Source: Sphingobacteriaceae bacterium (lineage in GTDB: Bacteria; Bacteroidota; Bacteroidia; B-17B0; Aurantibacillaceae). Taken from it: 64,000 nt of DNA. Below the pieces are notes generated by a model. The model saw only the letters and a list, made by a program, of their open reading frames with translations. It was not told the DNA's origin and did not search any database. This document shows positions 1 through 64,000 of the stretch, in pieces (position 1 is the first letter of the stretch; the number at the start of each line of letters is the position of its first letter). The stretch lies in the NCBI GenBank assembly GCA_947480015.1, contig CANKBS010000002.1, forward strand, positions 124,001 through 188,000, in the 5' to 3' direction. The position numbers were made by a program, and so were the translations under genes.

Positions 1-400
1 TTACAGTTACAACGAAACCAAATACACCAAAAGCAATACCTATATTGAAGGCAGCTTATTGCGCTACAACCCAAAACACACGGCTAACAGCAGTTTGTTT
101 TATAACATTAACCGCGGTAAATTAAAAGGCTTAAGTGCCGGCATCTCTTACCTTTATTTTGGCGAACGTCAGGCCGGACGATCTACACGCATCACCGTGA
201 GTAATGATCCATATAAACTCTTTACTTTACCGGCTTATAGTTTGCTGGATGCCAGTGTAGGCTTTGTTAAGAACGGCTTTTCAATTCGTTTCAAAATCTC
301 GAACATCCTTAACAGTTTGAGTTATAATGTGCACGATGATAACAGTGTGAATCCAATAGCGCCCAGACAATGGTCCACTACTCTTTCTTATAAATTTTAA
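1..400 (+). CDS. TonB-dependent receptor, C-terminal fragment
   Basis: The open frame enters from the window edge (first full codon at base 2) and has no start here, so this is the last 132 or so residues of a larger gene. The residues alternate in beta-barrel style, and the protein ends in the aromatic run SLSYKF, as expected for an outer-membrane barrel recognised by the BAM machinery. Phrases such as LLDASVGF and FKISNILNS resemble the last strands of Bacteroidota TonB-dependent receptors (family knowledge). The substrate cannot be told. It converges on the M1 peptidase gene with a 7-base gap. An atg-less internal start near base 59 is an artefact of the truncation. Confidence 0.8.
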   Translation, partial: YSYNETKYTKSNTYIEGSLLRYNPKHTANSSLFYNINRGKLKGLSAGISYLYFGERQAGRSTRITVSNDPYKLFTLPAYSLLDASVGFVKNGFSIRFKISNILNSLSYNVHDDNSVNPIAPRQWSTTLSYKF

Positions 401-407
401 GAAAATT

Positions 408-2045
408 TCATTTCGAGAGGTTTAAGGTGTTCACATAAAAATTCTCATCAGCCGAAATGCTCGTAGCCTTAAATGGAATTTCTTGCCAATTTATTGTAGG
501 ACGCAATAAGGTGTGATAACGATCGTAGGTGATGTTAATGGGCATATCAAAATCCTTTACACAATTGGCCCAGCGGTAATATAATTTTTCTTTTTTAAAG
601 CGATACTCCAGTACCGGTATTTTAGTAGTGCGCAGGTACTGATCAAAAATAGGCTGCAGTTGCAATTGCACAGCAAAGGATAAATACTCTTCAATTTGTT
701 TTGTAGTGACTGTTTTGTGCCAGAAGGTTTTGTTGAGTTCGCGTAAAGCCGAACGCCAAAGCGAATCATTATTTACGAGTTGTCTTATGGTATGTAACAT
801 GTTGGCTCCCTTGTAGTACAAATCATTAGAGCCACCATTGTTTACGTTATAATCACCAATAATAGTTTTATCATTTAAAATGGCTTTACGAGTACCTATC
901 ACGTATTCTGCGCCAGCCTTTTTACCAAACAAATACTCGGTATATAAATTTTCCGAATAAGCCGTAAAACTTTCATGGATCCAGTTATCGGCCACATCGC
1001 GGGCGCTGATGTTATTGCCAAACCATTCATGTCCCGATTCGTGCACAATAATAAAATCCCATTTTAATCCCCAACCAGTTTGCGATAAATCGCGACCCCG
1101 GTAACCGTTTTGAAAATCATTGCCATAAGCAATGGCGCTTTGATGCTCCATGCCCAGAAAGGGGGCCTCCACTAATTTATAGCCGTCTTCATAAAAAGGA
1201 TAAGGTCCAAACCAATTTTCAAAACAATGAAGCATGGATTTAGCTTGAAGCAATTGAAGTTTAGCCTTCTCGTAATTAGTTTCCAGCACCCAAAATGAAA
1301 GATCAAGTGCACCATTCTCACCACGAATAGTGTCATTAACACAAACATAGTTTCCGATATATGGAATGATGTTATAATTATTGATGGGATTTACAACAGC
1401 CCAATTATAGGTTGCGGTTTCGTTTGCATTCATTTTAACTGATCGCAATCGGCCGTTGGAAACAGCTACTAATTTTTTTGGACAGGTAATAAAAATGGAA
1501 CTACTATCGGGTTCATCGTACATGTGATCTTTATTCGGGAACCACACCTGCGCCGCCATTCCTTGACAGGCAATAGAAATCCAGGGATTTCCCTTTTTAT
1601 CTTTCGACCAAACAAGTCCACCATCCCAAGGAGGCATTTTGGCGGCATGGGGTTTACCATGAAAATAAATGCGGATCATTCTTTTTTGTGGCGGATGCTG
1701 AATGAGTGCCAAGGAAACAAAATGTGCGTTGCCATCGGAAATCCAATTACAGCTGATGCCATTTTGAATGATGCTGTCAATCATCATTGGCTCCATTAAA
1801 TCGAGCTGCATCACCGACATCGGTTCGAGTACCTTATATGTGATTGTATTGTACCCGATTAGGCTGCTATCTTTCGGGTTAATGCTTACATGCAAATCGT
1901 AATGCAATACGTCCCACCAGATGCGTTGTTTGGTGAGACAGCCTTTTAGGGAATCGGCATGTGTATACGTAGGCTTTTGCGCTGAAAGTGCAGCCGAAAA
2001 AAAGAAGACAAAACAAATTAAATAAAACCTAAGTGAGCTTTGCAT
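408..2045 (-). CDS. M1 family metallopeptidase (aminopeptidase)
   Basis: This is a zinc aminopeptidase of the M1 (gluzincin) family, 545 residues. The zinc motif HESGH lies at residues 335-339, followed by the third ligand Glu358 in NWIHESFT, which gives the standard HEXXH-X18-E spacing. GMEHQS matches the GxMEN-type exopeptidase loop, with His in place of Asn. A signal peptide (FVFFFSAALSAQ) predicts export to the periplasm or surface, where it would trim peptides from the N terminus. The start ATG gives the signal peptide directly. M1 enzymes are often longer (about 600-850 residues); this one seems to lack a long C-terminal helical domain. Transcribed divergently from the glycosyltransferase gene. 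Confidence 0.9.
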   Translation of the reverse strand: MQSSLRFYLICFVFFFSAALSAQKPTYTHADSLKGCLTKQRIWWDVLHYDLHVSINPKDSSLIGYNTITYKVLEPMSVMQLDLMEPMMIDSIIQNGISCNWISDGNAHFVSLALIQHPPQKRMIRIYFHGKPHAAKMPPWDGGLVWSKDKKGNPWISIACQGMAAQVWFPNKDHMYDEPDSSSIFITCPKKLVAVSNGRLRSVKMNANETATYNWAVVNPINNYNIIPYIGNYVCVNDTIRGENGALDLSFWVLETNYEKAKLQLLQAKSMLHCFENWFGPYPFYEDGYKLVEAPFLGMEHQSAIAYGNDFQNGYRGRDLSQTGWGLKWDFIIVHESGHEWFGNNISARDVADNWIHESFTAYSENLYTEYLFGKKAGAEYVIGTRKAILNDKTIIGDYNVNNGGSNDLYYKGANMLHTIRQLVNNDSLWRSALRELNKTFWHKTVTTKQIEEYLSFAVQLQLQPIFDQYLRTTKIPVLEYRFKKEKLYYRWANCVKDFDMPINITYDRYHTLLRPTINWQEIPFKATSISADENFYVNTLNLSK

Positions 2046-2340
2046 GATGTTGCGATTAATTTAAAAGTAAATATCCATAAAAAAACGCATGAAAATTTTC
2101 TAATTTTTAATTCAAGCATTCCAAAATCTGTACTTTTATGCGGAAAAAAGCCAAAAACTGTTAAGTCGGTAGTGGCTAAAGTCCTTATGGACAGGCAGAA
2201 TTCGGGACATTTACGGTCAATCGAAACATAAATACGTCTTACATTAAAATACAAGCCATTCGTCTATAAACTTAGGCTGAACTTCGATTATACTCGTGTA
2301 AGCTTTTTATTTTATTAATCTTTACAACAGGGTTTATGTG

Positions 2341-2403
2341 ACCGGAATGAAAGGGTTTTTGTGTGTATTTAGATTTCTATAGCTCTTTTGTTCCGGTTTT
2401 TTT
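2341..2403 (+). ncRNA. Candidate small RNA hairpin 1 with T-run
   Basis: Bases 2341-2355 pair with 2383-2397 in an unbroken 15-bp stem (three G-U pairs), with a 27-base loop, followed at once by a T-run to 2403. It has the form of a rho-independent terminator, but no gene on this strand ends upstream within 1.9 kb; the upstream gene runs the other way. It therefore more likely ends an unannotated transcript started between 2046 and 2340, or is itself a structured small RNA. The loop contains GGGTTTTTGTGTG, nearly repeated in the next hairpin. Confidence 0.5.
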
Positions 2404-2463
2404 ATTTTATCAGCCATTAAACTTTTTCGAATTAGAAGTGTCTTATAACAAATCGAAAAAAAT

Positions 2464-2555
2464 GCCGAAAGTTGGAGTCTTATGTGCTTAGGGGTTTTGT
2501 GTGTTCTAATTAATTAAGCATGTACTTCCATCACTCCAACCTTTCGGCTTTTTTT
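2464..2555 (+). ncRNA. Candidate small RNA hairpin 2 with T-run
   Basis: Bases 2464-2478 pair with 2533-2548 (15 bp, one bulged C), and after an internal loop 2481-2490 pair with 2515-2524 (10 bp). The terminal loop contains GGGGTTTTGTGTG, close to the loop of hairpin 1. A seven-T run follows (2549-2555). It ends 16 bases before the glycosyltransferase ATG, so it could act as an attenuator for that gene or terminate a separate small RNA. No protein-coding gene on the same strand lies just upstream. Confidence 0.5.
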
Positions 2556-2571
2556 GGCACTTTTTTCACGA

Positions 2572-3759
2572 ATGACTAAACGACTTTTAATTTTAGCTGA
2601 TGCTGCCTCTTCGCACACTGAAAAGTGGTGTCTTGCTCTTGCTGAGCAAGGGTATACGGTTGGTTTATTTAGTTTAAATCATACAGAAGAAAAATGGTAT
2701 TTGAAACATAAAAATATTCGTGTATTCCACGAACCAGCTTCATGGGAACATAAACCATATCTGCTCACCAAGTTAAAATATGTGTTTGCCTTAAGTGCGT
2801 TAAAACGGATACTAGCTGATTTTGCACCGGATGTTTTACACGCCCATTATGCCAGCAGCTATGGATTGTTGGCGGCCTTAAGTGGTTTTAAGCCATTTGT
2901 TTTATCGGTTTGGGGTTCTGATGTTTTTGAATTTCCAAAAAAATCACCCATCCATAAATTTATATTAAAGTTCAATTTGGCACATGCCGATCAACTACTT
3001 TCTACCAGTCATGCCATGAAACATGAATTAGGTAAATACACCAACAAGCCTATTAAAGTGATTCCATTTGGAGTTGATACTGAAGTTTTTTCACCAAAAA
3101 CAATTAAAACGGAAGCGTTAAAAGCGTGTATTCATATTGGCGCCATTAAATCAATGGAAGATGGTTATGGCATTAAAACCATTATAAACGCAGCCCATTT
3201 ATTAAAACGTTGCGCACCCGAACACAACTTAACGTTCCATCTTATTGGCTCAGGTAAACAACTCAATGCCTATCGTAAACTGGTGACTAAACTGTATCTC
3301 ACCGATAGGGTGGTGTTTACCGGAAAAATTCCATTTTCAGAAATCGCGCAGTGTCATGCTCAATTGGATGTGTTTTTAAATGTTCCCTTGTTGAATGAAA
3401 GTTTTGGCGTTTCGGTTATTGAGGCCATGGCTTGCGAAAAACCTGTTATTGTAAGTAATGCACCGGGCCTGGTAGAAATAGTAAACGAACAAACCGGAAT
3501 TATCATTAAGAAAGACGATGTGACTGAATTGGTAAAGGCCATCTTACATTTGGTTCAAAATCCTGAGCAACGCACTAAACTAGGTAAGGCCGGAAGAGAA
3601 CATGTACTTAGTAATTATAGTTTTACTTCTTGTTTGAACAAGATGATGGCTGTTTACTTCGCCGTGTGTCAAGATTCTGACGCAAAATCTGAAAAAAAGA
3701 TTTTTGGCGGATTAATGCCCAGGTACCTCCATAAAGTAAGTCGATCGAAGGACTCCTAG
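2572..3759 (+). CDS. Glycosyltransferase, GT4-like
   Basis: A GT-B fold glycosyltransferase of about 395 residues, resembling family 4 (family knowledge). It probably transfers a sugar from a nucleotide donor onto a cell-envelope glycan or exopolysaccharide at the inner face of the cytoplasmic membrane. Evidence in the protein: an N-terminal Rossmann-like start (LLILADAASSHTEKW), the linker phrase IPFGVDTEVFSP, and the donor-binding motif FGVSVIEAMACEKPVI with the E-x7-E spacing typical of the family. I chose the ATG at 2572, because the upstream in-frame TTG at 2554 lies inside the T-run of hairpin 2. It stands alone, with no polysaccharide cluster around it, so the acceptor is unknown. Confidence 0.85.
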   Translation: MTKRLLILADAASSHTEKWCLALAEQGYTVGLFSLNHTEEKWYLKHKNIRVFHEPASWEHKPYLLTKLKYVFALSALKRILADFAPDVLHAHYASSYGLLAALSGFKPFVLSVWGSDVFEFPKKSPIHKFILKFNLAHADQLLSTSHAMKHELGKYTNKPIKVIPFGVDTEVFSPKTIKTEALKACIHIGAIKSMEDGYGIKTIINAAHLLKRCAPEHNLTFHLIGSGKQLNAYRKLVTKLYLTDRVVFTGKIPFSEIAQCHAQLDVFLNVPLLNESFGVSVIEAMACEKPVIVSNAPGLVEIVNEQTGIIIKKDDVTELVKAILHLVQNPEQRTKLGKAGREHVLSNYSFTSCLNKMMAVYFAVCQDSDAKSEKKIFGGLMPRYLHKVSRSKDS

Positions 3760-3923
3760 TCTTTTTAAAAAATTACGCCTTCTCTGTCTTAGCCATTCAT
3801 TTCTAATCGTTATTTAAACAGCTAAAAGCAGGCTTGCATTCCAAGTCAATTTCGTCGGCAAATACGTCACAAACTTCTATTATTTAATGGTAATTTTACT
3901 TGTTTTAGGCATCTTTGCAATCA

Positions 3924-4979
3924 ATGGTTACGTCAATTAAATATAAAGGTCTGATTAAATTTTTGCTGCATTTACTCGCTTGGGTGCTACTCCTTTTATT
4001 GCCCTACTTACTTTCGAATAATGAAACTTTTGATTTGAGCAGGATTATTAAGTTTACCAGGACCCCGATGTTTTTTTACGCCATTTTGTTTTACGTCAAT
4101 TATCTTTATTTGGTAGACACCTTTTTATTCAAAAAAAAATGGGTCATCTTTTTGATTTCTAATTTAGGTCTATTCGTTTTAATCATATGGCTGCACTTTG
4201 GTTTAAAAGAATACCTCACTATTATTTTTGATTTCAAACCCTTTGACTCAAATTTAAAAAAACACATTCCTCCACCCCTTAGTTTATTCATTTATAAGGA
4301 TATCATTTCAATGACTATTCCATTGATTATAGCTTTTGCATTAAGAACAACGGAGGCCTGGGCAAAAAAAGACAACGTAGAAAAAGAAAAAGAAAAAGAA
4401 ATTCTTAATTCTGAACTTCAGCTGTTGAGATATCAATTACAACCTCATTTTTTCTTTAATTCCTTAAATACCGTTTATGCACTCATCGAACGTTCACCGG
4501 CCTTGGCTCAAACCACGGTACACGATCTTTCCAAATTGATGCGTTACATGTTGTATGATGCCGAAACCGTTACGGTTAACCTTCAGGAAGAGCTCGATTT
4601 CATGGAAAAGTATATTAACTTAATGAAACTTCGCATTTCAGATAAGACCAGGGTGAGCTTTAATTTTACAGGTAGTTCTGAGCCCATGCACATTACCCCG
4701 CTTTTGTTTATTTCTTTAATTGAGAATGCCTTTAAACATGGCATCTCCTCGAGCATGGCCTCAGAAATTGTTTTTAATTTAAGTTGCAAAGGCAAAACCG
4801 TTTATTTTGAATCGGTCAACACTAATTTTCCAAAGTCTGAAACAGATAAAAGTGGCTCCGGCATTGGTTTAAGTAATTTAAGCAAACGCCTAGAACTTTT
4901 ATATCCCGGCAAATACGCATTTGAACAAAAGGTAAGTGGAGCTAATTACATCGTTAAACTTCAAATTACCACCTATTAA
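3924..4979 (+). CDS. LytS-type sensor histidine kinase
   Basis: A membrane sensor kinase of the His_kinase (PF06580) group. Four hydrophobic segments occupy roughly residues 8-135, followed by a short charged coiled stretch and the phosphoacceptor box, with LRYQLQPHFFFNSLN containing the predicted phospho-His near residue 175. The ATP-binding N-box reads IENAFKHG, and a GIGLSNL glycine box follows. It would phosphorylate the LytTR regulator encoded 14 bases downstream. The ATG at 3924 is preferred over the in-frame TTG at 3915. CATCTTTG at 3910-3917 resembles the Bacteroidota -7 box, which would leave almost no leader. The signal sensed is unknown; no periplasmic sensing domain of size is seen. 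Confidence 0.9.
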   Translation: MVTSIKYKGLIKFLLHLLAWVLLLLLPYLLSNNETFDLSRIIKFTRTPMFFYAILFYVNYLYLVDTFLFKKKWVIFLISNLGLFVLIIWLHFGLKEYLTIIFDFKPFDSNLKKHIPPPLSLFIYKDIISMTIPLIIAFALRTTEAWAKKDNVEKEKEKEILNSELQLLRYQLQPHFFFNSLNTVYALIERSPALAQTTVHDLSKLMRYMLYDAETVTVNLQEELDFMEKYINLMKLRISDKTRVSFNFTGSSEPMHITPLLFISLIENAFKHGISSSMASEIVFNLSCKGKTVYFESVNTNFPKSETDKSGSGIGLSNLSKRLELLYPGKYAFEQKVSGANYIVKLQITTY

Positions 4980-4993
4980 TCGAGGCATTATCC

Positions 4994-5704
4994 ATGCAAA
5001 AAATAACCTGTTTAATAATAGATGATGAACCATTAGCCCTTGATTTGGTTGAACGTTATGTGTTACGTACCCCAGTTTTAGAATTAAAAGGTAAATGTAC
5101 AAATCCACTTGAGGGCATGAACATACTGCGTTCGGAAAAGATCGATTTGATTTTCCTCGACATCCAAATGCCCGATATGAATGGCGTTGATTTTAGCAAA
5201 ACTTTAAAACCTGAAACCAAAATTATTTTCACCACCGCCTTTAAAGAATATGCTTTTGAAGGATTTAAAGTAAACGCTGTGGACTATCTTTTAAAACCTT
5301 TTGATTATACCGAATTTTTAAAAGCCACCAATAAAGCCCTTGAACGAATCGGTCACAGCAATGAACAGGTGAGTCCAAGTAAGTATATTTTTGTAAAATC
5401 AGAGTATAAGATTGTGAAAATAAATCTGGATGAAGTGTTTTATTTTGAAGGTTTAAAAGATTACATCAAAATTTGGCTTAGCTCGCAGCCCAAACCCATT
5501 TTAACCTTAATGAGTTTAAAAACCATTGAAGAGCAGTTACCCGGAAATAAATTCATGCGGATTCATCGCTCATTTGTTATTGCCCTCGATAAAATAAGCA
5601 TGGTTGAACGTGGACAAGTCATCATCAACAATCAGCGTATTAGTATTGCAGAGCAATACAAAGATCGCTTTCATCAGTTCATCGAAAATAAATCGTTTCA
5701 TTGA
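4994..5704 (+). CDS. LytTR family response regulator
   Basis: A 236-residue two-domain regulator. The receiver domain (about 1-120) shows the acidic pair DD10-11, phospho-acceptor Asp56 in FLDIQMPD, and the conserved LLKPF lysine. The C-terminal LytTR DNA-binding domain (about 135-232) carries FVKSEYKIVKI and the typical MRIHRSFVIAL stretch. LytTR proteins bind direct repeats upstream of target promoters (family knowledge). The stop codon overlaps the first possible start of the next gene, so kinase, regulator and barrel protein probably form one transcript. The downstream barrel gene is a plausible co-regulated partner rather than a proven target. Confidence 0.92.
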   Translation: MQKITCLIIDDEPLALDLVERYVLRTPVLELKGKCTNPLEGMNILRSEKIDLIFLDIQMPDMNGVDFSKTLKPETKIIFTTAFKEYAFEGFKVNAVDYLLKPFDYTEFLKATNKALERIGHSNEQVSPSKYIFVKSEYKIVKINLDEVFYFEGLKDYIKIWLSSQPKPILTLMSLKTIEEQLPGNKFMRIHRSFVIALDKISMVERGQVIINNQRISIAEQYKDRFHQFIENKSFH

Positions 5705-5763
5705 TGCATATTTTAACTAAATCATTTTTTTGTTCCCGTTCACTTGTTACTCCGGCGTTTCGA

Positions 5764-8634
5764 ATGAGAGCCTTATTTATTGTTTTTTTATTCATTGCTC
5801 TTTCATCCTATTCGCAAATTCAAATTAGTGGTACAGTGATTGAAGAAAACGGTAGTGTTTTACCGGGTTCTACCATTCGGGTGCTTACTAAGGATTCGTC
5901 CTTTATTACAGGAACGGTAACGGATGCTAATGGCAACTTCACTTTATCTGTTGCTCCTAATGCGCAGTATACACTCTTGTTTACCCACATCAGTTATTTT
6001 GGATTATCGCAATTTTTGCCCATTACTATAAAAACAGAAGCGCTCGAAATTGGTAAAGTTCGGCTGCATGAATCGAAAGCAAAAAAATTAAAAGAAGTCG
6101 AGATTGTTGGCGTACAAACACGAGGCGAGCAAAAAGAAGACACCACTTCCTTTAAAGCCGATGCGTTTAAAACCCATCCGGATGCCACGGCAGAAGACCT
6201 TATTAAAAAAATGCCCGGCGTTACTTCCGATAATACCGGTATGAAAGTAAATGGAGAAACAGTGCGAAAAGTACTGGTTGATGGTAAACCTTTTTTTGGT
6301 GACGATCCGAATGCGGCTGTAAAAAATTTGCCGGCCGATATTATTGACCGTGTAGAAATATTTGATAGGATGAGCGATCAATCGGCCTTTACAGGTTTTA
6401 ACGATGGTGATCAACAAAAAACTATTAACCTGGTTACCAAAAAAGGAAAAAACGTAGGTCAATTTGGGAAAGTATTTGGAGGTTATGGCATGGATGAACG
6501 TAACAATCCCCGTTATCAGGGTGGAGCGACGTTAAATAGTTTTAAAGGTAAACGAAGAATATCCGTATTGTTATTGTCAAATAATATCAATCAGCAAAAT
6601 TTCAGCATGTCTGATATAAGTGGCGCCATGGGAAATAGTGGCCAAGGTGATGGTGGTCGCGGTGGTCCCGGTGGTGGTGGCATGGGTGGCGCATCGAGTT
6701 TATTAGCGACTCCTCAAACGGGTAATACCACAACCCAATCGGCCGGTTTAAATTATTCGGATGCCTGGGGCTCAAAAATTAATGTTTCGGGTAGTTACTT
6801 TTTTAATTATTCCGACAATAAAAACGTTTCTAACATTACACGCACCTACTTTACCGATAACCAGTTGTTGTATAAACAAGATAATACCGACCTTAAAACC
6901 AATCAAAATCATCGTTTAAATTTTCGTTTGGAGTATGCCATTGATTCGACAAACAAACTCATCATCACCCCTAGTCTTAACTTACAAAATTTTAATGGGA
7001 GTTCGCAATTAAACGGTAGTAACAGCCTTGCCGACTTGGTTTTTTTAAGTCGCACCACCACACACTCGAACAATGTAACCAAAGCTTATGATTTTTCGAA
7101 TGCCATTTTATATCAACATAAATTAAAAAAAGTAGGCCGAACCATTTCACTTAATATTGCCACACAACTTGGCGAAAAAAACAACGATGGAAGTTATTTT
7201 TCGAGTAACACCTATAACGACACCCTACCCGCTTCGGGACTCGACCAGCAGTATAAGACTTACAGCAATAACAAAAAAGTTTCAGCCAACCTCTCTTATA
7301 CCGAACCTTTAAATAAAAACGCGAATGTGCAATTAAATTATAATCCATCGTATAACAGTGGCATGTCGAGTAAATTAACCGATGATTACAATACCCTAAA
7401 CAGCGTATACAGTGATTTAAATATTCCTTTATCGAACAAATACGACAATGTATATCAAACACAACGGGCGGGTTTAAGTTACCGTTATCGTAAAGATAAA
7501 ATCAATTTAAGTCTAGGTGCCGATGCTCAACAATCAACCTTAAATGGCAATCAGCAATTTCCTTCAGTATTCAGATTGAATCAAACTTTTCAAAACATTT
7601 TACCTAATGCGATGTTGAATTACAAAGTGAGCAAGGCCAGAAATTTACGCATTTACATGCGCTCTGCCACCAACATTCCAACCATTAGTCAATTGCAAAA
7701 TGTCATCGATATTTCAAATCCTTTACAAATAAAATCGGGTAATGATCAATTAAAACAAACCTTTGAAAATAATCTAAATATCCGTTATGGTGGTTTTGAT
7801 GCTAAAACCTCACGTAACCTGATGTTCTTTTTAAATGGCAATTTCACCAATAATTACATCAGTAATGCTACGTATATGTTACGCAGCGACACCACTATTC
7901 AAGGCTATACGCTGAAATCAGGAAGTCAATTAAGTAAACCGGTGAATTTGAATAATTTTTATAGTGCCCGCGCCTTTTTTGTGTATGGTTTTCCGGTTAA
8001 ACAAATTAAAAGTAATGTGAATTTTAATGGCGGTATTAATTATCAGCATAGTCCGAGCTTAATAAACAACCTACTCAACTACTCCAATAATTATGCAAGT
8101 AATGCGGGGGTATATATTGGCAGTAATGTCAGTGAGAAGTTAGATTTCTCGTTGGGATATAACGGTTCATACACGCTTGTAAAAAATACCACCCAGAAAA
8201 AATCAGATAACAGTTATTTTACCCATACCGCCACATGTAAAGTTAATTGGATCTTCTTTAAAGGTTTTGTGATTAATACGGATGTGAGTCATACCTTGTA
8301 TAACGGCCTTAGTCAGAGTTTTAACCAACAGTATTTTTTATGGAATGCCTATGTGGGTTATAAATTTTTAAAAAACCGTTCGCTTGAAGCCAAAGTTTCG
8401 GTGTTTGATATTTTAAATCAGAACCGAAGTATTAGTCGTACCATAAATGCCAATTACACCGAAGATACGTATACCAGCGTATTACGCCGTTATGCTATGT
8501 TTACATTAACCTACACCATTAAGAATTTCAAAAATGGCTTGGCACCAAAAGCTGAAGAGCAGCCTAACATGTTCCCCGGCGGACCACCGCCGGGCATGCG
8601 ACCACCGGGTGGAGGCTACGGCGGGCCTAATTAA
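5764..8634 (+). CDS. TonB-receptor-like outer membrane barrel protein
   Basis: A large outer-membrane protein, about 957 residues. After a signal peptide (MRALFIVFLFIALSSYSQ) comes a carboxypeptidase-regulatory-like domain (ISGTVIEENGSVLPGSTI), then a plug-like region with DLIKKMPGV and VLVDGKPFFGDDP, then a long barrel region of the OMP_b-brl_3 type. The C terminus is a Gly/Pro tail (PGGPPPGMRPPGGGYGG), common in this subgroup, and so lacks the usual terminal aromatic residue. A Gly-rich loop lies near residue 300. The ATG at 5764 gives a clean signal peptide; the ATG at 5704, which overlaps the regulator's stop, would add 20 residues. It may import a ligand or act in envelope sensing with the kinase pair. 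Confidence 0.85.
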   Translation: MRALFIVFLFIALSSYSQIQISGTVIEENGSVLPGSTIRVLTKDSSFITGTVTDANGNFTLSVAPNAQYTLLFTHISYFGLSQFLPITIKTEALEIGKVRLHESKAKKLKEVEIVGVQTRGEQKEDTTSFKADAFKTHPDATAEDLIKKMPGVTSDNTGMKVNGETVRKVLVDGKPFFGDDPNAAVKNLPADIIDRVEIFDRMSDQSAFTGFNDGDQQKTINLVTKKGKNVGQFGKVFGGYGMDERNNPRYQGGATLNSFKGKRRISVLLLSNNINQQNFSMSDISGAMGNSGQGDGGRGGPGGGGMGGASSLLATPQTGNTTTQSAGLNYSDAWGSKINVSGSYFFNYSDNKNVSNITRTYFTDNQLLYKQDNTDLKTNQNHRLNFRLEYAIDSTNKLIITPSLNLQNFNGSSQLNGSNSLADLVFLSRTTTHSNNVTKAYDFSNAILYQHKLKKVGRTISLNIATQLGEKNNDGSYFSSNTYNDTLPASGLDQQYKTYSNNKKVSANLSYTEPLNKNANVQLNYNPSYNSGMSSKLTDDYNTLNSVYSDLNIPLSNKYDNVYQTQRAGLSYRYRKDKINLSLGADAQQSTLNGNQQFPSVFRLNQTFQNILPNAMLNYKVSKARNLRIYMRSATNIPTISQLQNVIDISNPLQIKSGNDQLKQTFENNLNIRYGGFDAKTSRNLMFFLNGNFTNNYISNATYMLRSDTTIQGYTLKSGSQLSKPVNLNNFYSARAFFVYGFPVKQIKSNVNFNGGINYQHSPSLINNLLNYSNNYASNAGVYIGSNVSEKLDFSLGYNGSYTLVKNTTQKKSDNSYFTHTATCKVNWIFFKGFVINTDVSHTLYNGLSQSFNQQYFLWNAYVGYKFLKNRSLEAKVSVFDILNQNRSISRTINANYTEDTYTSVLRRYAMFTLTYTIKNFKNGLAPKAEEQPNMFPGGPPPGMRPPGGGYGGPN

Positions 8635-8733
8635 TTTCATTTACTTCATGCTTAGCGTTTTCTAAATCAAAACCAGTCTGAATGGATGCGTGATTCGCGG
8701 TTCAGTAAAGACTGTTTTAAACAAGCAGAATCT

Positions 8734-8835
8734 TTATTTATTAAAATATAAACTGGGCTGCTCACTGACATGTTGTTTCAGATAGCCGATGGCTTTGGCA
8801 ATGCATGCAAGGTGCTTGCTATCGTGTTTACGCAT
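8734..8835 (-). pseudogene. Possible remnant of Ada/AraC-type DNA repair regulator
   Basis: A 33-codon open stretch on the minus strand reads MRKHDSKHLACIAKAIGYLK followed by QHVSEQPSLYFNK and a stop. The phrase IAKAIGYLKQHVSEQPSL resembles the first helix of the AraC-type domain in Ada-like methyltransferases. The rest of such a domain is missing and the following DNA has stops in all frames read. It lies next to the end of the AlkD-like gene, on the same strand, so a decayed alkylation-repair neighbour is plausible. The stretch is short and the match comes from memory, so this is tentative. Confidence 0.35.
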
Positions 8836-8897
8836 TTACATGACATCATAAAGCCAAGCCACGTTTAGGTAGTAAAAAACCAAAACTTGCAGTCGTT

Positions 8898-9980
8898 TTA
8901 AATAATCACTTTAAAACTTTCCTTGTGCAAAATCGTTCCGTTTATTTGAATCTCTAAAACATGGTCGCCTGCAAAATGTTTACGGGTACTAAAATCTTTG
9001 ATAACTTGTTTTTTAGTGATGTTGGTTTTTTCGGCTGAGCCTAAATTTAGTTCCTTTAATTTAAAAACCTTGGGCGACAGATCCCCTAATTTTTTGCGGT
9101 AGTGAATGATGTAATCGATCACTAATTTTTGATTGGACTTTTTATCGGAAATCAGATCAAATTCAAAATGGAGACTCTCCCCTAATTTGATTTTATTTTT
9201 AATGATTCTAAAATTTTGAATTTTGATTTTCGGGTTTTTTTCGAATCCAAATACCGCCAAGGCGTCCGAGTGCCCTTTTTTGATTAAGGTTCTGCTGGCG
9301 TGTTTCACAATCCAGGCGGTATGCGGGTTGTTACTTTCCCAGCCCTTTACCAAAGAAACCATATAATCGGGATGTTGTTTGGAAATATCGTTTAAATGAT
9401 TGGCCACCGATTTTTTTACATAAAGTGCTTCGTCAGTTTTTAAAAGATCAAGTATGTGTTTTGTTTTTGTAGGGTCGTTTACTACCGCATCAAGTTTAAA
9501 GGACCATGGCAGTCGGGGTCGGCTGCCTTCGCTTGCTAGGCGGCGCACATGCACATCTTTATCTTTTGCCCATTCACACATTACGGCATAGGTTTTATCA
9601 AAATCGCGTTTTAAAAATTCACGAATCGCAAACTCGGAAGAACCAAAAACTGTAAAATGTTTGAGCGCCTGCATGGCTAATTTAAAATGCTTATGGCCGT
9701 ATAATCCAACAAAATCGGGAAAAATCAAATTCGCATAACCTCCTCGGGCATGAGGAATAACCTTGTACATAATTAGAATAGCTTTTGAAAAATCGGCAGG
9801 CAAATGATCCTTTAAAACCACTGAGGTATTGCGCAAACGTTGATTCAGTGATAACTGGTCGAGACCCTGGGTTACTTGAATTAAAAATTTATCGGCTTTA
9901 AATTCGGGCTCTGCGGCTTTGAATAAATTGGCCAGGTGTTTATAGTAGTTACGATTAAAAATTTCTTTTAGCGCGTCCAT
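8898..9980 (-). CDS. DNA alkylation repair protein, AlkD-like HEAT repeats
   Basis: A 360-residue protein of helical HEAT-like repeats that resembles the DNA alkylation repair (AlkD/COG4335) family. These glycosylases remove alkylated bases without base flipping. Supporting phrases are RRLASEGSRPRLPW and VKKSVANHLNDISKQHPD, both typical of the group, and TAWIVKHASRTLIKKGH. The last 110 residues (from about FGFEKNPKI) look like a beta-rich extension with IKNKIKLGESLHFEF, outside the repeat core. No signal peptide, so cytoplasmic. The start ATG is followed by DALKEIF, as in relatives. Downstream lies a possible broken Ada-like piece. Confidence is good for the family, moderate for the precise substrate. 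Confidence 0.85.
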   Translation of the reverse strand: MDALKEIFNRNYYKHLANLFKAAEPEFKADKFLIQVTQGLDQLSLNQRLRNTSVVLKDHLPADFSKAILIMYKVIPHARGGYANLIFPDFVGLYGHKHFKLAMQALKHFTVFGSSEFAIREFLKRDFDKTYAVMCEWAKDKDVHVRRLASEGSRPRLPWSFKLDAVVNDPTKTKHILDLLKTDEALYVKKSVANHLNDISKQHPDYMVSLVKGWESNNPHTAWIVKHASRTLIKKGHSDALAVFGFEKNPKIKIQNFRIIKNKIKLGESLHFEFDLISDKKSNQKLVIDYIIHYRKKLGDLSPKVFKLKELNLGSAEKTNITKKQVIKDFSTRKHFAGDHVLEIQINGTILHKESFKVII

Positions 9981-10047
9981 AGTGTTTAAATTTATTAATA
10001 AAGCTGCTAATTAACAGATATTATTACTTGTATGAAGTTTGAAATAT

Positions 10048-10055
10048 TAATTTTG
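10048..10055 (+). promoter_or_regulatory. Promoter -7 box TAATTTTG
   Basis: TAATTTTG is an exact match to the Bacteroidota TAnnTTTG box, with a TTG 17 bases upstream (10028-10030). The implied transcript starts around 10061, only a few bases before the ATG at 10067. This supports that ATG, and hence the signal peptide of the DsbA-like protein. Confidence 0.5.
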
Positions 10056-10066
10056 GACCTTATTTC

Positions 10067-10831
10067 ATGCAAATCCGTTTTTATAAACTAAGTCTAGCGC
10101 TCCTCTTTTGTGGGATAGGCTTTTTGACAAGTGCTCAGCATACGGATTTTCAAAACGATTCAATTAAAAAAACTAAACGTATAAAAATGAAAGTAGAAAT
10201 TTGGTCGGATGTCATGTGTCCGTTTTGTTACATTGGCAAACGTAAATTTGAAGCGGCTTTAGCCGAGTTTGAACATAAAGATGATCTTGAAATTGAATGG
10301 AAAAGTTTTCAGTTAAACCCGGCTTTAAAAACAGACACGAGTAAAAACACCATTGAACATTTGGCTGAGACCAAGGGCTGGAGTATGGTGCAAACCCGAG
10401 AAACCATTAAGTATGTGTTGGATATGGCTGAAGGCGTTGGTTTGCATTATGATTTTGATAAAGCAGTGGTTGCCAATTCGTTTGATGCGCACCGGTTTAT
10501 ACAGTACGCTAAAAAAAACAAGAAAGGTGATGCTGCAGAAGAACGTTTGTTTAAAGCGTATTTTATTGAAGGCAAAAACACGGCCGATCATTCGGTGTTG
10601 ATTCAATTGGGTGAAGATATTGGTTTAGATCAAGAAGCCCTTAAACTTGTGTTGGCAGGGACTGATTTTTCAGCAGAAGTAAAAGAGGACCTTTCGGAAG
10701 CTGAAAAAATTGGCGTGAGTGGGGTTCCTTTTTTTGTGATCAACCGGAAATATGCTATTTCAGGGGCTCAGGACTCAAAAGTGTTTTTAAATGCTTTAGA
10801 TAAAGCTTGGAAAGAAACCACTCCTAATTAA
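10067..10831 (+). CDS. DsbA/FrnE-like thiol oxidoreductase with signal peptide
   Basis: A DsbA-family thioredoxin-fold protein of the FrnE type (COG2761). The active site CPFC is at Cys51 and Cys54 in WSDVMCPFCYIG, and the cis-Pro region reads GVSGVPFFVINRKYAISG, as in FrnE relatives. Those relatives usually start directly at the MKVEIWSD equivalent and are cytoplasmic. Here about 40 residues precede it, with a hydrophobic segment and TSAQ cleavage site, so the product from 10067 would be exported. An in-frame ATG at 10187 could give a shorter cytoplasmic form. The promoter box at 10048 supports the longer form. It converges on the barrel gene at 10851. Confidence 0.88.
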   Translation: MQIRFYKLSLALLFCGIGFLTSAQHTDFQNDSIKKTKRIKMKVEIWSDVMCPFCYIGKRKFEAALAEFEHKDDLEIEWKSFQLNPALKTDTSKNTIEHLAETKGWSMVQTRETIKYVLDMAEGVGLHYDFDKAVVANSFDAHRFIQYAKKNKKGDAAEERLFKAYFIEGKNTADHSVLIQLGEDIGLDQEALKLVLAGTDFSAEVKEDLSEAEKIGVSGVPFFVINRKYAISGAQDSKVFLNALDKAWKETTPN

Positions 10832-10850
10832 AAAAGAAATTCCGATTTAA

Positions 10851-11699
10851 TTAATGTAATTCAAATTTTAAACCAAGAAATAATTCGTTGTTTAGTTCGT
10901 ATACAAATGTATTATATGATTTGGCACTGTTGTATTCGTACTCAACACCCAAAAACACGCCTTTAAACTTTTCTATGGATAACCAGGCGGAAGCTTGGAT
11001 CACAGTTTGATTGGAAGGTAAGACCAAGCGCCCCATACCTGTACCTGATAATTTTATTTTTTTGGTCACATTCCATTCTTGAGTGGTAAATTCATAACCT
11101 AAAACATAATCGGGATACACACGAGAAATCACAGAAACCCGTTTAAAAATAAAATTATCATAGGTAGTAAATTGTGGGCCTAAACTTAAGTATTCATGTC
11201 CGGTTACACTTCCTGCCTCTCCGCCAAGTTGAAACATTCTAAAACCATAGTACAATTCGGTATACATCAACAAATCTTTCATGTCGCGGCCACCTTCATA
11301 ATGCGTGTTGGCATCCGCAAAAAAACGGGCACCTACAATAAATTTCTCAGAACTGCTATGGTTGTGATAGTCAAACATGGCCTCATTCTTAATTACAGGG
11401 TCGTTGGGCACAGTAATATTAAAGGGGTACATCTCTAATTCGGTTTCAAGATCTTCGTGTTTAACGGGTTCTTTACCATCTACCTTGGCTGGTGATAAAT
11501 GTAAATCAGCCATTTCGGGACCCCCAGCATTCGTTTGCGCGGTTAATTGAACTGCGCCGAAAAACAAAATAAAACCAACTGCCACAATGGTTAATTTATT
11601 CACCGTTGTTTTAAAATCTCCAACATGCTTTTTTGCCATAAAATGGGATAAAACCTCACTGCCAGTAGGTTTAAGTGTATTAAAACAGGAAGACGTCAT
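10851..11699 (-). CDS. Predicted outer membrane beta-barrel protein
   Basis: I do not recognise a named family. The ATG at 11699 gives 282 residues; another at 11639 (MAKKHVGDF) gives a tighter signal peptide, with VGFILFFGAVQLTAQ. After a short linker the protein alternates aromatic and polar residues (FIVGARFFADANTHYEG, YGFRMFQLGGEAG, VLGYEFTTQEW), typical of barrel strands, and ends in LFLGLKFELH. It is last in the minus-strand redox island, but a terminator at 11943-11973 separates it from the cytochrome gene, so it probably has its own promoter. It may serve the same pathway as a porin or anchor; this is inference. Confidence 0.7.
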   Translation of the reverse strand: MTSSCFNTLKPTGSEVLSHFMAKKHVGDFKTTVNKLTIVAVGFILFFGAVQLTAQTNAGGPEMADLHLSPAKVDGKEPVKHEDLETELEMYPFNITVPNDPVIKNEAMFDYHNHSSSEKFIVGARFFADANTHYEGGRDMKDLLMYTELYYGFRMFQLGGEAGSVTGHEYLSLGPQFTTYDNFIFKRVSVISRVYPDYVLGYEFTTQEWNVTKKIKLSGTGMGRLVLPSNQTVIQASAWLSIEKFKGVFLGVEYEYNSAKSYNTFVYELNNELFLGLKFELH

Positions 11700-11942
11700 A
11701 GTTATTTTTTTTGTTTGTTGTGCCGGCTTTTGCAGATGATGAATGCGCGGCATGAACAGAAAATTCAGCTACAAATTTTAAACTAAATACGCAACTTTTT
11801 AATGACTTCCGTCAGGAAAGAACATGACTCTTATTTGTTGAAAATGCACTTAGGGCAGGGACGCCTAACTATTGGCAAACGGCAATAGCTTATTAAGACT
11901 TATTTTATTTATATAAAAGAGACTTAGAATTCCGGCAAAAAA

Positions 11943-11973
11943 AAACGTTGAGATAAAAAATACCTCAACGTTT
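11943..11973 (-). terminator. Rho-independent terminator after the cytochrome gene
   Basis: Bases 11943-11952 pair with 11964-11973 in a perfect 10-bp stem with an 11-base loop; on the minus strand a T-run follows. It lies 20 bases past the cytochrome c stop and closes the four-gene Fe-S/NrfD operon. Confidence 0.8.
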
Positions 11974-11992
11974 ATTAAATTAAATGACAAGC

Positions 11993-12418
11993 TTATTTAG
12001 CCAATGTGCGCATGAAGTTAACAATGCTCCAGATTTCTTCATCATCAGTGATTTTTTTCTTAAAGGATGGCATATCATCTCTACCTTCTTTAATTTTATA
12101 GAATAATTCGCCATCTGTTGCAGAGGTAATGTCTTTACTGAAATCGCCACATGATGTATCCAATTCTTTTGATTTAGGACCATCACCCAATCCTTTAGCA
12201 CCATGGCAAGATTTGCAATGTTTCATAAACAAAGTTTTACCGGCTGCTGTAGTTTCATCACTTTTCGCTACCGGGTTTTTTGTTTTTTTAGAAGCATCCG
12301 GTGCATTCCACGGCTTCTTTTTGTCATCCTGAAATTTGCTGAACGACATGGTCATTAAGGCTAAAACAAACAACATTGATCCTAACATGAGGAACTTTCT
12401 TTTTGATACGGTTTTCAT
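11993..12418 (-). CDS. Class I c-type cytochrome, membrane-anchored or secreted
   Basis: A monoheme cytochrome c of 141 residues. The heme site CKSCH is at Cys68, Cys71 and His72, and the distal ligand is probably Met116 in DDMPSF. An N-terminal hydrophobic segment (MLGSMLFVLALMTMSF) is either an uncleaved anchor or a signal peptide; a charged linker follows. It would shuttle electrons in the periplasm. It is the last gene of the run Fe-S protein, NrfD, Ig-like protein, cytochrome, with 58 bases after the preceding gene, and a strong terminator follows. It is the natural electron partner for the NrfD module. Confidence 0.92.
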   Translation of the reverse strand: MKTVSKRKFLMLGSMLFVLALMTMSFSKFQDDKKKPWNAPDASKKTKNPVAKSDETTAAGKTLFMKHCKSCHGAKGLGDGPKSKELDTSCGDFSKDITSATDGELFYKIKEGRDDMPSFKKKITDDEEIWSIVNFMRTLAK

Positions 12419-12476
12419 AAGATTAAATTATTAGGTTATTATTAGATTTTTATTTATTATGTTCAAAATTACATGT

Positions 12477-13388
12477 TTATCGCTGTTTTCTAATTCTTAG
12501 TAATAAAATCACTAAATAAGAAATGGTGCCCCAAATAAGTATGATGAGTGATACAGTCACTACCACTAGAATCACAGGTGCGTTATGTCCCGACGACCAA
12601 AGGGTACGTTGACTCAGCTTATTTTCGCGAGGTAAAATATTCCAGGGAATATCCTGACTCACCTCAACAATGCCATCATTTTCTTGATCTTCGTAACGTG
12701 CCATAATGGTGATGCTTTTATTGGCATTACCAGGCAAATCGGCCGGTAAAACACCCGACACTAAACCATCCGCATCGGTCGTTAAATTATCTTCGCCAAA
12801 AGGTAAAGCACCAAACGCACGTTTAACCAAAAGTTTCATCTCTGTTTCAGGTACAGGAACCATGCCAGAATCTTGCATTTTACAAAGTTTAGCATTTACC
12901 GTAGTTAATGAATCTTTAGCAAAGGCCAGTTTAATAAACATATCGTTAACAGTAATTTCCTCTTGTGTATCCTCATATTTAGGATCGGAACCTATACTGG
13001 CGATAAAATTAAAGCTATGCACATTGGCTTTTAACGTATTAAAATTATCGGGGAACATAAAAACACATTCGCCTTCATCGTCGGTAACCAGATTTCCCAT
13101 CCAGCCATCGTTGCTTACTTTGTCGAATTTTTTTACTTCACCCAAATACAGATTAACAATGATATTCCCAACCGGAATAAACTTTTTTTCTTCCTTATAA
13201 GAAACAGCCACTTTAACCGTTTTTACACCATTGTGAATCTTATAACTCAGTTTTATTGTAGGAGATGTTTTCTCAGCAGCAGCCGGTTTATCGGCATATG
13301 CACGCGGACTGAGAAAGAAGAAAAGACCCAAAGCAAGCATGAGTTGCAGTGATCTTTTTGATTTCAGATATTTAAAGAATGTTGTCAT
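12477..13388 (-). CDS. Ig-like periplasmic protein with C-terminal membrane anchor
   Basis: Family not recognised. The chosen ATG (MTTFFKYLKSKRS) at 13388 places a signal peptide at the start (LALGLFFFLSPRAYA); an upstream ATG at 13436 would only add a basic stretch. Two beta-sandwich-like segments follow (VGNIIVNLYLGEVKKF with DDEGECVFMFP; VPETEMKLLVKRAF with DADGLVSGVLP), resembling repeated carboxypeptidase-regulatory/Ig-type folds. A transmembrane helix (VILVVVTVSLIILIWG) and a basic tail end the protein, so the bulk is periplasmic. It sits between the NrfD and cytochrome genes and may hold the complex together. No heme or metal motif is seen. Confidence 0.75.
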   Translation of the reverse strand: MTTFFKYLKSKRSLQLMLALGLFFFLSPRAYADKPAAAEKTSPTIKLSYKIHNGVKTVKVAVSYKEEKKFIPVGNIIVNLYLGEVKKFDKVSNDGWMGNLVTDDEGECVFMFPDNFNTLKANVHSFNFIASIGSDPKYEDTQEEITVNDMFIKLAFAKDSLTTVNAKLCKMQDSGMVPVPETEMKLLVKRAFGALPFGEDNLTTDADGLVSGVLPADLPGNANKSITIMARYEDQENDGIVEVSQDIPWNILPRENKLSQRTLWSSGHNAPVILVVVTVSLIILIWGTISYLVILLLRIRKQR

Positions 13389-13458
13389 AATTAATTTCCT
13401 TTTAATTGTTTTTTTGAATTGGATGTTCCGTTTCAATCAATACTATTTTTAAACCGGA

Positions 13459-14829
13459 TTATTCCTTTTCGTTTAAGTGTTCATAAATGGTATCATGCGG
13501 CACACCGCGTTCTTCAGCTAATTCCCAAATTGAAATGATTGGGAAATAACGGATAAATAAAGTAATCACCAATAAAGCGCCGGCTAAGGATGCACCGGTT
13601 ATTGACCATTCGGCAAACGTTGCTGAATAATGTTTAGACGCTTCGGGAATTTGTTGCAAAGGTAAAAATGGGTGCAACATGGTTGGAATTACAATGAGGT
13701 AACGTTTGAACCAAGCACCAATAATCACAAAAACTGCCATAATAAAAATAGGTACAGGCTTACGACCTTTAGGAAATAACAATACCAGAATTGGAATAAT
13801 CATCCCAAAAATCTGAACCATCCAGAACATAGGCGCATAATGGCCCACAAAAAGTTCTTTTAAATGTTCGCCTTCATCCCCTTTCATTTTGTAACCCGGA
13901 ATAAAATATTCGTTTACCGTAAAATACAAATACACAAATGAAAGCAATACAAGCATACGACCCATTCTGTCGAAATGTTTATCGGTAATGTATTCGTCAT
14001 AACGGTTATAGAACTTACGGATGATAAACATACCGGCAATTACCGCTGCAGCTCCAACCATAAAAGCACCGGCTACAAAATAAGCACCAAAGTTAGTACT
14101 GTCCCAACCCGGACGGTAAGTGGTAGCAAATAACCATGAAGTTACCGTGTGAATACTTAAGGCCACCGGAATAATTAACACAGATAAAATCTTAATGGCT
14201 TTTACCACAATTTCATATTGTGCTTTTTTATTAGTCCAGCCAAAAGATAAGATTTTGTACATCTTATGTTGCCATTTTGGAATATTGGTCATTCTGTCTC
14301 TGCAGAAAGCTATACCAGGTAATAGCGGAAAAATAAGGAAGAGTAAACTAATGGTCATGTAGGTCATTACCACAATAACGTCCCACACAATGGGCGATTG
14401 TATACGACCATGCAGAAACATGTTTAAGATCCTATCCGGACGACCCATATCAACGATGATGATGAGGCCGGCGAACATGATGCCGGAAACCGCAATAATT
14501 TCAGAGATACGGGTAATTGGGGCACGCCAGCTAACATTCAATAAATTTAAAATGGCTGTGATGAGGGAACCCACCAAACTAACAGCCACAAAAAACACAA
14601 AATTAGAAATGTAGATACCCCACGACACCGTGTCGCTAAGGCCGGTTACAGTTAAACCCAGTTTCAATTGCCAAAAATAATTGTATAATCCAATAGCAAT
14701 AACCAAACATAAAATTGTAACCCATAATTTACCTGCCATTCCAAATTTTTGAGGAAGAAGGTCTTCGTTATAACGGTGAAGCATTTCAATGGCTTCTTGT
14801 TCGTTTACCGGTTTTATTATTTCTTTCAT
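13459..14829 (-). CDS. NrfD/PsrC-like quinol-interacting membrane subunit
   Basis: A polytopic membrane protein of 456 residues with about ten hydrophobic segments, matching the long NrfD-type subunits (DsrP, ActC, PsrC-like) that exchange electrons between quinone and an associated Fe-S protein. Supporting phrases: VTGLSDTVSWGIYI and ISNFVFF near the first helices, VSWRAPITRISE, and the IHTVTSWLFATTYRPGW loop, which is characteristic of ActC/PsrC-like proteins. The start ATG lies 19 bases after the Fe-S gene's stop, so translation is likely coupled. No molybdopterin catalytic subunit or multiheme cytochrome follows, so it is not a standard alternative complex III or polysulfide reductase. 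Confidence 0.9.
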   Translation of the reverse strand: MKEIIKPVNEQEAIEMLHRYNEDLLPQKFGMAGKLWVTILCLVIAIGLYNYFWQLKLGLTVTGLSDTVSWGIYISNFVFFVAVSLVGSLITAILNLLNVSWRAPITRISEIIAVSGIMFAGLIIIVDMGRPDRILNMFLHGRIQSPIVWDVIVVMTYMTISLLFLIFPLLPGIAFCRDRMTNIPKWQHKMYKILSFGWTNKKAQYEIVVKAIKILSVLIIPVALSIHTVTSWLFATTYRPGWDSTNFGAYFVAGAFMVGAAAVIAGMFIIRKFYNRYDEYITDKHFDRMGRMLVLLSFVYLYFTVNEYFIPGYKMKGDEGEHLKELFVGHYAPMFWMVQIFGMIIPILVLLFPKGRKPVPIFIMAVFVIIGAWFKRYLIVIPTMLHPFLPLQQIPEASKHYSATFAEWSITGASLAGALLVITLFIRYFPIISIWELAEERGVPHDTIYEHLNEKE

Positions 14830-14848
14830 AATACCAATTTAAAAATTA

Positions 14849-15805
14849 TCAACTATGTTTCTCTTCTCCTTCAGGTTCTGCATCCTTAAATGGAAACAAA
14901 CGATTTGAAGCAGGTAAATAATATACACTTGGCTCGGTGCCTAATGCTTCCATGTAACGGTATCCCGCTTTATCTTTCAACAACTGTCTGAAACGAACGG
15001 TTTCATCACCATTACAAACGGAATCTTCATTCGCATCACCGAAATAATAAACACCATTCGGACAAGCAGTAACACAGTGCGGTAATTTTCCGAGTTTTAA
15101 CATATCGGGACAAAAATCGCATTTTTCAACCGTACCTTTTTTACGAGGATTGGATGTTTCAGGAGAATACTCATTACATGCACGGTTATCGGGTTGTTTT
15201 GGTTCATCCCAGTTAAAGGTACGGGTTGAATATGGACAAGCAGCCATACAGAAACGACAGCCTATGCAACGCTCGTTATCAATAAGTACTAAGCCATCAC
15301 TTCTTTTGAAGGTGGCATCAACCGGACAAACTTTAACACAGGGTGGTTTATCGCAGTGCAAACAAGGTTTTGGCATCCAATACGGAGAGGCTTCCTCATT
15401 ATCTTGCATTTTATATACTTTCAACCATTTATCTTGTTCAGGTAAGAAGTGATGCTTCTGACACGATTTTTGGCATTTTAAAGCGTTTTTACAACGTGAT
15501 AAGTCGATGACCATCACATATTTTTTTCCGGGAATGCCCTGACGTGATTCATCGCGGCTGGCACCACAATGATCATGTTCTTTAATATGCGTTGAATCAA
15601 CTTCCACCAATTTCCCATCGGGCGTCATAACCTTAATTTTGGTGCCCGATTCTTTTGGTTCAGGATCTTTTTCATCGGACAAAACTTTTTGTAGTCCCCC
15701 TCCGGCGATAGTAAGACCGGCTGTAAGAATACCAAGCTTCAGAAATTTTCTTCTTCCGGAAGCACTGTCATCCTTTTTTTCTAAGTCTTCAGATTTTTGT
15801 GACAT
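14849..15805 (-). CDS. Tat-exported 4Fe-4S ferredoxin-type electron transfer subunit
   Basis: A DsrO/PsrB-like iron-sulfur protein of 318 residues with four cysteine clusters: CKNALKCQKSCQ, CLHCDKPPCVKVCP, CIGCRFCMAACP, and the split set CNEYSP...CDFCPDM...CVTACP. A twin-arginine signal (GRRKFLKLGILTAG) predicts folding in the cytoplasm and export by Tat, so the protein acts on the periplasmic face. It would pass electrons to or from the NrfD subunit. First gene of the minus-strand operon; its 5' region holds an FNR-like palindrome at 16016-16037. The catalytic subunit usually found beside such proteins is absent. Confidence 0.92.
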   Translation of the reverse strand: MSQKSEDLEKKDDSASGRRKFLKLGILTAGLTIAGGGLQKVLSDEKDPEPKESGTKIKVMTPDGKLVEVDSTHIKEHDHCGASRDESRQGIPGKKYVMVIDLSRCKNALKCQKSCQKHHFLPEQDKWLKVYKMQDNEEASPYWMPKPCLHCDKPPCVKVCPVDATFKRSDGLVLIDNERCIGCRFCMAACPYSTRTFNWDEPKQPDNRACNEYSPETSNPRKKGTVEKCDFCPDMLKLGKLPHCVTACPNGVYYFGDANEDSVCNGDETVRFRQLLKDKAGYRYMEALGTEPSVYYLPASNRLFPFKDAEPEGEEKHS

Positions 15806-16015
15806 AATGTTTGAAATTATTTTGTTATAAATTGTTTTTTACCTGACTATTCACGCGACTAAAAGTTGTGTTAACTAGAATGAATCATCTAATTTCACTC
15901 AAACCATCAGCATTTAAAGGGTTCAGGAAGATTTTTAAAGGAACGTTGTTATATTCTTTTTCCTTAACAAAGTAAGGCTTAGTTCAACAAAGGTTGCATG
16001 ACCGGAGTCAAGACC

Positions 16016-16037
16016 CTTTATGATTTTAATCATAAAG
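16016..16037. promoter_or_regulatory. FNR/CRP-like palindromic operator
   Basis: A perfect 9-bp inverted repeat CTTTATGAT-N4-ATCATAAAG. The core ATGAT-N4-ATCAT differs from the FNR consensus TTGAT-N4-ATCAA at one position per half. It lies about 210 bases upstream of the Fe-S protein start. Binding by an FNR/CRP-type regulator is inferred from geometry only. Confidence 0.5.
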
Positions 16038-16134
16038 CAAAAATAAATTTTGCCAACAACTAATTTTATTTAAAGCCTTTAACGATAGAGTTTTTAAGTC
16101 TTATACGTATTTAAAATGAATGCCATTAAAAACA

Positions 16135-16167
16135 AAAAACTCCACCTGGATAGCAGATGGAGTTTTT
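16135..16167 (-). terminator. Terminator after DUF5777-like gene A
   Basis: Stem 16135-16148 with 16154-16167 (one mismatch), flanked by A/T runs, 20 bases past the stop of the gene ending at 16188. Confidence 0.75.
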
Positions 16168-16187
16168 ATTTTACATTAAGAATTCAA

Positions 16188-17096
16188 TTAGCGTTTGGTG
16201 ATGTTAAATCCAATTAAGAATTGTCCTTTGCTATAATCGTTATGATTATAAAAATTATTGGTTTGAGGAACAATGCTATGGTAATTAGTAATGAAGAATT
16301 GGAAGGTGTGTGTAGCTGTTCCAACTTGCAATCCAACACTTACATTCGGATTTGGATTATCGGTTGTATGTTGTGTGATTGGTTGATCGTAGTTAACCAC
16401 TAACGACATTTTATCGGAGAAAGCATAACATCCACTAAATGCGAGAGCGATGTGAGAGTTGCTCATACGTGGTTTAATGCTTCCGTCTGAAGTGACATAA
16501 CCTTCTACATTATTATACCATGATAAACTTGGCGCCACTTGAATAGAAAGATCTTTGGAGATCTTACGGGCGATAAGAATTTGGTGGAAATAAGAAAGAC
16601 GATCCACATCATTCACAAAATTACCGGCTTTCGGGCGGGTATCAACCGACATATTTCCGTAGTAGGTTACACTCACCGGAGAACCGCCTATTTTATTTTG
16701 TTTAATAAGGGCGTATTTTAAATTACCATCCCATTGCATGCGTTCTTTGGTGAAACCAAAACCTACTTGCAAGTTGTTAATAGGCGTGTAATTAAAACCC
16801 AAACGAATGTTGGATGAGGCATACAGACCATAGAAATCGGAATAACCATTGTTAACCGTTCCAAATCTGTGTTGCATCACAAACTCGAATACACCTTTTA
16901 CCGGAACCATCACCGTTTGATTATCGATGATGAGATTACCTATGAAGGTTTTTTTAACCACCTCGGGTTTTGAGCCCGTGCTGGCCGCTGCTGTGCTATC
17001 TTGTGCTTGCGTGGAATTTGCAATAACAAGGAATAAAATAAACAGACCGAATCGTTGTAGTCCGTATTTTATAGAGTTACTTGAATTATTTTTCAT
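16188..17096 (-). CDS. DUF5777-like outer membrane barrel protein, copy A
   Basis: A predicted beta-barrel of 302 residues with a signal peptide (ILFLVIANSTQAQ). It resembles the DUF5777 group. Shared landmarks with copy B (19433-20311) are the NNQTxMxPxK-like start, VMQHRFGTVN, SSNIRLGFNYTP, NLQVGFGFTK, and VSVTYYGNMSVDTRP, in the same order. It is the third gene of module A, 13 bases after the small cytochrome gene, which suggests one transcript. Function unknown; a role as a pore or shell for the neighbouring lipid-anchored cytochromes is inference only. A terminator follows at 16135-16167. Confidence 0.85.
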   Translation of the reverse strand: MKNNSSNSIKYGLQRFGLFILFLVIANSTQAQDSTAAASTGSKPEVVKKTFIGNLIIDNQTVMVPVKGVFEFVMQHRFGTVNNGYSDFYGLYASSNIRLGFNYTPINNLQVGFGFTKERMQWDGNLKYALIKQNKIGGSPVSVTYYGNMSVDTRPKAGNFVNDVDRLSYFHQILIARKISKDLSIQVAPSLSWYNNVEGYVTSDGSIKPRMSNSHIALAFSGCYAFSDKMSLVVNYDQPITQHTTDNPNPNVSVGLQVGTATHTFQFFITNYHSIVPQTNNFYNHNDYSKGQFLIGFNITKR

Positions 17097-17109
17097 ACTG
17101 GTTTTTTTT

Positions 17110-17511
17110 TTAATTATTTAGTGCTCCTTGTTTAATCCATGCGAGTACAAGATTATTTACATTAGACGGGTTAGTGGCAGATCCCGGAGGCATTGGTGTG
17201 GTTTTTTTACCGATTAACCAAAGGTACAAGTTACTGTTTTCAGGTGCACTCATATCTATATAACTACCATTCACAAGGGAGTTATAAGCTTTTTCGGCGC
17301 TTAAATCAGGACTTCTTCCTCCGGCAACGTGACAGCCACTGATGCTGCAATTAGCAGTAAAAATGGGCTGAATGTCATTGGCGTAACTTACAGGAGCTGT
17401 TACTTCCTCCTTGGTGTTTAAGGGCACAGTGGCTACCTTATAACAACTCTGTAAGCTAATTATGGGAGCAGCTAGTACCGCCATAACTATTACAATTTTT
17501 TTTATTGACAT
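17110..17511 (-). CDS. Small CX4CH cytochrome c lipoprotein, copy A
   Basis: A 133-residue lipoprotein. The signal ends in SLQSC (lipid Cys23). The predicted heme site is CSISGCH at Cys55, Cys60 and His61: four residues between the cysteines instead of two. The neighbourhood IQPIFTANC and the later TTPMPPGS with LVLAWIKQGA match small cytochromes of planctomycete/Bacteroidota type. The CX4CH spacing is conserved in copy B, so it is unlikely to be a sequencing error. It is the second gene of module A, between the larger heme lipoprotein and the barrel, and would transfer electrons at the membrane surface. Confidence 0.85.
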   Translation of the reverse strand: MSIKKIVIVMAVLAAPIISLQSCYKVATVPLNTKEEVTAPVSYANDIQPIFTANCSISGCHVAGGRSPDLSAEKAYNSLVNGSYIDMSAPENSNLYLWLIGKKTTPMPPGSATNPSNVNNLVLAWIKQGALNN

Positions 17512-17563
17512 GATTTCTATTTATTAAATCATTAGGGTTATTTAATTTATTTAATTACAGCAA

Positions 17564-18934
17564 CTATTTTTGAAATTTCAATAATAGATTTGGTTTAATA
17601 CCATGTTGGTAATTAGATTTATTAAATATGGCCATGCCAAAAGGTTGGTCATCTAAAGAAGTGAAATCAATATCTTGTTTTTTAGTATCCGGAGTTTTTA
17701 ATAAACGTTTCCATTCAATTGTCCAACCTGAACCGGTATAATTAACTTGACAAGAAATATCGGCACGACCTGCAGTTAAAGCACCTACTGAAATGTAACT
17801 TGGGATAATTTTTGCTCCATCAAGACCAGTTGGCGTTGCATCTAAACGTTGGTAATCGGTACCTACATTTGGATCAACGGTGGTGTTATCAGCTAAAGTA
17901 AGCACACCCATGGTATCTAGTTTGGTAATTAATTTTGCAGTTCCGGCAGTGATATCAGCTTGTGCGATATAATAATAATCTGTTTTATTTGGAACGATGT
18001 ATTTAGGAGCACTTACAACCACAGTTTTTCCTGACACAGTTAAAGTAAAGTTCTGCGTATTATTACTTGTGCCTGTAGTAGATACATTAGATGAATAGGC
18101 AGGAGCATATGGATAAGATGTGCTAGAACCTGTAACCACTTGATCATCTTGGTGACGACCATTACCGCTACCACCTACTAAACTGGTGATTGATGGACCA
18201 CCTGCCCAATCTTGATACTCATCAGAGAATTGATTAAAAAGTGGATCTCTGCCAATTTTTAACCACCACATATCAATTTTTTCGTTTGAACCGTTGGTAT
18301 AGTGATTAGCACTTTGATTTGCTTTCATCGTTGCAGGTGTCGTTGTTGGATCTAGATACGGTTGAAACATGTGACAACTTGCATAACAAGTTTGTGTAGC
18401 AAATTTGGTTACCGAGTTATCGATATTCCATAAAAATGCTAATTTATCTTCACCCCAACCTTCGCGGGTTAAATTACCGTTTACGTCAAAAGTTTTTGCA
18501 CTTGGCTCTTGTGCCCAACGTTTTGTTTTTGAATCAAAATACCAAGGTGATACTTGTACACTCTTATTTTGATCGGCATATTCGGCCAAGAAATAAATGG
18601 AAGTGCCATCATACATAGAACGGAGGGTTACAGGATATTGAGTGCCAATATAACCGTAAAACATACCATTACCTGCATCAGGAACCTGCGTGGTGGTATT
18701 TAATTTAGTAGCATTATCCCAAACACTTTCAGCCTGACCATCAATGGTAGGTGCTGCAGAAGGGTCAATTTTAGCGCAAATTAAATTAGCCTGATTGGTT
18801 ACTTCAGGTGGAAGAGATGTTTTTGGCAGATCGAGTGTTTGGTTGGTTTTAGTGCAACTGGCAACGACCAACATTACTGTAACACCGACTACCCCTAAGG
18901 TAGTTACTGCGGTTTTTAAGGATTTCGTTTTCAT
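17564..18934 (-). CDS. Ethylbenzene-dehydrogenase-gamma-like heme lipoprotein, copy A
   Basis: A 456-residue lipoprotein (LVVASC, lipid Cys27) with a region like the heme-binding gamma subunit of ethylbenzene and dimethylsulfide dehydrogenases (PF09459-type). Landmarks: IDGQAESVWDNATKL, the DGTSIYFLAEYADQ strand, and a heme-type site CYASCH at Cys183, Cys187 and His188, with three residues between the cysteines (CX3CH). KIDMWWLKIGRDP follows, as in relatives. The C terminus has a WTIEWKRLLKTPD strand and FGMAIFNKSNYQHG. Copy B shares this order. The catalytic molybdenum partner is not encoded nearby. First gene of module A; a CGGAC palindrome lies upstream. Confidence 0.85.
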   Translation of the reverse strand: MKTKSLKTAVTTLGVVGVTVMLVVASCTKTNQTLDLPKTSLPPEVTNQANLICAKIDPSAAPTIDGQAESVWDNATKLNTTTQVPDAGNGMFYGYIGTQYPVTLRSMYDGTSIYFLAEYADQNKSVQVSPWYFDSKTKRWAQEPSAKTFDVNGNLTREGWGEDKLAFLWNIDNSVTKFATQTCYASCHMFQPYLDPTTTPATMKANQSANHYTNGSNEKIDMWWLKIGRDPLFNQFSDEYQDWAGGPSITSLVGGSGNGRHQDDQVVTGSSTSYPYAPAYSSNVSTTGTSNNTQNFTLTVSGKTVVVSAPKYIVPNKTDYYYIAQADITAGTAKLITKLDTMGVLTLADNTTVDPNVGTDYQRLDATPTGLDGAKIIPSYISVGALTAGRADISCQVNYTGSGWTIEWKRLLKTPDTKKQDIDFTSLDDQPFGMAIFNKSNYQHGIKPNLLLKFQK

Positions 18935-19097
18935 AATTGTTTTTATTTGTTTGATTTTGTTAAGGATGTTTTAATCTTATTACTATGCATTGGGATGTAT
19001 ACTATAACGGGTGTAAAGTTAGGCAGAGATAATTTTTTCATGGCTGATTATTGTCAGCTAATTTTTGCTTTTTTTATGACTATTATCTGATTTTAAA

Positions 19098-19115
19098 TCG
19101 GACCTTTTTGTCCGA
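19098..19115. promoter_or_regulatory. Inverted repeat operator TCGGAC-N6-GTCCGA, site A
   Basis: A perfect 6-bp inverted repeat with a 6-base spacer, about 164 bases upstream of heme lipoprotein copy A. The same core with the same spacer occurs at 23711-23734, upstream of the YceI-like gene. The 5-N6-5 geometry equals that of CRP-family sites. Recurrence at two promoters of one island supports a real operator. Confidence 0.6.
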
Positions 19116-19355
19116 ATTAAACGATAATTTGTCTAAATAAGCCCTATCTTTCAATCACACAGCGGTTTAAATAACTTAAAAGATCAAATAAGTGCAATAC
19201 ATAAGTATAAGCCTGTAAAAAAAATATTAGGTAATAACAACGTTTTATTTCAAACAACTAGAAACATACGATATTTTGCCACTAATCAGCTGCAGAAAAC
19301 AATCTAAATTTTTAAATAGTTTCATGTCAATTGGATGGATTAGATACAAAAAAAA

Positions 19356-19386
19356 GGTAAGCCTCAGATGAAATCTGTAGCTTACC
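19356..19386 (-). terminator. Terminator after module B
   Basis: GGTAAGC (19356-19362) pairs with GCTTACC (19380-19386), with further pairing inside; on the minus strand a run of eight T residues follows. It closes the module B transcript. Confidence 0.75.
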
Positions 19387-19432
19387 CACTTAAGAGGTGT
19401 AATGCGACGTTTTTAGGGCAAAATACTCTGAA

Positions 19433-20311
19433 TTAATAATTCCACAACCTCGTCATGTTAAATCCAATACAAAATGCTTTTTTGGTGAAGTCATTGGCAT
19501 TATAAAGCATGTTATGTTGGTTAATGATAGCTTGTCCTGAACTGATAAAGATCTGAAACACGTGATTTGAAGTAGCCGCTTCAATACCAATACCAATGTT
19601 AGGTTTCACTGTAATAACCTTCGAATCCTGCTTAGTGGTATTATAGTCGTATTCAAAAATAACGGCTAAGGCATCGCTTAATTTAAAACGACCATTAAAT
19701 GAAACACCAATGTTATTATGCTTAACCAGCGAATCAACCATGTTAAAGTGAGAGAAACTTGGTGAAATTTGTAGAGACAATTTAGAACCGAATTTACGGG
19801 CAATAATCAACTGATGAAAATACGACATGCGATCAACATTAGATGGGTATACATTGCTGCGGCAGTCGATGGCTGCGTTACCATAATAGGTGATGCTAAC
19901 CGGAATACTTCCTGAACGTGTTTGTTTGATAATGGCGTATTTCCAGGTAAGATCTTGCAGTTTATTATTTTTAGTGGTACCAAAACCCAACTGAAGTTTA
20001 TTGGATAAGGAAAAATTAAATCCAATACGGATATTTGATGGCGCATAAATACCACCCAAATCAAATTCCTTAGAGTTTAATAAACCAAATCTATGTTGGA
20101 TAACCATTTCAAGGGTATGTTTAGTAGGTATCATCGCTGTTTGGTTATTCAGCAAATAGCCACTTTCAAACATATCCTTAACCGGGCGTTTATCTTTTTT
20201 AGGTTTTTCGGGTGCCGCCGCAGTGGAATCGCTTTGCGCCTGAACGAACGTTGTGTTTAGTTGCACAATGGCAAGTGCTATCACTACTTTACTTATAAAA
20301 CGTGTTTTCAT
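19433..20311 (-). CDS. DUF5777-like outer membrane barrel protein, copy B
   Basis: A paralogue of the barrel at 16188-17096, about 292 residues. The ATG at 20311 (MKTRFISKVVIALAIVQ) gives a compact signal peptide ending in FVQAQ; an upstream ATG at 20332 would add seven residues. Landmarks shared with copy A, in order: NNQTAMIPTKHTLEMVIQHR, SNIRIGFNFS, KLQLGFGTTK, VSITYYGNAAIDCR, and FHQLIIARKFGSKLSLQISP. Ends in CIGFNMTRLWNY, with an aromatic last residue. Third gene of module B; the terminator at 19356 follows. Role unknown. Confidence 0.85.
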   Translation of the reverse strand: MKTRFISKVVIALAIVQLNTTFVQAQSDSTAAAPEKPKKDKRPVKDMFESGYLLNNQTAMIPTKHTLEMVIQHRFGLLNSKEFDLGGIYAPSNIRIGFNFSLSNKLQLGFGTTKNNKLQDLTWKYAIIKQTRSGSIPVSITYYGNAAIDCRSNVYPSNVDRMSYFHQLIIARKFGSKLSLQISPSFSHFNMVDSLVKHNNIGVSFNGRFKLSDALAVIFEYDYNTTKQDSKVITVKPNIGIGIEAATSNHVFQIFISSGQAIINQHNMLYNANDFTKKAFCIGFNMTRLWNY

Positions 20312-20354
20312 AATTATCATGTGGTTCTTCATGGTGTTTAACTAATTTGTGATT

Positions 20355-20720
20355 CTATTTATCTTTGGCTCCTTGTTTAATCCAAAACAATACCTTGCTA
20401 ATATCGCTTGCCGGTAATTTGCTTGGAGGCATGTTAGTGGTTATTTTAACGTAAAGTACACTGGTGGTAGCATTTAAGGTGTCTACCAAACCACCGTCGA
20501 TAAGCGCACTGTAAGCTTTTCCATCACTTAAATTGGGTGATACGGCGCCGGAGTGACAACCACTCACCGCACATTTAGCTGTAAACATGGGTTGAATTTC
20601 ACTGGTAAAACTAACCGGTGTATTTGGATCAACAACCGGAGCTTTAAATATTTTCTTTTCGCAAGAACTGATAAAAACAGTTGCCAAAACGAATAGTGTT
20701 ATGATTGTTAGGATTCTCAT
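20355..20720 (-). CDS. Small CX4CH cytochrome c lipoprotein, copy B
   Basis: A 121-residue lipoprotein (FISSC, lipid Cys20) with the heme-type site CAVSGCH at Cys50, Cys55 and His56, again CX4CH. Like copy A it has the phrase EIQPMFTAKC before the site, NMPPSKLP (a likely distal Met region) and VLFWIKQGAKDK at the end. Its start codon overlaps the stop of the heme lipoprotein gene upstream by four bases, a strong sign of translational coupling. It is the second gene of module B. Electron partner is probably the heme lipoprotein encoded just before it. Confidence 0.85.
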   Translation of the reverse strand: MRILTIITLFVLATVFISSCEKKIFKAPVVDPNTPVSFTSEIQPMFTAKCAVSGCHSGAVSPNLSDGKAYSALIDGGLVDTLNATTSVLYVKITTNMPPSKLPASDISKVLFWIKQGAKDK

Positions 20721-22102
20721 GGTTGCTTAGGTTTAAAGGTGAGAATTTGTTTAAGTGAACCAATGTGGTTTTTACTATCACCGTTCATTAAGGCTATTCC
20801 AAAAGGATACGATTTTCCTTCGGGTGATGTAAATTGAATGTCGTCGCCATTGCCATTAGAAAGGGTACGAACGAATACAACCTGATATAACGTATGTGGA
20901 TTAACCGTATTAATTCTGGCCTTGGCCACATTAGAAACCGACCACACATCGGCACAACTGCCACTCGGCGCGTGCAAATAGGTGCCCGGAATTGAGCCCA
21001 AGCCTTTAATATAAGCAATCAAATCATCCACGCTTCCTGCAGGAACCTGTGCCCAATAGGTGACACCGGTATGCAAGTCGTTGGCCGCAAAACTTTTTAT
21101 TCCTGCGCGCGAGTACTTACGGGCAAAACCGATGGCAGCAAAGGCTGTCGCTTCGCCACTAGGACCGGTTCCACCGCCATCTTCACCATGACAGTGCGCA
21201 CAACCATATGCCGCATGGGTATACACTTTTTTTCCTTTTGTTGGATCACCTAAATAAGGCGTTTTATTTAAAATATAATAAGCCGGGTCAATTAATAAGG
21301 TTTTACCATCAGGTCTGATAACACTCTGGTCGGTACCATCCCATTCGTAAGCCGGTCCTGAACGTGGATTGGAAAGCACTTTGAAATTACTTTCTGTCAT
21401 GCCAACACCTCCGTCATTAATCAAACCGCTGGTGGCGTCTGTTACCATGTCTTTTGCGTAACCAAGTGCATCGGAGTTACTAAGATCCCACGACCAAATA
21501 TCAACTAAGCCACTGGCCGGACGCATTTGATTGTTGTGACATGATGCGGCGCATCCTTTATCGATAAAGGTACCGGCTGAACTCGTGGCGTTTCCGGAAG
21601 CATCAAAGGCCATAGCAAATTTATCTGAGTTGCCTTGTGCTGTCCAACCGCCCGTTGAATCACTTTTGGTTGGCAAAGGATCGGGAGGTCCCAATAACAT
21701 AGAAGCTGCAAAGGAGGGATTAATATCCGAATCGATCCATTCGGCGTAAATATATAGTTTGTTATTATCGTAGGCGGCTTTCATAACTACTTTTGGATCA
21801 TTTCCTTTATTAAAGGAACTTAAACCGGCAAAGGTATTGGTCATGTTTAAAAAACCGTCAGAGTAAAGAGCATTTTTGTTGAGATCGGCCACAGGTACCC
21901 TCAGGTAATCAGCGCTTTTCCAATAAGCATCCGTTAAGGTCATTGGCGCACTGCTCACAAAACTGGCCTCGAGAGTGCTCGTTTCTACAGGCGCTTTAGG
22001 TAGTGGCGGTTTTGCAAAGTACTTATCTTCACAGGCAAAAGCCAGTAGCGAAAAGACTATTACAAAAAACAGGAGCGCTTGGTGCCGTATAAAGTTTTTC
22101 AT
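20717..22102 (-). CDS. Ethylbenzene-dehydrogenase-gamma-like lipoprotein with extra cytochrome c domain, copy B
   Basis: A 461-residue lipoprotein (LLAFAC, lipid Cys24) related to copy A. It has the strand NNKLYIYAEWIDSD, the CX3CH site CAASCH at Cys184, Cys188 and His189, and VDIWSWDLSNSDALG. Unlike copy A, it carries a canonical cytochrome c site CAHCH at Cys301, Cys304 and His305 in a GCAHCHGEDGGG setting. So it probably binds two c-type hemes, or one plus the b-type heme known in gamma subunits. The C terminus (SYPFGIALMNGDSKNHIG) matches that of copy A. First gene of module B, and overlapping the small cytochrome gene. Confidence 0.85.
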   Translation of the reverse strand: MKNFIRHQALLFFVIVFSLLAFACEDKYFAKPPLPKAPVETSTLEASFVSSAPMTLTDAYWKSADYLRVPVADLNKNALYSDGFLNMTNTFAGLSSFNKGNDPKVVMKAAYDNNKLYIYAEWIDSDINPSFAASMLLGPPDPLPTKSDSTGGWTAQGNSDKFAMAFDASGNATSSAGTFIDKGCAASCHNNQMRPASGLVDIWSWDLSNSDALGYAKDMVTDATSGLINDGGVGMTESNFKVLSNPRSGPAYEWDGTDQSVIRPDGKTLLIDPAYYILNKTPYLGDPTKGKKVYTHAAYGCAHCHGEDGGGTGPSGEATAFAAIGFARKYSRAGIKSFAANDLHTGVTYWAQVPAGSVDDLIAYIKGLGSIPGTYLHAPSGSCADVWSVSNVAKARINTVNPHTLYQVVFVRTLSNGNGDDIQFTSPEGKSYPFGIALMNGDSKNHIGSLKQILTFKPKQP

Positions 22103-22221
22103 AATTGAGAATTGAATGGTTTAGTTTTTTTCATTTTCAGCACAGGGTTCAACGTCACGGGTGTTAGGGTATTTAAAAATAAATAGTTTTTGGGAAATTT
22201 AGAAATTCTGAAAAACCGTTT

Positions 22222-22258
22222 ATAAACAGAGCGATTAAAATTAAATCGCTCTGTTTAT
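22222..22258 (-). terminator. Strong terminator hairpin
   Basis: A perfect 15-bp stem (22222-22236 with 22244-22258) and a 7-base loop, 45 bases past the stop of the small lipoprotein gene. It separates the YceI/lipoprotein transcript from module B. Confidence 0.75.
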
Positions 22259-22303
22259 TTATTAATCTGAATCCTTAACAGATTAATTCGGGTTTGACTC
22301 CTA

Positions 22304-22669
22304 TTATTGCACTTTAAGATCAGCCGTTACTGTACCTTTTTTATCGCCAATAGTAACGTGTGCACCACCGGACGTGAATTTAGTACCCGTTGCATTGGTA
22401 TAATCGGCAGTTACAAAATAATCACCTCGGTATAAAGCGTTAAATGTGTAATTACCACTTTCATCGGTTACGGTAGACGCATCATAAGCTGTGGTTGCTG
22501 CTGATGCATTAAAAGCAATGTGAACAATTGCATTGGTTACAGCAACACCATTAAGCGTTACGGTTCCTTTTATTTTGGCAGCCCCGCCAAAATCGTTTTC
22601 TTTTTTACAAGATGTCAGCGCAAGCAGAAATACTGTTAAAAAAATGGCTGTTATTTTTAATGTTTTCAT
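22304..22669 (-). CDS. Small carboxypeptidase-regulatory-like lipoprotein
   Basis: A 121-residue lipoprotein: signal MKTLKITAIFLTVFLLALTS then Cys21 followed by KKEND, so anchored in the membrane, probably sorted outward. One beta-sandwich domain (IKGTVTLNGVAVTNAIVHI, then DESGNYTFNALYRGDYFV) matches the carboxypeptidase-regulatory-like fold. It sits 42 bases downstream of the YceI-like gene and is probably co-transcribed with it. It has no heme or metal site. Its role in the redox island is unknown; a structural or binding role at the surface would fit the fold. Confidence 0.8.
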   Translation of the reverse strand: MKTLKITAIFLTVFLLALTSCKKENDFGGAAKIKGTVTLNGVAVTNAIVHIAFNASAATTAYDASTVTDESGNYTFNALYRGDYFVTADYTNATGTKFTSGGAHVTIGDKKGTVTADLKVQ

Positions 22670-22711
22670 GTTAGTTGGTTTTATGTTTAAATATTACAAT
22701 TTGTTTTTTGC

Positions 22712-23470
22712 TTAATACGTGTTGTTAACCATGTTACAATCTATTCGAATCGTTACCAGATCATCAATGGATGTTGAGTTCACGCCAAATATAGAGTTAG
22801 CATTAATTCCGAACTGTCCAAATAAACCAGCTCTGTCTGTTTTCTTACCTGTAGTAGCATTGGTTATTGTTGAAATTCCGGTATAGGTTAAAGGCACTTC
22901 AACTGCTTTGGTAACACCTCTAAATATGAAGTTACCTTTTAACAAGAAACCATTGCCATAACGTTCGCAAGAGGTACTTTTGAACCAGGCTGTATCGGTT
23001 GTTGCTCTAGGTTGTAATACAACAGTTGGTGTTTTACTCAAGGTGTCAAATTTAATGCCCATGTAACCCGGACCACATTTGCCATACCCATCACGACCCG
23101 GCTCACCGGTATTAAAGGTTGATAATTGTACCCATGAATTAACAGTAGTATTGGCTGGATTTGCCTGATCAAAATTTACTTTTAATTCAAACATGTTAAA
23201 ACGGCCGGTTAAAGGAGCACCATTTGCATAGTATTTGGTTTCCCACATCACATTACTGTGTGCTTTATCTACTTTCCATTTACCGGCAACCGTGTAAGAT
23301 GTTGGAGGATACCCACCAATTCTGGCATCGATCACATCAGATCCTGTGGCGGCACTGGCAGTAAGTAATTCTACTTTGTTGTCTTTTTTGCAACTTGTTA
23401 CAAACACAATTGTCGTAACTACAATACCAAGGATTGTGGTTACGAGTCTTTTTACGGTTTTTGTTTTCAT
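22712..23470 (-). CDS. YceI-like lipoprotein
   Basis: A lipoprotein of 252 residues with a YceI-like lipocalin domain. The ATG at 23470 (MKTKTVKRLV) puts the lipobox at FVTSC; longer frames reaching 23593 lack a good signal. Domain landmarks: WKVDKAHSNVMWETKY at the start, GRFNMFELKVNFDQ, a substitution of the usual helix by GRDGYGKCGPGYMGIKFD, and FRGVTKAVEVPLTYTG. YceI proteins bind isoprenoids such as polyprenols or quinones in a beta-barrel pocket (family knowledge), which fits a redox island. A perfect CGGAC palindrome lies at 23711-23734 upstream. Two cysteines in SCERYGNG and KCGPG may pair. Confidence 0.85.
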   Translation of the reverse strand: MKTKTVKRLVTTILGIVVTTIVFVTSCKKDNKVELLTASAATGSDVIDARIGGYPPTSYTVAGKWKVDKAHSNVMWETKYYANGAPLTGRFNMFELKVNFDQANPANTTVNSWVQLSTFNTGEPGRDGYGKCGPGYMGIKFDTLSKTPTVVLQPRATTDTAWFKSTSCERYGNGFLLKGNFIFRGVTKAVEVPLTYTGISTITNATTGKKTDRAGLFGQFGINANSIFGVNSTSIDDLVTIRIDCNMVNNTY

Positions 23471-23710
23471 AATTGATTTTATTAGGTTTATTTTTTTATT
23501 AATTAAAGATGTTCTATTCGGAAGTAAAGGTCGTGTGCTTTTCATTGAAATAACCTGATATAAGTCACAAACTTTGATGATTGACATCAGCACTTAGAAT
23601 CTATCTAAATAGCTTGAATCCACTGTGAATGGTGCTATTGAGCCAAATTTTCGTATGGATAATTTATAAAAAATTAAATGTTAAAATTTATTTTATAGAT
23701 TTTTTTGTTT

Positions 23711-23734
23711 AATTCGGACAATTTAGTCCGAATT
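23711..23734. promoter_or_regulatory. Inverted repeat operator AATTCGGAC-N6-GTCCGAATT, site B
   Basis: A perfect 9-bp inverted repeat with a 6-base spacer, 241 bases upstream of the YceI-like start. Core and spacer length match the site at 19098-19115. Both precede minus-strand transcripts of the same island. A CRP/FNR-family regulator is a reasonable guess from the geometry; none is encoded in the window. Confidence 0.65.
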
Positions 23735-23795
23735 GATTCTTTTCACTAAGTGGCTGAAAGTTTGATCACAATCAACACAAAAAAGCAAAAAAAAA

Positions 23796-23811
23796 CGGAA
23801 TCGAACTTCCG
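23796..23811 (-). terminator. Terminator after the DUF779 gene
   Basis: CGGAA pairs with TTCCG around a 6-base loop, flanked by long A and T runs on both sides, so it could stop transcription from either direction. Confidence 0.65.
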
Positions 23812-23844
23812 CTTTTTTTTTAATTAGGTTTAAACGCCCATTCA

Positions 23845-24225
23845 TTACTCGTCGACATAAAAAACAGGTACTAACTCAGCCCTTTCTTCATCACTAAACA
23901 TGCGCGACCGGATCATAAATCGTTTTCCGCTGGGAATCTCGATTGAAAAACTGGACCCCCTACCCTGCACCACATCTAAGGTAAGCTCGGTATGTTGCCA
24001 GTATTCAAACTGATCCTTGCTCATCCAGAACTCTACGTCTTCAATATGCCCCAGCCCAACATCACCCGACCCCATTTTAAAATCACCCTTCACAAAACAC
24101 ATGGGAGAAGAGCCATCACAACAGCCACCACTTTGATGAAAGATCAGATCCCCAAACTCCGTTTTTAACTGATGAATGAGATCTAGTGCGGCTTCGCTGG
24201 CCAAAATGCGTTTTACGTTTTTCAT
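23845..24225 (-). CDS. DUF779 domain protein
   Basis: A 126-residue cytoplasmic protein of the DUF779 family. Diagnostic phrases are FGDLIFHQSGGCCDGSSPMC and IEDVEFWMSKDQFEYWQH. The CC pair and nearby Cys may bind a metal or act in redox chemistry; the family has no firm function that I know. It lies 69 bases downstream of the aldehyde dehydrogenase gene on the same strand, an association common for this family, so it is probably an accessory factor of that enzyme. A bidirectional-looking terminator follows at 23796. Confidence 0.9.
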   Translation of the reverse strand: MKNVKRILASEAALDLIHQLKTEFGDLIFHQSGGCCDGSSPMCFVKGDFKMGSGDVGLGHIEDVEFWMSKDQFEYWQHTELTLDVVQGRGSSFSIEIPSGKRFMIRSRMFSDEERAELVPVFYVDE

Positions 24226-24294
24226 ACCATTAAAAAAGGCTGTTCCAAAATTACAACAGGGAACAGCCTTTATTTATTTTATAGTGTTAATTGA

Positions 24295-25800
24295 CTAAAA
24301 GAAACCTAATTTATTTTTATCGTAAGAAATCAACATATTTTTAGTTTGGCGGTAGTGGCCTAACATCATTTTATGTGTTTCTCTTCCGAATCCCGATTTT
24401 TTGTAGCCTCCAAATGGCGCGTGAGCCGGGTAAGCATGGTAACAATTTACCCAAACCCGTCCGGCTTGAATAGCGCGTGGCACTTGATATAATTCGTGTG
24501 CATCACGGGTCCAAACACCGGCTCCTAAACCATACAAGGTATCGTTGGCAATAGCAATGGCTTCTTCGGTGCTTTTAAAAGTAGTCACACAAACAACCGG
24601 TCCAAAAATTTCTTCTTGAAACACGCGCATTTTATTGTGCCCCTTAATAATGGTTGGTTGTATATAATAACCGGTCGACAAATCACCCGGTAATTTGTTA
24701 GCCGCACCACCACATAAAATTTCAGCACCTTCATCAGTGGCTATTTTAAAATAAGAAAGAATTTTTTCGTATTGATCGTTTGATGCCTGAGCACCCATCA
24801 TCACGGTGCCATCCAAAGGAGAACCGGTTTTGATCGCTTTTGTGCGTTCGATTACACGTTTCATGAATTTATCGTAAATTTTTTCGTGTACTAATATACG
24901 CGACGGACAGGTACACACCTCTCCTTGGTTGAGTGCGAATAACACAGCACCTTCTATGGCTTTGTCAAAAAAGACATCATCGGCATCGGCAACCGATTCG
25001 AAGAAAATGTTAGGAGATTTTCCGCCTAATTCCATGGTAACCGGAATTAAATTCTCAGAGGCATACTGCATGATTAAACGACCTGTTGTGGTTTCACCGG
25101 TGAAGGCTACTTTGTTGATTCGGCTTGAGGTGGCTAGTGGTTTTCCGGCTTCAGGACCAAAACCGGTTACGATGTTTAATACACCAGCGGGAAGTAAATG
25201 TCCGATCAATTCCATTAAACAAATAATAGACGTTGGCGTTTGCTCGGCAGGTTTCACTACCACGCAACATCCTGCCGCCAGTGCCGGAGCTATTTTCCAG
25301 GCAGCCATAAGTAAAGGGAAATTCCAAGGAATAATTTGTGCTACAACACCCAATGGTTCATGTAAGTTAATGCTTACTGTATTTTCATCGTGTTCTGAAA
25401 TGGTTCCTTCTTCCGAACGGATAACCCCTGCAAAATAACGGAAATGATCCACTACCAAAGGAAGATCGGCTGCACGGGTCTCACGCAAAGCTTTTCCGTT
25501 ATCGATGGTTTCTACGATGGCCAGGTATTCTAAATTGTCTTCAATAACCTGTGCGATTTTTAATAAAATATTACTGCGACTGGCGGCCGAGGTTTTACTC
25601 CATGTTTTAAATGCGTCTTGTGCGGCATCAACTGCCAAATCCACGTCTTCTTTACCCGAACGGGCTGCCTGCGTAAATACTTTTCCGTCGATGGGCGAAA
25701 TATTATCGAAATACACGCCCTTAACCGGTGCTACAAATTTTCCGCCAATGTAATTGTCGTACTTTGCTTTAAATGTTGGTCTTTTTACTTGATTTTCTAT
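24295..25800 (-). CDS. Aldehyde dehydrogenase (NAD-dependent), apparent ATA start
   Basis: A soluble aldehyde dehydrogenase of the ExaC/acetaldehyde type, oxidising aldehydes to acids. The NAD-binding and active-site landmarks are present: [43 protein letters not shown] (general base Glu) and [11 protein letters not shown] (catalytic Cys). Homologous residues continue upstream of the first standard start: the frame reads [20 protein letters not shown] before GTG 25716. An in-frame TAA lies just beyond, and no ATG, GTG or TTG exists in that extension; the codon at the usual Met position is ATA (25800). Length would be 501 residues. The DUF779 gene follows and an AraC regulator is divergent. 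Confidence 0.9.
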
Positions 25801-25924
25801 GTTGTGTTAAATTAGTTAGTGCAAGGTGAAAATCGAAATTCCTAAAGCCCTTCAAAATCCTCCCAAGTAGTAGCACAATTTTCCCAATTTTTAAGAATGC
25901 GCATCATTTAGGATTTCGTTTCGC

Positions 25925-25932
25925 TATATTTG
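25925..25932 (+). promoter_or_regulatory. Promoter -7 box TATATTTG for araC-like gene
   Basis: TATATTTG is an exact TAnnTTTG match, 18 bases before the ATG at 25951, implying a leader of about ten bases. It supports that start over the TTG at 25930. Confidence 0.5.
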
Positions 25933-25950
25933 ATAAACCGAATTAGCAGC

Positions 25951-26886
25951 ATGTTTAATCTTGTGCCTCTAAATACAACACCACTAAATAAACTCAAAAC
26001 AGAAATTGAGCAAAAAACCACGTTTACACTCAATCGCTGCGAACTGAATATTTTTGAAACGCATAAAAAGGCCGAGAATGTGAAATTGCGTTTCGGTGGC
26101 TTTACCATTACCTCCATGCTACGCGGTAAAAAAATCGTACACGCTAATGCTGACCAGGGTTTTAATTATGTTCCCGGCGAAACGTTTATGCTTCCTTCTA
26201 CCACCGAAATGGTGATTGATTTTCCAGAAGCTAATTACACTAACCCTTCTCAGTGTACAGCATTAGTCATTGATAATTCATATTTACAAAAACAACTCGA
26301 ATATATAAACGATCTTTTTCCGAGAGATCCTGAGTTTCAAAACAATTGGGATATTAACCAAAATCACCTGTTCTTACAAAACGACGTGCGCATTGCCGGA
26401 CTAAGCAATCGCTTGATTAAACTTTTTTCGGGGAACGATCCGATGAAAGATATTTTAGTGGATCTTAAACTAAAAGAACTGGTTTTATCGATCATGCGTT
26501 TACAGAATTTTAAATTTCTGAACGAAGGGGCCATTGAAAAAAGTTATGTGAACGAACGTTTTAAAGCGGTAGTAGAATACATCAAGCGCAACATCACGGC
26601 CGATATAAACGCCATGGATTTGAGTAAACTGGCCTATATGAGCAAGTCGGTGTTTTACCGGAGCTTTACCAATGAGTTTGGGATCCCGCCTAACAAAATG
26701 ATTTTAATTGAAAAAATAAAATACGCTAAAAAACTCCTCAACGAGCCTAAATATAGCATTCGCGAGGTTTGTTTTGAAACCGGTTTTTCGGATCCGAATT
26801 ATTTTTCACGCTTGTTTAAAAAAATAGAAGGTATCACGCCCAGTGAGTACAAATTAAAATTTTGTACCAATGGCCTTGAAATTTAA
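25951..26886 (+). CDS. AraC family transcriptional regulator
   Basis: A 311-residue regulator. The N-terminal half (to about 195) is a sensor-like domain of the AraC_N type, with GGFTITSMLRGKKIVHAN. The C-terminal AraC domain has two helix-turn-helix motifs: MDLSKLAYMSKSVFYRSF and IREVCFETGFSDPNYFSRLF, ending in KKIEGITPSEYK. It is transcribed away from the aldehyde dehydrogenase/DUF779 operon, and AraC regulators next to such pairs usually activate them (family knowledge). The inducer, perhaps an aldehyde or alcohol, is inference. Confidence 0.92.
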   Translation: MFNLVPLNTTPLNKLKTEIEQKTTFTLNRCELNIFETHKKAENVKLRFGGFTITSMLRGKKIVHANADQGFNYVPGETFMLPSTTEMVIDFPEANYTNPSQCTALVIDNSYLQKQLEYINDLFPRDPEFQNNWDINQNHLFLQNDVRIAGLSNRLIKLFSGNDPMKDILVDLKLKELVLSIMRLQNFKFLNEGAIEKSYVNERFKAVVEYIKRNITADINAMDLSKLAYMSKSVFYRSFTNEFGIPPNKMILIEKIKYAKKLLNEPKYSIREVCFETGFSDPNYFSRLFKKIEGITPSEYKLKFCTNGLEI

Positions 26887-27290
26887 TCCGGCATTTTTTA
26901 TCCTCTGCCTTACACCTGTAATAACGTTCGAGGGCTAAAAGTAACAAAGGTTTTTACTTTCCTGATTTAGGCTTACATTAAAGTGACTCTCCGCCTAGCT
27001 AAAATTTTCCCTATGCCTGTTAAAAGTCTCGATGAATCGCGCAACAAGGTGTCTCGATTAAAACCAAACTTAAGCCTTTTTAGAAGGGATGGTTGCACAG
27101 TTTAGATCAACATGTTTTTTGAGTGTAAACCTAAGCGTTTTTTTTGCTAGGAGATCTGGTGGCACTGCAACCATGGATAGATTTATCAAAGCCTCTTTAG
27201 GTGTAAGGCTTATGACCGCATGGTTACAGGTGGAAAGTAAATTATTTCGTTGGACTTCAGTGATCAAAACCTAACAAAAAATCGAAGCCA
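26887..27290. other. Intergenic region without recognised gene
   Basis: I see no credible gene; short open frames on both strands have no recognisable sequence. One inverted repeat is present: ATGGTTGCA (27089-27097) and TGCAACCAT (27166-27174), 68 bases apart. It may contain a degraded mobile or structured element, but nothing can be named. Confidence 0.4.
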
Positions 27291-28391
27291 TTAAGCCTTT
27301 ACCTCAGCCAACTGCGGCAATTTAATCTTATCACCTTTCTTTAAGCCTTCTAATACTTCAATGTTAATGCCATCGGATAATCCGGTTTTTATAAAACGTT
27401 TTTCAAATTTCTGCGGACTCGTTTCAATTTCTACAAAGGCTTTTTCTTTATCAAATTGCAACACACTTTCGGGGATGGCCATTACTTTATCCTTCTTTGC
27501 TAAAATAATATCGGCGTTGGCACTATAACCTGCGCGTAAAAAAGCGGCATTGTCTTTTTTAATGGAAGCACGAATCAAAAACTGAATGGCGCCATTTTCA
27601 ACTAACCCTTTTGGAGCAATGTATTCGAGTATGGCTTTAAAACTGGCTTTATCAATTGCACCAATAGTTAAAACAATATCCATCCCACTTTGCACCTTCC
27701 CTACTTCACTCTCATCCAACTTACCTTCAAAAATCATTTCTCCCATATTGGCCACCGAACAAATGGTGGTGCCTTCGTTAAAGGTATTGCTCTCAATCAC
27801 CTGTCCGCCTTCTTTTACCGGCACATCCAATACCATGCCCGAAATGGTAGCCTTTACCAAAGTATTGGAAACCGATCCCGAAGATTTTGAAACGCCTTCC
27901 CGAATGATCTGTAATTGATTTTGAGCCGCTTCTAATTCGGTGTTATTAGATTTTAAGCGCATATCAACTACCTGAAATTCGGATTTAGAAATCACGTTCT
28001 GATCAAAAAGTAGTTTATTGCGATCGTACTCGAGTTTAGAATTATCATAAGTGATCTTAGCTGCATTTACCCTGTTTTCGGCATTTGCCAAATTGAGCAT
28101 GTTGGGAATGATCTTAATTTTAGCAATGATATCGCCTGCTTTAATTTGCTGACCGGCTACAATGTATAATTTTTCGATAATGCCACTCACCTGCGATTTC
28201 ATGTTCACTTCACGACGAGGCGTTACCGAACCGGTGGCCACTGTTTTCTTTATGATATTGGTATCAAAAGGAGAAACCGTTTTAAAGGTTTCGGGTGGCT
28301 GATTGGATTTTTGAAACAGAAAATAAAAGGTCCAGATAAGGGCTCCAAATAAAAGGACTAGAAGAAGGATGTTTCGAATTTTTTTTAGCAT
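27291..28391 (-). CDS. HlyD/MacA-type efflux periplasmic adaptor
   Basis: A membrane-fusion protein of 366 residues: N-terminal membrane anchor (LLLVLLFGALIWTFYFLF), a biotinyl-lipoyl-like half (VSGIIEKLYIVAGQQIKAGD), a coiled-coil hairpin of about 100 residues (LANAENRVNAAKITYDNSK), the second lipoyl half (ISGMVLDVPVKEGGQVIE), and beta-barrel and membrane-proximal domains to the end. It connects the ABC permeases encoded downstream to an outer-membrane TolC-like channel, which is not in the window. A 325-base gap with a dispersed repeat separates it from the permease genes, whose order here is adaptor, then two permeases, then ATPase on the map (the ATPase is transcribed first). Confidence 0.9.
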   Translation of the reverse strand: MLKKIRNILLLVLLFGALIWTFYFLFQKSNQPPETFKTVSPFDTNIIKKTVATGSVTPRREVNMKSQVSGIIEKLYIVAGQQIKAGDIIAKIKIIPNMLNLANAENRVNAAKITYDNSKLEYDRNKLLFDQNVISKSEFQVVDMRLKSNNTELEAAQNQLQIIREGVSKSSGSVSNTLVKATISGMVLDVPVKEGGQVIESNTFNEGTTICSVANMGEMIFEGKLDESEVGKVQSGMDIVLTIGAIDKASFKAILEYIAPKGLVENGAIQFLIRASIKKDNAAFLRAGYSANADIILAKKDKVMAIPESVLQFDKEKAFVEIETSPQKFEKRFIKTGLSDGINIEVLEGLKKGDKIKLPQLAEVKA

Positions 28392-28486
28392 AGTTTTCTT
28401 TTTTTTAGCATTCTCTATTGAACAGGTTTTATTAAAACTTTTGAAACTCTCTTACACTTGCACCTTTGACACTGCGGGCTTCTCCA

Positions 28487-28660
28487 CTTACTTTTCTTCC
28501 TTGATGAAGAAAAGTAACAAAAGAAATCAAGGCGATTTGACAACCTGAAATTTTTGAAGGGCTGCTCAAATACTAAACCCAATAGTAAAAAATTTCAAGT
28601 TCACACCAAATCGCCATCCGCCACCGCACTATCCGAGACGTAAATGAACTGCTTAAAAGT
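28487..28660. repeat. Dispersed repeat with inverted arms, copy R1
   Basis: About 170 bases, in the 325-base gap between efflux genes. The left part contains TCAAGGCGATTTG and the right part CACCAAATCGCCATC, so the ends pair as GGCGATTTG/CAAATCGCC, and the sequence ends near CCGAGACGTAAATGAAC. A second copy at 62210-62400 shares CTTACTTTT, TCAAGGCGATTTG and CACCAAATCGCCATC, then GAGACGTA, with the middle diverged. No open frame of note. This resembles repeats common between Bacteroidota genes. Confidence 0.7.
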
Positions 28661-28716
28661 ATATTTTCATCAGGCAAAACGATCATTATTTTTATTTGTC
28701 TAAATATATTATTTAA

Positions 28717-29970
28717 TTATTCACTTCTTAAAGCTTCAACTGGTTTTATGGAGACAGCCTTGTTAGCAGGAATTAATCCGGCCAGGGCTCCACTTACCAC
28801 CAATACACTCAGTGCTTTTAAGGCCACCGAAAGATCAACCGTTGGATTGGTGAACATTTCGCCCGAACTTCCTATCATCGAATTTAATAATTCCAAAAGT
28901 CCGATCCCAAAAAGCAAACCAAAATAACCTGAAATGGCCGTAAGAAAAACCGACTCGAGCATGATCTGTCCGATAATTTGTCCGGGAACCGCCCCCAGTG
29001 CCCTCTTTACGCCAATTTCTTTGGTACGTTCTTTTACCACAATGAGCATGATATTACTAATTCCTATAACCCCTGCTAATAAAGTACCGGTACCAACAAT
29101 CCAAATTAAAATTTCAATGCCTAAAAATAAGCCGTTTAATTTATTGTATTCAACCGCCATGTTCCAGTGTCCGATTGCTTTTACATCATCGGGGGCAATT
29201 TTATGCCGTTCTTTTAAAATAGCAATAACTTTTTCTTCCGATTGTTCGGCGGGAATGTCATCGCGCGATTTAATAGCGAACCAGCCAACAATATCATTAT
29301 AATTAAAAGCATTTTGAAAAGTGGTGAACGGCACATTGATGCGTTGTGCCTGTTGACGGCCATCGCCTCCACTGGCGGTAACAGCGGTTAATCCAACCAC
29401 TTTAAAATACACACCGTTAATACGAATGTAACCACCAATCACTTCTTCGCCTTTTTTAAAAAGCATTTCGGCAACACGTGGACCAATAATGCAGATTTTT
29501 CTTTTTTCTTTGATGTCAAGGTCATTCAAGAATCTGCCTTTAGAAAGTTTTACATCGGAGATCTTTGCGGTATTAGGGTAATTACCTTGAATTTCGCAGG
29601 CCGCGGTTTTTAATCCGCGCACCACATTATTAGCACCTTCGTAACCACCCAGTTGATTCATGGGCGAAACAATATCCAATTCAGGAATTTGTTGCAGGGC
29701 ACTAACATCGGCCATGTTGAATTCGAAGCCTCGTCCGGGTTTCATGCCCTTGTAGGCTTTGGTGGTTTGTTGTGCCCAGCAGAAAAAACTATTGGTGGCT
29801 GTTCCCGAAAAACCTTGTAAGATGCCATTGCGCAAACCATTACCTGAGCCCAGCATAATAACCAGCATAAAAATGCCCCAAAACACTCCTAACATAGTAA
29901 GGAAGGTCCGTAATTTGTTTTTACGAATGGTTGCAAAAATTTCTTGCCAGTTATCGCGATCAACTACCAT
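28717..29970 (-). CDS. MacB/FtsX-type ABC permease, second copy
   Basis: A permease of 417 residues: N-terminal helix after KNKLRTFLTMLGVFWGIFML, a large periplasmic MacB_PCD-like domain (about 50-270), then three C-terminal helices in the FtsX domain with IMLIVVKERTKEIGVKRALG and ending in PANKAVSIKPVEALRSE. It pairs with the permease gene next to it: the two share a start/stop base at 29970, giving a heterodimer. With the ATPase it would export substrates such as peptides or lipoproteins from the periplasm via the adaptor. Substrate not determinable. Confidence 0.9.
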   Translation of the reverse strand: MVVDRDNWQEIFATIRKNKLRTFLTMLGVFWGIFMLVIMLGSGNGLRNGILQGFSGTATNSFFCWAQQTTKAYKGMKPGRGFEFNMADVSALQQIPELDIVSPMNQLGGYEGANNVVRGLKTAACEIQGNYPNTAKISDVKLSKGRFLNDLDIKEKRKICIIGPRVAEMLFKKGEEVIGGYIRINGVYFKVVGLTAVTASGGDGRQQAQRINVPFTTFQNAFNYNDIVGWFAIKSRDDIPAEQSEEKVIAILKERHKIAPDDVKAIGHWNMAVEYNKLNGLFLGIEILIWIVGTGTLLAGVIGISNIMLIVVKERTKEIGVKRALGAVPGQIIGQIMLESVFLTAISGYFGLLFGIGLLELLNSMIGSSGEMFTNPTVDLSVALKALSVLVVSGALAGLIPANKAVSIKPVEALRSE

Positions 29971-31199
29971 TAGTCTTCTCTTAATGCGGTTATGGGTTCA
30001 ACACGGGCTGCCTTTAGGGCAGGGAACAAACCGGCCAAAGCGCCGGCAAAAATAATGAGGGCTACTGAAGATAAAGCTATGTTGAGATTTACTTCCGGAT
30101 TCTTAAAAAAATCACCTTCCAGTTTTAAATCTTTGATGAGCTCAACAACCCCAATGCCAAGCATGAGGCCTACATAGCCGGCAATAAAGGTAATAAACAC
30201 CGACTCCTGAATGATAAGTGATACAATGGAATAAGGTGTTGCTCCCAAGGCTTTTCTCACACCAATTTCTTTGGTGCGTTCTTTCACAATAATCATCATA
30301 ATATTGCTCACGCCTACAATACCCGCTATCAGCGTGAGGATACCGATGATGTAGATAAATAGTTTGATGCCATCAAGCATGCCCATGACCCGTTTAAATT
30401 CAACGTTATTATTGTAAACGCCAATCGCATTCTGATCATCGGGATTAAAATGATATTTTTTTGCAAAACGATTACGAATGTCTTTTACCATTTGCTCGGT
30501 TCTTTGAATCGACATGTCGCCAGTGCTGGCCCAAATCACGTGCACATAGTCTTTTCCGTTTAAAACGCGTTGTGCCGTTAACAATGGAATGTAAATGCGG
30601 TCGTTATCCCCTCTGCCCGCATCATCAAATACACCCACTACTTTGTATTTGGTTCCGGCTACATCAATAAATTTAGTTAAGGGGTCTTCTTTTTTAAATA
30701 AGGCTTCCTGCACCGGTGGACCAATCACACACACTTTTCTGAATTCGTTAAAATCAATTTCATTAATGAATCGTCCACGGATAATTTTGGCGCGTTCTAA
30801 TTTATAATGGTCGGGCGCGCAAGGACGCACGATAAAGCCGGCATGCTCTTTTTTGTATGATAACATTTTTGATTCCCAACCACGGTAAACCGCCGAGGCA
30901 TTATCAACGCCCGGCAAATTATGTTTAATACCATAATAATCAGTATTCGTGAGCTGAATGATACGTCCGGGTTTATAGCCGGCATAGGCCATGGTAGTTT
31001 GTCCGGCGTCAATCCAAATACTGTTATTAGCATCGTTACCAAATTGCGATTTAGCTCCATTACGCAATCCTTGTCCCGCTGCCAGTAATACAATTAAAAT
31101 AAAGATCCCCCAGGCCACGCTAAAAGCCGTAAGAATAGTACGAAGCTTATTCTTTTTAATGGTACTAAATATTTCCTGCCATTTATCGAGGTCGAACAT
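29970..31199 (-). CDS. MacB/FtsX-type ABC permease, first copy
   Basis: Paralogue of the downstream permease, 409 residues. Landmarks: KNKLRTILTAFSVAWGIFIL, periplasmic domain with AGYKPGRIIQLTNTDYYGIK, and FtsX segments with VSNIMMIIVKERTKEIGVRK and FPALKAARVEPITALRED at the end. It lies 11 bases after the ATPase gene's end on the minus strand and overlaps the next permease start. Two different permeases instead of one MacB fused to its ATPase is the common Bacteroidota arrangement (family knowledge). Confidence 0.9.
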   Translation of the reverse strand: MFDLDKWQEIFSTIKKNKLRTILTAFSVAWGIFILIVLLAAGQGLRNGAKSQFGNDANNSIWIDAGQTTMAYAGYKPGRIIQLTNTDYYGIKHNLPGVDNASAVYRGWESKMLSYKKEHAGFIVRPCAPDHYKLERAKIIRGRFINEIDFNEFRKVCVIGPPVQEALFKKEDPLTKFIDVAGTKYKVVGVFDDAGRGDNDRIYIPLLTAQRVLNGKDYVHVIWASTGDMSIQRTEQMVKDIRNRFAKKYHFNPDDQNAIGVYNNNVEFKRVMGMLDGIKLFIYIIGILTLIAGIVGVSNIMMIIVKERTKEIGVRKALGATPYSIVSLIIQESVFITFIAGYVGLMLGIGVVELIKDLKLEGDFFKNPEVNLNIALSSVALIIFAGALAGLFPALKAARVEPITALRED

Positions 31200-31210
31200 G
31201 CAACTGGTAA

Positions 31211-31876
31211 TTATGTATTTACGATTAAACCGTCTTTTAAACGAATGGTGCGGTGGGTCATGGCGGCGATGTCGTTTTCATGTGTGACCACCACAATGGT
31301 TTTTCCTTGTTTATTAATGTCTTTAAATATTTCCATCACTTCCATGGAGGTTTGTGAATCGAGCGCACCGGTAGGTTCATCGGCAAAGATGACTTTAGGA
31401 TTGGCTATTAAAGCACGGGCAATGGCCACACGCTGTTTTTGTCCGCCGCTTAATTCTCCGGGTAAATGATTGGCCCAGTCGAGCAATCCCATTTTATCTA
31501 AATATGCAAGGGCTATTTTATTTCGGTCTTTACGCGACACCTTTTGATAGTACAAAGGCAAGGCCACATTTTCCATGGCATTTTTAAAAGACAGAAGATT
31601 AAAGGATTGAAAAACAAAACCAATAAATTGATTACGTAATTGCGCGGCTTTTTTTTGCGACAGATGTTTAATAGCTGTTTTATCGAGCAGGTAATCGCCC
31701 GAATCGTAGTTATCGAGAATGCCCAATATGTTAAGGAGAGTTGATTTACCTGAACCTGAGGAGCCCATAATAGAGACGAATTCGCCTTCTTGTATGTGCA
31801 TGTCGATGCCTTTTAGAACCTCAAATGAAGTGTCGGCCAGTTGATAGGATTTCCGAATCTGGGTTAATTTGATCAC
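31211..31876 (-). CDS. ABC transporter ATP-binding protein, MacB/LolD type
   Basis: A complete ATPase: Walker A GSSGSGKST, Q-loop VFQSFNLLSF, signature LSGGQKQRVAIARAL, Walker B VIFADEP, and the switch His in VVVTHEND. I placed the start at the GTG at 31876 (VIKLTQIRKSYQ), as relatives begin there; an upstream ATG at 31915 would add 13 residues of no family match. It powers the two permeases downstream, most likely as a homodimer on the cytoplasmic face. It is the first gene of the operon as transcribed. Confidence 0.92.
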   Translation of the reverse strand: MIKLTQIRKSYQLADTSFEVLKGIDMHIQEGEFVSIMGSSGSGKSTLLNILGILDNYDSGDYLLDKTAIKHLSQKKAAQLRNQFIGFVFQSFNLLSFKNAMENVALPLYYQKVSRKDRNKIALAYLDKMGLLDWANHLPGELSGGQKQRVAIARALIANPKVIFADEPTGALDSQTSMEVMEIFKDINKQGKTIVVVTHENDIAAMTHRTIRLKDGLIVNT

Positions 31877-32085
31877 TCTCAAAAATAGAGATAATAAGTT
31901 TAAGAATCTTACCACTCATCTTTGAAATAAGACGTTTATGTATGAATGGATGTTAATTTTATAAAAAAAAATAGCCTATATTAAATAAAAAAAGAAGTGC
32001 GAGGTGCAAATTACGCAGAAATGGTTATTGCTTATGAACAAATTCTAATTTCCTTTGTATTACTTCATTAACAACTAATTTAACT

Positions 32086-32433
32086 ATGAACAAGATCTAT
32101 TACCTAGCCAGCTGCAGCACCTGCGCGCGCATTATGGATGAACTAAAACTCAAACAAAAGAAGTTTATTCTTCAGGATATTAAAAGCGAAAGCATTAGCA
32201 AAGAACAATTGGATGACATGAAAAAACTTGCGGGCTCATACGAAGCCTTGTTTAGTCGGGTGGCTTTAAAATATAAAACCCTCGACCCAAAACCTGCTAC
32301 TGAAGCCGAATACAAAAAATTAATTCTGGAAGAGTATACCTTTTTAAAACGTCCGGTTATTATCAGCAAAGGCAAAATTTTTGTGGGTAATTCTAAAAAA
32401 AATGTGGAAGAAGCCCGTTTAACTATTGGCTAA
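32086..32433 (+). CDS. ArsC/Spx-family thioredoxin-fold protein
   Basis: A 115-residue protein resembling the arsenate reductase/Spx family. The thiol pair is in CSTCARIMDEL near the N terminus, and the phrases TFLKRPVIISKGKIFVGN and RVALKYKTL match its middle and end. Arsenate reductases of this group have one catalytic Cys; here a CXXC is present, as in Spx-like oxidoreductases. No ars genes are near, so a reductase of another thiol substrate is as likely. Stand-alone gene; a shared terminator follows at 32455-32494. Confidence 0.85.
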   Translation: MNKIYYLASCSTCARIMDELKLKQKKFILQDIKSESISKEQLDDMKKLAGSYEALFSRVALKYKTLDPKPATEAEYKKLILEEYTFLKRPVIISKGKIFVGNSKKNVEEARLTIG

Positions 32434-32454
32434 AAAATAGTTTGCAATAAAAAA

Positions 32455-32494
32455 GCTCATCCATTATTCGACAAGTGAATTTGGATGAGCTTTT
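32455..32494. terminator. Bidirectional terminator
   Basis: GCTCATCCA (32455-32463) pairs with TGGATGAGC (32482-32490), flanked by A and T runs. It lies between two converging genes and can stop both. Confidence 0.8.
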
Positions 32495-32520
32495 ATTATT
32501 AGACTTGAATTAAAAGATCG

Positions 32521-32970
32521 CTATTTTGTCTGATTATCCTGCATGGGCGAGCCTTCTGCTTTTCTAATTCCTTTTGGACCACGACCATTTTGTTTGTTTT
32601 CTTTCATCTGATCGTATTTTGTTTTTTGTTCAGGACTTAAAAAACTTAACACCGTGGCGTCAAAAGCGTCATTATTGGCCTTCATTTGCCGATGTAAGGC
32701 TTTCCGCTCTTCAGGCGTGGTTGAACCCTTCATTTTATCGCGTAATGGCGCATTGGCTTCCATGCGGCTTTTAGCCGCCGCTTCCCATTTAGCGGTTTGA
32801 TCGGCATTTAAACCCAATTCTTTGGCTGCTCGTTTGGCGCCCATTTCGGCGCGGTCTTCCGGACCTCTATTCGCCCTATTTGGATTACCTATGGGTGGAT
32901 TTGTATTTTGAGCTGGTGACAGAGTTGCTAAACCCATTGCCAGTGATGCTACGAATATTACCTTTTTCAT
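32521..32970 (-). CDS. Spy/CpxP-like periplasmic helical protein
   Basis: A secreted 149-residue protein (signal ending TLSPAQ), helical and charged, with NADQTAKWEAAAKSRME and LSPEQKTKYDQMKE, two LTxxQ-like stretches typical of Spy/CpxP chaperones. Such proteins help unfolded proteins or sense envelope stress (family knowledge). The C terminus is a low-complexity stretch with QNGRGPKGIRKAEG. It lies 78 bases from the cyclophilin gene on the same strand, so a shared role in periplasmic folding is possible. Confidence 0.75.
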   Translation of the reverse strand: MKKVIFVASLAMGLATLSPAQNTNPPIGNPNRANRGPEDRAEMGAKRAAKELGLNADQTAKWEAAAKSRMEANAPLRDKMKGSTTPEERKALHRQMKANNDAFDATVLSFLSPEQKTKYDQMKENKQNGRGPKGIRKAEGSPMQDNQTK

Positions 32971-33048
32971 ATGGTTTTTCTTTTTGGATGAAAATCAGGA
33001 ACAAAGGTTTAATCAAAAAAAAAGAATTTACAATTCTTGTGATTTCAC

Positions 33049-33876
33049 CTATTCCACCAATCGCATACGCATGCGCACATCTTCAATTGGACGATCGCGC
33101 TTATCGGTTTTAACCGCAGCTATTTTATCAATGACTTCCAAACCCTCCGTCACTTCACCAAAAACCGTGTAAGTGCCATCCAGATGTGGTGTTCCGCCAA
33201 CAGTGGTATAGGTTTCAATTTGATCGGCATTAAATTTATATTCCGGTGTTTTTAAATGTTGGGTCTTCACGTTGGCTTCAATTCTGTCATTTAATACTGT
33301 TGCACTATCCACTTTATTTTCGTTTTTTAAACGGGTATATTCTCGTTTTAATTGTTTACCCTCTTCTGTTTTCAAGTAGTCGCGGGCACAATTGGCATAC
33401 TGTGTTTTATTAATTCTGTCTTCGTACTTTTTCAAATCTTCAAGCGTTCTTTTTTTACCCATCACAATATAAAATTGGGTGGCACTCGATTCTTTTTTCG
33501 GATTAATGTCATCTCCCTCTCGGGCGGCGCAAAGTCGGCCTTTTTTATGAATAAGGCTCGAATTAAATTCGGCCGGAATGGCATACCCAATATCACCATG
33601 CCCCAAGGTATCGCCACTTTTAGCGTGTTTACTCAAGGGGTCACCACCCTGTATCATGAAGGCATTAATAACCCGGTGAAATAACAAAGAATCAAAAAAA
33701 CCGGCTTGTACTTGTTTCATGAAATTGGCTTTATGAAAGGGAGTTTCTTCATACAGTTTGATGGTCATATTGCCATATGGCGTTTCAAGCAAAATAGTCT
33801 CTTTACTTAATGTTTGTGCCTTTGCAAAGCCTAATAGACTAAGCACAAATAGTATGCGGGAAATAAAATTTTGCAT
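33049..33876 (-). CDS. Cyclophilin-type peptidylprolyl isomerase, exported
   Basis: A cyclophilin with a signal peptide (ILFVLSLLGFAKAQ), thus periplasmic. Core motifs: FHRVINAFMIQGGDP (catalytic Arg), and after an insertion of about 75 residues TYTVFGEVTEGLEVID. The insert (RTLEDLKKYEDRINKTQY onward) is a charged helical stretch between core strands; this seems usual for Bacteroidota members. The ATG at 33876 is chosen, as the frame's first ATG at 33885 adds only three residues. A TACTTTTG promoter box lies at 33926-33933 on the minus strand. It assists proline isomerisation in exported proteins. Confidence 0.9.
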   Translation of the reverse strand: MQNFISRILFVLSLLGFAKAQTLSKETILLETPYGNMTIKLYEETPFHKANFMKQVQAGFFDSLLFHRVINAFMIQGGDPLSKHAKSGDTLGHGDIGYAIPAEFNSSLIHKKGRLCAAREGDDINPKKESSATQFYIVMGKKRTLEDLKKYEDRINKTQYANCARDYLKTEEGKQLKREYTRLKNENKVDSATVLNDRIEANVKTQHLKTPEYKFNADQIETYTTVGGTPHLDGTYTVFGEVTEGLEVIDKIAAVKTDKRDRPIEDVRMRMRLVE

Positions 33877-33925
33877 GTAAAACAATTTTTTTATATTTGT
33901 TAGAATAATGTTTGCTGTAATGTAA

Positions 33926-33933
33926 CAAAAGTA
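33926..33933 (-). promoter_or_regulatory. Promoter -7 box TACTTTTG for the cyclophilin gene
   Basis: Exact TAnnTTTG match on the minus strand, 50 bases before the ATG at 33876. A second match, TATATTTG, sits on the plus strand at 33892-33899, about 100 bases before the small lipoprotein gene, so divergent promoters may overlap here. Confidence 0.4.
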
Positions 33934-33999
33934 GACATTAATTTTTTTAGAAGGATTTTGAGGTTTAAATACCTCGCTTTAAATAAAATTATAAAACGA

Positions 34000-34380
34000 A
34001 TGAAACCATTGTTATTGATTTTTTCCGGACTCTTAGCAGGAACCTTATTGATTACCAATTCGTCTTGCCAGAAACAAACCGATTGCAAAGCTACCGTTAA
34101 TTGCACCGATTCGTTGGGTAATGCCGTGGCTAATGCCAATATCGTTTTATATGCGCCGGTAAAAAATCCAAACGACCCTAAAGGCATTGCGACTTACACC
34201 GGCGATGTAAAAGCCACAGGTACAACGGATGCCGGCGGTCAGGTTCAATTCAACTTTAAATTGCCAGCCATTTTCGACATCAAAGCCACAATGGTTGTTG
34301 GCACACGCACACTAAGTGGCGCCAGTATTATTAAACTCGAAGAAGGTAAAAATGTTAATAAAACAGTTTCCATTAAGTAA
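34000..34380 (+). CDS. Ig-like small lipoprotein
   Basis: A 126-residue lipoprotein. The ATG at 34000 gives a signal peptide (LLIFSGLLAGTLLITNSS) with the lipidated Cys in NSSC; a longer frame to 33958 lacks this layout. The rest is one carboxypeptidase-regulatory/Ig-like domain: VNCTDSLGNAVANANIVLY, then GTTDAGGQVQFNFKLPAIFD. Family not named further. No obvious operon partner; it is transcribed away from the cyclophilin gene. Function unknown. Confidence 0.75.
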   Translation: MKPLLLIFSGLLAGTLLITNSSCQKQTDCKATVNCTDSLGNAVANANIVLYAPVKNPNDPKGIATYTGDVKATGTTDAGGQVQFNFKLPAIFDIKATMVVGTRTLSGASIIKLEEGKNVNKTVSIK

Positions 34381-34490
34381 TCAAACTTAAATTTTCCTAG
34401 TAAATCAACGAATACCTTCTATCACGCAGCATGCTTAAATTAATCAAAGGCTCTTTAAAATGGAATTTTATTATTAGTGCCTAACACCCA

Positions 34491-35180
34491 ATGAAGCTTT
34501 TAAACCCCATACTCAAACGTCTTCATTCGCTGGTGTTACTGTTTGTTTTTGTGCTTAGTTCCTGTAATGGTAGCGATACTAAAGGGGTGAGAAAAGAAGA
34601 AGGCGTGATGAAGTTTGAAACCATTGCCGTAGATAAAAACGACCCCTTGTTTGATCTAGCACCAAGTGCCGCCACCTTAAAATTTTAAAAAGAGAAGTTT
34701 GCCATCGAAATGAGTATAATGGGCTTTTTTAGTATGTCTATTCTTGGCGACTCCAAAAACAAGACTTTGGCTCAAACTATTAAATTCATGGACATTAAAC
34801 AGGCCTGTATTGAAACTCAAAAAGAACTGGAAGCCGAGAATTTAAATTACCCCCTCAAATTTGAAGAAAGCTCAGAAACCAAAGAGATTGTGGGATTAAA
34901 ATGTCATAAAGTAAAGGTTACAAAACAGACTGCTCCTTATGATTGCTTTGATATCTGGTATACCAAAGAATTAGGCATGCCCTATTGTAATGCACTAACG
35001 GTTTACGCGCCCATTAAAGGTGTTTTGGTTGATTACCAGATCCGAAAAATGGGATTAGAACTTCGCTTTATCGCTAAATCTTATACGCCCGAAGATGTGC
35101 CTGACAATACCTTTGAGATTCCTGCCAGCATGAAAATTGTGAGCAAAGAGGAAATGGCCAAGGTTTTCGAGGGTCTTTAG
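34491..35180 (+). pseudogene. DUF4412-like lipoprotein broken by an in-frame stop
   Basis: One continuous reading frame (34491-35180) with a single internal TAA at 34686-34688. It aligns to the intact neighbour at 35281-35976: before the stop, NDPLFDLAPSAATLKF matches TDPLYGFMPSTASLKF; after it, KEKFAIEMSIMGFFSMSILG matches GDKFIIEMSTMGMFNTSIIG. The neighbour has AAA where this copy has TAA, so a one-base change explains it. The downstream part has an in-frame ATG at 34710 and could still be translated, but it would lack the lipoprotein signal (VLSSC) found in the first part. Either a recent pseudogene or a sequence error. Confidence 0.8.
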
Positions 35181-35280
35181 CCATTCTGAACCTATAATTC
35201 CTCCTAAATAAAGGCAAAATTACGTCTGATTTTCATTTGGAATATATTTAAAATTATTCCTTACTTTAGCATAATTCCAT

Positions 35281-35976
35281 ATGATGTATAAATGCTTTGG
35301 TATATTTTATTCCATTTTCTGGATTGGACTTTTGGTTTTAACAAATGCCTTAAGTTCATGCGATCCTTCTGCCATAATGGGATCAAGGGAAGAGGGGGAA
35401 ATTGAATTTGAAACCAAAGGTGTTGATGAAACTGATCCATTATATGGATTTATGCCAAGCACGGCTTCCTTAAAATTTAAAGGCGATAAATTCATTATTG
35501 AAATGAGCACCATGGGTATGTTTAATACGTCCATTATTGGCAATTCGAAAGAAAAAACCATGGTTCAAACCGTTAAATTTCTCGACATTCAGCAGGCTTG
35601 TATTCAAACTGAAAAAGATTTAAAAGAAGAGAATGATGATTACGCCTTAAAACTGGAAGAAACAAAAGAGACGAAAAAAATAATTGGTTTAAAATGTCAT
35701 AAAGTAAACGTCACGCGTATTAAGGACCCCAAATCGACCTGGGAAGTTTGGTACACAAAGGAGTTGGGCATGGAACATTGTAATGAACTTACGCCCTATG
35801 CCCCACTTAAAGGTGTTTTAATTGATTATCGCATAAAAAAAATGGGCATGGAATTGCATTTTACGGCTAAGTCCTACCGCAATTATCAAATACCTGACAA
35901 TGCATTTGATATTCATGCCGCCATGAAAATTGTGAGTCCCGAAGAAATGAAAAATTTCTTTAAAAAGCTTCAATAA
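35281..35976 (+). CDS. DUF4412-like lipoprotein, intact paralogue
   Basis: A 231-residue lipoprotein with signal ending TNALSSC. The C-terminal half has GLKCHKVNVTRIKDPKSTW, VWYTKELGMEHCNELTPYAP and KGVLIDYRIKKMGMELHFTA, features that resemble the DUF4412 group. It is intact where the preceding copy has a stop codon, and is about 100 bases downstream of it. A third, more distant member follows at 36026. Function unknown; likely periplasmic or membrane-attached. Expression from its own promoter is possible, as TTACTTTAGC precedes the start. Confidence 0.75.
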   Translation: MMYKCFGIFYSIFWIGLLVLTNALSSCDPSAIMGSREEGEIEFETKGVDETDPLYGFMPSTASLKFKGDKFIIEMSTMGMFNTSIIGNSKEKTMVQTVKFLDIQQACIQTEKDLKEENDDYALKLEETKETKKIIGLKCHKVNVTRIKDPKSTWEVWYTKELGMEHCNELTPYAPLKGVLIDYRIKKMGMELHFTAKSYRNYQIPDNAFDIHAAMKIVSPEEMKNFFKKLQ

Positions 35977-36025
35977 TTTTCATACTAAGTACCCCTTAAC
36001 TCGTTAATTTTAAAAACATACACTT

Positions 36026-36712
36026 ATGAAAAATTTAGTTCTTAGTCTATCTATACTTTTGGCCGGATTTAGTGCCATTTCTCAAAACAATTACAGCATT
36101 AAAATGTCGGTACGCACCGAAGGGTTACCTCCAGAATACGCCGCCTATGGCGAACAGGAAATTGTAACCTATGTAAAAGGAGATTATACAAAAACCGAAG
36201 TATCGAGTATGATGTTTACCTCAACCGTTTATTCAGATGGGAAAACCGTGACTTCCTTAACCGATGCGACGGGTAATAAATCGGCCTACAAAGCCAGTAA
36301 AGAAGAAATTGAGGAGGCACAAAAAAACAATGCAAAACCAAAAATTGAATATACCACCGAGAAAAAAACAATTGCCGGCTACGAATGTAGCAAGGCCATT
36401 ATTACCGGTATTGGAAAAGATAAAAAAGAAAAAGTAACCATAGCCTGGATAACTGATAAGATCAGTGCTAATCAGACATTGGCTCGCAAGGCAAATGGCC
36501 GGATGAATTTGGGTGATTTAAAAGGCCAACCTATGGCCCTTGAAATGACCATGAACCAAAATGGTATGGATATGAAAGTGTTAATGACCGTTACCGAAGT
36601 AATTATTGCGCCCCTTGAGGATTCTGTTTTTACAATTAATACCGAAGGCTTCAACGTTCTTACTTACAAAGAGATATTGGAACAACAAAAAAACATGATG
36701 CAAGGCAGGTAA
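36026..36712 (+). CDS. DUF4412-like secreted protein
   Basis: A 228-residue secreted protein (signal ending FSAISQ). The central part, YTTEKKTIAGYECSKAIITG followed by VTIAWITDKISAN, resembles DUF4412 proteins, as in the two preceding genes. The signal lacks a lipobox Cys, unlike them. All three are on the same strand within 2.2 kb, so it is a small paralogous family. Function unknown. A terminator at 36733-36758 follows. Confidence 0.8.
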   Translation: MKNLVLSLSILLAGFSAISQNNYSIKMSVRTEGLPPEYAAYGEQEIVTYVKGDYTKTEVSSMMFTSTVYSDGKTVTSLTDATGNKSAYKASKEEIEEAQKNNAKPKIEYTTEKKTIAGYECSKAIITGIGKDKKEKVTIAWITDKISANQTLARKANGRMNLGDLKGQPMALEMTMNQNGMDMKVLMTVTEVIIAPLEDSVFTINTEGFNVLTYKEILEQQKNMMQGR

Positions 36713-36732
36713 ACCTTTTTAATCAACTAGTT

Positions 36733-36758
36733 AAGGCGGCCAATGGTCGCCTTTTTTT
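36733..36758 (+). terminator. Terminator between converging genes
   Basis: AAGGCG (36733-36738) pairs with CGCCTT (36748-36753) with further inner pairs, followed by a T-run to 36758. The T-run overlaps the stop codon of the saccharopine dehydrogenase-like gene on the other strand. Confidence 0.75.
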
Positions 36759-38082
36759 ATGCCTGCTCTTCGGTAAAAATTATTTTATTTTCTTCCAGCT
36801 CTTTTAACATGGGTTCGTAAATGGCTTTTACCGTAGGGATGTGAACCCCATGAAGACTGAATTTGCCTGTTAGAAAATTCTTCACTGTAATGGCGAGTGG
36901 TAAACCAACTGTAAGTGCCATTGCTGTGTGATTGGGATCTTTACCTATCACAACAAGTGAAGATATTATTTTTTTGGATTGATTATTTAAACTGTAATCG
37001 AACTGATGTTGCATCACGATCATATCTTTATCTCCGCTTTTTAATTTCCATTTTTCCTCCAGTAAAGCCTGTAACAGCTGTGCCGGTGTACCTTCGACCA
37101 GACTTATTTTTTTATCGGAGAAGAGTTCGAGGTAATCCATCTTCTCTTCAACGTTTTTATTCCAGTCACTACCTAAAAAGTTTTTCAGTCGCGTTTTAAG
37201 ATCGCCTTTGGCTGGCGGTAAAAATGATGCTACTAAATGACTATAGGTTAAGGAAGAAGCATTTGAGATCTTAGAAGTATCATCGGTGAGTCCTAATTTC
37301 ACAAACACATCCCAGGCTTTGCAATACCCCTCTTCACGAAGGGTACCGCGGATCATGGTTTTAATATGTTGCAAGCCGTAAATATCAATGTATGAAATAC
37401 TGTCGCGGTTGGCATAGGCATCAAAGCTGTTGAAGCCTTTAACCGTGATGGTATTAATTTGTGAGAACAACCGGTTATAAGGAATACATTTTATGTCGCC
37501 TTCTTCCATATATTGTGCGGTACCTTGTCCGGCCACTACCACATTTCTCGGATTCCAGCTGAATTTATAACCCCAGGGATTATCGTTGCTTTCGGGGGCA
37601 ACCAAACCACCGGTGTAAGAACGAAAAGCATTAATGGTTCCACCCTGTTCTTTGATGCTATCGATTATGTGCATGGCACTGGCATGATCGAGACCAGGAT
37701 CGAGTCCACATTCATTTAACAGTAAAATGTTTTTACTTTTTGCTTCTTTATCCAGCGCTTTCATATCGGCACTCACATAACTGGCTGTGGCCATGTGTTT
37801 CCCAAACTCAACACAGTCGCGGGCTACATCGCCATGCATAAATGCGGGAAGCATGGAAATGACAAAATCGTGTTGTTGAATAACAGCACGACGTTCTTCT
37901 TCTTTGCGGATATCAAAACTGATGGCCTTGGCTAAAGGATTTGTTCCAACTTTTTCCTGAGCCAGTTTCAGCTCAACATCCGAAACGGTAATTTGCCAGT
38001 TGTTTTCGGCTGCGTGGTTTAAAATATAGTCGATAAGGGAAGTAGCCGAACGGCCTGCACCTATAATTAGGATCTTTGTCAT
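36757..38082 (-). CDS. Saccharopine dehydrogenase family protein
   Basis: A soluble NAD(P)-dependent enzyme of 441 residues. The N-terminal Rossmann motif is ILIIGAGRSATSLIDY, and the catalytic-domain phrases LNECGLDPGLDHASAMHIID and TGGLVAPESNDNPWGYKFSW match the saccharopine reductase group (lysine metabolism: formation or cleavage of saccharopine). Homologues in Bacteroidota are often stand-alone, as here. It could be the glutamate-forming saccharopine dehydrogenase or a related dehydrogenase; the sequence does not settle the reaction. It converges on the DUF4412-like genes. Confidence 0.85.
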   Translation of the reverse strand: MTKILIIGAGRSATSLIDYILNHAAENNWQITVSDVELKLAQEKVGTNPLAKAISFDIRKEEERRAVIQQHDFVISMLPAFMHGDVARDCVEFGKHMATASYVSADMKALDKEAKSKNILLLNECGLDPGLDHASAMHIIDSIKEQGGTINAFRSYTGGLVAPESNDNPWGYKFSWNPRNVVVAGQGTAQYMEEGDIKCIPYNRLFSQINTITVKGFNSFDAYANRDSISYIDIYGLQHIKTMIRGTLREEGYCKAWDVFVKLGLTDDTSKISNASSLTYSHLVASFLPPAKGDLKTRLKNFLGSDWNKNVEEKMDYLELFSDKKISLVEGTPAQLLQALLEEKWKLKSGDKDMIVMQHQFDYSLNNQSKKIISSLVVIGKDPNHTAMALTVGLPLAITVKNFLTGKFSLHGVHIPTVKAIYEPMLKELEENKIIFTEEQA

Positions 38083-38180
38083 AATGCCACAAAATTAGCA
38101 AATTTAAGTGAAATGGGATTGCGGGAAATTAAGACACTAATGACACAACGATAGTCTTTGCTTATGGACCAAAGGGTTTG

Positions 38181-38346
38181 ACGCAGATTACACAGATAAA
38201 ATTAAATTTAAAAACGCCTGCGGCGAAAAATTTCGAAGATCTGTGTTTTATTTGCTTCAAGCTAAGAGAATAATTTCACAAACCAATCTGCGTAATTTAA
38301 AAACTAATAATTAAACACAGTTCCGTGCAATCTGCGAAATCAGCGT
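38181..38346. repeat. Intergenic inverted-repeat element
   Basis: In the 278-base gap after the TonB receptor gene, ACGCAGATT (38181-38189) is complementary to AATCTGCGT (38285-38293), and ACACAGAT (38190-38197) to ATCTGTGT (38239-38246). A further AATCTGCG follows near 38330. Such ACACAGAT/CGCAGATT sequences are seen between genes of many bacteria. No gene is visible in the gap. Confidence 0.5.
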
Positions 38347-38360
38347 CTTAAAGAGAAGAA

Positions 38361-40817
38361 TCAAAAATCAACCTTCACATAAAACAATGGCAAGCGACCT
38401 AACTGATAATTTTTAACCAGGGGATCGGCGGCACGGTTAGCGGGATCGGGTGAATAACTCAATGCTAAAATGTTTTTGGTATTTAAAATATTTACCAAAT
38501 CGAGGGCGATTTCTATACCGGCTTTGGGTGCATTAATTTTATAAGCCATGCGAAAATCAATGCGGTTATAGGCAGCAAACTGTAAGGTATTTACTTTATC
38601 ATCCTGAGCCACCACATCCATCACCGCATTACTGGCTACTACATTTACCGGCGAATAGCGTTTACCGCCGCCATAAGTGAACTTGGTGCCAAAACTCAGG
38701 GTGTTCTTTTTATGATTGCCTACGGCATATTCTAATCCCGCTAAAAAATTACTCATGTAGTTACCGTTAAAATCGGTATTGGCTGTTTTACCATTGCTGG
38801 CTGTGTATTTGCTATTAAACAAACTGCCGTTCCACATAAAATAATAATGTTTGTGAAACAAACGCTCAACGGTTAGCTCAATGCCGTAATTATAACCGGT
38901 GCCGGTATTCTGCATGGTATAAATAGGGAAAAACCGGTTAAAGGTAGATCCCCGGTTAAGCAATGAAACACTTGATGGAACCGCGTAAACCGGTACATTC
39001 CACAAAGACTGATAATACACTTCGGTTTTAAATTTTAAATATTTGGCGGCAAAAAAATCATAACCCAAAACCACATGCTGACTTTTACTGAAATCCATGT
39101 TCTTATTATCCTGAATTTTTTGCGTGTTGGCTGTTGGTACCCCATTTCGAACAATACTATCGGGCACGGCAAAATACAAATAACTCGATTGCAGTTGACT
39201 GTGAATGCCATATGCCAGCGTTAACACTTGTTTTGGACTTAACTGATAACGAATATTTAAACGGGGCTCAACGGTTCCTTTGTTGTTTAAGGTGAGAAAC
39301 TGAGTGAATAGGCCGCCGGTCATGCTTAATTTTTCGTTGAACTTATGCACGTAAGTTACATAAGGCTGGATGAGATAATAGGAACTGTTTGTATTCACGC
39401 GGGTTTTGAAGTTTTTATTCTGAATGACCTCAGCTAACGTATCATACAAGGAATTGATCTTGGCTTCATCATTAAAATTCACGTCAAAACGATTCACGAA
39501 AAATCCGGCTTTAATGCTGTTTTTGGTATTTAATTTTGATTTGATAAACCAGGCCAATGTGGTTTTTATTTCTTTAAAGGAGTAACTTAAAATATGAGGC
39601 AGGGTATCATTCGGAATAAAATCTTTGTTTCGCAAAATAAGATAATGATCCGACTGAATGCTTTGAATGCTGGATGCCAGGCTGGTTTTCATAACCGTGC
39701 GACTGTTTAAGGCATAGAGGTGATTTAAAATTCCAACACCTAAATTTGTAGCAAAATACTGATCACGGTTTAAATCACCGTACAACTCCGTAGGGCGTTT
39801 ATTGGTTTTACTTAAAATGATTTTAATGTCACTTAAGCCTCCAATACTGGTAAAACTAAACACACCCGCTTTTTTGGTTGGAAAATTTAAACGCAGGCCC
39901 ATGTCCTGATACCCCGGAATAGCCGAGGTTCCCAGGTTAATATTAAAACTACCGAATAAAGCCAAGGTTGAATAACGGTAAGTGAGCAAATAACTGGCTC
40001 CTGATTTTTTACTCAGCGGACCTTCTAAAGCCAACTCTGTTCCTAAAATACCAAATTGAAAGGTGCGTTCATGTTTTTCGTTGTTGCCATTTCGCATCTT
40101 TAAATCAAATACACCACCCAAGGCATTGCCATAATTGGCAGGAAACGCCCCGGTATAAAATTCGCTGTTGGCCAAATATTTATTATTGATGATACTTTGT
40201 GGTCCACCCGCTGAGCCCGCCACAGCAAAGTGATTGGGATTGGGGATATCAATGTCTTCGAGACGCCATAATAATCCGGCGGGGCTATTACCGCGAATCA
40301 CAATGTCGTTACGTGAATCGTTGGTACCCTGAATGCCTGCAAAATTAGCAGCCATGCGCGCCGGATCCTGACGCGAACCGGCATAACGTTCGGTTTCTTC
40401 AATACTAAACGCTTTCATGTTTGACACCTGCATTGTTGAAACATGATCACTATCATTGGATGCCTTAACCACTATTTCATCCATCTGCACAGTGCTTTCT
40501 TCCAGTTCGACATTCAACACTAATTCCTTTCCCGCATTTACTGTAATATCGATAAAAGACACCGGTTTGTATCCGGTATACGTAAACAGAAAATTTTGTC
40601 GGCCTAACGGCACCTCGGTTATTTTAAAATAACCCTCGTTATTAGCGGTAACCGCTTTATGTCCTGCAGTTGATCGCAATTGCACCACAGCTCCCGGTAA
40701 GCCGAAACCGGTTACCTTATCCACAACCCTGCCCTTCACAGTTTGACTAACCTGAGCAAAACCAGATTGCGTTACAAAAAAGAGAAACAGAAAAAAAAGT
40801 TTAAGTCGACACATCAT
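38361..40817 (-). CDS. TonB-dependent receptor with carboxypeptidase-regulatory-like domain
   Basis: An outer-membrane receptor of 818 residues. Signal peptide (FFLFLFFVTQSGFAQ), then the carboxypeptidase-regulatory-like domain (VKGRVVDKVTGFGLPGAVVQ, residues about 24-110), a plug with DEIVVKASN and the NDIVIRGNSPAGLLWRLEDI motif, then the barrel, ending in FYVKVDF with a terminal aromatic residue. Two adjacent Met codons at the start make the exact first residue uncertain (40817 or 40814). It imports a ligand with energy from ExbB/ExbD/TonB. No SusD partner is encoded nearby, so a siderophore or similar small ligand is as likely as a glycan. Confidence 0.88.
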   Translation of the reverse strand: MMCRLKLFFLFLFFVTQSGFAQVSQTVKGRVVDKVTGFGLPGAVVQLRSTAGHKAVTANNEGYFKITEVPLGRQNFLFTYTGYKPVSFIDITVNAGKELVLNVELEESTVQMDEIVVKASNDSDHVSTMQVSNMKAFSIEETERYAGSRQDPARMAANFAGIQGTNDSRNDIVIRGNSPAGLLWRLEDIDIPNPNHFAVAGSAGGPQSIINNKYLANSEFYTGAFPANYGNALGGVFDLKMRNGNNEKHERTFQFGILGTELALEGPLSKKSGASYLLTYRYSTLALFGSFNINLGTSAIPGYQDMGLRLNFPTKKAGVFSFTSIGGLSDIKIILSKTNKRPTELYGDLNRDQYFATNLGVGILNHLYALNSRTVMKTSLASSIQSIQSDHYLILRNKDFIPNDTLPHILSYSFKEIKTTLAWFIKSKLNTKNSIKAGFFVNRFDVNFNDEAKINSLYDTLAEVIQNKNFKTRVNTNSSYYLIQPYVTYVHKFNEKLSMTGGLFTQFLTLNNKGTVEPRLNIRYQLSPKQVLTLAYGIHSQLQSSYLYFAVPDSIVRNGVPTANTQKIQDNKNMDFSKSQHVVLGYDFFAAKYLKFKTEVYYQSLWNVPVYAVPSSVSLLNRGSTFNRFFPIYTMQNTGTGYNYGIELTVERLFHKHYYFMWNGSLFNSKYTASNGKTANTDFNGNYMSNFLAGLEYAVGNHKKNTLSFGTKFTYGGGKRYSPVNVVASNAVMDVVAQDDKVNTLQFAAYNRIDFRMAYKINAPKAGIEIALDLVNILNTKNILALSYSPDPANRAADPLVKNYQLGRLPLFYVKVDF

Positions 40818-40877
40818 AATTTAACTTTCATCAGCCTATACTGATATTGATTTTGTTTAAATATAGTCACAAAAAAA

Positions 40878-40904
40878 AATGTTTTGCAAAATATGCAAAA
40901 CATT
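40878..40904. terminator. Terminator after the lytic transglycosylase gene
   Basis: A 10-bp stem (40878-40887 with 40895-40904) and a 7-base loop, with A and T runs on either side. It lies between two minus-strand genes. Confidence 0.75.
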
Positions 40905-40929
40905 TTTGGTTCAAAAGTTTTTTCTCATT

Positions 40930-42423
40930 TTATTGAGCATCTACTTTAATCTTGAGTAATTGTCCGTATTGTAGGGCATTACCATGAATATCATTCAATT
41001 CGCGGATATCTTCGGCTTTTACTTTGTATTTTTTAGCGATACCAAATAAACTCTCGCCTTTTTTAACTTTATGGAATATAAATTCTTTTTTGATGATGCC
41101 ATTTTCGGCCAATTGTCCGTTGTCACTCTCGCTGGTTGTAACTGCAGCCAAACTTTGTTCAGGTTTGATGTCGAGCTTAACTTGTTTTACCGGCGTTTGT
41201 TCGCGCACATACACCACCAATTTTTTACCAGGCCGGAGGCCGTGTTTGCCAACATAATTCCATGATTTTAAATCGGCCACCGTTACCCCGTATTTACGGG
41301 CAATGCTGCTCAATTTTTCACCCGATTTAACCACGTGTGTTCTTTTAACTTCTGCTAAAGTTTCCACCACATCGCCTTCTTTTTGCTGAGCTTTAATAGC
41401 CGCATAAATGGCTTGTTCGTTATTTAACAAAACGGCAATTTTATTTTTAGGCAAACAAATGGCATTACCACCTGCCGGAATTAAATTCTTCCGGTATTGC
41501 GGATTAAAGTAAAGGATCTCTTCGTTGGTGATATCGAGGGCTTGAGAGATTTGATCAAAAGTCATTTGTTCTTTTAACACCACCGTATCCACTTCAAAAT
41601 ATGTTTTGCGCGGCACAGCAGCGTAAATATTATGTTCGGCACCGTAATTCATCACGTAGTTGGCTGCAATAAAAGCCGGCACATAGCCCTGTGTTTCGGT
41701 TGGTAAATAGGGTCTGATTTCCCAATAAGTTTTTTTACCTCCACTGCGGCGAATGGCTTTGCTAATGGTACCCGGCCCGGCGTTATAAGCGGCCAACACC
41801 ATTTGCCAATCGCCAAACATACCGTATAAATTTTTTAAATATTCGGCAGCGGCAACGGTAGCTTTATATGGGTCGCAGCGGTGATCGATATACGACGACA
41901 CATTTAATCCATACATTTTACCGGTGGGGTACATAAACTGCCATAAACCCATTGCGCCGGCACGTGATCGGGCATAAGGAATAAGTGCACTTTCGATCAC
42001 TGCTAAATGTTTTAATTCGAGTGGAATGTTATATTTATCAAACACCTCTTCAAACATGGGGTAATACAATTGCGCAACACCCATCATACGACTTACACTT
42101 TCGCGTTTACGTACCGTATATAAATTGATAAAACCTTTTACGTGTTCGTTATAAACCAGATCAAAGGGAGAAACCGCGTCCAGTTTTGCCAAACGGGCCT
42201 GGAAGGTATAATCATCAAAGCGTGGAACAGAATCTTCGGCGAATTTAAATTTGTTATTTTTAGGAAACACCGGACGGGTAAACGCTGTTTCGAACATTTT
42301 TTGTGTTGATAGGCTATCCAGCATATCGGCAATGGGATGCTCCACCGCATAGTTCTGAGATTTTACCGTCAAGGCTGAAGTAATCAGCAGCGGTAAGAAA
42401 AGATATTTTTTTATGAATCTCAT
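40930..42423 (-). CDS. Lytic transglycosylase with three LysM domains (MltD-like)
   Basis: A 497-residue murein enzyme that cleaves glycan strands with 1,6-anhydro ends. After a signal peptide comes an SLT domain (about 100-290) with the catalytic Glu in HLAVIESALIPYARSRAGA, then GLWQFMYPTGKMYGL and AAYNAGPGTISKAIRRSGG. Three LysM-like segments follow; the last two are clear: THVVKSGEKLSSIARKYGV and KVKKGESLFGIAKKYKVK, which bind peptidoglycan. It acts in the periplasm in cell-wall growth or turnover. Its start lies opposite the small membrane protein gene on the plus strand. Confidence 0.92.
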   Translation of the reverse strand: MRFIKKYLFLPLLITSALTVKSQNYAVEHPIADMLDSLSTQKMFETAFTRPVFPKNNKFKFAEDSVPRFDDYTFQARLAKLDAVSPFDLVYNEHVKGFINLYTVRKRESVSRMMGVAQLYYPMFEEVFDKYNIPLELKHLAVIESALIPYARSRAGAMGLWQFMYPTGKMYGLNVSSYIDHRCDPYKATVAAAEYLKNLYGMFGDWQMVLAAYNAGPGTISKAIRRSGGKKTYWEIRPYLPTETQGYVPAFIAANYVMNYGAEHNIYAAVPRKTYFEVDTVVLKEQMTFDQISQALDITNEEILYFNPQYRKNLIPAGGNAICLPKNKIAVLLNNEQAIYAAIKAQQKEGDVVETLAEVKRTHVVKSGEKLSSIARKYGVTVADLKSWNYVGKHGLRPGKKLVVYVREQTPVKQVKLDIKPEQSLAAVTTSESDNGQLAENGIIKKEFIFHKVKKGESLFGIAKKYKVKAEDIRELNDIHGNALQYGQLLKIKVDAQ

Positions 42424-42579
42424 GTTTTTTTGATTGATTGCGTTAACTCTTAAACGTTACATTAAATAAAACGTTACAATATAAAAAATCTTTTGTGTTA
42501 ATGCAATTCCCACAAAATCCCAATTTAACAAGTTTAGAAAAAATTAGCAGGCATAAGCGTAGTGGCAATTTTTAATTTT

Positions 42580-42587
42580 TAACTTTG
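42580..42587 (+). promoter_or_regulatory. Promoter -7 box TAACTTTG
   Basis: An exact TAnnTTTG match five bases before the GTG at 42592. If transcription starts about six bases downstream of the box, the GTG would be leaderless, or the ATG at 42625 would be used with a leader of about 30 bases. Confidence 0.45.
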
Positions 42588-42591
42588 CATT

Positions 42592-43029
42592 GTGAAAAAC
42601 GCAGAAGAAATAGAGATCCCCTTGATGAATATTGACCGGGATCCAAAATTGTTGGCCATATCGGTGCTTCTCAGCGCCTTAATTGTCTACACAGGGTACC
42701 GGTTTCTTGTTAATATGAATGGATGGGGATTTATTTTAATGATCCCGGGATCCATTCTTTCTTTTCAGAGCATTTGGTTACTGATGAATCCCTTTGCATT
42801 AGTATATGCCGACAAAATTGAGATCAAACAGTCATTAATGAGGCATAAATACCGTTATTTTGTCGACTTAAAAAAAATCTCCCGCGATAATAAAGGTAAG
42901 GTGATTATCACTTACAATGATGACGAAGTGGAAGCACTCAATCTCTTTGGTGTTAAGACTTCGCAGGTAGACCAATTCGTAAGCGAGATCAGTAAATCGG
43001 TTCAGGCCAATATGGCTGTTCGTCCATAA
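42592..43029 (+). CDS. Small membrane protein, PH-like tail
   Basis: A 145-residue protein with two hydrophobic helices (LLAISVLLSALIVYTGYRF and FILMIPGSILSFQSIWLL), then a soluble segment (VYADKIEIKQSLMRHKYRYF, VIITYNDDEVEALNLFGV) that resembles a small PH-like domain. Family not recognised with confidence. The start is either GTG 42592 (shown) or ATG 42625 (MNIDRDPKLL), which begins just before the first helix; the promoter box at 42580 leaves very little leader for the GTG. It stands alone between the transglycosylase and exbB-like genes. Confidence 0.65.
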   Translation: MKNAEEIEIPLMNIDRDPKLLAISVLLSALIVYTGYRFLVNMNGWGFILMIPGSILSFQSIWLLMNPFALVYADKIEIKQSLMRHKYRYFVDLKKISRDNKGKVIITYNDDEVEALNLFGVKTSQVDQFVSEISKSVQANMAVRP

Positions 43030-43271
43030 TCTCTCCTTTTACATCAGGCTTAATTCGACCACTATTGATTTTAGCAAGTCAGGTGTGATTTTCTGTATCT
43101 TTTTAAAAAAATCTATTTATAATCCTTTATTAAGAACAGGATTTAGATTTTCTTTTGCTTTTTAACAGTATTTGGACGAGTTTCTAAACAAAGCGCTGTT
43201 TAAAATCCCTTAGGCTCAGAATTTTATCGGTTCTATTTAAACCTAATTTCGTAATTAAATCTTTAAAAAAA

Positions 43272-44003
43272 ATGCTGAATTTCATTTTACAAGCGACTTC
43301 CACCTTAGCCAATGCGGCTTTAGCCACTGATTCTGCCATGGTAAGCGGTATACAAACAGCCGCCGCGCCCGAAATAACAGAAACTAAAATTTCAATGTTC
43401 GAAATGATCGCGAAAGGCGGACCCATCATGTATCCCCTGGGTTTACTGCTTTTTGTTTCAATATATGTTTTAATAGAAAGACTCTTGGTTTTAACCAAGG
43501 CTTCTAAACGAAATGATAATCTGGTTCCGAGTTTAAAAGAAATGATCCACAGTGGTAATATTAGTAATGCCGTGAGTATGTGTAAGAACATGAACACACC
43601 CGAGAGTGCTATGTTAGAACAAGGTGTGTCGCGTATTGGTCAACCGGTGCAGGAAATTCGCACAGCTATGGATAAAAGCGGTGCTAATGAAATTGCAAAA
43701 CTTGAAAAGAATTTAAACGTGTTGAACATCATTGGGCGTATTGCACCCATGTTTGGTTTTATAGGAACCATCATTGGAGTAATTATTATTTTCTATGATA
43801 TTTCCTTAGCTAAAACAGTTGAGATCGAAATTATTTCCAAAGGTCTTTATCAAAAAATGGTGACCTCTGCAGGTGGCTTGGTGGTTGGGGTTTTAGCCTT
43901 TGTATGTTACCACTGGTTAAATGCACGTATTGATAAACTGGCGCATCGTATGGAAGATACTCAGATCAAGTTTCTGGATATGTTGAATGAACCGGCGAAG
44001 TAG
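43272..44003 (+). CDS. exbB: MotA/TolQ/ExbB proton channel protein
   Basis: A 243-residue inner-membrane subunit of the TonB energising complex. One hydrophobic segment early (YPLGLLLFVSIYVLIERLLV) and two paired ones later (VLNIIGRIAPMFGFIGTIIG and TSAGGLVVGVLAFVCYHWL), as usual in ExbB. The protein begins with a leader-like ATG stretch (MLNFILQATSTLANA), which may be a signal peptide or an N-terminal extension. It forms a proton-conducting pentamer with ExbD that powers the TonB-like protein. First gene of the run exbB, exbD, tonB-like, folC. Confidence 0.9.
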   Translation: MLNFILQATSTLANAALATDSAMVSGIQTAAAPEITETKISMFEMIAKGGPIMYPLGLLLFVSIYVLIERLLVLTKASKRNDNLVPSLKEMIHSGNISNAVSMCKNMNTPESAMLEQGVSRIGQPVQEIRTAMDKSGANEIAKLEKNLNVLNIIGRIAPMFGFIGTIIGVIIIFYDISLAKTVEIEIISKGLYQKMVTSAGGLVVGVLAFVCYHWLNARIDKLAHRMEDTQIKFLDMLNEPAK

Positions 44004-44009
44004 TTATTG

Positions 44010-44102
44010 GCAAGAAACAAGAGGCAAGAAGCAAGAGTCAAGAAACAAGAATCAAGATTGGAGAGTGAAATCTTTAATTTTTAATTTATAATTTTTAATT
44101 TA
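44010..44102. repeat. Simple repeats between exbB and exbD
   Basis: A CAAGAAACAAGAGG-like purine-rich run (44010-44058) followed by repeated TTTTTAATTTATAA. It interrupts an otherwise tight operon; no gene or terminator-like stem is seen in it. Confidence 0.6.
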
Positions 44103-44107
44103 TACCA

Positions 44108-44512
44108 ATGGCCTTAAGAAAAAAGCATAGAGATGCGGAAGTGAGTACGGATTCGTTAAACGACATCATGTTCTTTCTTTTATTATTCTTTCTCATTCTA
44201 TCAACCATGGTTAGTCCTAACTCCATAAAAGTTAATTTACCAAAGGCTGATTCGAATGTGACGATTGAAAATAATAAGAAACCCATTCACGTTGCGATTA
44301 CCAAGGATAAAAAATATTATGTAAACAGTGTGGAAGTGCCTCAGGCAAATCTGGAAGCAGAGATTTCTAAACTGGCCTCGCAGCAAACCGAACCAACCGT
44401 ATTGATGCACCTGGACAAGGAATTATCCATTCAGGATGAAATAGACATTATGACCATTTGCTATAAGTTAAAATGTAAAACCGTTTTAGCGACAGCCGCA
44501 ACCAATAAATAA
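44108..44512 (+). CDS. exbD: ExbD/TolR-family biopolymer transport protein
   Basis: A 134-residue protein with a single N-terminal membrane helix (IMFFLLLFFLILSTMVSP). The conserved Asp (NDIMFF) just at the start of the helix is the proton-carrying residue in the family. The soluble part (VAITKDKKYYVNSVEVPQAN, then ILSKEL-like segments) is periplasmic. It follows exbB after a 104-base gap with simple repeats and abuts the TonB-like gene by one base. Only one ExbD gene is present, while many Bacteroidota have two. Confidence 0.88.
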   Translation: MALRKKHRDAEVSTDSLNDIMFFLLLFFLILSTMVSPNSIKVNLPKADSNVTIENNKKPIHVAITKDKKYYVNSVEVPQANLEAEISKLASQQTEPTVLMHLDKELSIQDEIDIMTICYKLKCKTVLATAATNK

Positions 44513-44513
44513 G

Positions 44514-45383
44514 ATGGAACTAACACGCACAGAAGAAAACAGGAACAGAGCCATTTCGGCCACGGTGACTTTAATGATCTTCATCATGTTCATTTTGTTC
44601 CTTGTTTTATTTAAGCTCATTACCCCTAACCCACCCTTTCCTGAATCGGGCGGTGGCGGCGGACAAGAGCTGGCACTGGGTATGATGAATGTGGGGAATG
44701 ACGATGTGGATTACAGCGCCATGGGAAAGGTTACGGATGTGGTGGCTGAAAAAACACCGGAAGAAGAGAAATTACTCACCGCCGAAGATGGTGAAGTGGT
44801 GAACATCAACGAAAATAAAAAAGTAGAGAAAACCGATAAAATGGTGATTAAACCAATAAAGCCTGTTGATGTGGTGAAAGAACCTGTGAAAGAAAAAACG
44901 GAAGCCCAAAAACAAAGGGAAGAATTTTTAAAAAATTTAGGTAAAACCGGCGGTGGCATTGGCAATAACAAAGAAGCCGGACAAACCGGTGGGCCGGATG
45001 GTGATCCCTATAAAAACGGAACCGGTGGCACGGGTAATGGAACCGGTGGTGGCAATGGTGATGGCGAAGGCACGGGTAACGGTCCGGGTAAGGGACCAGG
45101 TTTTGGCGGTGGTAAATACGGTATTGATTTAAAAGGCAGAGCGGTTGTTAAACCACCAAAATTACCAAGCGATACCAAAGAAGAAGGGAAAGTTGTGGTT
45201 GAAATTACAGTGGATAGTGAAGGAACAGTAATAGAAGCGAATCCTAACGGTCGTGGTACTACCACAAGTAACCCCGTGTTAAAAGCCAAAGCCAAACAAG
45301 CGGCCATGGCTACAAAATTTGATGTAAACGGAAAATTTGAAGAACAGAAAGGGACCATAACAATAATCTTTTCATTCAACTAA
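44514..45383 (+). CDS. TonB-like energy transducer
   Basis: A 289-residue protein: N-terminal membrane helix (VTLMIFIMFILFLVLFKLI), a Gly-rich stretch (ESGGGGGQELALG), a Lys/Glu/Pro-rich linker, a second Gly-rich block (NGTGGTGNGTGGGNGDGEG), and a C-terminal domain with KVVVEITVDSEGTVIEANPN and ATKFDVNG, as in the TonB C-terminal fold that contacts outer-membrane receptors. The low-complexity linker would span the periplasm. It starts one base after exbD and ends two bases before folC. It likely energises the receptors in this window. Confidence 0.85.
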   Translation: MELTRTEENRNRAISATVTLMIFIMFILFLVLFKLITPNPPFPESGGGGGQELALGMMNVGNDDVDYSAMGKVTDVVAEKTPEEEKLLTAEDGEVVNINENKKVEKTDKMVIKPIKPVDVVKEPVKEKTEAQKQREEFLKNLGKTGGGIGNNKEAGQTGGPDGDPYKNGTGGTGNGTGGGNGDGEGTGNGPGKGPGFGGGKYGIDLKGRAVVKPPKLPSDTKEEGKVVVEITVDSEGTVIEANPNGRGTTTSNPVLKAKAKQAAMATKFDVNGKFEEQKGTITIIFSFN

Positions 45384-45385
45384 AC

Positions 45386-46684
45386 ATGACCTACAACCAA
45401 ACGCTGGAGTATTTATTCGCGCGTTTACCGATGTTTCAAAGAATTGGAGCGGCTGCTTACAAGGCCGATCTGGCAAACACCTTTAAGATTGTTGACGTAT
45501 TAGGTCGCCCCCATCTCAAATTAAAATGCATTCATGTCGCCGGCACTAACGGCAAAGGTTCGAGCAGTCATATGCTGGCAGCTGTTTTACAACAATCGGG
45601 TTATAAAACCGGTTTATATACCTCTCCACACTTAATCGATTTCAGAGAACGGATCAAGATCAACGGAAAAATGATTCCGAAAAATCATGTGATTGATTTT
45701 GTACAAAAACACAAAGAAGCCTTTGAAGCCATTGAACCCAGTTTTTTTGAATGGAGTTTTGGATTGGCCCTCGATTACTTTGCACAGGAAGAAGTGGACG
45801 TGGCTATCATAGAAGTAGGTTTAGGCGGTAGATTGGATTCAACCAATATTATTACACCCAAAGCTTCCCTCATCACCAATATCAGTTTCGACCATATGAG
45901 TTTTTTGGGTGATACACTCGAAAAAATATCGAAGGAAAAAGCCGGTATTATAAAGCCCCGCGTGCCTGTGGTGATTAGTCAGTACCAAAGTGAATCGGCG
46001 CCGGTGTTTAATGCCATTGCTAAAGAACTAAAATCGCCCATTGAATACGGCGATAAAAATTATAAAATACTGGAGTCGAAAATTAAGGATGGGTATTTGC
46101 AAGCCACGATCTTAAATAAAAAGAATGATCAGGTAACTACTTATGATCTTGATTTAACGGGACATTATCAGTTAAAGAATTTACTGGGTGTTTTGGATGT
46201 GTTGGAATTTATTGAAAAGGCCGGATTTTTTATTGAGCCCGATCATGTGAAAACCGCGTTGAAGAATGTGGTGAAGTTAACCGGTTTAATGGGACGTTGG
46301 CAGACCATTAGTCTGAAACCCTGGATCATTGCCGATACCGGACATAATGAGGATGGTATTAAACAGGTGATCGAGAATTTTAAGAGTCTACAATTTAATG
46401 CCCTTCATCTTGTATTTGGTGTGGTGAATGATAAGGATATCACTAAGATTTTAGCACTCTTACCAAAAGAAGCGACGTATTATTTTGTGAGAGCGGGTAT
46501 TGAAAGGGCCTTGGATGAAACTAGTTTACAAGAGCAGGCAACAAGTTTTAAATTAACAGGCAAGGCCTATAAAACAGTGGAAGCCGGTTTGAAGGCGGCA
46601 AAGAAAGCTGCGAAAAAAGGTGATCTTATTTTTGTGGGGGGGAGTACTTTTGTGGTGGGAGATTTGCTGGCGATTTCGGAGTAG
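45386..46684 (+). CDS. folC: Folylpolyglutamate/dihydrofolate synthase
   Basis: A cytoplasmic Mur-ligase-like enzyme of 432 residues that adds glutamate to (dihydro)folate. The ATP-binding motif is HVAGTNGKGSSSHMLAAVL, with the following YTSPHLIDFRERIKING, IIEVGLGGRLDSTNII, and NISFDHMSFLGDTLEKISKE. The later Mur-ligase C-terminal domain shows LMGRWQTIS and IADTGHNEDGI. It lies two bases after the TonB-like gene and is probably co-transcribed, although its role is unrelated to membrane transport. Confidence 0.95.
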   Translation: MTYNQTLEYLFARLPMFQRIGAAAYKADLANTFKIVDVLGRPHLKLKCIHVAGTNGKGSSSHMLAAVLQQSGYKTGLYTSPHLIDFRERIKINGKMIPKNHVIDFVQKHKEAFEAIEPSFFEWSFGLALDYFAQEEVDVAIIEVGLGGRLDSTNIITPKASLITNISFDHMSFLGDTLEKISKEKAGIIKPRVPVVISQYQSESAPVFNAIAKELKSPIEYGDKNYKILESKIKDGYLQATILNKKNDQVTTYDLDLTGHYQLKNLLGVLDVLEFIEKAGFFIEPDHVKTALKNVVKLTGLMGRWQTISLKPWIIADTGHNEDGIKQVIENFKSLQFNALHLVFGVVNDKDITKILALLPKEATYYFVRAGIERALDETSLQEQATSFKLTGKAYKTVEAGLKAAKKAAKKGDLIFVGGSTFVVGDLLAISE

Positions 46685-46699
46685 TTTAAACACAGAGGG

Positions 46700-46760
46700 A
46701 CTGAGGACACTGAGAGACACAAAGAAAGATTAAAGATTAGAGATTAAAGATTAGAGATTT
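46700..46760. repeat. Simple repeats in intergenic region
   Basis: Short GAGGACACTGAGAGACAC-like sequence followed by AGATTAAAGATTAGAGATT repeats. Nothing else is visible between folC and the converging gene. Confidence 0.5.
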
Positions 46761-46785
46761 AAAAAGAAATGGATTGATTAAAAAG

Positions 46786-47571
46786 TTAAGCCAGCTGTTT
46801 TTTTAATTCGTGTAAATACGCCTCCAGTTTTAATAAGTGGGAGCCATACCAACTAAACACTTCACCATCCACTAATAACAGCTTTGTTTTCGGAAGCAGG
46901 TCCTGAATTTCTTTTATATGTTTTTCTTTAAAAGGAAAGGGTTCGCTGGATAAAAAACAAAGTTGGGGATTTAATTTCCGGAGTTCTTCTTCATTTAATT
47001 CGGGGTAACGTTCGTATGCATGGAGTACATTTTTAAAACCTATGTGCTCTAAAACAGCATGTATAAAGGTGTTTCGAGCTGCGAAGAGATAAGGTTTGCT
47101 CCAGATAAAATAAGCAAGGCTTTGGCCTTCAAAATAATTTTTAATAGTTTTTAAAGATGACTCAATTTCAGAAACCCATTGTTTGGCCTGCGGTTCTTTG
47201 CCCAGCATAGTTCCCAAATCCCTCATCATGTTTAAGGCGTCGGCTGGTGTGTAAATATCACTCATCCAAACTCTAAATTCTTTTTGCAGAATTCTAATCT
47301 GATCTTTATCGTTCTCTTCCTTATTGCCTATGATTAAATCGGGTTTTAAGGCTCTGATCTTTTCTAGATCCAATTGTTTGGTCCCTCCTACTCTTTGCAT
47401 CCTTTGATACATCTCATCGGGATGAATACAAAATTTGGTGATGCCAATCAATTCCTCATGCAGACCCAGATCCCACAAATACTCCGACTGTGAAGGCACC
47501 AAGGATATGATGCGTTTTGGCAAAGTATCTAAGTGAATTATATTTCCCAGTTGATCGCTGTAGCTTGGCAT
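46786..47571 (-). CDS. Helical backbone metal receptor (BtuF-like)
   Basis: A 261-residue protein of the periplasmic-binding-protein-like cobalamin/iron receptor fold. Landmarks: PKRIISLVPSQSEYLWDLGL, KIRALKPDLIIGNKEEN, and IKEIQDLLPKTKLLLVDGEV with SWYGSHL. There is no signal peptide, unlike typical ABC binding proteins, so it is predicted to be cytoplasmic. No transporter genes are next to it. Such signal-less homologues occur in Bacteroidota, and their role is not clear. Converges with folC. Confidence 0.85.
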   Translation of the reverse strand: MPSYSDQLGNIIHLDTLPKRIISLVPSQSEYLWDLGLHEELIGITKFCIHPDEMYQRMQRVGGTKQLDLEKIRALKPDLIIGNKEENDKDQIRILQKEFRVWMSDIYTPADALNMMRDLGTMLGKEPQAKQWVSEIESSLKTIKNYFEGQSLAYFIWSKPYLFAARNTFIHAVLEHIGFKNVLHAYERYPELNEEELRKLNPQLCFLSSEPFPFKEKHIKEIQDLLPKTKLLLVDGEVFSWYGSHLLKLEAYLHELKKQLA

Positions 47572-47639
47572 ATTTATCCGGTATAGTAGGAATTGATTTA
47601 AAATTAGGCTAATTTAAAAATTAGCGCCAAGAATCTCCC

Positions 47640-47647
47640 TATATTTG
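47640..47647 (+). promoter_or_regulatory. Promoter -7 box TATATTTG for eamA-like gene
   Basis: An exact TAnnTTTG match, eight bases before the TTG at 47656. The transcript would then start at or just before that codon. Confidence 0.45.
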
Positions 47648-47655
47648 CGCCTGTT

Positions 47656-48549
47656 TTGACCAAAGCCTTACAAGGACATATAGCCCTCTTTGCCGCGCAA
47701 CTTATTTATGCGCTTAATTATTCCATTGCCAAAGGTTTGATGCCCACTTTTGTGCATCCCATTGCACTGGTATTTCTGCGTATTATTGGCGCCGGCATTT
47801 TATTCTGGCTCGTTTCTTTATTTGTAAAAACCCAAAAGGTTGAGAAAAAAGACTTGAAGCGCATCGCCCTCTTGGCGCTGTTTGGCGTGGTGATCAATCA
47901 GGTTTTCTTTATTTACGGCTTAAGCATCTCTACCCCCATCAATTCTTCCATTATTATGATCTCCAATCCCATTATGGTATTTATTTTTACCATGATCCTT
48001 TTAAAAGAAGGGATTACGCTTACCAAAGTATCGGGACTCCTGCTCGCCATTGTAGGTGCAGTGCTCATTCTGCGCTACCGAGGTAATTTTGAAGTGGGCA
48101 GCGATACCATTGCCGGTGATTTTATGACCCTGATCAATTCGGCCTCTTGGGCCATTTTTGTGGTGATGGTAAAACCCATTATGATGAAATACAATACTGT
48201 CACAGCGATGCGCTGGTTGTTTTTGTTTGGAAGCATTTACATTATTCCCATTGGTTTGGTAGAAACCATGCATACCAATTGGGATGGCTTTACCACAAAC
48301 GCCGTGTTTGCGATCTTATTTGTAGTAGTTGCCACTACCTTTTTAGCTTACTTCTTAAACATATACGGACTGCAGGAATTGAGTCCGAACACCGTTAGCG
48401 CCTACATTTATTTACAACCCTTTTTGGCTTCCCTATTTGCTATGATGTTGGGTGAAGACAAATTAACACCCACCAAGTTATTCTCAGGAATTTTAATAAT
48501 TTTAGGACTCTATTTCGTAAACAAAAAACCAACACAACTAAAGGCATGA
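47656..48549 (+). CDS. EamA/DMT-family transporter
   Basis: A membrane protein of 297 residues with ten predicted helices in two halves of the EamA type: LNYSIAKGLMPTFVHPIALV in the first and LSPNTVSAYIYLQPFLASLF in the second, each with the usual proline and glycine landmarks. The start is a TTG (LTKALQGHIALFAAQ); no ATG precedes the first helix, and the frame is closed upstream. A TATATTTG box sits only eight bases ahead, so a leaderless start is possible. Substrate unknown; drug or metabolite export is typical of the family. The stop overlaps the yicC start by four bases. Confidence 0.85.
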   Translation: MTKALQGHIALFAAQLIYALNYSIAKGLMPTFVHPIALVFLRIIGAGILFWLVSLFVKTQKVEKKDLKRIALLALFGVVINQVFFIYGLSISTPINSSIIMISNPIMVFIFTMILLKEGITLTKVSGLLLAIVGAVLILRYRGNFEVGSDTIAGDFMTLINSASWAIFVVMVKPIMMKYNTVTAMRWLFLFGSIYIIPIGLVETMHTNWDGFTTNAVFAILFVVVATTFLAYFLNIYGLQELSPNTVSAYIYLQPFLASLFAMMLGEDKLTPTKLFSGILIILGLYFVNKKPTQLKA

Positions 48550-49415
48550 TTAAATCAATGACCGGCTTCGGAAAAGCAAGCCTCGAATTAGGCGACAGAA
48601 CCATTACGGTGGAGATCCGCTCCCTTAACAGCAAAGGCGCTGATATCAGTTTACGCCTTTCGTCGGGATTACGTAATTACGAATTGGAATTACGCAACGA
48701 CCTGAGCAAACAACTGGAACGTGGTAAAATTGATCTGAGTATTTATATCGAATCAAATAAAGTGGAAGGTTCGGTAGAGATCAACACGGAATTAGCCAAG
48801 ACCTATTACGAGCAATTAAAAAATTTGGCTCAGGTATTAGGTGAACCTTTGGAAGAGCCCATTCAGCAAATATTACGCATGCCCGATGTTTTAAAAAGCG
48901 AGCGCAAAGAAACCGATGAGGAAGAATGGAAACAAATTAAAGGTTGTGTAAACGAAGCTATTAAACAATTAAATGCCTTCAGAGATCTGGAAGGTCAATC
49001 CCTAAAAAAAGATTTTGAAGAACGTTTCACTAAAATAGGTACTTGTTTGGAAGAAGTAAAAACCCTCGACACCAAACGCATTGATGCCATTAAAGAACGT
49101 ATTCGTACCAATATTGATGAAGCCATTGGCAAAAACAAAATAGACGAAAACCGTTTTGAACAAGAGTTGATTTATTACATCGAAAAACTTGACATCAATG
49201 AAGAAAAGGTGCGTTTAAAAACCCATCTTGATTATTTTATTGAAACCTGTAAAGAAGCCTCTCCGGGCAGAAAATTAAATTTCATCTCTCAGGAAATTGG
49301 TCGCGAGATCAATACCATTGGTTCTAAGGCAAACGATGCACAAATTCAGAAACTGGTGGTGGTGATGAAAGATGAATTAGAAAAAATTAAGGAGCAAGCG
49401 AATAACGTGTTGTAG
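48546..49415 (+). CDS. yicC: YicC/YloC-family endoribonuclease
   Basis: A 289-residue cytoplasmic protein. The N-terminal IKSMTGFGKASLELGDRTIT and the C-terminal FISQEIGREINTIGSKANDA are hallmarks of the YicC family. Members cleave or help degrade RNAs (family knowledge). The start ATGA overlaps the transporter's stop, so the two may be translated together, although no functional link is known. A repeat-rich spacer follows at 49437. Confidence 0.92.
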   Translation: MIKSMTGFGKASLELGDRTITVEIRSLNSKGADISLRLSSGLRNYELELRNDLSKQLERGKIDLSIYIESNKVEGSVEINTELAKTYYEQLKNLAQVLGEPLEEPIQQILRMPDVLKSERKETDEEEWKQIKGCVNEAIKQLNAFRDLEGQSLKKDFEERFTKIGTCLEEVKTLDTKRIDAIKERIRTNIDEAIGKNKIDENRFEQELIYYIEKLDINEEKVRLKTHLDYFIETCKEASPGRKLNFISQEIGREINTIGSKANDAQIQKLVVVMKDELEKIKEQANNVL

Positions 49416-49436
49416 GTTTTAATTACATTTTCCATT

Positions 49437-49632
49437 TGTCACCCTTCGACGGGCTCAGGGTGACATTATTAGTCATACTGAGCTTGTCGAAGCATGAGCA
49501 CATCGAAGCATGAGCACACCAATAGTCATGCTGAGCTTGTCGAACGTCATGCTGAGCTTGTCGAACGTCATGCTGAGCTTGTCGAAGCATGAGCTCGTCA
49601 ATTGTCATGCTGAGCTTGTCGAAGCATGACGC
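49437..49632. repeat. Tandem TCATGCTGAGCTTGTCGAA repeats
   Basis: A spacer built from several copies of TCATGCTGAGCTTGTCGAA and partial forms. Three full copies sit at about 49526-49580, and neighbours end in GCATGAGC. CTTCGACGGGCTCAGG at the left end is an inverted variant. The unit can pair with itself (GCTTCGACAAGCTCAGC). This intergenic sequence is seen in many bacterial genomes. No spacer/repeat regularity as in CRISPR. Confidence 0.75.
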
Positions 49633-51321
49633 TTAAAACCCAATCTTAGCGTTTACGATCTTTATGATCTCTGTTTCCATGGCCATGGTTTTATCTTCAA
49701 TGGCCTTACCCTTGGCAATAAGATCTGTTACAAAATCTTTATCGTTATAACCACCGGCATTAATGCGCACATTCATAAAAGCACCCATTACCGCCGTGCG
49801 GGCACAAAGGGCGCCAACACCGGCATCGGTTACCGAATTAGGATTACCGTCTACTGCCATGGCTTTAATAATTTCCAGACTCTCGTAACTTAACTGCATC
49901 ACCCGGAATGGCACTTCCATCGCAAACTTTGTAGCTTCCTGTATGGTTTGTGTTCTGAGTTTCTTTTCTTCATCGGTGCCTTTAGGCAAACCAAAAGCCG
50001 TCATAATGCGGTTAAAGGCCGCTGTATCGGCATCCACCAGTTTTAGTAATTCGTCTTTAATACGCTGACCTTTTTCAGCCCAAACAGAAAATTCTTCCCA
50101 GCGTTCGTCCCAACCTTTTTTGTGTGAACTTAAATTAGCCACCATGGTTGCTAAAGAAATTCCTAAACTGCCAACATAGGCAGAAATAGAACCACCTCCC
50201 GGAGCGGGACTTTCAGAGGCTGTTTCATTGGCGAAGGCAACAAGGTCCATACTCACCAATTTAGATTGGGCCGGATCTTTTAATAAATATTCGATGATAC
50301 GTTCTTCGGGTTTAAAAGGAGCTAATTCGTCCAGACCCATTGATTTAACGGCTATCTTGATCAATTCACTTTCACTTACACCAATGGAACGTTTTTGTTT
50401 TTGAAGAAAATATTTTCCGGCATCGAGCAGGGCTTTTAAAGGCACCACGCCAATCAATTCAGAGCCGGTAACGCGCATGCCGCGCCAGGTGGCCTTTTTA
50501 CACACTTCATCAAAAGCAATGTGCAAAGGTGTGATATTAATATTGGTGAGGTTCATCGAGATCTGGGCAATGCCATATTCTTCAATGTACCAGCCAATGG
50601 CTTTTACTGCTTTTAAACTACCCGGTGTAAACTTGGGTTTGCCATCGCTGCCTGTAATAATTTTTCCGGTCACCGGATTTCCTTCACGCATCACACGTCC
50701 CGCTTCACGCACATCAAAGGCAACCGAATTGGCACGACGGGTAGATGTGGTATTTAAATTCACATTATAAGCCACTAAAAAATCACGGGCGCCAATTACT
50801 GTGGCACCACGTTTGGCGTCAAATTCAGCCGGACCAAAATCGGGTTTCCACTCCGGTAATTTTATTTTTTTGAAAAAACCTTCGTACTCACCATTACGAA
50901 TCACCGACAAATTACTGCGAGTTTTATCGGCCTGAGCTTCTTCGTACAAATACACCGGAATCTTTAATTCCTCCCCTACCCGTTTGGCCAATTGTTGTGC
51001 ATACTTAGCCGTTTCTTCCATGCTGATGTTGCTGATCGGGATTAAAGGACAAACATCAGTAGCCCCCATACGCGGGTGTTCGCCATGGTGCACACTCATA
51101 TCAATTAATTCACCGGCTTTTTTAATGGCCAGAAAAGCGGCATTAATAACGGCTTGTGGATTGCCGACAAAAGTTACTACGGTACGATTGGTAGCCTTAC
51201 CCGCATCAACGTTCAGCAATTTAACGCCTTCTACACTTTCTACTTCGTTGGTAATTTGTTTGATGATGGCAAGATCGATGCCTTCGCTAAAATTTGGTAC
51301 ACATTCAATTAACTGTTCCAT
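49633..51321 (-). CDS. Bifunctional glutamate formimidoyltransferase / formiminotetrahydrofolate cyclodeaminase
   Basis: A 562-residue fusion for histidine breakdown and one-carbon transfer: residues 1 to about 330 are the formimidoyltransferase (ECVPNFSEG, MSVHHGEHPRMGATDVCPL), passing the formimino group from formiminoglutamate to tetrahydrofolate; the remainder is the cyclodeaminase (SESPAPGGGSISAYVGSLG, LSSHKKGWDERWEE) releasing ammonia. The order matches known FtcD fusions. No other hut genes are nearby, so it is detached from a histidine operon. Start ATG lies at 51321, 34 bases after the tsaD gene's end. Confidence 0.92.
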   Translation of the reverse strand: MEQLIECVPNFSEGIDLAIIKQITNEVESVEGVKLLNVDAGKATNRTVVTFVGNPQAVINAAFLAIKKAGELIDMSVHHGEHPRMGATDVCPLIPISNISMEETAKYAQQLAKRVGEELKIPVYLYEEAQADKTRSNLSVIRNGEYEGFFKKIKLPEWKPDFGPAEFDAKRGATVIGARDFLVAYNVNLNTTSTRRANSVAFDVREAGRVMREGNPVTGKIITGSDGKPKFTPGSLKAVKAIGWYIEEYGIAQISMNLTNINITPLHIAFDEVCKKATWRGMRVTGSELIGVVPLKALLDAGKYFLQKQKRSIGVSESELIKIAVKSMGLDELAPFKPEERIIEYLLKDPAQSKLVSMDLVAFANETASESPAPGGGSISAYVGSLGISLATMVANLSSHKKGWDERWEEFSVWAEKGQRIKDELLKLVDADTAAFNRIMTAFGLPKGTDEEKKLRTQTIQEATKFAMEVPFRVMQLSYESLEIIKAMAVDGNPNSVTDAGVGALCARTAVMGAFMNVRINAGGYNDKDFVTDLIAKGKAIEDKTMAMETEIIKIVNAKIGF

Positions 51322-51354
51322 ATTTGCTGTTTATTTCGTTTAAATTTTTTGTTT

Positions 51355-52383
51355 TTACATGTGTAAGCGAGCTGAGGGCACCAGGCTAAGGTCTGAAAAC
51401 TCTTGTTTCAGAAATTTATAATAAGCTGTAATTCCAATCATAGCCGCATTATCCGTGCAGTAGTCCATTTTTGGAATGAAGGTATTTATTTTTAATTCTT
51501 CACCCAATGTTTTTACACTTTCACGCAATTCGCTGTTGGCCGCTACACCACCGGCAATGGCCAGTTGTTTTATACCGGTATCTTTTAAAACATGTCGCAC
51601 GTTTTTTAATAAAACCTGAACCAGATGGTGTTGGTAAGAAGCGCAGATATCTGCCAGATTTTGTTCAATGAACTTCTCGTTCTTTTTTACATGATCCTGA
51701 ATAAAATACAGAAAGGAAGTTTTAATGCCGCTGAAACTGTAATCGTAACCGGGCACATTGGTTTTAGCAAATTTATAATGATGATGGTCGCCACCCTTTG
51801 CCAGCTTATCAATCAAGGGTCCACCCGGATAAGGTAAACCCAGTATTTTTGCAGCCTTATCAAACGCTTCGCCAACTGCATCGTCGATGGTTTGACCGAG
51901 TACTTCAAATTCTAAAGGCGCTGTCACCTTTACCAATTGGGTGTGTCCGCCACTAACCGTTAAGCATAAAAAAGGAAATTCGGGTGTATTGGATTTACCA
52001 TTTGTTTCTTTAATAAGATGCGCCAGAATATGTCCCTGCATGTGATTTACCGCAATGAGAGGAATATGAAGGGCTAGGGCCATTGATTTGGCAAAAGAAA
52101 CGCCTACCAGCAAAGAACCCATTAAACCGGGACCTGCTGTAATAGCAATGGCGTTTAATTCCTGAAGTGTGATACCGGCCTGTTTAAGAGCGCTATCCAC
52201 TACCGGGACAATGTTTTTTTGATGATCGCGGCTGGCTAATTCGGGAATGACCCCACCGTATTGCTCGTGAATTTTTTGTGTGGCTGTAACGTTCGAAAGT
52301 ACGGTGTCGTTATGCATCACGGCGCAGGAAGTGTCGTCGCAAGAGCTTTCTATAGCTAATATATACGTGTTCAAATTTTGCAT
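51355..52383 (-). CDS. tsaD: tRNA N6-adenosine threonylcarbamoyltransferase TsaD
   Basis: A 342-residue protein for the last step of t6A37 synthesis on ANN-decoding tRNAs, acting with TsaB and TsaE in the cytoplasm. The metal-binding motif is VNHMQGHILAHL; the N-terminal ILAIESSCDDTSCAVM and VSGGHTQLVKV are family hallmarks, and the IAGGVAANSELRE loop follows. It is transcribed divergently from the TamB-like gene, an arrangement I recall as frequent in Bacteroidota. The ATG at 52383 is supported by the N-terminal family start. Confidence 0.95.
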   Translation of the reverse strand: MQNLNTYILAIESSCDDTSCAVMHNDTVLSNVTATQKIHEQYGGVIPELASRDHQKNIVPVVDSALKQAGITLQELNAIAITAGPGLMGSLLVGVSFAKSMALALHIPLIAVNHMQGHILAHLIKETNGKSNTPEFPFLCLTVSGGHTQLVKVTAPLEFEVLGQTIDDAVGEAFDKAAKILGLPYPGGPLIDKLAKGGDHHHYKFAKTNVPGYDYSFSGIKTSFLYFIQDHVKKNEKFIEQNLADICASYQHHLVQVLLKNVRHVLKDTGIKQLAIAGGVAANSELRESVKTLGEELKINTFIPKMDYCTDNAAMIGITAYYKFLKQEFSDLSLVPSARLHM

Positions 52384-52437
52384 TTTTTACAGAAGCTAAG
52401 CGCCATTTTTCTCTTATCTTTATAGCAAAGCCATTAA

Positions 52438-55400
52438 TTGCGCAAAATTACAAGAATATTCCTTAAAACAATTGCAGTAATGCTCTTGTCACTCTTTTTG
52501 ATAGGAATTTTTCTGGTTTTGGGCATTCAGACCTTTGCCTTTCAAACTTGGCTGGGCAAACGCGCCAGTTCTTATTTGAGTTCGGAATTAAAAAGCAAGA
52601 TTTATGTCGAAAAAGTAAAGCTGGAGTTTTTTTCACATGCCGATTTAGAAGGTGTATTAATTTTAGATGAGCATCAGGATACCTTACTGAAAGGTGACTT
52701 ACTGGTAAAAATAAAAGTGTTCGATTACAAAAATCAAAAATTAGTGTTTGATCGCATTCTCTTAAAAAACGCTACGGCCAAACTCATTCAATACAATAAC
52801 GATTCTACTTTTAATTACCAGTACCTGGTCAATTATTTCAATAACGGCGTGCGTGACACCGTTGTGAAATCGGGCTGGGATGTAAAATTTGGAGACATAG
52901 CGCTTGCTAATGTTAACTTTGTTTACCGCAACGAACATTATGCTACCAAGCTTGGAAAAAGCATTAATTTCGATAACATCCAACTACATCAAACGTCTTG
53001 TGAAATTTCGGGACTCAAACTTTCGGGGGATACCATTTATGCTAACATTTTGCATTTAGCCACCAAGGAACAAAGCGGTTTTGAACTCAGTGGATTGAGC
53101 ACCCTATTCAAAATAAGCAGTGGTGGACTTTTGGCACAGCATTTACGATTAACAACACCCAACACCTTTATAAAAGGCACCGTAAATTTTGCTTATGAGA
53201 ATTGGGGAAATTATGCCGATTTTATTGAGAAGGTAAAACTGAATTCGGTGCTGGAAGACAGTACCTATGTGAGTTTTACTGACATTGCCGCTTTTGCCCC
53301 ACAATTACAAGGCCTTGATGAAACCGTAAAAATTGCCGGTGAAATTAAGGGTTACGTTAACGACATGCGTTTAAAAAACGTAAAACTCGATTATGGAAAA
53401 AACACCCGATTCTACGGAAACCTCAGTCTGAGCGGTATTCCTGATATGAGCACCAGTTATTTACATTTTGATGCCAAAGAACTGTCTTCCAATTATTATG
53501 ATCTCATTAAAGTACCCACTTATCCCTTTTCTGAAAATAAAAAACTTCAAATTCCGACAGAACTTAAAACACTCGGTACTGTTTCGTATCGCGGAAAATT
53601 TGATGGTTTTTTAAATGACTTTAGCACTTACGGAACTTTTAAAACCGGCCTGGGAAAATTAAGCACCCAGCTAAGTATTAAGCTTGGCAAGGAAATTGAT
53701 GAGATGGCCTATCATGGTAAAATTGAAACCGAGAATTTTAATCTGGGTACTTTGTTGGGACAAAAGGACTTTAACGGTTTAAGTCTGAACGGGCAAATAA
53801 AAGGAAAAGGAATTAGTTTGAAGGCCTTGGATGCGGCAGTAGAAGGCGATGTACAATCCATTAACTACAACAATTATACCTATAAAAATATTAAGCTAAA
53901 TGGCAGCATTGTAAACAAATTATTTAATGGTTTGTTAACGAGTAAAGACCCTAACGCTGATTTTGATTTTAACGGTACGGTTAGTTTTAAAAATAAGGTG
54001 CCTGAAATGGATTTTATTTCAACCATTAACAAACTTAATTTAAGGCAGCTGCATTTCACTAACAGCAGCGATTCCGGAAGTTTGTCGTCGCAGATTTTCA
54101 TTAAAATTAATGGCACTAATCTGGATGATCTGAGTGGTCAGGTGAATTTTGATAATAGCATTTATCAAACCAAAACCAAAACCTACAAACTGAGCACCTT
54201 TAATATTTTAATGGAACAGAATACGGCCGATAAAAAAATCAGGCTTACCTCGGGCTATTTAAATGCAGTGGCCTATGGTCCCTTTAAATTAAGCAATTTG
54301 GGCGGAGCCGTTGAATCAGTTATGTATCATTATTACCCGAGTTTCTTTGCTAAACCCATAAAAGAAAAAAAATACATAGATGATCTAACATTTAAAATCA
54401 AGGTAAAAAAATTCAACACCATTAAAGAATTGGTACTGCCCGATATTATGCTTAGTGCCGGTACTGAATTGAATGGGGAATTTAAAGCCGCTGAGAATAA
54501 ACTTAACATACAGGTAAACTCAGCCAAGGCAGCGTATAAAAGTCTTTTTATGACGGATTTGGTTTTCATACTCAATCAGAATAAACAAACCGTTTTGGCT
54601 GAAGCCTCGGGTAAGGCGATACATTTGGCCGACAGCCTAACCATGGGGAATTTTAATCTGGGTGTAAATTCAATTGATAAACATTCCACCTATTTGGTTG
54701 ATTGGGATAATTTAAAAAGCCCTGGAAGCAAAGGTGAAATTAAAGGGCAGTTAGATTATTTGGATTCAACTTTTCTCATTGTGAATGAAAAAATATCCGT
54801 CACCGTTAACGACTCCGCTTGGAATCTAATCACCCCCGATACTCTTGTAATTAATAAGGACGGTAGTTTTAGGGTAGAACCGCTGGTAATTAAAAACAAC
54901 AAACAACGTATTGAGTTAGCCGGAACCTTATCAGACAGGCTTGGAGACAGTTTGATCATTGGCGTTCATGATTTGGTGCTCGAACAATTTAATCCCTTTT
55001 TAAAACTCTTTTTATTAAAGCTGGAAGGTAAGATGAACGGGCAAGTGACCTTATCGCATGTAAAAAAGAATTTTGCCTTTACGGGAAATGTTAATTTGAG
55101 TCAATTAAAAATAAATGATAATCCCGTAGGTGAATTGGTTGTGAACACCATTTACCATACATCCGAAAAATTTATTTCGCTCAATGGCTATACATCGCTG
55201 GGCATGGAGGATGAATTTGGCAATCAAACCAAAAACATTTCATTTAGAGGTTTATATTATCCGGAAAAAAAAACAGAATCGATTGATATTGATTTTGCAG
55301 CCAAACCTGCCAATTTAAAATTACTGAATCCCTTTTTAGAAGGCATAATTACCATTAAGAATGGTTTTGTGAACGGAGGTGGTAAAATACATGGCACCCC

Positions 55401-56937
55401 AAGTGAAATAAAAATTGACGGCAAGTTGCGCTTATTTAACAGTGAGATAAAAGTTGATTATACCAATGTAAGCTATAACATTACAGGCGACATAGAAGTG
55501 ATGCCCGATCAGATAAGGTTCTCGGATTTGCAGATGCGTGAAAAAGGCTCTAAACAAGCGGCTCAGGGTGTTATTAACGGCAACATTTTCCATGCCAATT
55601 TTTCGCGTTTACAAATTGACTACGATATTTCTTATAAAAATATGTTGCTATTAAACACTACTGCCCAAGAGAATAAAAGTTTTTATGGAAAAATTTATGG
55701 CACCGGCGTCACCGGTATCTATGGTTTTCTGAATAATTTATACATGACTATTGAAGCCACAACTAATAAAAACTCAAAATTTATTTTGCCTTTAGATGGT
55801 CCTGCTGAAATTGATGAAACTGAATTTATTCATTTTGTGAAAAAGGATACCATTACGGTGAAAAAAGAAGCAGAACTTACCGGCTTTAATCTCGAGATGA
55901 AAGTGCACGCCAAACCTGAGGCTCAAGCACAAATAATTATTGATAATAAAACCGGTGATATGTTGAATGTGCAGGGTCAGGGTGATTTACTCTTAACCGT
56001 GAACACCTTAGGTAAATTTGAAATGTTTGGTGATTACATTATTACCGATGGTAACTATTTATTTACCCTCGAAAATGTGATCAACAAAAAATTTGATATT
56101 GAAGCGGGATCCAATATTTCGTGGAGTGGTAACCCCATGTCTGCTGAGATTGATGTAACAGCCAGCTACCGGCAACGGGCTTCGGTAGCCCCTTTATTAA
56201 ATGATACTTCCAAAACAGGATTATATAAATCGCGCACCCCGGTGGATGCCAAATTAATTATTACCGATAAATTGTTTTCACCGAACATCCGTTTTGCTAT
56301 CGAATTTCCAAACATTGATGCCAGCGCCAGGGCTAGAATTAACAATGTATTGAGCGATGAAACGGAATTAAACCGACAGGTATTTTCATTTTTATTATTC
56401 CGCACTTTTGTAACGCCGCAAATATACAATTCCAATAGTGGCGGTGTTACTGCTCAAGGTGCAGCAGCGAATACCGGCAGCGAATTGCTTAGTAATAGGG
56501 TGAGCGAATTTTTAAATACTTATTTCGGTACTTTAACGGGCATTCGTGATTTGCAGTTGGGTTTAAATTACCGGCCGGGGAATCAAACAACCAACGATGC
56601 GGTAGACTTGGCTTTGAGCAAACAGTTTTTGGATAATAAAATAACCTTAGATGGGAACTTTGGCGTGAACAGCAATGCCACTTCTCAAAACTCAAGTGGA
56701 TTAATTGGTGATGTAAACGTGAACTATAAAATTTCGCAGGACGGTCGTTTTCGTTTAAAAGGCTTTAACCGGAGTAATGATAACTCTCAAATCACTACAG
56801 CCGGTGGTCCGTATACCCAAGGCGTTGGTTTCTTTTACCGCATGGAGTTTGAATCGTTTGGGGAGTTGTATAGAAGATACGTGCAAAAAACACAGATTAA
56901 AAAAGAGGCAAAAGATAAGGCGAAGGTTGGGAAGTAG
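52438..56937 (+). CDS. tamB: TamB/DUF490-like translocation and assembly protein
   Basis: A 1499-residue protein. It begins with a basic stretch and a membrane anchor (MLLSLFLIGIFLVLGIQTF), followed by a long beta-helical region of repeated beta-strands that spans the periplasm, and ends in the DUF490 domain (about residue 1150 on), with INNVLSDETELNRQVFSFLLF and VDLALSKQFLDNKITLDG. TamB proteins carry lipids or assist insertion of outer-membrane proteins (family knowledge). The start is TTG 52438, giving the basic n-region; an ATG at 52480 would begin inside the anchor. Divergent from tsaD by 54 bases. Confidence 0.88.
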   Translation: MRKITRIFLKTIAVMLLSLFLIGIFLVLGIQTFAFQTWLGKRASSYLSSELKSKIYVEKVKLEFFSHADLEGVLILDEHQDTLLKGDLLVKIKVFDYKNQKLVFDRILLKNATAKLIQYNNDSTFNYQYLVNYFNNGVRDTVVKSGWDVKFGDIALANVNFVYRNEHYATKLGKSINFDNIQLHQTSCEISGLKLSGDTIYANILHLATKEQSGFELSGLSTLFKISSGGLLAQHLRLTTPNTFIKGTVNFAYENWGNYADFIEKVKLNSVLEDSTYVSFTDIAAFAPQLQGLDETVKIAGEIKGYVNDMRLKNVKLDYGKNTRFYGNLSLSGIPDMSTSYLHFDAKELSSNYYDLIKVPTYPFSENKKLQIPTELKTLGTVSYRGKFDGFLNDFSTYGTFKTGLGKLSTQLSIKLGKEIDEMAYHGKIETENFNLGTLLGQKDFNGLSLNGQIKGKGISLKALDAAVEGDVQSINYNNYTYKNIKLNGSIVNKLFNGLLTSKDPNADFDFNGTVSFKNKVPEMDFISTINKLNLRQLHFTNSSDSGSLSSQIFIKINGTNLDDLSGQVNFDNSIYQTKTKTYKLSTFNILMEQNTADKKIRLTSGYLNAVAYGPFKLSNLGGAVESVMYHYYPSFFAKPIKEKKYIDDLTFKIKVKKFNTIKELVLPDIMLSAGTELNGEFKAAENKLNIQVNSAKAAYKSLFMTDLVFILNQNKQTVLAEASGKAIHLADSLTMGNFNLGVNSIDKHSTYLVDWDNLKSPGSKGEIKGQLDYLDSTFLIVNEKISVTVNDSAWNLITPDTLVINKDGSFRVEPLVIKNNKQRIELAGTLSDRLGDSLIIGVHDLVLEQFNPFLKLFLLKLEGKMNGQVTLSHVKKNFAFTGNVNLSQLKINDNPVGELVVNTIYHTSEKFISLNGYTSLGMEDEFGNQTKNISFRGLYYPEKKTESIDIDFAAKPANLKLLNPFLEGIITIKNGFVNGGGKIHGTPSEIKIDGKLRLFNSEIKVDYTNVSYNITGDIEVMPDQIRFSDLQMREKGSKQAAQGVINGNIFHANFSRLQIDYDISYKNMLLLNTTAQENKSFYGKIYGTGVTGIYGFLNNLYMTIEATTNKNSKFILPLDGPAEIDETEFIHFVKKDTITVKKEAELTGFNLEMKVHAKPEAQAQIIIDNKTGDMLNVQGQGDLLLTVNTLGKFEMFGDYIITDGNYLFTLENVINKKFDIEAGSNISWSGNPMSAEIDVTASYRQRASVAPLLNDTSKTGLYKSRTPVDAKLIITDKLFSPNIRFAIEFPNIDASARARINNVLSDETELNRQVFSFLLFRTFVTPQIYNSNSGGVTAQGAAANTGSELLSNRVSEFLNTYFGTLTGIRDLQLGLNYRPGNQTTNDAVDLALSKQFLDNKITLDGNFGVNSNATSQNSSGLIGDVNVNYKISQDGRFRLKGFNRSNDNSQITTAGGPYTQGVGFFYRMEFESFGELYRRYVQKTQIKKEAKDKAKVGK

Positions 56938-56999
56938 AAACACTAAGACAATTAGGACAATCAGGGACACTCAGCTTTTTTAAGTAAAGTGAAAATTAA

Positions 57000-57092
57000 G
57001 GCTGAGGTTAAGGCTAAGGTTGAGGTTGAGGTTGAGGATAAGGTTGAGGATAAGGTTGAGGATAACGTTGAGGCTGAGGATAAGGCGAAGAT
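57000..57092. repeat. Short tandem repeats GAGGTT/GAGGATAAGGTT
   Basis: About 90 bases of degenerate 6- and 12-base units (GAGGTTGAGGTT, GAGGATAAGGTT) directly after the TamB-like gene. The translated open frame here is an artefact. The repeat ends seven bases before the stop of the next, minus-strand, gene. Confidence 0.7.
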
Positions 57093-57098
57093 TAAAAA

Positions 57099-57833
57099 TT
57101 AAATATTATTACCGATTAAATCTTCAGATTGTTCTTCCTCCTCTTCTTCTTCATCCTCTTTTCTTGCTTCAATGGTTTGTAAATTCAATGCAATGCCTTT
57201 GTAAATCACAATTAAAGAAATGATCATAATCACATGCGCAATATCTTTATAGTTAAACCATTCGTGTAATGAGATTTTCAAAGAATGAACAATGAGTGAA
57301 AAGAATGAAATGGATATGCCCGTCACAACAATGGCACTACCCTTTTCTTCTCGGCGTTTATAAGCTTGATAATGCACAACGAGGGCGTACACTAAAACCA
57401 TGGCTGCGTTAATTTTAATAATCACAAAATCGTTTTGCACAAAGGCTAAACCAATCAAGGCAATAATCCACATACTTATAAAGCGAACAAAATTGATGTT
57501 GTATGATTGCGTGGTAAGATGTGTGTAGGAATACGTGGCTCTAAAACAATAATATACGGCCAGTAAATTAAGTACATTGGAAATAAAGAAAATGGTTTTA
57601 AAGAATAAATCGCCCAACTGAAAATGCACCGCATGTGCGATAGCGCCAAATAAACCACTAATACCCATGAAAATAATAAAACGGCTCATGTGCAAAGCAT
57701 AATCGTGTTTCACTTTTTTAAGTTCGCGTGAAAAAAACAAACAAAATAAGAAAAAGATCACATTGGTTAAAATAACCATAGGTTCAAAAACGGGTCGACC
57801 AAAGAGAACAATATACGAATAATCGAATTTCAT
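57099..57833 (-). CDS. Seven-helix membrane protein with acidic tail
   Basis: A 244-residue membrane protein with about seven hydrophobic segments (MVILTNVIFFLFCLFFS, FIIFMGISGLFGAIAHAV, AAMVLVYALVVHYQAY, VIMIISLIVIYKGIAL). The AHAVHF and HEWF motifs contain histidines in or near the membrane. Family not named with certainty; it resembles DUF6962-like proteins from memory. The C terminus is a run of acidic residues (ARKEDEEEEEEEQSEDL), possibly cytosolic and ion-binding. The neighbouring antiporter also ends in KKEEEEEI. Same strand, 50 bases apart. Confidence 0.7.
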   Translation of the reverse strand: MKFDYSYIVLFGRPVFEPMVILTNVIFFLFCLFFSRELKKVKHDYALHMSRFIIFMGISGLFGAIAHAVHFQLGDLFFKTIFFISNVLNLLAVYYCFRATYSYTHLTTQSYNINFVRFISMWIIALIGLAFVQNDFVIIKINAAMVLVYALVVHYQAYKRREEKGSAIVVTGISISFFSLIVHSLKISLHEWFNYKDIAHVIMIISLIVIYKGIALNLQTIEARKEDEEEEEEEQSEDLIGNNI

Positions 57834-57883
57834 GTTAAAGCCTTAAAACTACAATTTTTTTTTAAAATGATAAGGTTTGGAAA

Positions 57884-60040
57884 TCAAATTTCTTCCTCTT
57901 CTTCCTTTTTAAATATACCAGTAATTTTACCCGTAAATTGTTTTACCTGAACGTATTTATTACCGATATTGGGCGAGCTGATATCATCGATACGACCGTC
58001 CTGCATAGCTTTCGAGATGTCGGGATAAAAGACAATAAAACTGGTGAATTCGAAGTTTTTACCCAATTTCCTTGGCATTTCATCAACCACATAATCGAAG
58101 CTGAGGGTTTGTTTACGGGCTGTTAAAAACACATACAGATCATCCTCAATCGGCCCATTTACCTGTTCAATACTCTCAAAACTTGGCGGCACTTTATAAG
58201 CGTAATACGATTGCTTTTTATCGCCAATCAATTTTGAAAAAACACTAAGGGTATTTCCGGCACCATAAATAGTAGCTGTTGTCCCGAGTTGTTTAAGGAG
58301 GGCGTTTATTTTAATAACCGAACGGGCAAAGCCATTTTCTAGTTCGGCATTGGGAGTAATTACTACAATAATACGTTGAAAGGTATTTAGGGGTTGAAGA
58401 ATTTTTGAAATGATGATGGCTTGTTTGGATTTGGCAAGAAGATTAGCAGCTACCGATCCGAAAATTAAATTACTTCCGCTTTGATTTGCTTTGTAAGAAA
58501 TAAGAATATCTGAAATATTATAGGCCTTTGCGGTGCGCACGATTCCATCAACTATACTTAGATCCACTTTCTTAAGCACTTCCACTTTTTTATCACCACT
58601 AGCAATTTGTTCTGCCACGCCCTCAATCACCTTTCTTACAATGTTGAGTTTTTCATCGGCATCGGCATCATCTTCTACAATGCTTAATGGGTATATAGGT
58701 TCGAGCGATTTCTGATCTTTGACTAATAACGCCAAATCAATTAGCCGTTGTATGTTATCGGGATTACTTACCGGTATTAAAATCCTTTCCAAACGGTCGG
58801 GATTACGTCTCACCACTTCCTTTTCAAGGATGGCAATTTTACGGGCCGCACGTTCGGTAACAAATGAACTCACCAAACAAGAAACCAAAATTAAAATGAT
58901 GGTACCGTTAATAACATTTTGATCGAAGAGTTTAATGTCGAATCCTACTTTAATAACAGCCAAAGTAGCGGCCGCATGCGACACACTTAAACCAAAAATA
59001 ATATTACGTTCGTAATTATTGTATTTGTAAATAAGACTCGTGAACCAAGCCGCCAGATATTTGGTGGAAAGACCAACCACAGCCAAAATTCCGGCAAAAA
59101 TAAGCGCCGTAGTGCCACTAAAAAACAATTTAATATCTACCAACATACCTGCCGAGATGAGGAAAAAAGGAATGAACAAGGTATTCCCTATAAAAATAAT
59201 GCGGTTCATTAAAATACTGGTATGCGGTATAATTTTATTTAAACCCAAGCCTGCTAAAAAGGCGCCAATAATGGGTTCTACGCCAGCCAACTCACTTATG
59301 AAGCCCGAAATAAATACCACGGCCAATACAAAAATATAATGCGAACTAGCTTGAGCTTCAATGTTTCGAAAAAACCAACGTGAAATTTTAGGCAATAAAT
59401 AAAGCGTTGAGAATAATAATAACCCTAAAGATACCGCTACCCGAAACCAAAAGGCCCCGTTAATTTCACCAGTAACCACATTGGTTATAATACCCAATAA
59501 AATAAGCACCGCCGAGTCGGTAATAATGGTCCCACCAAAAGTAACCTGCACCGCCCTATTTTTCACAATGCCCATATTACTTACAATGGGATAACTTAAA
59601 AGGGTGTGGGTACTAAACATACTGGCCAATAACAAAGCCGACCAGGTTGAAAAATGAAACACATAAATACAAACAACATAACCTATGGTAATGGGAATTA
59701 AAAACGTGAGAGCTCCAAAAACCACACTCTTACTGCGGTTTTGTTTAAACTCCTGCATATCAATTTCTAGCCCTGCTAAAAACATAATATACAACAAACC
59801 TGTTTTTGAAAACAATTCGAAACTGTTGGTAGATTCGATGATGTGTAATGATTTGGGTCCAATAAATACGCCGGCCAGTATAAGGCCAATGATACCGGGA
59901 ATGCGAAAACGCTTAAATAAAAGTGGAGAAAAAAGAATGATTAATAAGGTGAGCGCAAGAATCAATACCGGATTTTTGAGCGGCAGATACTGATTAAAGA
60001 AAAAACTCAGTTTATAAAAAAAATCTTGTGGTGTTGTCAT
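57884..60040 (-). CDS. CPA2-type cation:proton antiporter with C-terminal domain
   Basis: A 718-residue Kef-like exchanger. The membrane part (to about 400) has 11-13 helices with FLAGLEIDMQEFKQNRSK, LAGVEPIIGAFLAGLGLNKI and ISAGMLVDIKLFF, as in Na+/K+:H+ antiporters of the CPA2 family. The soluble C-terminal half (about 430-700) shows two UspA-like or nucleotide-binding segments (LERILIPVSNPDNIQRLI, NTFQRIIVVITPNAELENGF), not the KTN domain of classical KefB/C. It ends in KKEEEEEI. Four bases after the preceding barrel gene's stop, thus one operon. Ion identity not determinable. Confidence 0.88.
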   Translation of the reverse strand: MTTPQDFFYKLSFFFNQYLPLKNPVLILALTLLIILFSPLLFKRFRIPGIIGLILAGVFIGPKSLHIIESTNSFELFSKTGLLYIMFLAGLEIDMQEFKQNRSKSVVFGALTFLIPITIGYVVCIYVFHFSTWSALLLASMFSTHTLLSYPIVSNMGIVKNRAVQVTFGGTIITDSAVLILLGIITNVVTGEINGAFWFRVAVSLGLLLFSTLYLLPKISRWFFRNIEAQASSHYIFVLAVVFISGFISELAGVEPIIGAFLAGLGLNKIIPHTSILMNRIIFIGNTLFIPFFLISAGMLVDIKLFFSGTTALIFAGILAVVGLSTKYLAAWFTSLIYKYNNYERNIIFGLSVSHAAATLAVIKVGFDIKLFDQNVINGTIILILVSCLVSSFVTERAARKIAILEKEVVRRNPDRLERILIPVSNPDNIQRLIDLALLVKDQKSLEPIYPLSIVEDDADADEKLNIVRKVIEGVAEQIASGDKKVEVLKKVDLSIVDGIVRTAKAYNISDILISYKANQSGSNLIFGSVAANLLAKSKQAIIISKILQPLNTFQRIIVVITPNAELENGFARSVIKINALLKQLGTTATIYGAGNTLSVFSKLIGDKKQSYYAYKVPPSFESIEQVNGPIEDDLYVFLTARKQTLSFDYVVDEMPRKLGKNFEFTSFIVFYPDISKAMQDGRIDDISSPNIGNKYVQVKQFTGKITGIFKKEEEEEI

Positions 60041-60044
60041 AAGC

Positions 60045-60746
60045 CTAATCTTCCTGTTCCCTGGTATCTAATAAATAACGGCTTCTAGTCCCTTTAAACA
60101 GCCTGTAAATGCTAGGCGCTCGCATGTTAAACCGGAGTCCGGCTGCAAAACAAACGTCCAGTATGGTTAATTGTTTGTTTCCTTCATTAACACCAATGCG
60201 CATTTTATAATCCAGAAAAAAACTTCCGGGTTTAAAATAATACTCATAACCTGTACCAATGTTCAAACCAAGCCATTTCGTTTGCACTACCGAATTTTTA
60301 GGATATATGATACTTAAATTTAAAAAGTCGTTTAAGCCCGTAAAATATCCCCTAAAAACATTATAGCTTAAACCCACCAAGGGGTAAAAATAAGCATCGG
60401 TCTTTTTAAACCGAGCAATCAAATGGGCATTGGCTTCCAGGGTGTGGGCAGTAATATTTGACCAAGTGGGTTCAATGTTGATGGGTTTAAAATAGGTATA
60501 TTCCAAACTTAACCTGAATATTTTTTTTCCCCCATAAATCAGGGTGGCATTATAGCCTGTAGCATCGTTATTTTGTTTTATGTTACGCGAAAGGTACAAT
60601 ACACTGCGGGTTAATCCCACACCAAGGGCAAAATTAGTAGTGCTTGATTTAGATTTGGCTTTGGGTTTTTTAATAAGGTGCGGTTGAGCGAAAAAGATCC
60701 CGCTGAAGAAGAGACAAAATAACATATGGGTGAATCTCCTGCGCAT
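60045..60746 (-). CDS. Predicted outer membrane protein
   Basis: A secreted 233-residue protein with signal ending SGIFFAQ. The rest alternates aromatic and polar residues in barrel-strand style (LSLEYTYFKPINIEPTW, AYFYPLVGLSYNVFRGYF, LGLNIGTGYEYYFKPGSFFL), and a tail of charged residues ends it (RSRYLLDTREQED). No family recognised. It is transcribed four bases ahead of the antiporter gene, so a shared function in ion or envelope stress is possible but not shown. Confidence 0.7.
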   Translation of the reverse strand: MRRRFTHMLFCLFFSGIFFAQPHLIKKPKAKSKSSTTNFALGVGLTRSVLYLSRNIKQNNDATGYNATLIYGGKKIFRLSLEYTYFKPINIEPTWSNITAHTLEANAHLIARFKKTDAYFYPLVGLSYNVFRGYFTGLNDFLNLSIIYPKNSVVQTKWLGLNIGTGYEYYFKPGSFFLDYKMRIGVNEGNKQLTILDVCFAAGLRFNMRAPSIYRLFKGTRSRYLLDTREQED

Positions 60747-60970
60747 CCCTACAAAATTAAGCTAATTTCGGTTGAAATTACAGTAGGCCCTAAAATTTGT
60801 TAAGTGGCCTATGCAATTAAAAACAATAGTTACATTTAGGGCTGTAAGCTTACCACTCAATAAAAACAGAAATCAAAAGCAAATTGTTGAGTAAGGGCTT
60901 TAATACCATAAAAATCAAATATCTTTGTTAAGCCTTATTTACAAATGAGGGCTTAAAATAAAATTATACC

Positions 60971-61633
60971 ATGAAATCAGGCGCAGCCATAACACTTCTT
61001 ATCATTTTAGCTTTTGGCAGTTTACATGCACAAGATAAAAAAGCCAAAGCGGCTAACACTTTGATTCAATTTTCGGGCGTGGTTCTCGATCAGGATAGTT
61101 TAACCGCTATTCCCTTTGTATCGGTTATTATTAAAGGAACAGGACGAGGCACCATTTCCGATTTTCCACATGGCTTTTTTAGCATCGTGGTGAGTCCGGG
61201 TGATGAATTGGAATTTCATTCGATCAGTCATAAAGCCAGAAGTTATAAGATTTCCGATACTACCCGCTTAAAATACTATTATGCCATTCAGGTATTAACC
61301 AAAGATACCATTGAATTACCACCTATTGAAGTATACCCATGGCCGAGTCGCGAAGATTTTAAACGTTCGTTTTTAGCCCTTAATTTAAATGAAACCGATG
61401 GTGAACGCGCCGAAAATAACATGAACCGCGAGGAGCTGAGTTATTTGGAAAGAACGCAACCTTCTAGCGCCAGCGAGAATTATAAATACGTGATGCAGAG
61501 TTATTATACCAAGGTTTATACAAGCGGACAACAACCGGTAAACAATTTATTAAATCCTATTAAATGGGCTCAGTTTATTGATTCATGGCGTAAGGGTAAG
61601 TTTAGCAGCACAAAAAACAAAAAGGTTAATTGA
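60971..61633 (+). CDS. Secreted carboxypeptidase-regulatory-like domain protein
   Basis: A 220-residue protein with signal peptide (LLIILAFGSLHAQ). A carboxypeptidase-regulatory-like domain (FSGVVLDQDSLTAIPFVSVI, GTISDFPHGFFSIVVSPGDE, residues about 32-110) is followed by a helical or disordered tail with EDFKRSFLALNLNETDGERA and SYYTKVYTSGQQPVNNLL. Family not named; similar proteins without a barrel occur in Bacteroidota. It may be a periplasmic adapter. Function unknown. It is followed by a 1.25-kb gene-free repeat region. Confidence 0.75.
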   Translation: MKSGAAITLLIILAFGSLHAQDKKAKAANTLIQFSGVVLDQDSLTAIPFVSVIIKGTGRGTISDFPHGFFSIVVSPGDELEFHSISHKARSYKISDTTRLKYYYAIQVLTKDTIELPPIEVYPWPSREDFKRSFLALNLNETDGERAENNMNREELSYLERTQPSSASENYKYVMQSYYTKVYTSGQQPVNNLLNPIKWAQFIDSWRKGKFSSTKNKKVN

Positions 61634-61698
61634 TCTTTTTATTATTAGAATTTTAACTCCTTAAAATTTTTCCTTTTTAGTATTTTATTAAGATTTTT

Positions 61699-61810
61699 AT
61701 TTGGGCGCCCGGGCGGGCTACTTCGGGCTCGCTAATCGCTCGGCTTTTTGGCCGCAGAGAGGCAGCGGCCAAAAGAGCTAAACCCTGCGTATCCCTGGCG
61801 CGGAAATACG
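61699..61810 (+). repeat. GGGCGCC repeat family, copy 1
   Basis: Begins ATTTGGGCGCCCGGGCGG and ends ATCCCTGGCGCGGAAATACG. The middle forms a hairpin: GGCCGC (near 61750) with GCGGCC (near 61765). Its parts recur in copies 2 and 3. G+C-rich against an A+T-rich background. Similar GGGC...CGGGCT...ATCCC sequences are common between Bacteroidota genes. Confidence 0.75.
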
Positions 61811-61920
61811 TTGTTTTAGAATTATTCCTTCTTCTGCGCTTCTTAAATTTATTTTTCGAAATTTAATTCCAGCATTTAACGTTGACAATTTACTTAAAAA
61901 TGAAAGCTTGTTTTAAAATA

Positions 61921-62000
61921 TATTTGGGCGCCCGGGCGGGCTGCTTTGGGAACTAAGCACTGGCTTGCTGCCCTATCTCTTGGGCGCGGAATTCCGGGGT
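61921..62000 (+). repeat. GGGCGCC repeat family, copy 2
   Basis: Starts TATTTGGGCGCCCGGGCGGG, as copy 1, and ends near CTTGGGCGCGGAATTCCGG, but lacks the central GGCCGC hairpin. Probably a shortened or decayed member. Confidence 0.7.
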
Positions 62001-62032
62001 TTTAGCAATAACTGAATTCTCATATTGTATCA

Positions 62033-62135
62033 ATCCTTTTTTTAGAACTTAATTTTGCCTTGATGCACGGCAAAGGTGCCTAAACACGTTTGAGCGGGAT
62101 TGTGGCAGTAGCAAAAAATCAAGGCTTTTTGAAGG
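62033..62135. repeat. TCAAGGC repeat family, degenerate copy R3
   Basis: Contains TTTTTTAGAACTTAATTTTG, CCTTGATGCA and AAAAAATCAAGGC, matching the left part of copy R2 at 62210. The right arm is diverged or lost. Confidence 0.5.
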
Positions 62136-62209
62136 CTTACATTTTCTGTGTGCCTAGTTGTAATCATTTAGCAGTATTGTAATTCCCATACTTTAGCAGT
62201 TTCTTTTTT

Positions 62210-62400
62210 TAGAACTTACTTTTTGCCTTGACGCAAAACAAAAAAGTCAAGGCGATTTGCCAACCTTCATTTTTCGCTATGATGCCTAAATGCAATACCC
62301 ATTTAACGAAAAATGCTTTGCACGGTCTGGCTGCTTGCTTTGCAAGCCCCTACACCAAATCGCCATCTGCCAGCGCACACGCCGAGACGTAGCTAAACGC
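62210..62400. repeat. Dispersed repeat with inverted arms, copy R2
   Basis: Shares with R1 (28487) the blocks CTTACTTTTT, AGTCAAGGCGATTTGC and CACCAAATCGCCATC, and the tail CCGAGACGTAGCTAAACG. Arms GGCGATTTG and CAAATCGCC could fold into a long hairpin; a smaller internal hairpin is GCCTTGAC/GTCAAGGC. A short open frame at 62290-62526 runs through it and is not credible. Confidence 0.7.
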
Positions 62401-62646
62401 CTAATTTATTTTTCGCCACGCATTCAAAGCCATCGAGATTTCAAAGCGAGAATTTCTGAGGCCGAACAGCGAGAAGGCCAACGGGATATACTAGTGCCCC
62501 TGAAGCGAAAGGCTTGCGGAAATTAAACGTGGCCTTTCTGCTTTAGGGGGCTAGCAAGGTGAAGGTTCGTTAATTAAGTTTAAGACAGTATTTATTGTAA
62601 GTTTAAAGGCTAAAATTTCCGAGAACATTAAAGAGGGTTATATTAT

Positions 62647-62806
62647 ACGGATTCCTGCGCCATGGGATGTGACGGGTTTAGTTCTTTTTTGCCGCTTGTC
62701 TCTTTAGCGGCAAAAAAAACCGAAACGAAGTGGAGCCCAGAGCAGCCCGATCCCAATCAGGCTTCCGGAAAAAAAGAAGAGCCTGATTGGGAGGCGCCCA
62801 AATAAT
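62647..62806 (-). repeat. GGGCGCC repeat family, copy 3, reversed
   Basis: On the minus strand it reads TTATTTGGGCGCC at one end and GGCGCAGGAATCCG at the other, with GCCGC/GCGGC near the middle, and AAGAACTAAACCCG before ATCCCATGGCGC. The order agrees with copy 1. An extra inverted repeat (TCCCAATCAGGC with GCCTGATTGGGA) is inserted near the GGGCGCC end. Confidence 0.7.
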
Positions 62807-62888
62807 ACATAAACGCATTGAAGCATTCAAAATTCTTTAGACTCTTTCAACTATCGATCCATCTACTTATTTAAATTGAAAACAGAGC

Positions 62889-63158
62889 TTAATGATGTGT
62901 AATTTTGCGGGAATGGCGCATTTGTCGTTTAGCCATACGTTTCTGATGTTTTAATTCACGTTTCTCTGAGCGGGCGATGCGGGCACTGGGTTTATTTTTA
63001 GCCTTGCGATCGAGGTATGGATTATAAGATTGGTTATTCTTCCGCCATTTACGCCATACATGCCGTCTTTCTTTTTTCTCCTTAAAATTATACTGCGCAT
63101 AAACACAGTTAGTCGAAAAAATAAATAGGATAAAAAAAATGGCGATCAGTCGTTTCAT
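62889..63158 (-). CDS. Small basic secreted protein
   Basis: An 89-residue protein with a signal peptide (FFILFIFSTNCVYAQ) and a very basic mature part (KEKKERRHVWRKWRKNN, ARSEKRELKHQKRMAKRQ, SRKITHH). The Cys in TNCVYA precedes the likely cleavage site. No family recognised. The mature part is predicted to be unstructured or to bind nucleic acid or anionic cell-wall polymers; this is inference. It follows the ClC channel gene with a 34-base gap on the same strand. Confidence 0.65.
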   Translation of the reverse strand: MKRLIAIFFILFIFSTNCVYAQYNFKEKKERRHVWRKWRKNNQSYNPYLDRKAKNKPSARIARSEKRELKHQKRMAKRQMRHSRKITHH

Positions 63159-63192
63159 ACATGAATAATACGAAGGTAAAGGTAGCTAATAA

Positions 63193-64000
63193 TTATTCAA
63201 TCGAACTCTGTATTAAAACCTCCCTGTATTTTTCGAGGATGGTAGATTTGGAAATAAAGCCATTGTAAATGCCATGCATCACCACCGGAATGTTCCATAA
63301 ATGCGATTCATCAAATAATTTCATGGCCGATCGAATGTCGTCTTTTTCGGTGATGATATAAACCGGACGACGCATCAATTCCTTTACCGTGACCTTATCA
63401 TAGAGCTCCTGCTTAAACATGATCTCGCGGATGTCGTCAATGGTGATCAATCCTTTTAACTGATTTTCTTTATTGAGCACCGGAAAAATATTGCGTTTGG
63501 AAATGGCCATTTTCTCAACCAAGCTGCGCAAATTCATATCATCACGCAATTCAGAAAAATCACTTTCCACAAACATCACCAGATCGATGTTACTGAGTAA
63601 ATAAGAATCGGTATTGGTAGTCACAATTTTTTCTTTGATCGATAATTTGAGCATATCGATACTCAAAGGCATAAAATATTTGGATACGGCATAACTTAAG
63701 GCCGAAACAATCATGAGTGGAATAATGAGTTCATAGCCACCGGTGACCTCAGCAATGAGAAATATACCGGTGAGGGGTGCGTGAAAAACCCCACTGAGTA
63801 AACCGGCCATAGCTACAAGGGTAAAATTACTCACCGGCAAACGAATGCCCAAATCGGAAATGATGGAGGAAAATAAAAAACCTACAAAGGCGCCTGTGAA
63901 TAAAGAGGGCGCGAAATTTCCGCCATTGCCCCCACTCCCCAAGGTTATACCCGTGGCTATGGGTTTTAGTAAAATCACAAACAACAATAAAAGATATAAA
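63193..64000 (-). CDS. ClC-type chloride channel with CBS domains, 5' end truncated
   Basis: The frame runs off the window edge (residues before the TTG at 63987 continue as LYLL), so the N-terminal half is missing. The visible part has the selectivity-filter motif GSGGNGGNFAPSLFTGA, further helices (LVAMAGLLSGVFHAPLTGIF), and two CBS domains (about FPVLNKENQLKGLITIDDIR and VTVKELMRRPVYIITEKDD with the IPVVMHGIYNGFISKST end). ClC proteins conduct or exchange Cl- for H+; CBS domains bind adenine nucleotides. Whether channel or exchanger cannot be told without the missing part. Confidence 0.9.
   Translation of the reverse strand, partial: LYLLLLFVILLKPIATGITLGSGGNGGNFAPSLFTGAFVGFLFSSIISDLGIRLPVSNFTLVAMAGLLSGVFHAPLTGIFLIAEVTGGYELIIPLMIVSALSYAVSKYFMPLSIDMLKLSIKEKIVTTNTDSYLLSNIDLVMFVESDFSELRDDMNLRSLVEKMAISKRNIFPVLNKENQLKGLITIDDIREIMFKQELYDKVTVKELMRRPVYIITEKDDIRSAMKLFDESHLWNIPVVMHGIYNGFISKSTILEKYREVLIQSSIE

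Follow-up and report, generated by a model that had tools for sequence, protein, structure and literature searches.

A conserved gene set with an ActC-like NrfD core and haem lipoprotein-barrel modules in Bacteroidota, and its possible link to nitrous oxide respiration

Introduction

In porin-cytochrome conduits of the MtrCAB type, multihaem cytochromes are paired with a large barrel in the outer membrane, and the haem gamma subunits of the EB_dh type contain a Met/Lys-ligated haem b. For alternative complex III (ActABCDEF), the part of the published account used here gives His139, Asp169 and Asp253 as quinol-site residues of Rhodothermus marinus ActC, assigns roles to Asp169 and Arg395, and lists one [3Fe-4S] and three [4Fe-4S] clusters for ActB (PMC8076601).

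The set described here lies in a window of 64,000 nucleotides from a Sphingobacteriaceae bacterium (contig CANKBS010000002.1). It resembles alternative complex III in its ActC-like NrfD, its putative four-cluster Fe-S protein (FeS) and its monohaem cytochrome c (cytC), and quinol:cytochrome c chemistry is plausible for it too. Unlike alternative complex III, it has a single NrfD, no multihaem protein, no pentahaem ActA, no ActD and no ActF, FeS lacks the N-terminal molybdopterin-like half of ActB, an Ig-domain protein (IgM) is present, two quinol-site residues are changed, and outer-membrane modules are linked. Membership in alternative complex III was rejected, as ActA, ActF and the ActB domain are absent and only Asp169 of the three site residues is kept. 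The pair of Fe-S protein and NrfD recalls DsrOP, QrcCD and PsrBC, but a DsrMK, QrcAB or PsrA partner is lacking, and membership in DsrMKJOP or Qrc was rejected because the scores are below the cut-offs. Two lipoproteins (EB1 and EB2) share the EB_dh domain with the gamma subunit of ethylbenzene dehydrogenase and with NxrC, in contrast to which they are lipoproteins, have an invariant CX3CH and H444, and occur without an alpha or beta subunit.

As in MtrCAB-type conduits and Cyc2, an outer-membrane barrel adjoins haem lipoproteins, and a surface-sorted cytochrome is occasionally present. In contrast to these systems, the proteins have one haem motif each (two in EB1), of the CX3CH or CX4CH type, the 12-strand barrel is NanC-like, and barrel and cytochrome are separate chains. 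The same barrel and cytochrome families, with a YceI partner, form a small cytochrome/YceI/DUF5777 group of Bacteroidota, which differs in that the six loci read (L102, L105, L107, L115, L116, L118) contain no FeS-NrfD-IgM core and that its cytochrome is often CX2CH. A literature search of titles and the starts of abstracts, with most subscription papers and preprints outside its scope, found no account of the set, and within the same limits no mention of DUF5777.

Results

Composition of the gene set

The set consists of 12 genes on the minus strand (11993-23593; ORF listing with Pfam and NCBIfam; Table 1). All 12 ORFs counted in the preliminary description are present, and, in line with its statement that no catalytic subunit is encoded, none of the 12 proteins matches a catalytic redox enzyme family in Pfam or NCBIfam. 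The only PF00384 match of the genome lies on another contig and, from the protein and its neighbours, reads as an NAD-type formate dehydrogenase.

The core is composed of FeS, the ActC-like NrfD, the membrane protein IgM with two Ig-like domains, and cytC. The outer-membrane modules consist of a lipoprotein, a small cytochrome (scyt, mostly CX4CH) and a 12-strand barrel, the lipoprotein being either an EB_dh/NxrC-like protein with CX3CH (EB) or YceI. The starts of IgM and YceI are probably internal ATGs of the listed ORFs. The stems in Table 1, a further terminator-like stem at 22222-22258, and intergenic gaps of 382, 498 and 201 bases suggest about four putative transcription units, namely YceI-CarbReg, EB1-scyt1-bar1, EB2-scyt2-bar2 and FeS-NrfD-IgM-cytC; 14 stems were found versus 11.2 expected, so that stems alone are weak evidence.

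Table 1. Features of the gene set (positions in the window)
Feature	Position	Strand	Basis
YceI-family lipoprotein	22712..23593	-	PF04264 9.8e-17; likely start about 23470
CarbReg, small CarboxypepD_reg-like lipoprotein	22304..22669	-	4.6e-6; 27.3 bits vs cut-off 32.3
EB1, EB_dh-type haem lipoprotein, CX3CH and extra cytochrome c CX2CH	20717..22102	-	PF09459 8.5e-13, PF13442 1.2e-4
scyt1, small lipoprotein cytochrome, CX4CH	20355..20720	-	family profile matches FoxE and cytochrome c6 structures
bar1, DUF5777 outer-membrane barrel	19433..20332	-	PF19089 2e-71
EB2, EB_dh/NxrC-like lipoprotein, CX3CH	17564..18934	-	PF09459 5.5e-19
scyt2, small lipoprotein cytochrome, CX4CH	17110..17511	-	CX4CH in 51/51 scyt2-type homologues
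bar2, DUF5777 barrel	16188..17096	-	PF19089 8.8e-73; 12 long strands in model
Terminator-like stem after bar2	16135..16167	-	stem scan
Crp/Fnr-type operator TATGATTTTAATCATA, upstream of core operon	16019..16034	.	motif search
FeS, Tat-type, putative four-cluster Fe-S protein	14849..15805	-	Pfam/NCBIfam; 15 invariant Cys
NrfD, ActC-like quinone-interacting membrane subunit	13459..14829	-	PF03916 1.7e-35
IgM, two Ig-like domains and C-terminal transmembrane helix	12477..13436	-	AlphaFold2 model; likely start 13388
cytC, monohaem cytochrome c, CX2CH	11993..12418	-	PF13442 1.2e-12
Terminator-like stem after core operon	11943..11973	-	stem scan

Recurrence in relatives

The best 80 of 189 loci found with the NrfD query were taken, their genes were labelled by the best BLAST match to proteins of the window and of relatives, and linkage within 9 kb was counted in the 39 loci with full flanks (at least 8 kb on either side). 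FeS and cytC are near NrfD in 39/39 of these loci, IgM in 38/39, and a small cytochrome together with a DUF5777 barrel in 37/39, the module being missing from L026 and L033. The search for conserved neighbourhoods across Bacteroidota that the preliminary description had proposed thus found the set recurring with core and modules linked, and the counts contradict a wholly unlinked occurrence of the genes in relatives. The island is almost certainly a conserved electron-transfer unit.

The whole set is present in L014, L018 and L011/L019, in the same gene order in the first two and with both modules exchanged in L011/L019, and core and modules are also present in Niastella vici (L071), Mucilaginibacter frigoritolerans (L081) and Ginsengibacter hankyongi (L093). 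YceI replaces the EB protein in eight of the 39 full loci. YceI homologues lie inside the cluster in L014, L018, L019 and L021, and homologues of the CarboxypepD_reg-like lipoprotein, with 55-72% identity, in L011, L014, L018 and L021. Among 395 Bacteroidota genomes the core was found in ten and DUF5777 over the cut-off in 152; the barrel, claimed earlier as part of the set, is therefore linked to it but not exclusive to it. Two genomes with FeS and NrfD (about 345 bits) and neither IgM nor barrel (G243, G471) were left out of the island counts. In the NrfD tree, the protein of G017 (L014) and the second NrfDs of L028, L031/L013 and L017 are outside the main island group, and still sit in FeS-NrfD-IgM sets. 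Beyond Bacteroidota, IgM was covered through the NrfD scan alone.

No single catalytic subunit recurs near the clusters of relatives in the loci read, and for the 106 of 132 chosen flanking proteins analyzed with Pfam, the 25 listed of 136 families include no common enzyme. The families listed include RIC (ScdA_N and hemerythrin, three each), radical SAM (four), MFS (four) and others. A two-haem, peroxidase-like protein, recognized by eye, is a candidate enzyme in the single loci L022, L045 and L046, as are six-haem proteins in L108 and L114. Fic, RHS-repeat, SprB and MFS neighbours were rejected as members, being confined to single loci. Loss of a catalytic subunit during assembly was rejected because many other genomes share this gene content and because the sole PF00384 match of the genome, described above, is elsewhere.

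Proteins of the core

The preliminary description had likened parts of the set to DsrOP, and for NrfD, ActC turned out to be nearer than DsrP. The NrfD profile matches four ActC chains (1.3e-51 to 7.6e-59) and ActF (3.5e-8), and no other chain at 1e-3, whereas the score with DsrP (NCBIfam) is 133.8 bits at a cut-off of 350. In an alignment with R. marinus ActC inspected by eye, Asp169 and Arg395 are kept, and His139 and Asp253 are changed to Asp127 and Leu233, respectively; with two of three quinol-site residues changed, quinol oxidation is not assured. FeS comprises the Fe-S part alone (318 aa), and its 15 Cys, present in 93/93 homologues over 45% identity, fit the expectation for the cluster content of ActB. 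It scores higher with 6cz7_B, which we take to be ArrB, and PsrB (128 and 124 bits) than with ActB (97), and its best NCBIfam match is DsrO (188.8 bits versus a cut-off of 200). IgM matches no Pfam or NCBIfam family; its AlphaFold2 model is Ig-like (pLDDT 89.6), and the fold search gave generic Ig-like matches with a TM on query of 0.30 or less. The CX2CH of cytC is present in 72/72 homologues.

Proteins of the outer-membrane modules

The two EB lipoproteins match PF09459 with 69.6 and 49.3 bits (cut-off 33.3), and the EB profile matches NxrC (7b04_C, 5.8e-12), while EB2 as a single sequence has no match in the PDB. In EB2, C183, C187, H188 and H444 are invariant in 49/49 sequences; when these sequences are compared with one another, M1 and K2 are the only Met and Lys positions conserved at 85%. 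The CX3CH and CX2CH of EB1 are both present in 6/6 homologues. Neither scyt1 nor scyt2 has a significant Pfam or NCBIfam family. In their homologues CX4CH and CX2CH occupy the same alignment column, and the best solved relative of the profile is FoxE (E 1.9e-7), next to hydrazine synthase alpha (3.3e-6). Cytochrome counts that rely on CXXCH alone would miss these proteins with CX3CH and CX4CH motifs. The model of bar2 (AlphaFold2, pLDDT 92.3) has the NanC porin as best PDB match (TM 0.47-0.70).

In three relatives (L015, L016, L017) the barrel module includes a protein that has both a CX2CH motif and a sorting domain for type IX secretion; in L017 this domain scores 22.7 bits, below the cut-off of 27. 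By the rule that surface-exported lipoproteins carry an acidic signal, 3/49 scyt2 and 7/14 YceI_m proteins qualify; most lipoproteins do not have it, so that the island lipoproteins may face the periplasm.

Operator and co-occurrence with nosZ

A Crp/Fnr-type operator pattern, TATGAY-N4-RTCATA, is located upstream of the core. The genome contains five exact copies. Besides the one at the core, three stand in front of other genes, namely the nosCyt-NosZ operon, an operon that includes NorCB-like genes, and a pair of lipoprotein/receptor-like genes, and the fifth is inside an ORF. This sharing with nos and nor-like genes was absent from the preliminary description. Within the window the exact copy at the core is the only one, and sites with two mismatches are at chance level. 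The operator is found at 27/39 full loci, and its density per intergenic kb is 0.98 in clusters versus 0.23 outside (p = 2e-5, same 39 loci), an enrichment that is not independent because the motif itself was derived mostly from these loci. At the island, four of the ten genomes of the phylum sample that have the set carry the exact 14-base operator (G000, G198, G390, G477), and it is absent there in G130, G181, G194, G221, G241 and G485; of two relatives of the same genus, G017 has it and G009 does not. Independent evidence comes from the copies before nos and nor-like genes in this genome and from other high-quality island genomes: in 7/10 of these the 14-base operator immediately precedes the nosCyt-NosZ operon, a count that leaves out G490, G534, G514 and G538, which were picked because sites were among those listed there, and in an eighth (G181) it is upstream of the RIC gene leading into that operon. 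The 16-base pattern occurs 160 times versus 61 for the reversed control in 36 island genomes, a subset of the 61 described below, so that more than a third of the copies may be chance; G221 and G510 show no excess. The classic FNR box, TTGAT-N4-ATCAA, was dropped, with two regions versus 0.3 expected being too few. Regulators with the four-Cys pattern of the FNR type are encoded near the cluster at six loci.

In the phylum sample, NosZ scores over the cut-off in 10/10 genomes with the island versus 117/385 others, and within the class in 9/9 versus 30/89 (p = 1.3e-4), p-values being optimistic because sampled genomes share ancestry. A larger set of 61 island genomes combined 11 genomes of the sample with the first 50 genomes from the loci, with 11 short-contig loci left out; 15 of them, of completeness not given, have no NosZ over the cut-off. 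A homologue of the same cytochrome (nosCyt) precedes NosZ in 14/14 nosZ loci read and in the genome studied here. As judged from these patterns, the island is probably a member of the low-oxygen, N-oxide (nos/nor) regulon in this genome, a grade lowered because the operator stands at the island in only four of the ten sampled genomes.

Discussion

With a probability of roughly 45%, the island would encode an electron-transfer chain that is linked to quinol, lacks a molybdenum enzyme and is expressed under low oxygen within a Crp/Fnr-type N-oxide regulon. NrfD and FeS would oxidize menaquinol and reduce the monohaem cytC, presumably docked by IgM. From there the electrons would reach the putative outer-membrane lipoprotein cytochromes (CX4CH scyt and CX3CH EB, if these motifs bind haem) at the DUF5777 barrel, and then an acceptor located at the outer membrane or outside it. 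An electron flow from quinol in the direction of the outer membrane is given slightly less than even odds. From the chain proposed in the preliminary description, the linked, conserved set and some cell-surface features stand, whereas direction and terminal acceptor are unproven. Two further points weigh against this reading: with 12 strands the barrel would be a small one for a cytochrome conduit, and many genomes have barrel modules without the core. A molybdenum-free, quinol-linked outer-membrane conduit that consists of a 12-strand barrel with single-haem CX3CH/CX4CH lipoproteins, connected to N2O/NO respiration and exporting or importing electrons (e.g., from Fe(II)), is somewhat unlikely.

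It is unlikely that the core serves at low oxygen as an additional quinol:cytochrome c oxidoreductase, supplying NosZ and NO reductase via periplasmic cytochromes, with the modules as accessories for uptake or storage. The operator that the core has in common with nosZ and the NorCB-like operon in this genome, the presence of nosZ in every island genome of the phylum sample, the conserved nosCyt before NosZ, and an ActC-like core with a monohaem cytochrome are all in agreement with such a role. However, an ACIII-like locus (L122, by eye) is already present in the genome, the island is absent from 117 of the 127 nosZ genomes of the sample, and the haem lipoprotein/barrel modules of 37/39 loci would be left unexplained.

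An inward flow, in which the barrel-side cytochromes oxidize an external donor, e.g., Fe(II) or reduced humics, and supply both the quinone pool and, for N2O reduction, the periplasm with electrons, is distinctly improbable. FoxE, which has a role in iron oxidation, is the best solved relative of the scyt profile, but this similarity is one of cytochrome c fold, and hydrazine synthase alpha is close. The haem proteins sorted by type IX secretion in three relatives and the several contigs that are, by their record titles, lake, groundwater and permafrost MAGs would be compatible with an external donor, but carriers include named isolates, none of which is, to our knowledge, an iron oxidizer.

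Least probable, and very unlikely, is that the EB lipoproteins are the missing catalytic subunits, as terminal haem reductases of a substrate (perhaps an N-oxide) imported via the barrel: W140, D163, D221, W223, R410, D421 and H444 are invariant in 49/49, NirK is over the cut-off in only 8/61 island genomes, and PF02239 matches are partial (at most 31 bits, with 15/61 genomes passing the 25.5-bit cut-off), but the invariant His beside that of CX3CH suggests a six-coordinate electron-transfer haem, 8/39 loci have YceI and no EB protein, and many clade II nosZ organisms lack Nir.

If the preferred reading of a low-oxygen chain from quinol to the outer membrane is right, a recurring respiratory gene set, undescribed in the literature searched, would be added to the N2O-reducing Bacteroidota. 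Nitrous oxide is a strong greenhouse gas, and the set would tie its reduction, in a testable way, to redox processes at the outer membrane, for which the operator offers a direct expression test.

Gene content and distribution

All twelve minus-strand genes of the preliminary description are real open reading frames in the window, and family searches with the island proteins largely bear out the families named there. In 5' to 3' order on the minus strand, they encode a YceI lipoprotein, a small CarboxypepD_reg-like lipoprotein, two modules of an EB_dh-type haem lipoprotein, a small lipoprotein cytochrome and a DUF5777 barrel (EB1-scyt1-bar1 and EB2-scyt2-bar2), and the core, which consists of an Fe-S protein (FeS), NrfD, an Ig-like membrane protein (IgM) and a monohaem cytochrome c (cytC). 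The intergenic gaps of 201, 498 and 382 bases, together with terminator-like stems, suggest about four transcription units. A literature search turned up neither a name for this gene set nor a description of it, and no mention of DUF5777 was found in the literature searched.

Positions of the features in the window and at related loci
Feature	Sequence	Position	Remark
Island	window	11993-23593	minus strand
cytC	window	11993-12418	
IgM	window	12477-13436	
NrfD	window	13459-14829	
FeS	window	14849-15805	
Operator	window	16019-16034	upstream of FeS; two more 14-base matches, both distant, in the window
bar2	window	16188-17096	
ORF downstream of core	window	10851-11753	no Pfam family found; homologue in same position in L011 and L019 (55% identity)
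Genes adjoining island	window	23845-26886	DUF779 protein, aldehyde dehydrogenase, divergent AraC-type regulator
Short FeS-N-terminus-like protein	L081	7596-7970	
653-aa protein and 14-haem cytochrome	L013	354-3617	side by side, near FeS-NrfD-IgM sets; no Pfam match for the former, MtrC/F-like match in the latter
Six-haem protein	L108 (G198)	5519-6601	collagen-like start; first in cluster; operator copy in front
Six-haem protein	L114 (G390)	10646-11836	collagen-like start; first in cluster; operator copy in front
604-aa protein	L132	18012-19826	first gene of NorCB-like operon, operator in front; no NCBIfam family found; homologue (49%) near nosZ in G198

With IgM as query, homologues were present in 6 of 100 genomes, including its own, and in 3 of 40 genomes of the same genus; judged by this distribution, the gene set is accessory. 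The neighbourhoods show that both same-genus relatives have every family of the set. The gene order of one (L014, genome G017) is that of the window, but its NrfD is only 38% identical, while the other (L011, genome G009) has the two modules in swapped order. Core and modules are also present in other families.

Species genomes were scanned with an NrfD alignment and the best 80 of 189 loci were taken, 79 of which are labelled Bacteroidota or uncultured bacterium. The exception (L096, contig CALPWK020000201.1) is a MAG contig labelled Comamonas with a Bacteroidota core, which pairs with L097 deep among the Bacteroidota rows of the NrfD tree and is probably misbinned. Neighbours were counted within 9 kb of NrfD in the 39 of these 80 loci that have at least 8 kb on each side of it (full-flank loci). 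FeS and cytC were found in 39/39, IgM in 38/39, and scyt plus barrel in 37/39. The lipoprotein beside scyt and barrel varies, with overlapping counts of 24 for EB2, 21 for the YceI type, 3 for EB1 and 3 for a T9SS-type cytochrome; all four are absent from 4 of the 39 loci. In the NrfD tree, which was built by a quick method and has several long branches, most island rows form one supported group (94 rows, 97*), separate from the ActC and ActF rows of alternative complex III (ACIII). Not included in this group are the NrfD of L014 and the additional copies found in L028, L031/L013 and L017.

The core

Only ACIII chains match the NrfD profile in the PDB at E < 0.001. An alignment with Rhodothermus marinus ActC, read by eye, shows that Asp169 and the gate arginine, Arg395, are conserved, while His139 is replaced by Asp127 and Asp253 by Leu233; the roles of these four ActC residues follow PMC8076601. 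The Fe-S protein has 15 invariant cysteines in 93/93 sequences, a number in keeping with three four-iron clusters plus a three-iron cluster. Its closest solved relatives are 6cz7_B, which we take to be ArrB, and PsrB, not ActB. Its own twin-arginine-like motif is kept in 84 of the 93 sequences, and 44 of the best 80 (of 189) loci encode, near FeS, a short protein resembling its N-terminal (Tat-type) region; a motif of this kind is present in 19 of 49 of these short proteins. IgM is predicted to comprise two Ig-like domains and a C-terminal membrane helix (pLDDT 89.6). Some of the defining features of ACIII that were tested are lacking in the island, and the set is therefore filed under Fe-S/NrfD respiratory systems, outside ACIII. 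As the genome already contains an ACIII-like locus elsewhere (L122), the core is an additional system.

The outer-membrane modules

The model of bar2 is a barrel with 12 long strands (pLDDT 92.3), and its closest structure is the NanC porin. His 76 and His 263 (bar2 numbering) are invariant in all 62 DUF5777 rows and possibly form a metal or haem site. The motif CX4CH is present in the scyt2-type (51/51), cyt205-type (9/9) and scyt1-type (12/14) small lipoproteins. Of the remaining two scyt1-type proteins, one has CX2CH and one both motifs. The cyt396-type contains two motifs per protein (9/9). Because CX2CH homologues have their motif in the same column of an 84-row alignment, CX4CH looks like a normal haem site with a two-residue insertion. 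The scyt profile matches the structures of FoxE, hydrazine synthase alpha and cytochrome c6. The EB proteins share CX3CH and a second invariant histidine (49/49) and resemble NxrC. The modules of L015, L016 and L017 include a CX2CH protein that ends up sorted, by its domain content, to the type IX route (sorting domain below cut-off in L017), and homologues of it occur in 8 of the best 80 (of 189) loci.

DUF5777 is far more common than the core, being over cut-off in 152 of 395 Bacteroidota genomes versus 10 for the core (NrfD of at least 539 bits, neighbourhoods inspected). Its neighbours in the core-less loci inspected are YceI and a small cytochrome. This group was seen in L102, L105, L107, L115, L116 and L118 and on contigs C6 and C35 of the genome under study, sometimes with a tRNA_anti-like protein (identified by eye); no cytochrome adjoins the C35 copy (L101). 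The paired proteins of L013 may represent a separate porin-cytochrome system.

A putative regulon with nitrogen-oxide genes

A Crp/Fnr-type palindrome, TATGA-N6-TCATA, is enriched upstream of cluster genes (24/229 regions versus 0.5 expected from shuffles). Its 14-base form, ATGAY-N4-RTCAT, was found in 27 of the 39 full-flank loci, with an intergenic density of 0.98 per kb inside versus 0.23 outside the clusters of the same loci (p = 2e-5), a comparison that is not independent of the discovery of the palindrome. The operator is present in 25/364 of the regions that precede other genes of these loci. The exact 16-base operator, TATGAY-N4-RTCATA, occurs five times in the genome, compared to two occurrences of the reversed control. 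Four copies are upstream of the island, a lipoprotein/receptor-like pair (haem uptake, judged by eye), an operon containing NorC- and NorB-like genes and a cytochrome-NosZ operon, and one lies within an ORF. NosZ and RIC, a ScdA_N/hemerythrin protein, are named from NCBIfam, the other names, including NorB and NorC, are our reading, and the sole NCBIfam match of the NorB candidate is weak (ccoN, 50 bits).

Ten other high-quality island genomes were inspected. The operator is directly upstream of the operon of NosZ and its preceding cytochrome gene in seven, in G181 it precedes a RIC gene leading into this operon, and no operator was found there in G130 and G390. A Crp/Fnr-family gene adjoins the nos operator site in 7 of 14 nosZ loci read. 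Counting against this link, the 14-base operator was found at the island in no more than 4/10 of the phylum-sample genomes that carry it (this genome, G198, G477 and G390); among the same-genus relatives, it is present in G017 and absent from G009. In 36 island genomes, the 16-base pattern occurs 160 times versus 61 times for the reversed control. Six loci (L018, L021, L023, L029, L034 and L067) have a regulator close to the island with the four-cysteine pattern typical of oxygen-sensing FNR; the FixK-like regulator near the nor/nos genes of this genome has a single cysteine.

NosZ passes its cut-off in 46/61 genomes with the island, including 11/11 of those with known high quality. Niastella vici DJ57 is an isolate that carries both the island and nosZ. 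The phylum sample contains it in 127/395 genomes, namely 10/10 with and 117/385 without the island, and within the class the numbers are 9/9 versus 30/89. NirK is over cut-off in 8/61 island genomes, and PF02239 gives weak, partial matches (15/61 pass the cut-off of 25.5 bits; the best has 31 bits). Many carriers therefore appear to reduce N2O while lacking the step from nitrite to NO. There was no sign of a molybdenum nitrate reductase in the genome under study, the single PF00384 match of which is formate-dehydrogenase-like.

Proposed function

In the simplest chain, electrons would pass from menaquinol via NrfD and the Fe-S protein to cytC, and from there via the outer-membrane lipoprotein cytochromes at the barrel to an acceptor at or outside the outer membrane. 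The altered quinol site and the small size of the barrel count against it, as do the absence of most surface-export signals, the patchy operator and the fact that barrel modules also occur on their own. Rival explanations are that the electrons feed NosZ/NOR, that they flow inward from an external donor, or that the EB protein is a catalyst. Each part taken singly is of a known kind. New, as far as we know, are the way the parts are combined, the haem motifs and the regulatory link. The proposed chain to the outer membrane would be made at low oxygen when nitrogen oxides are present.
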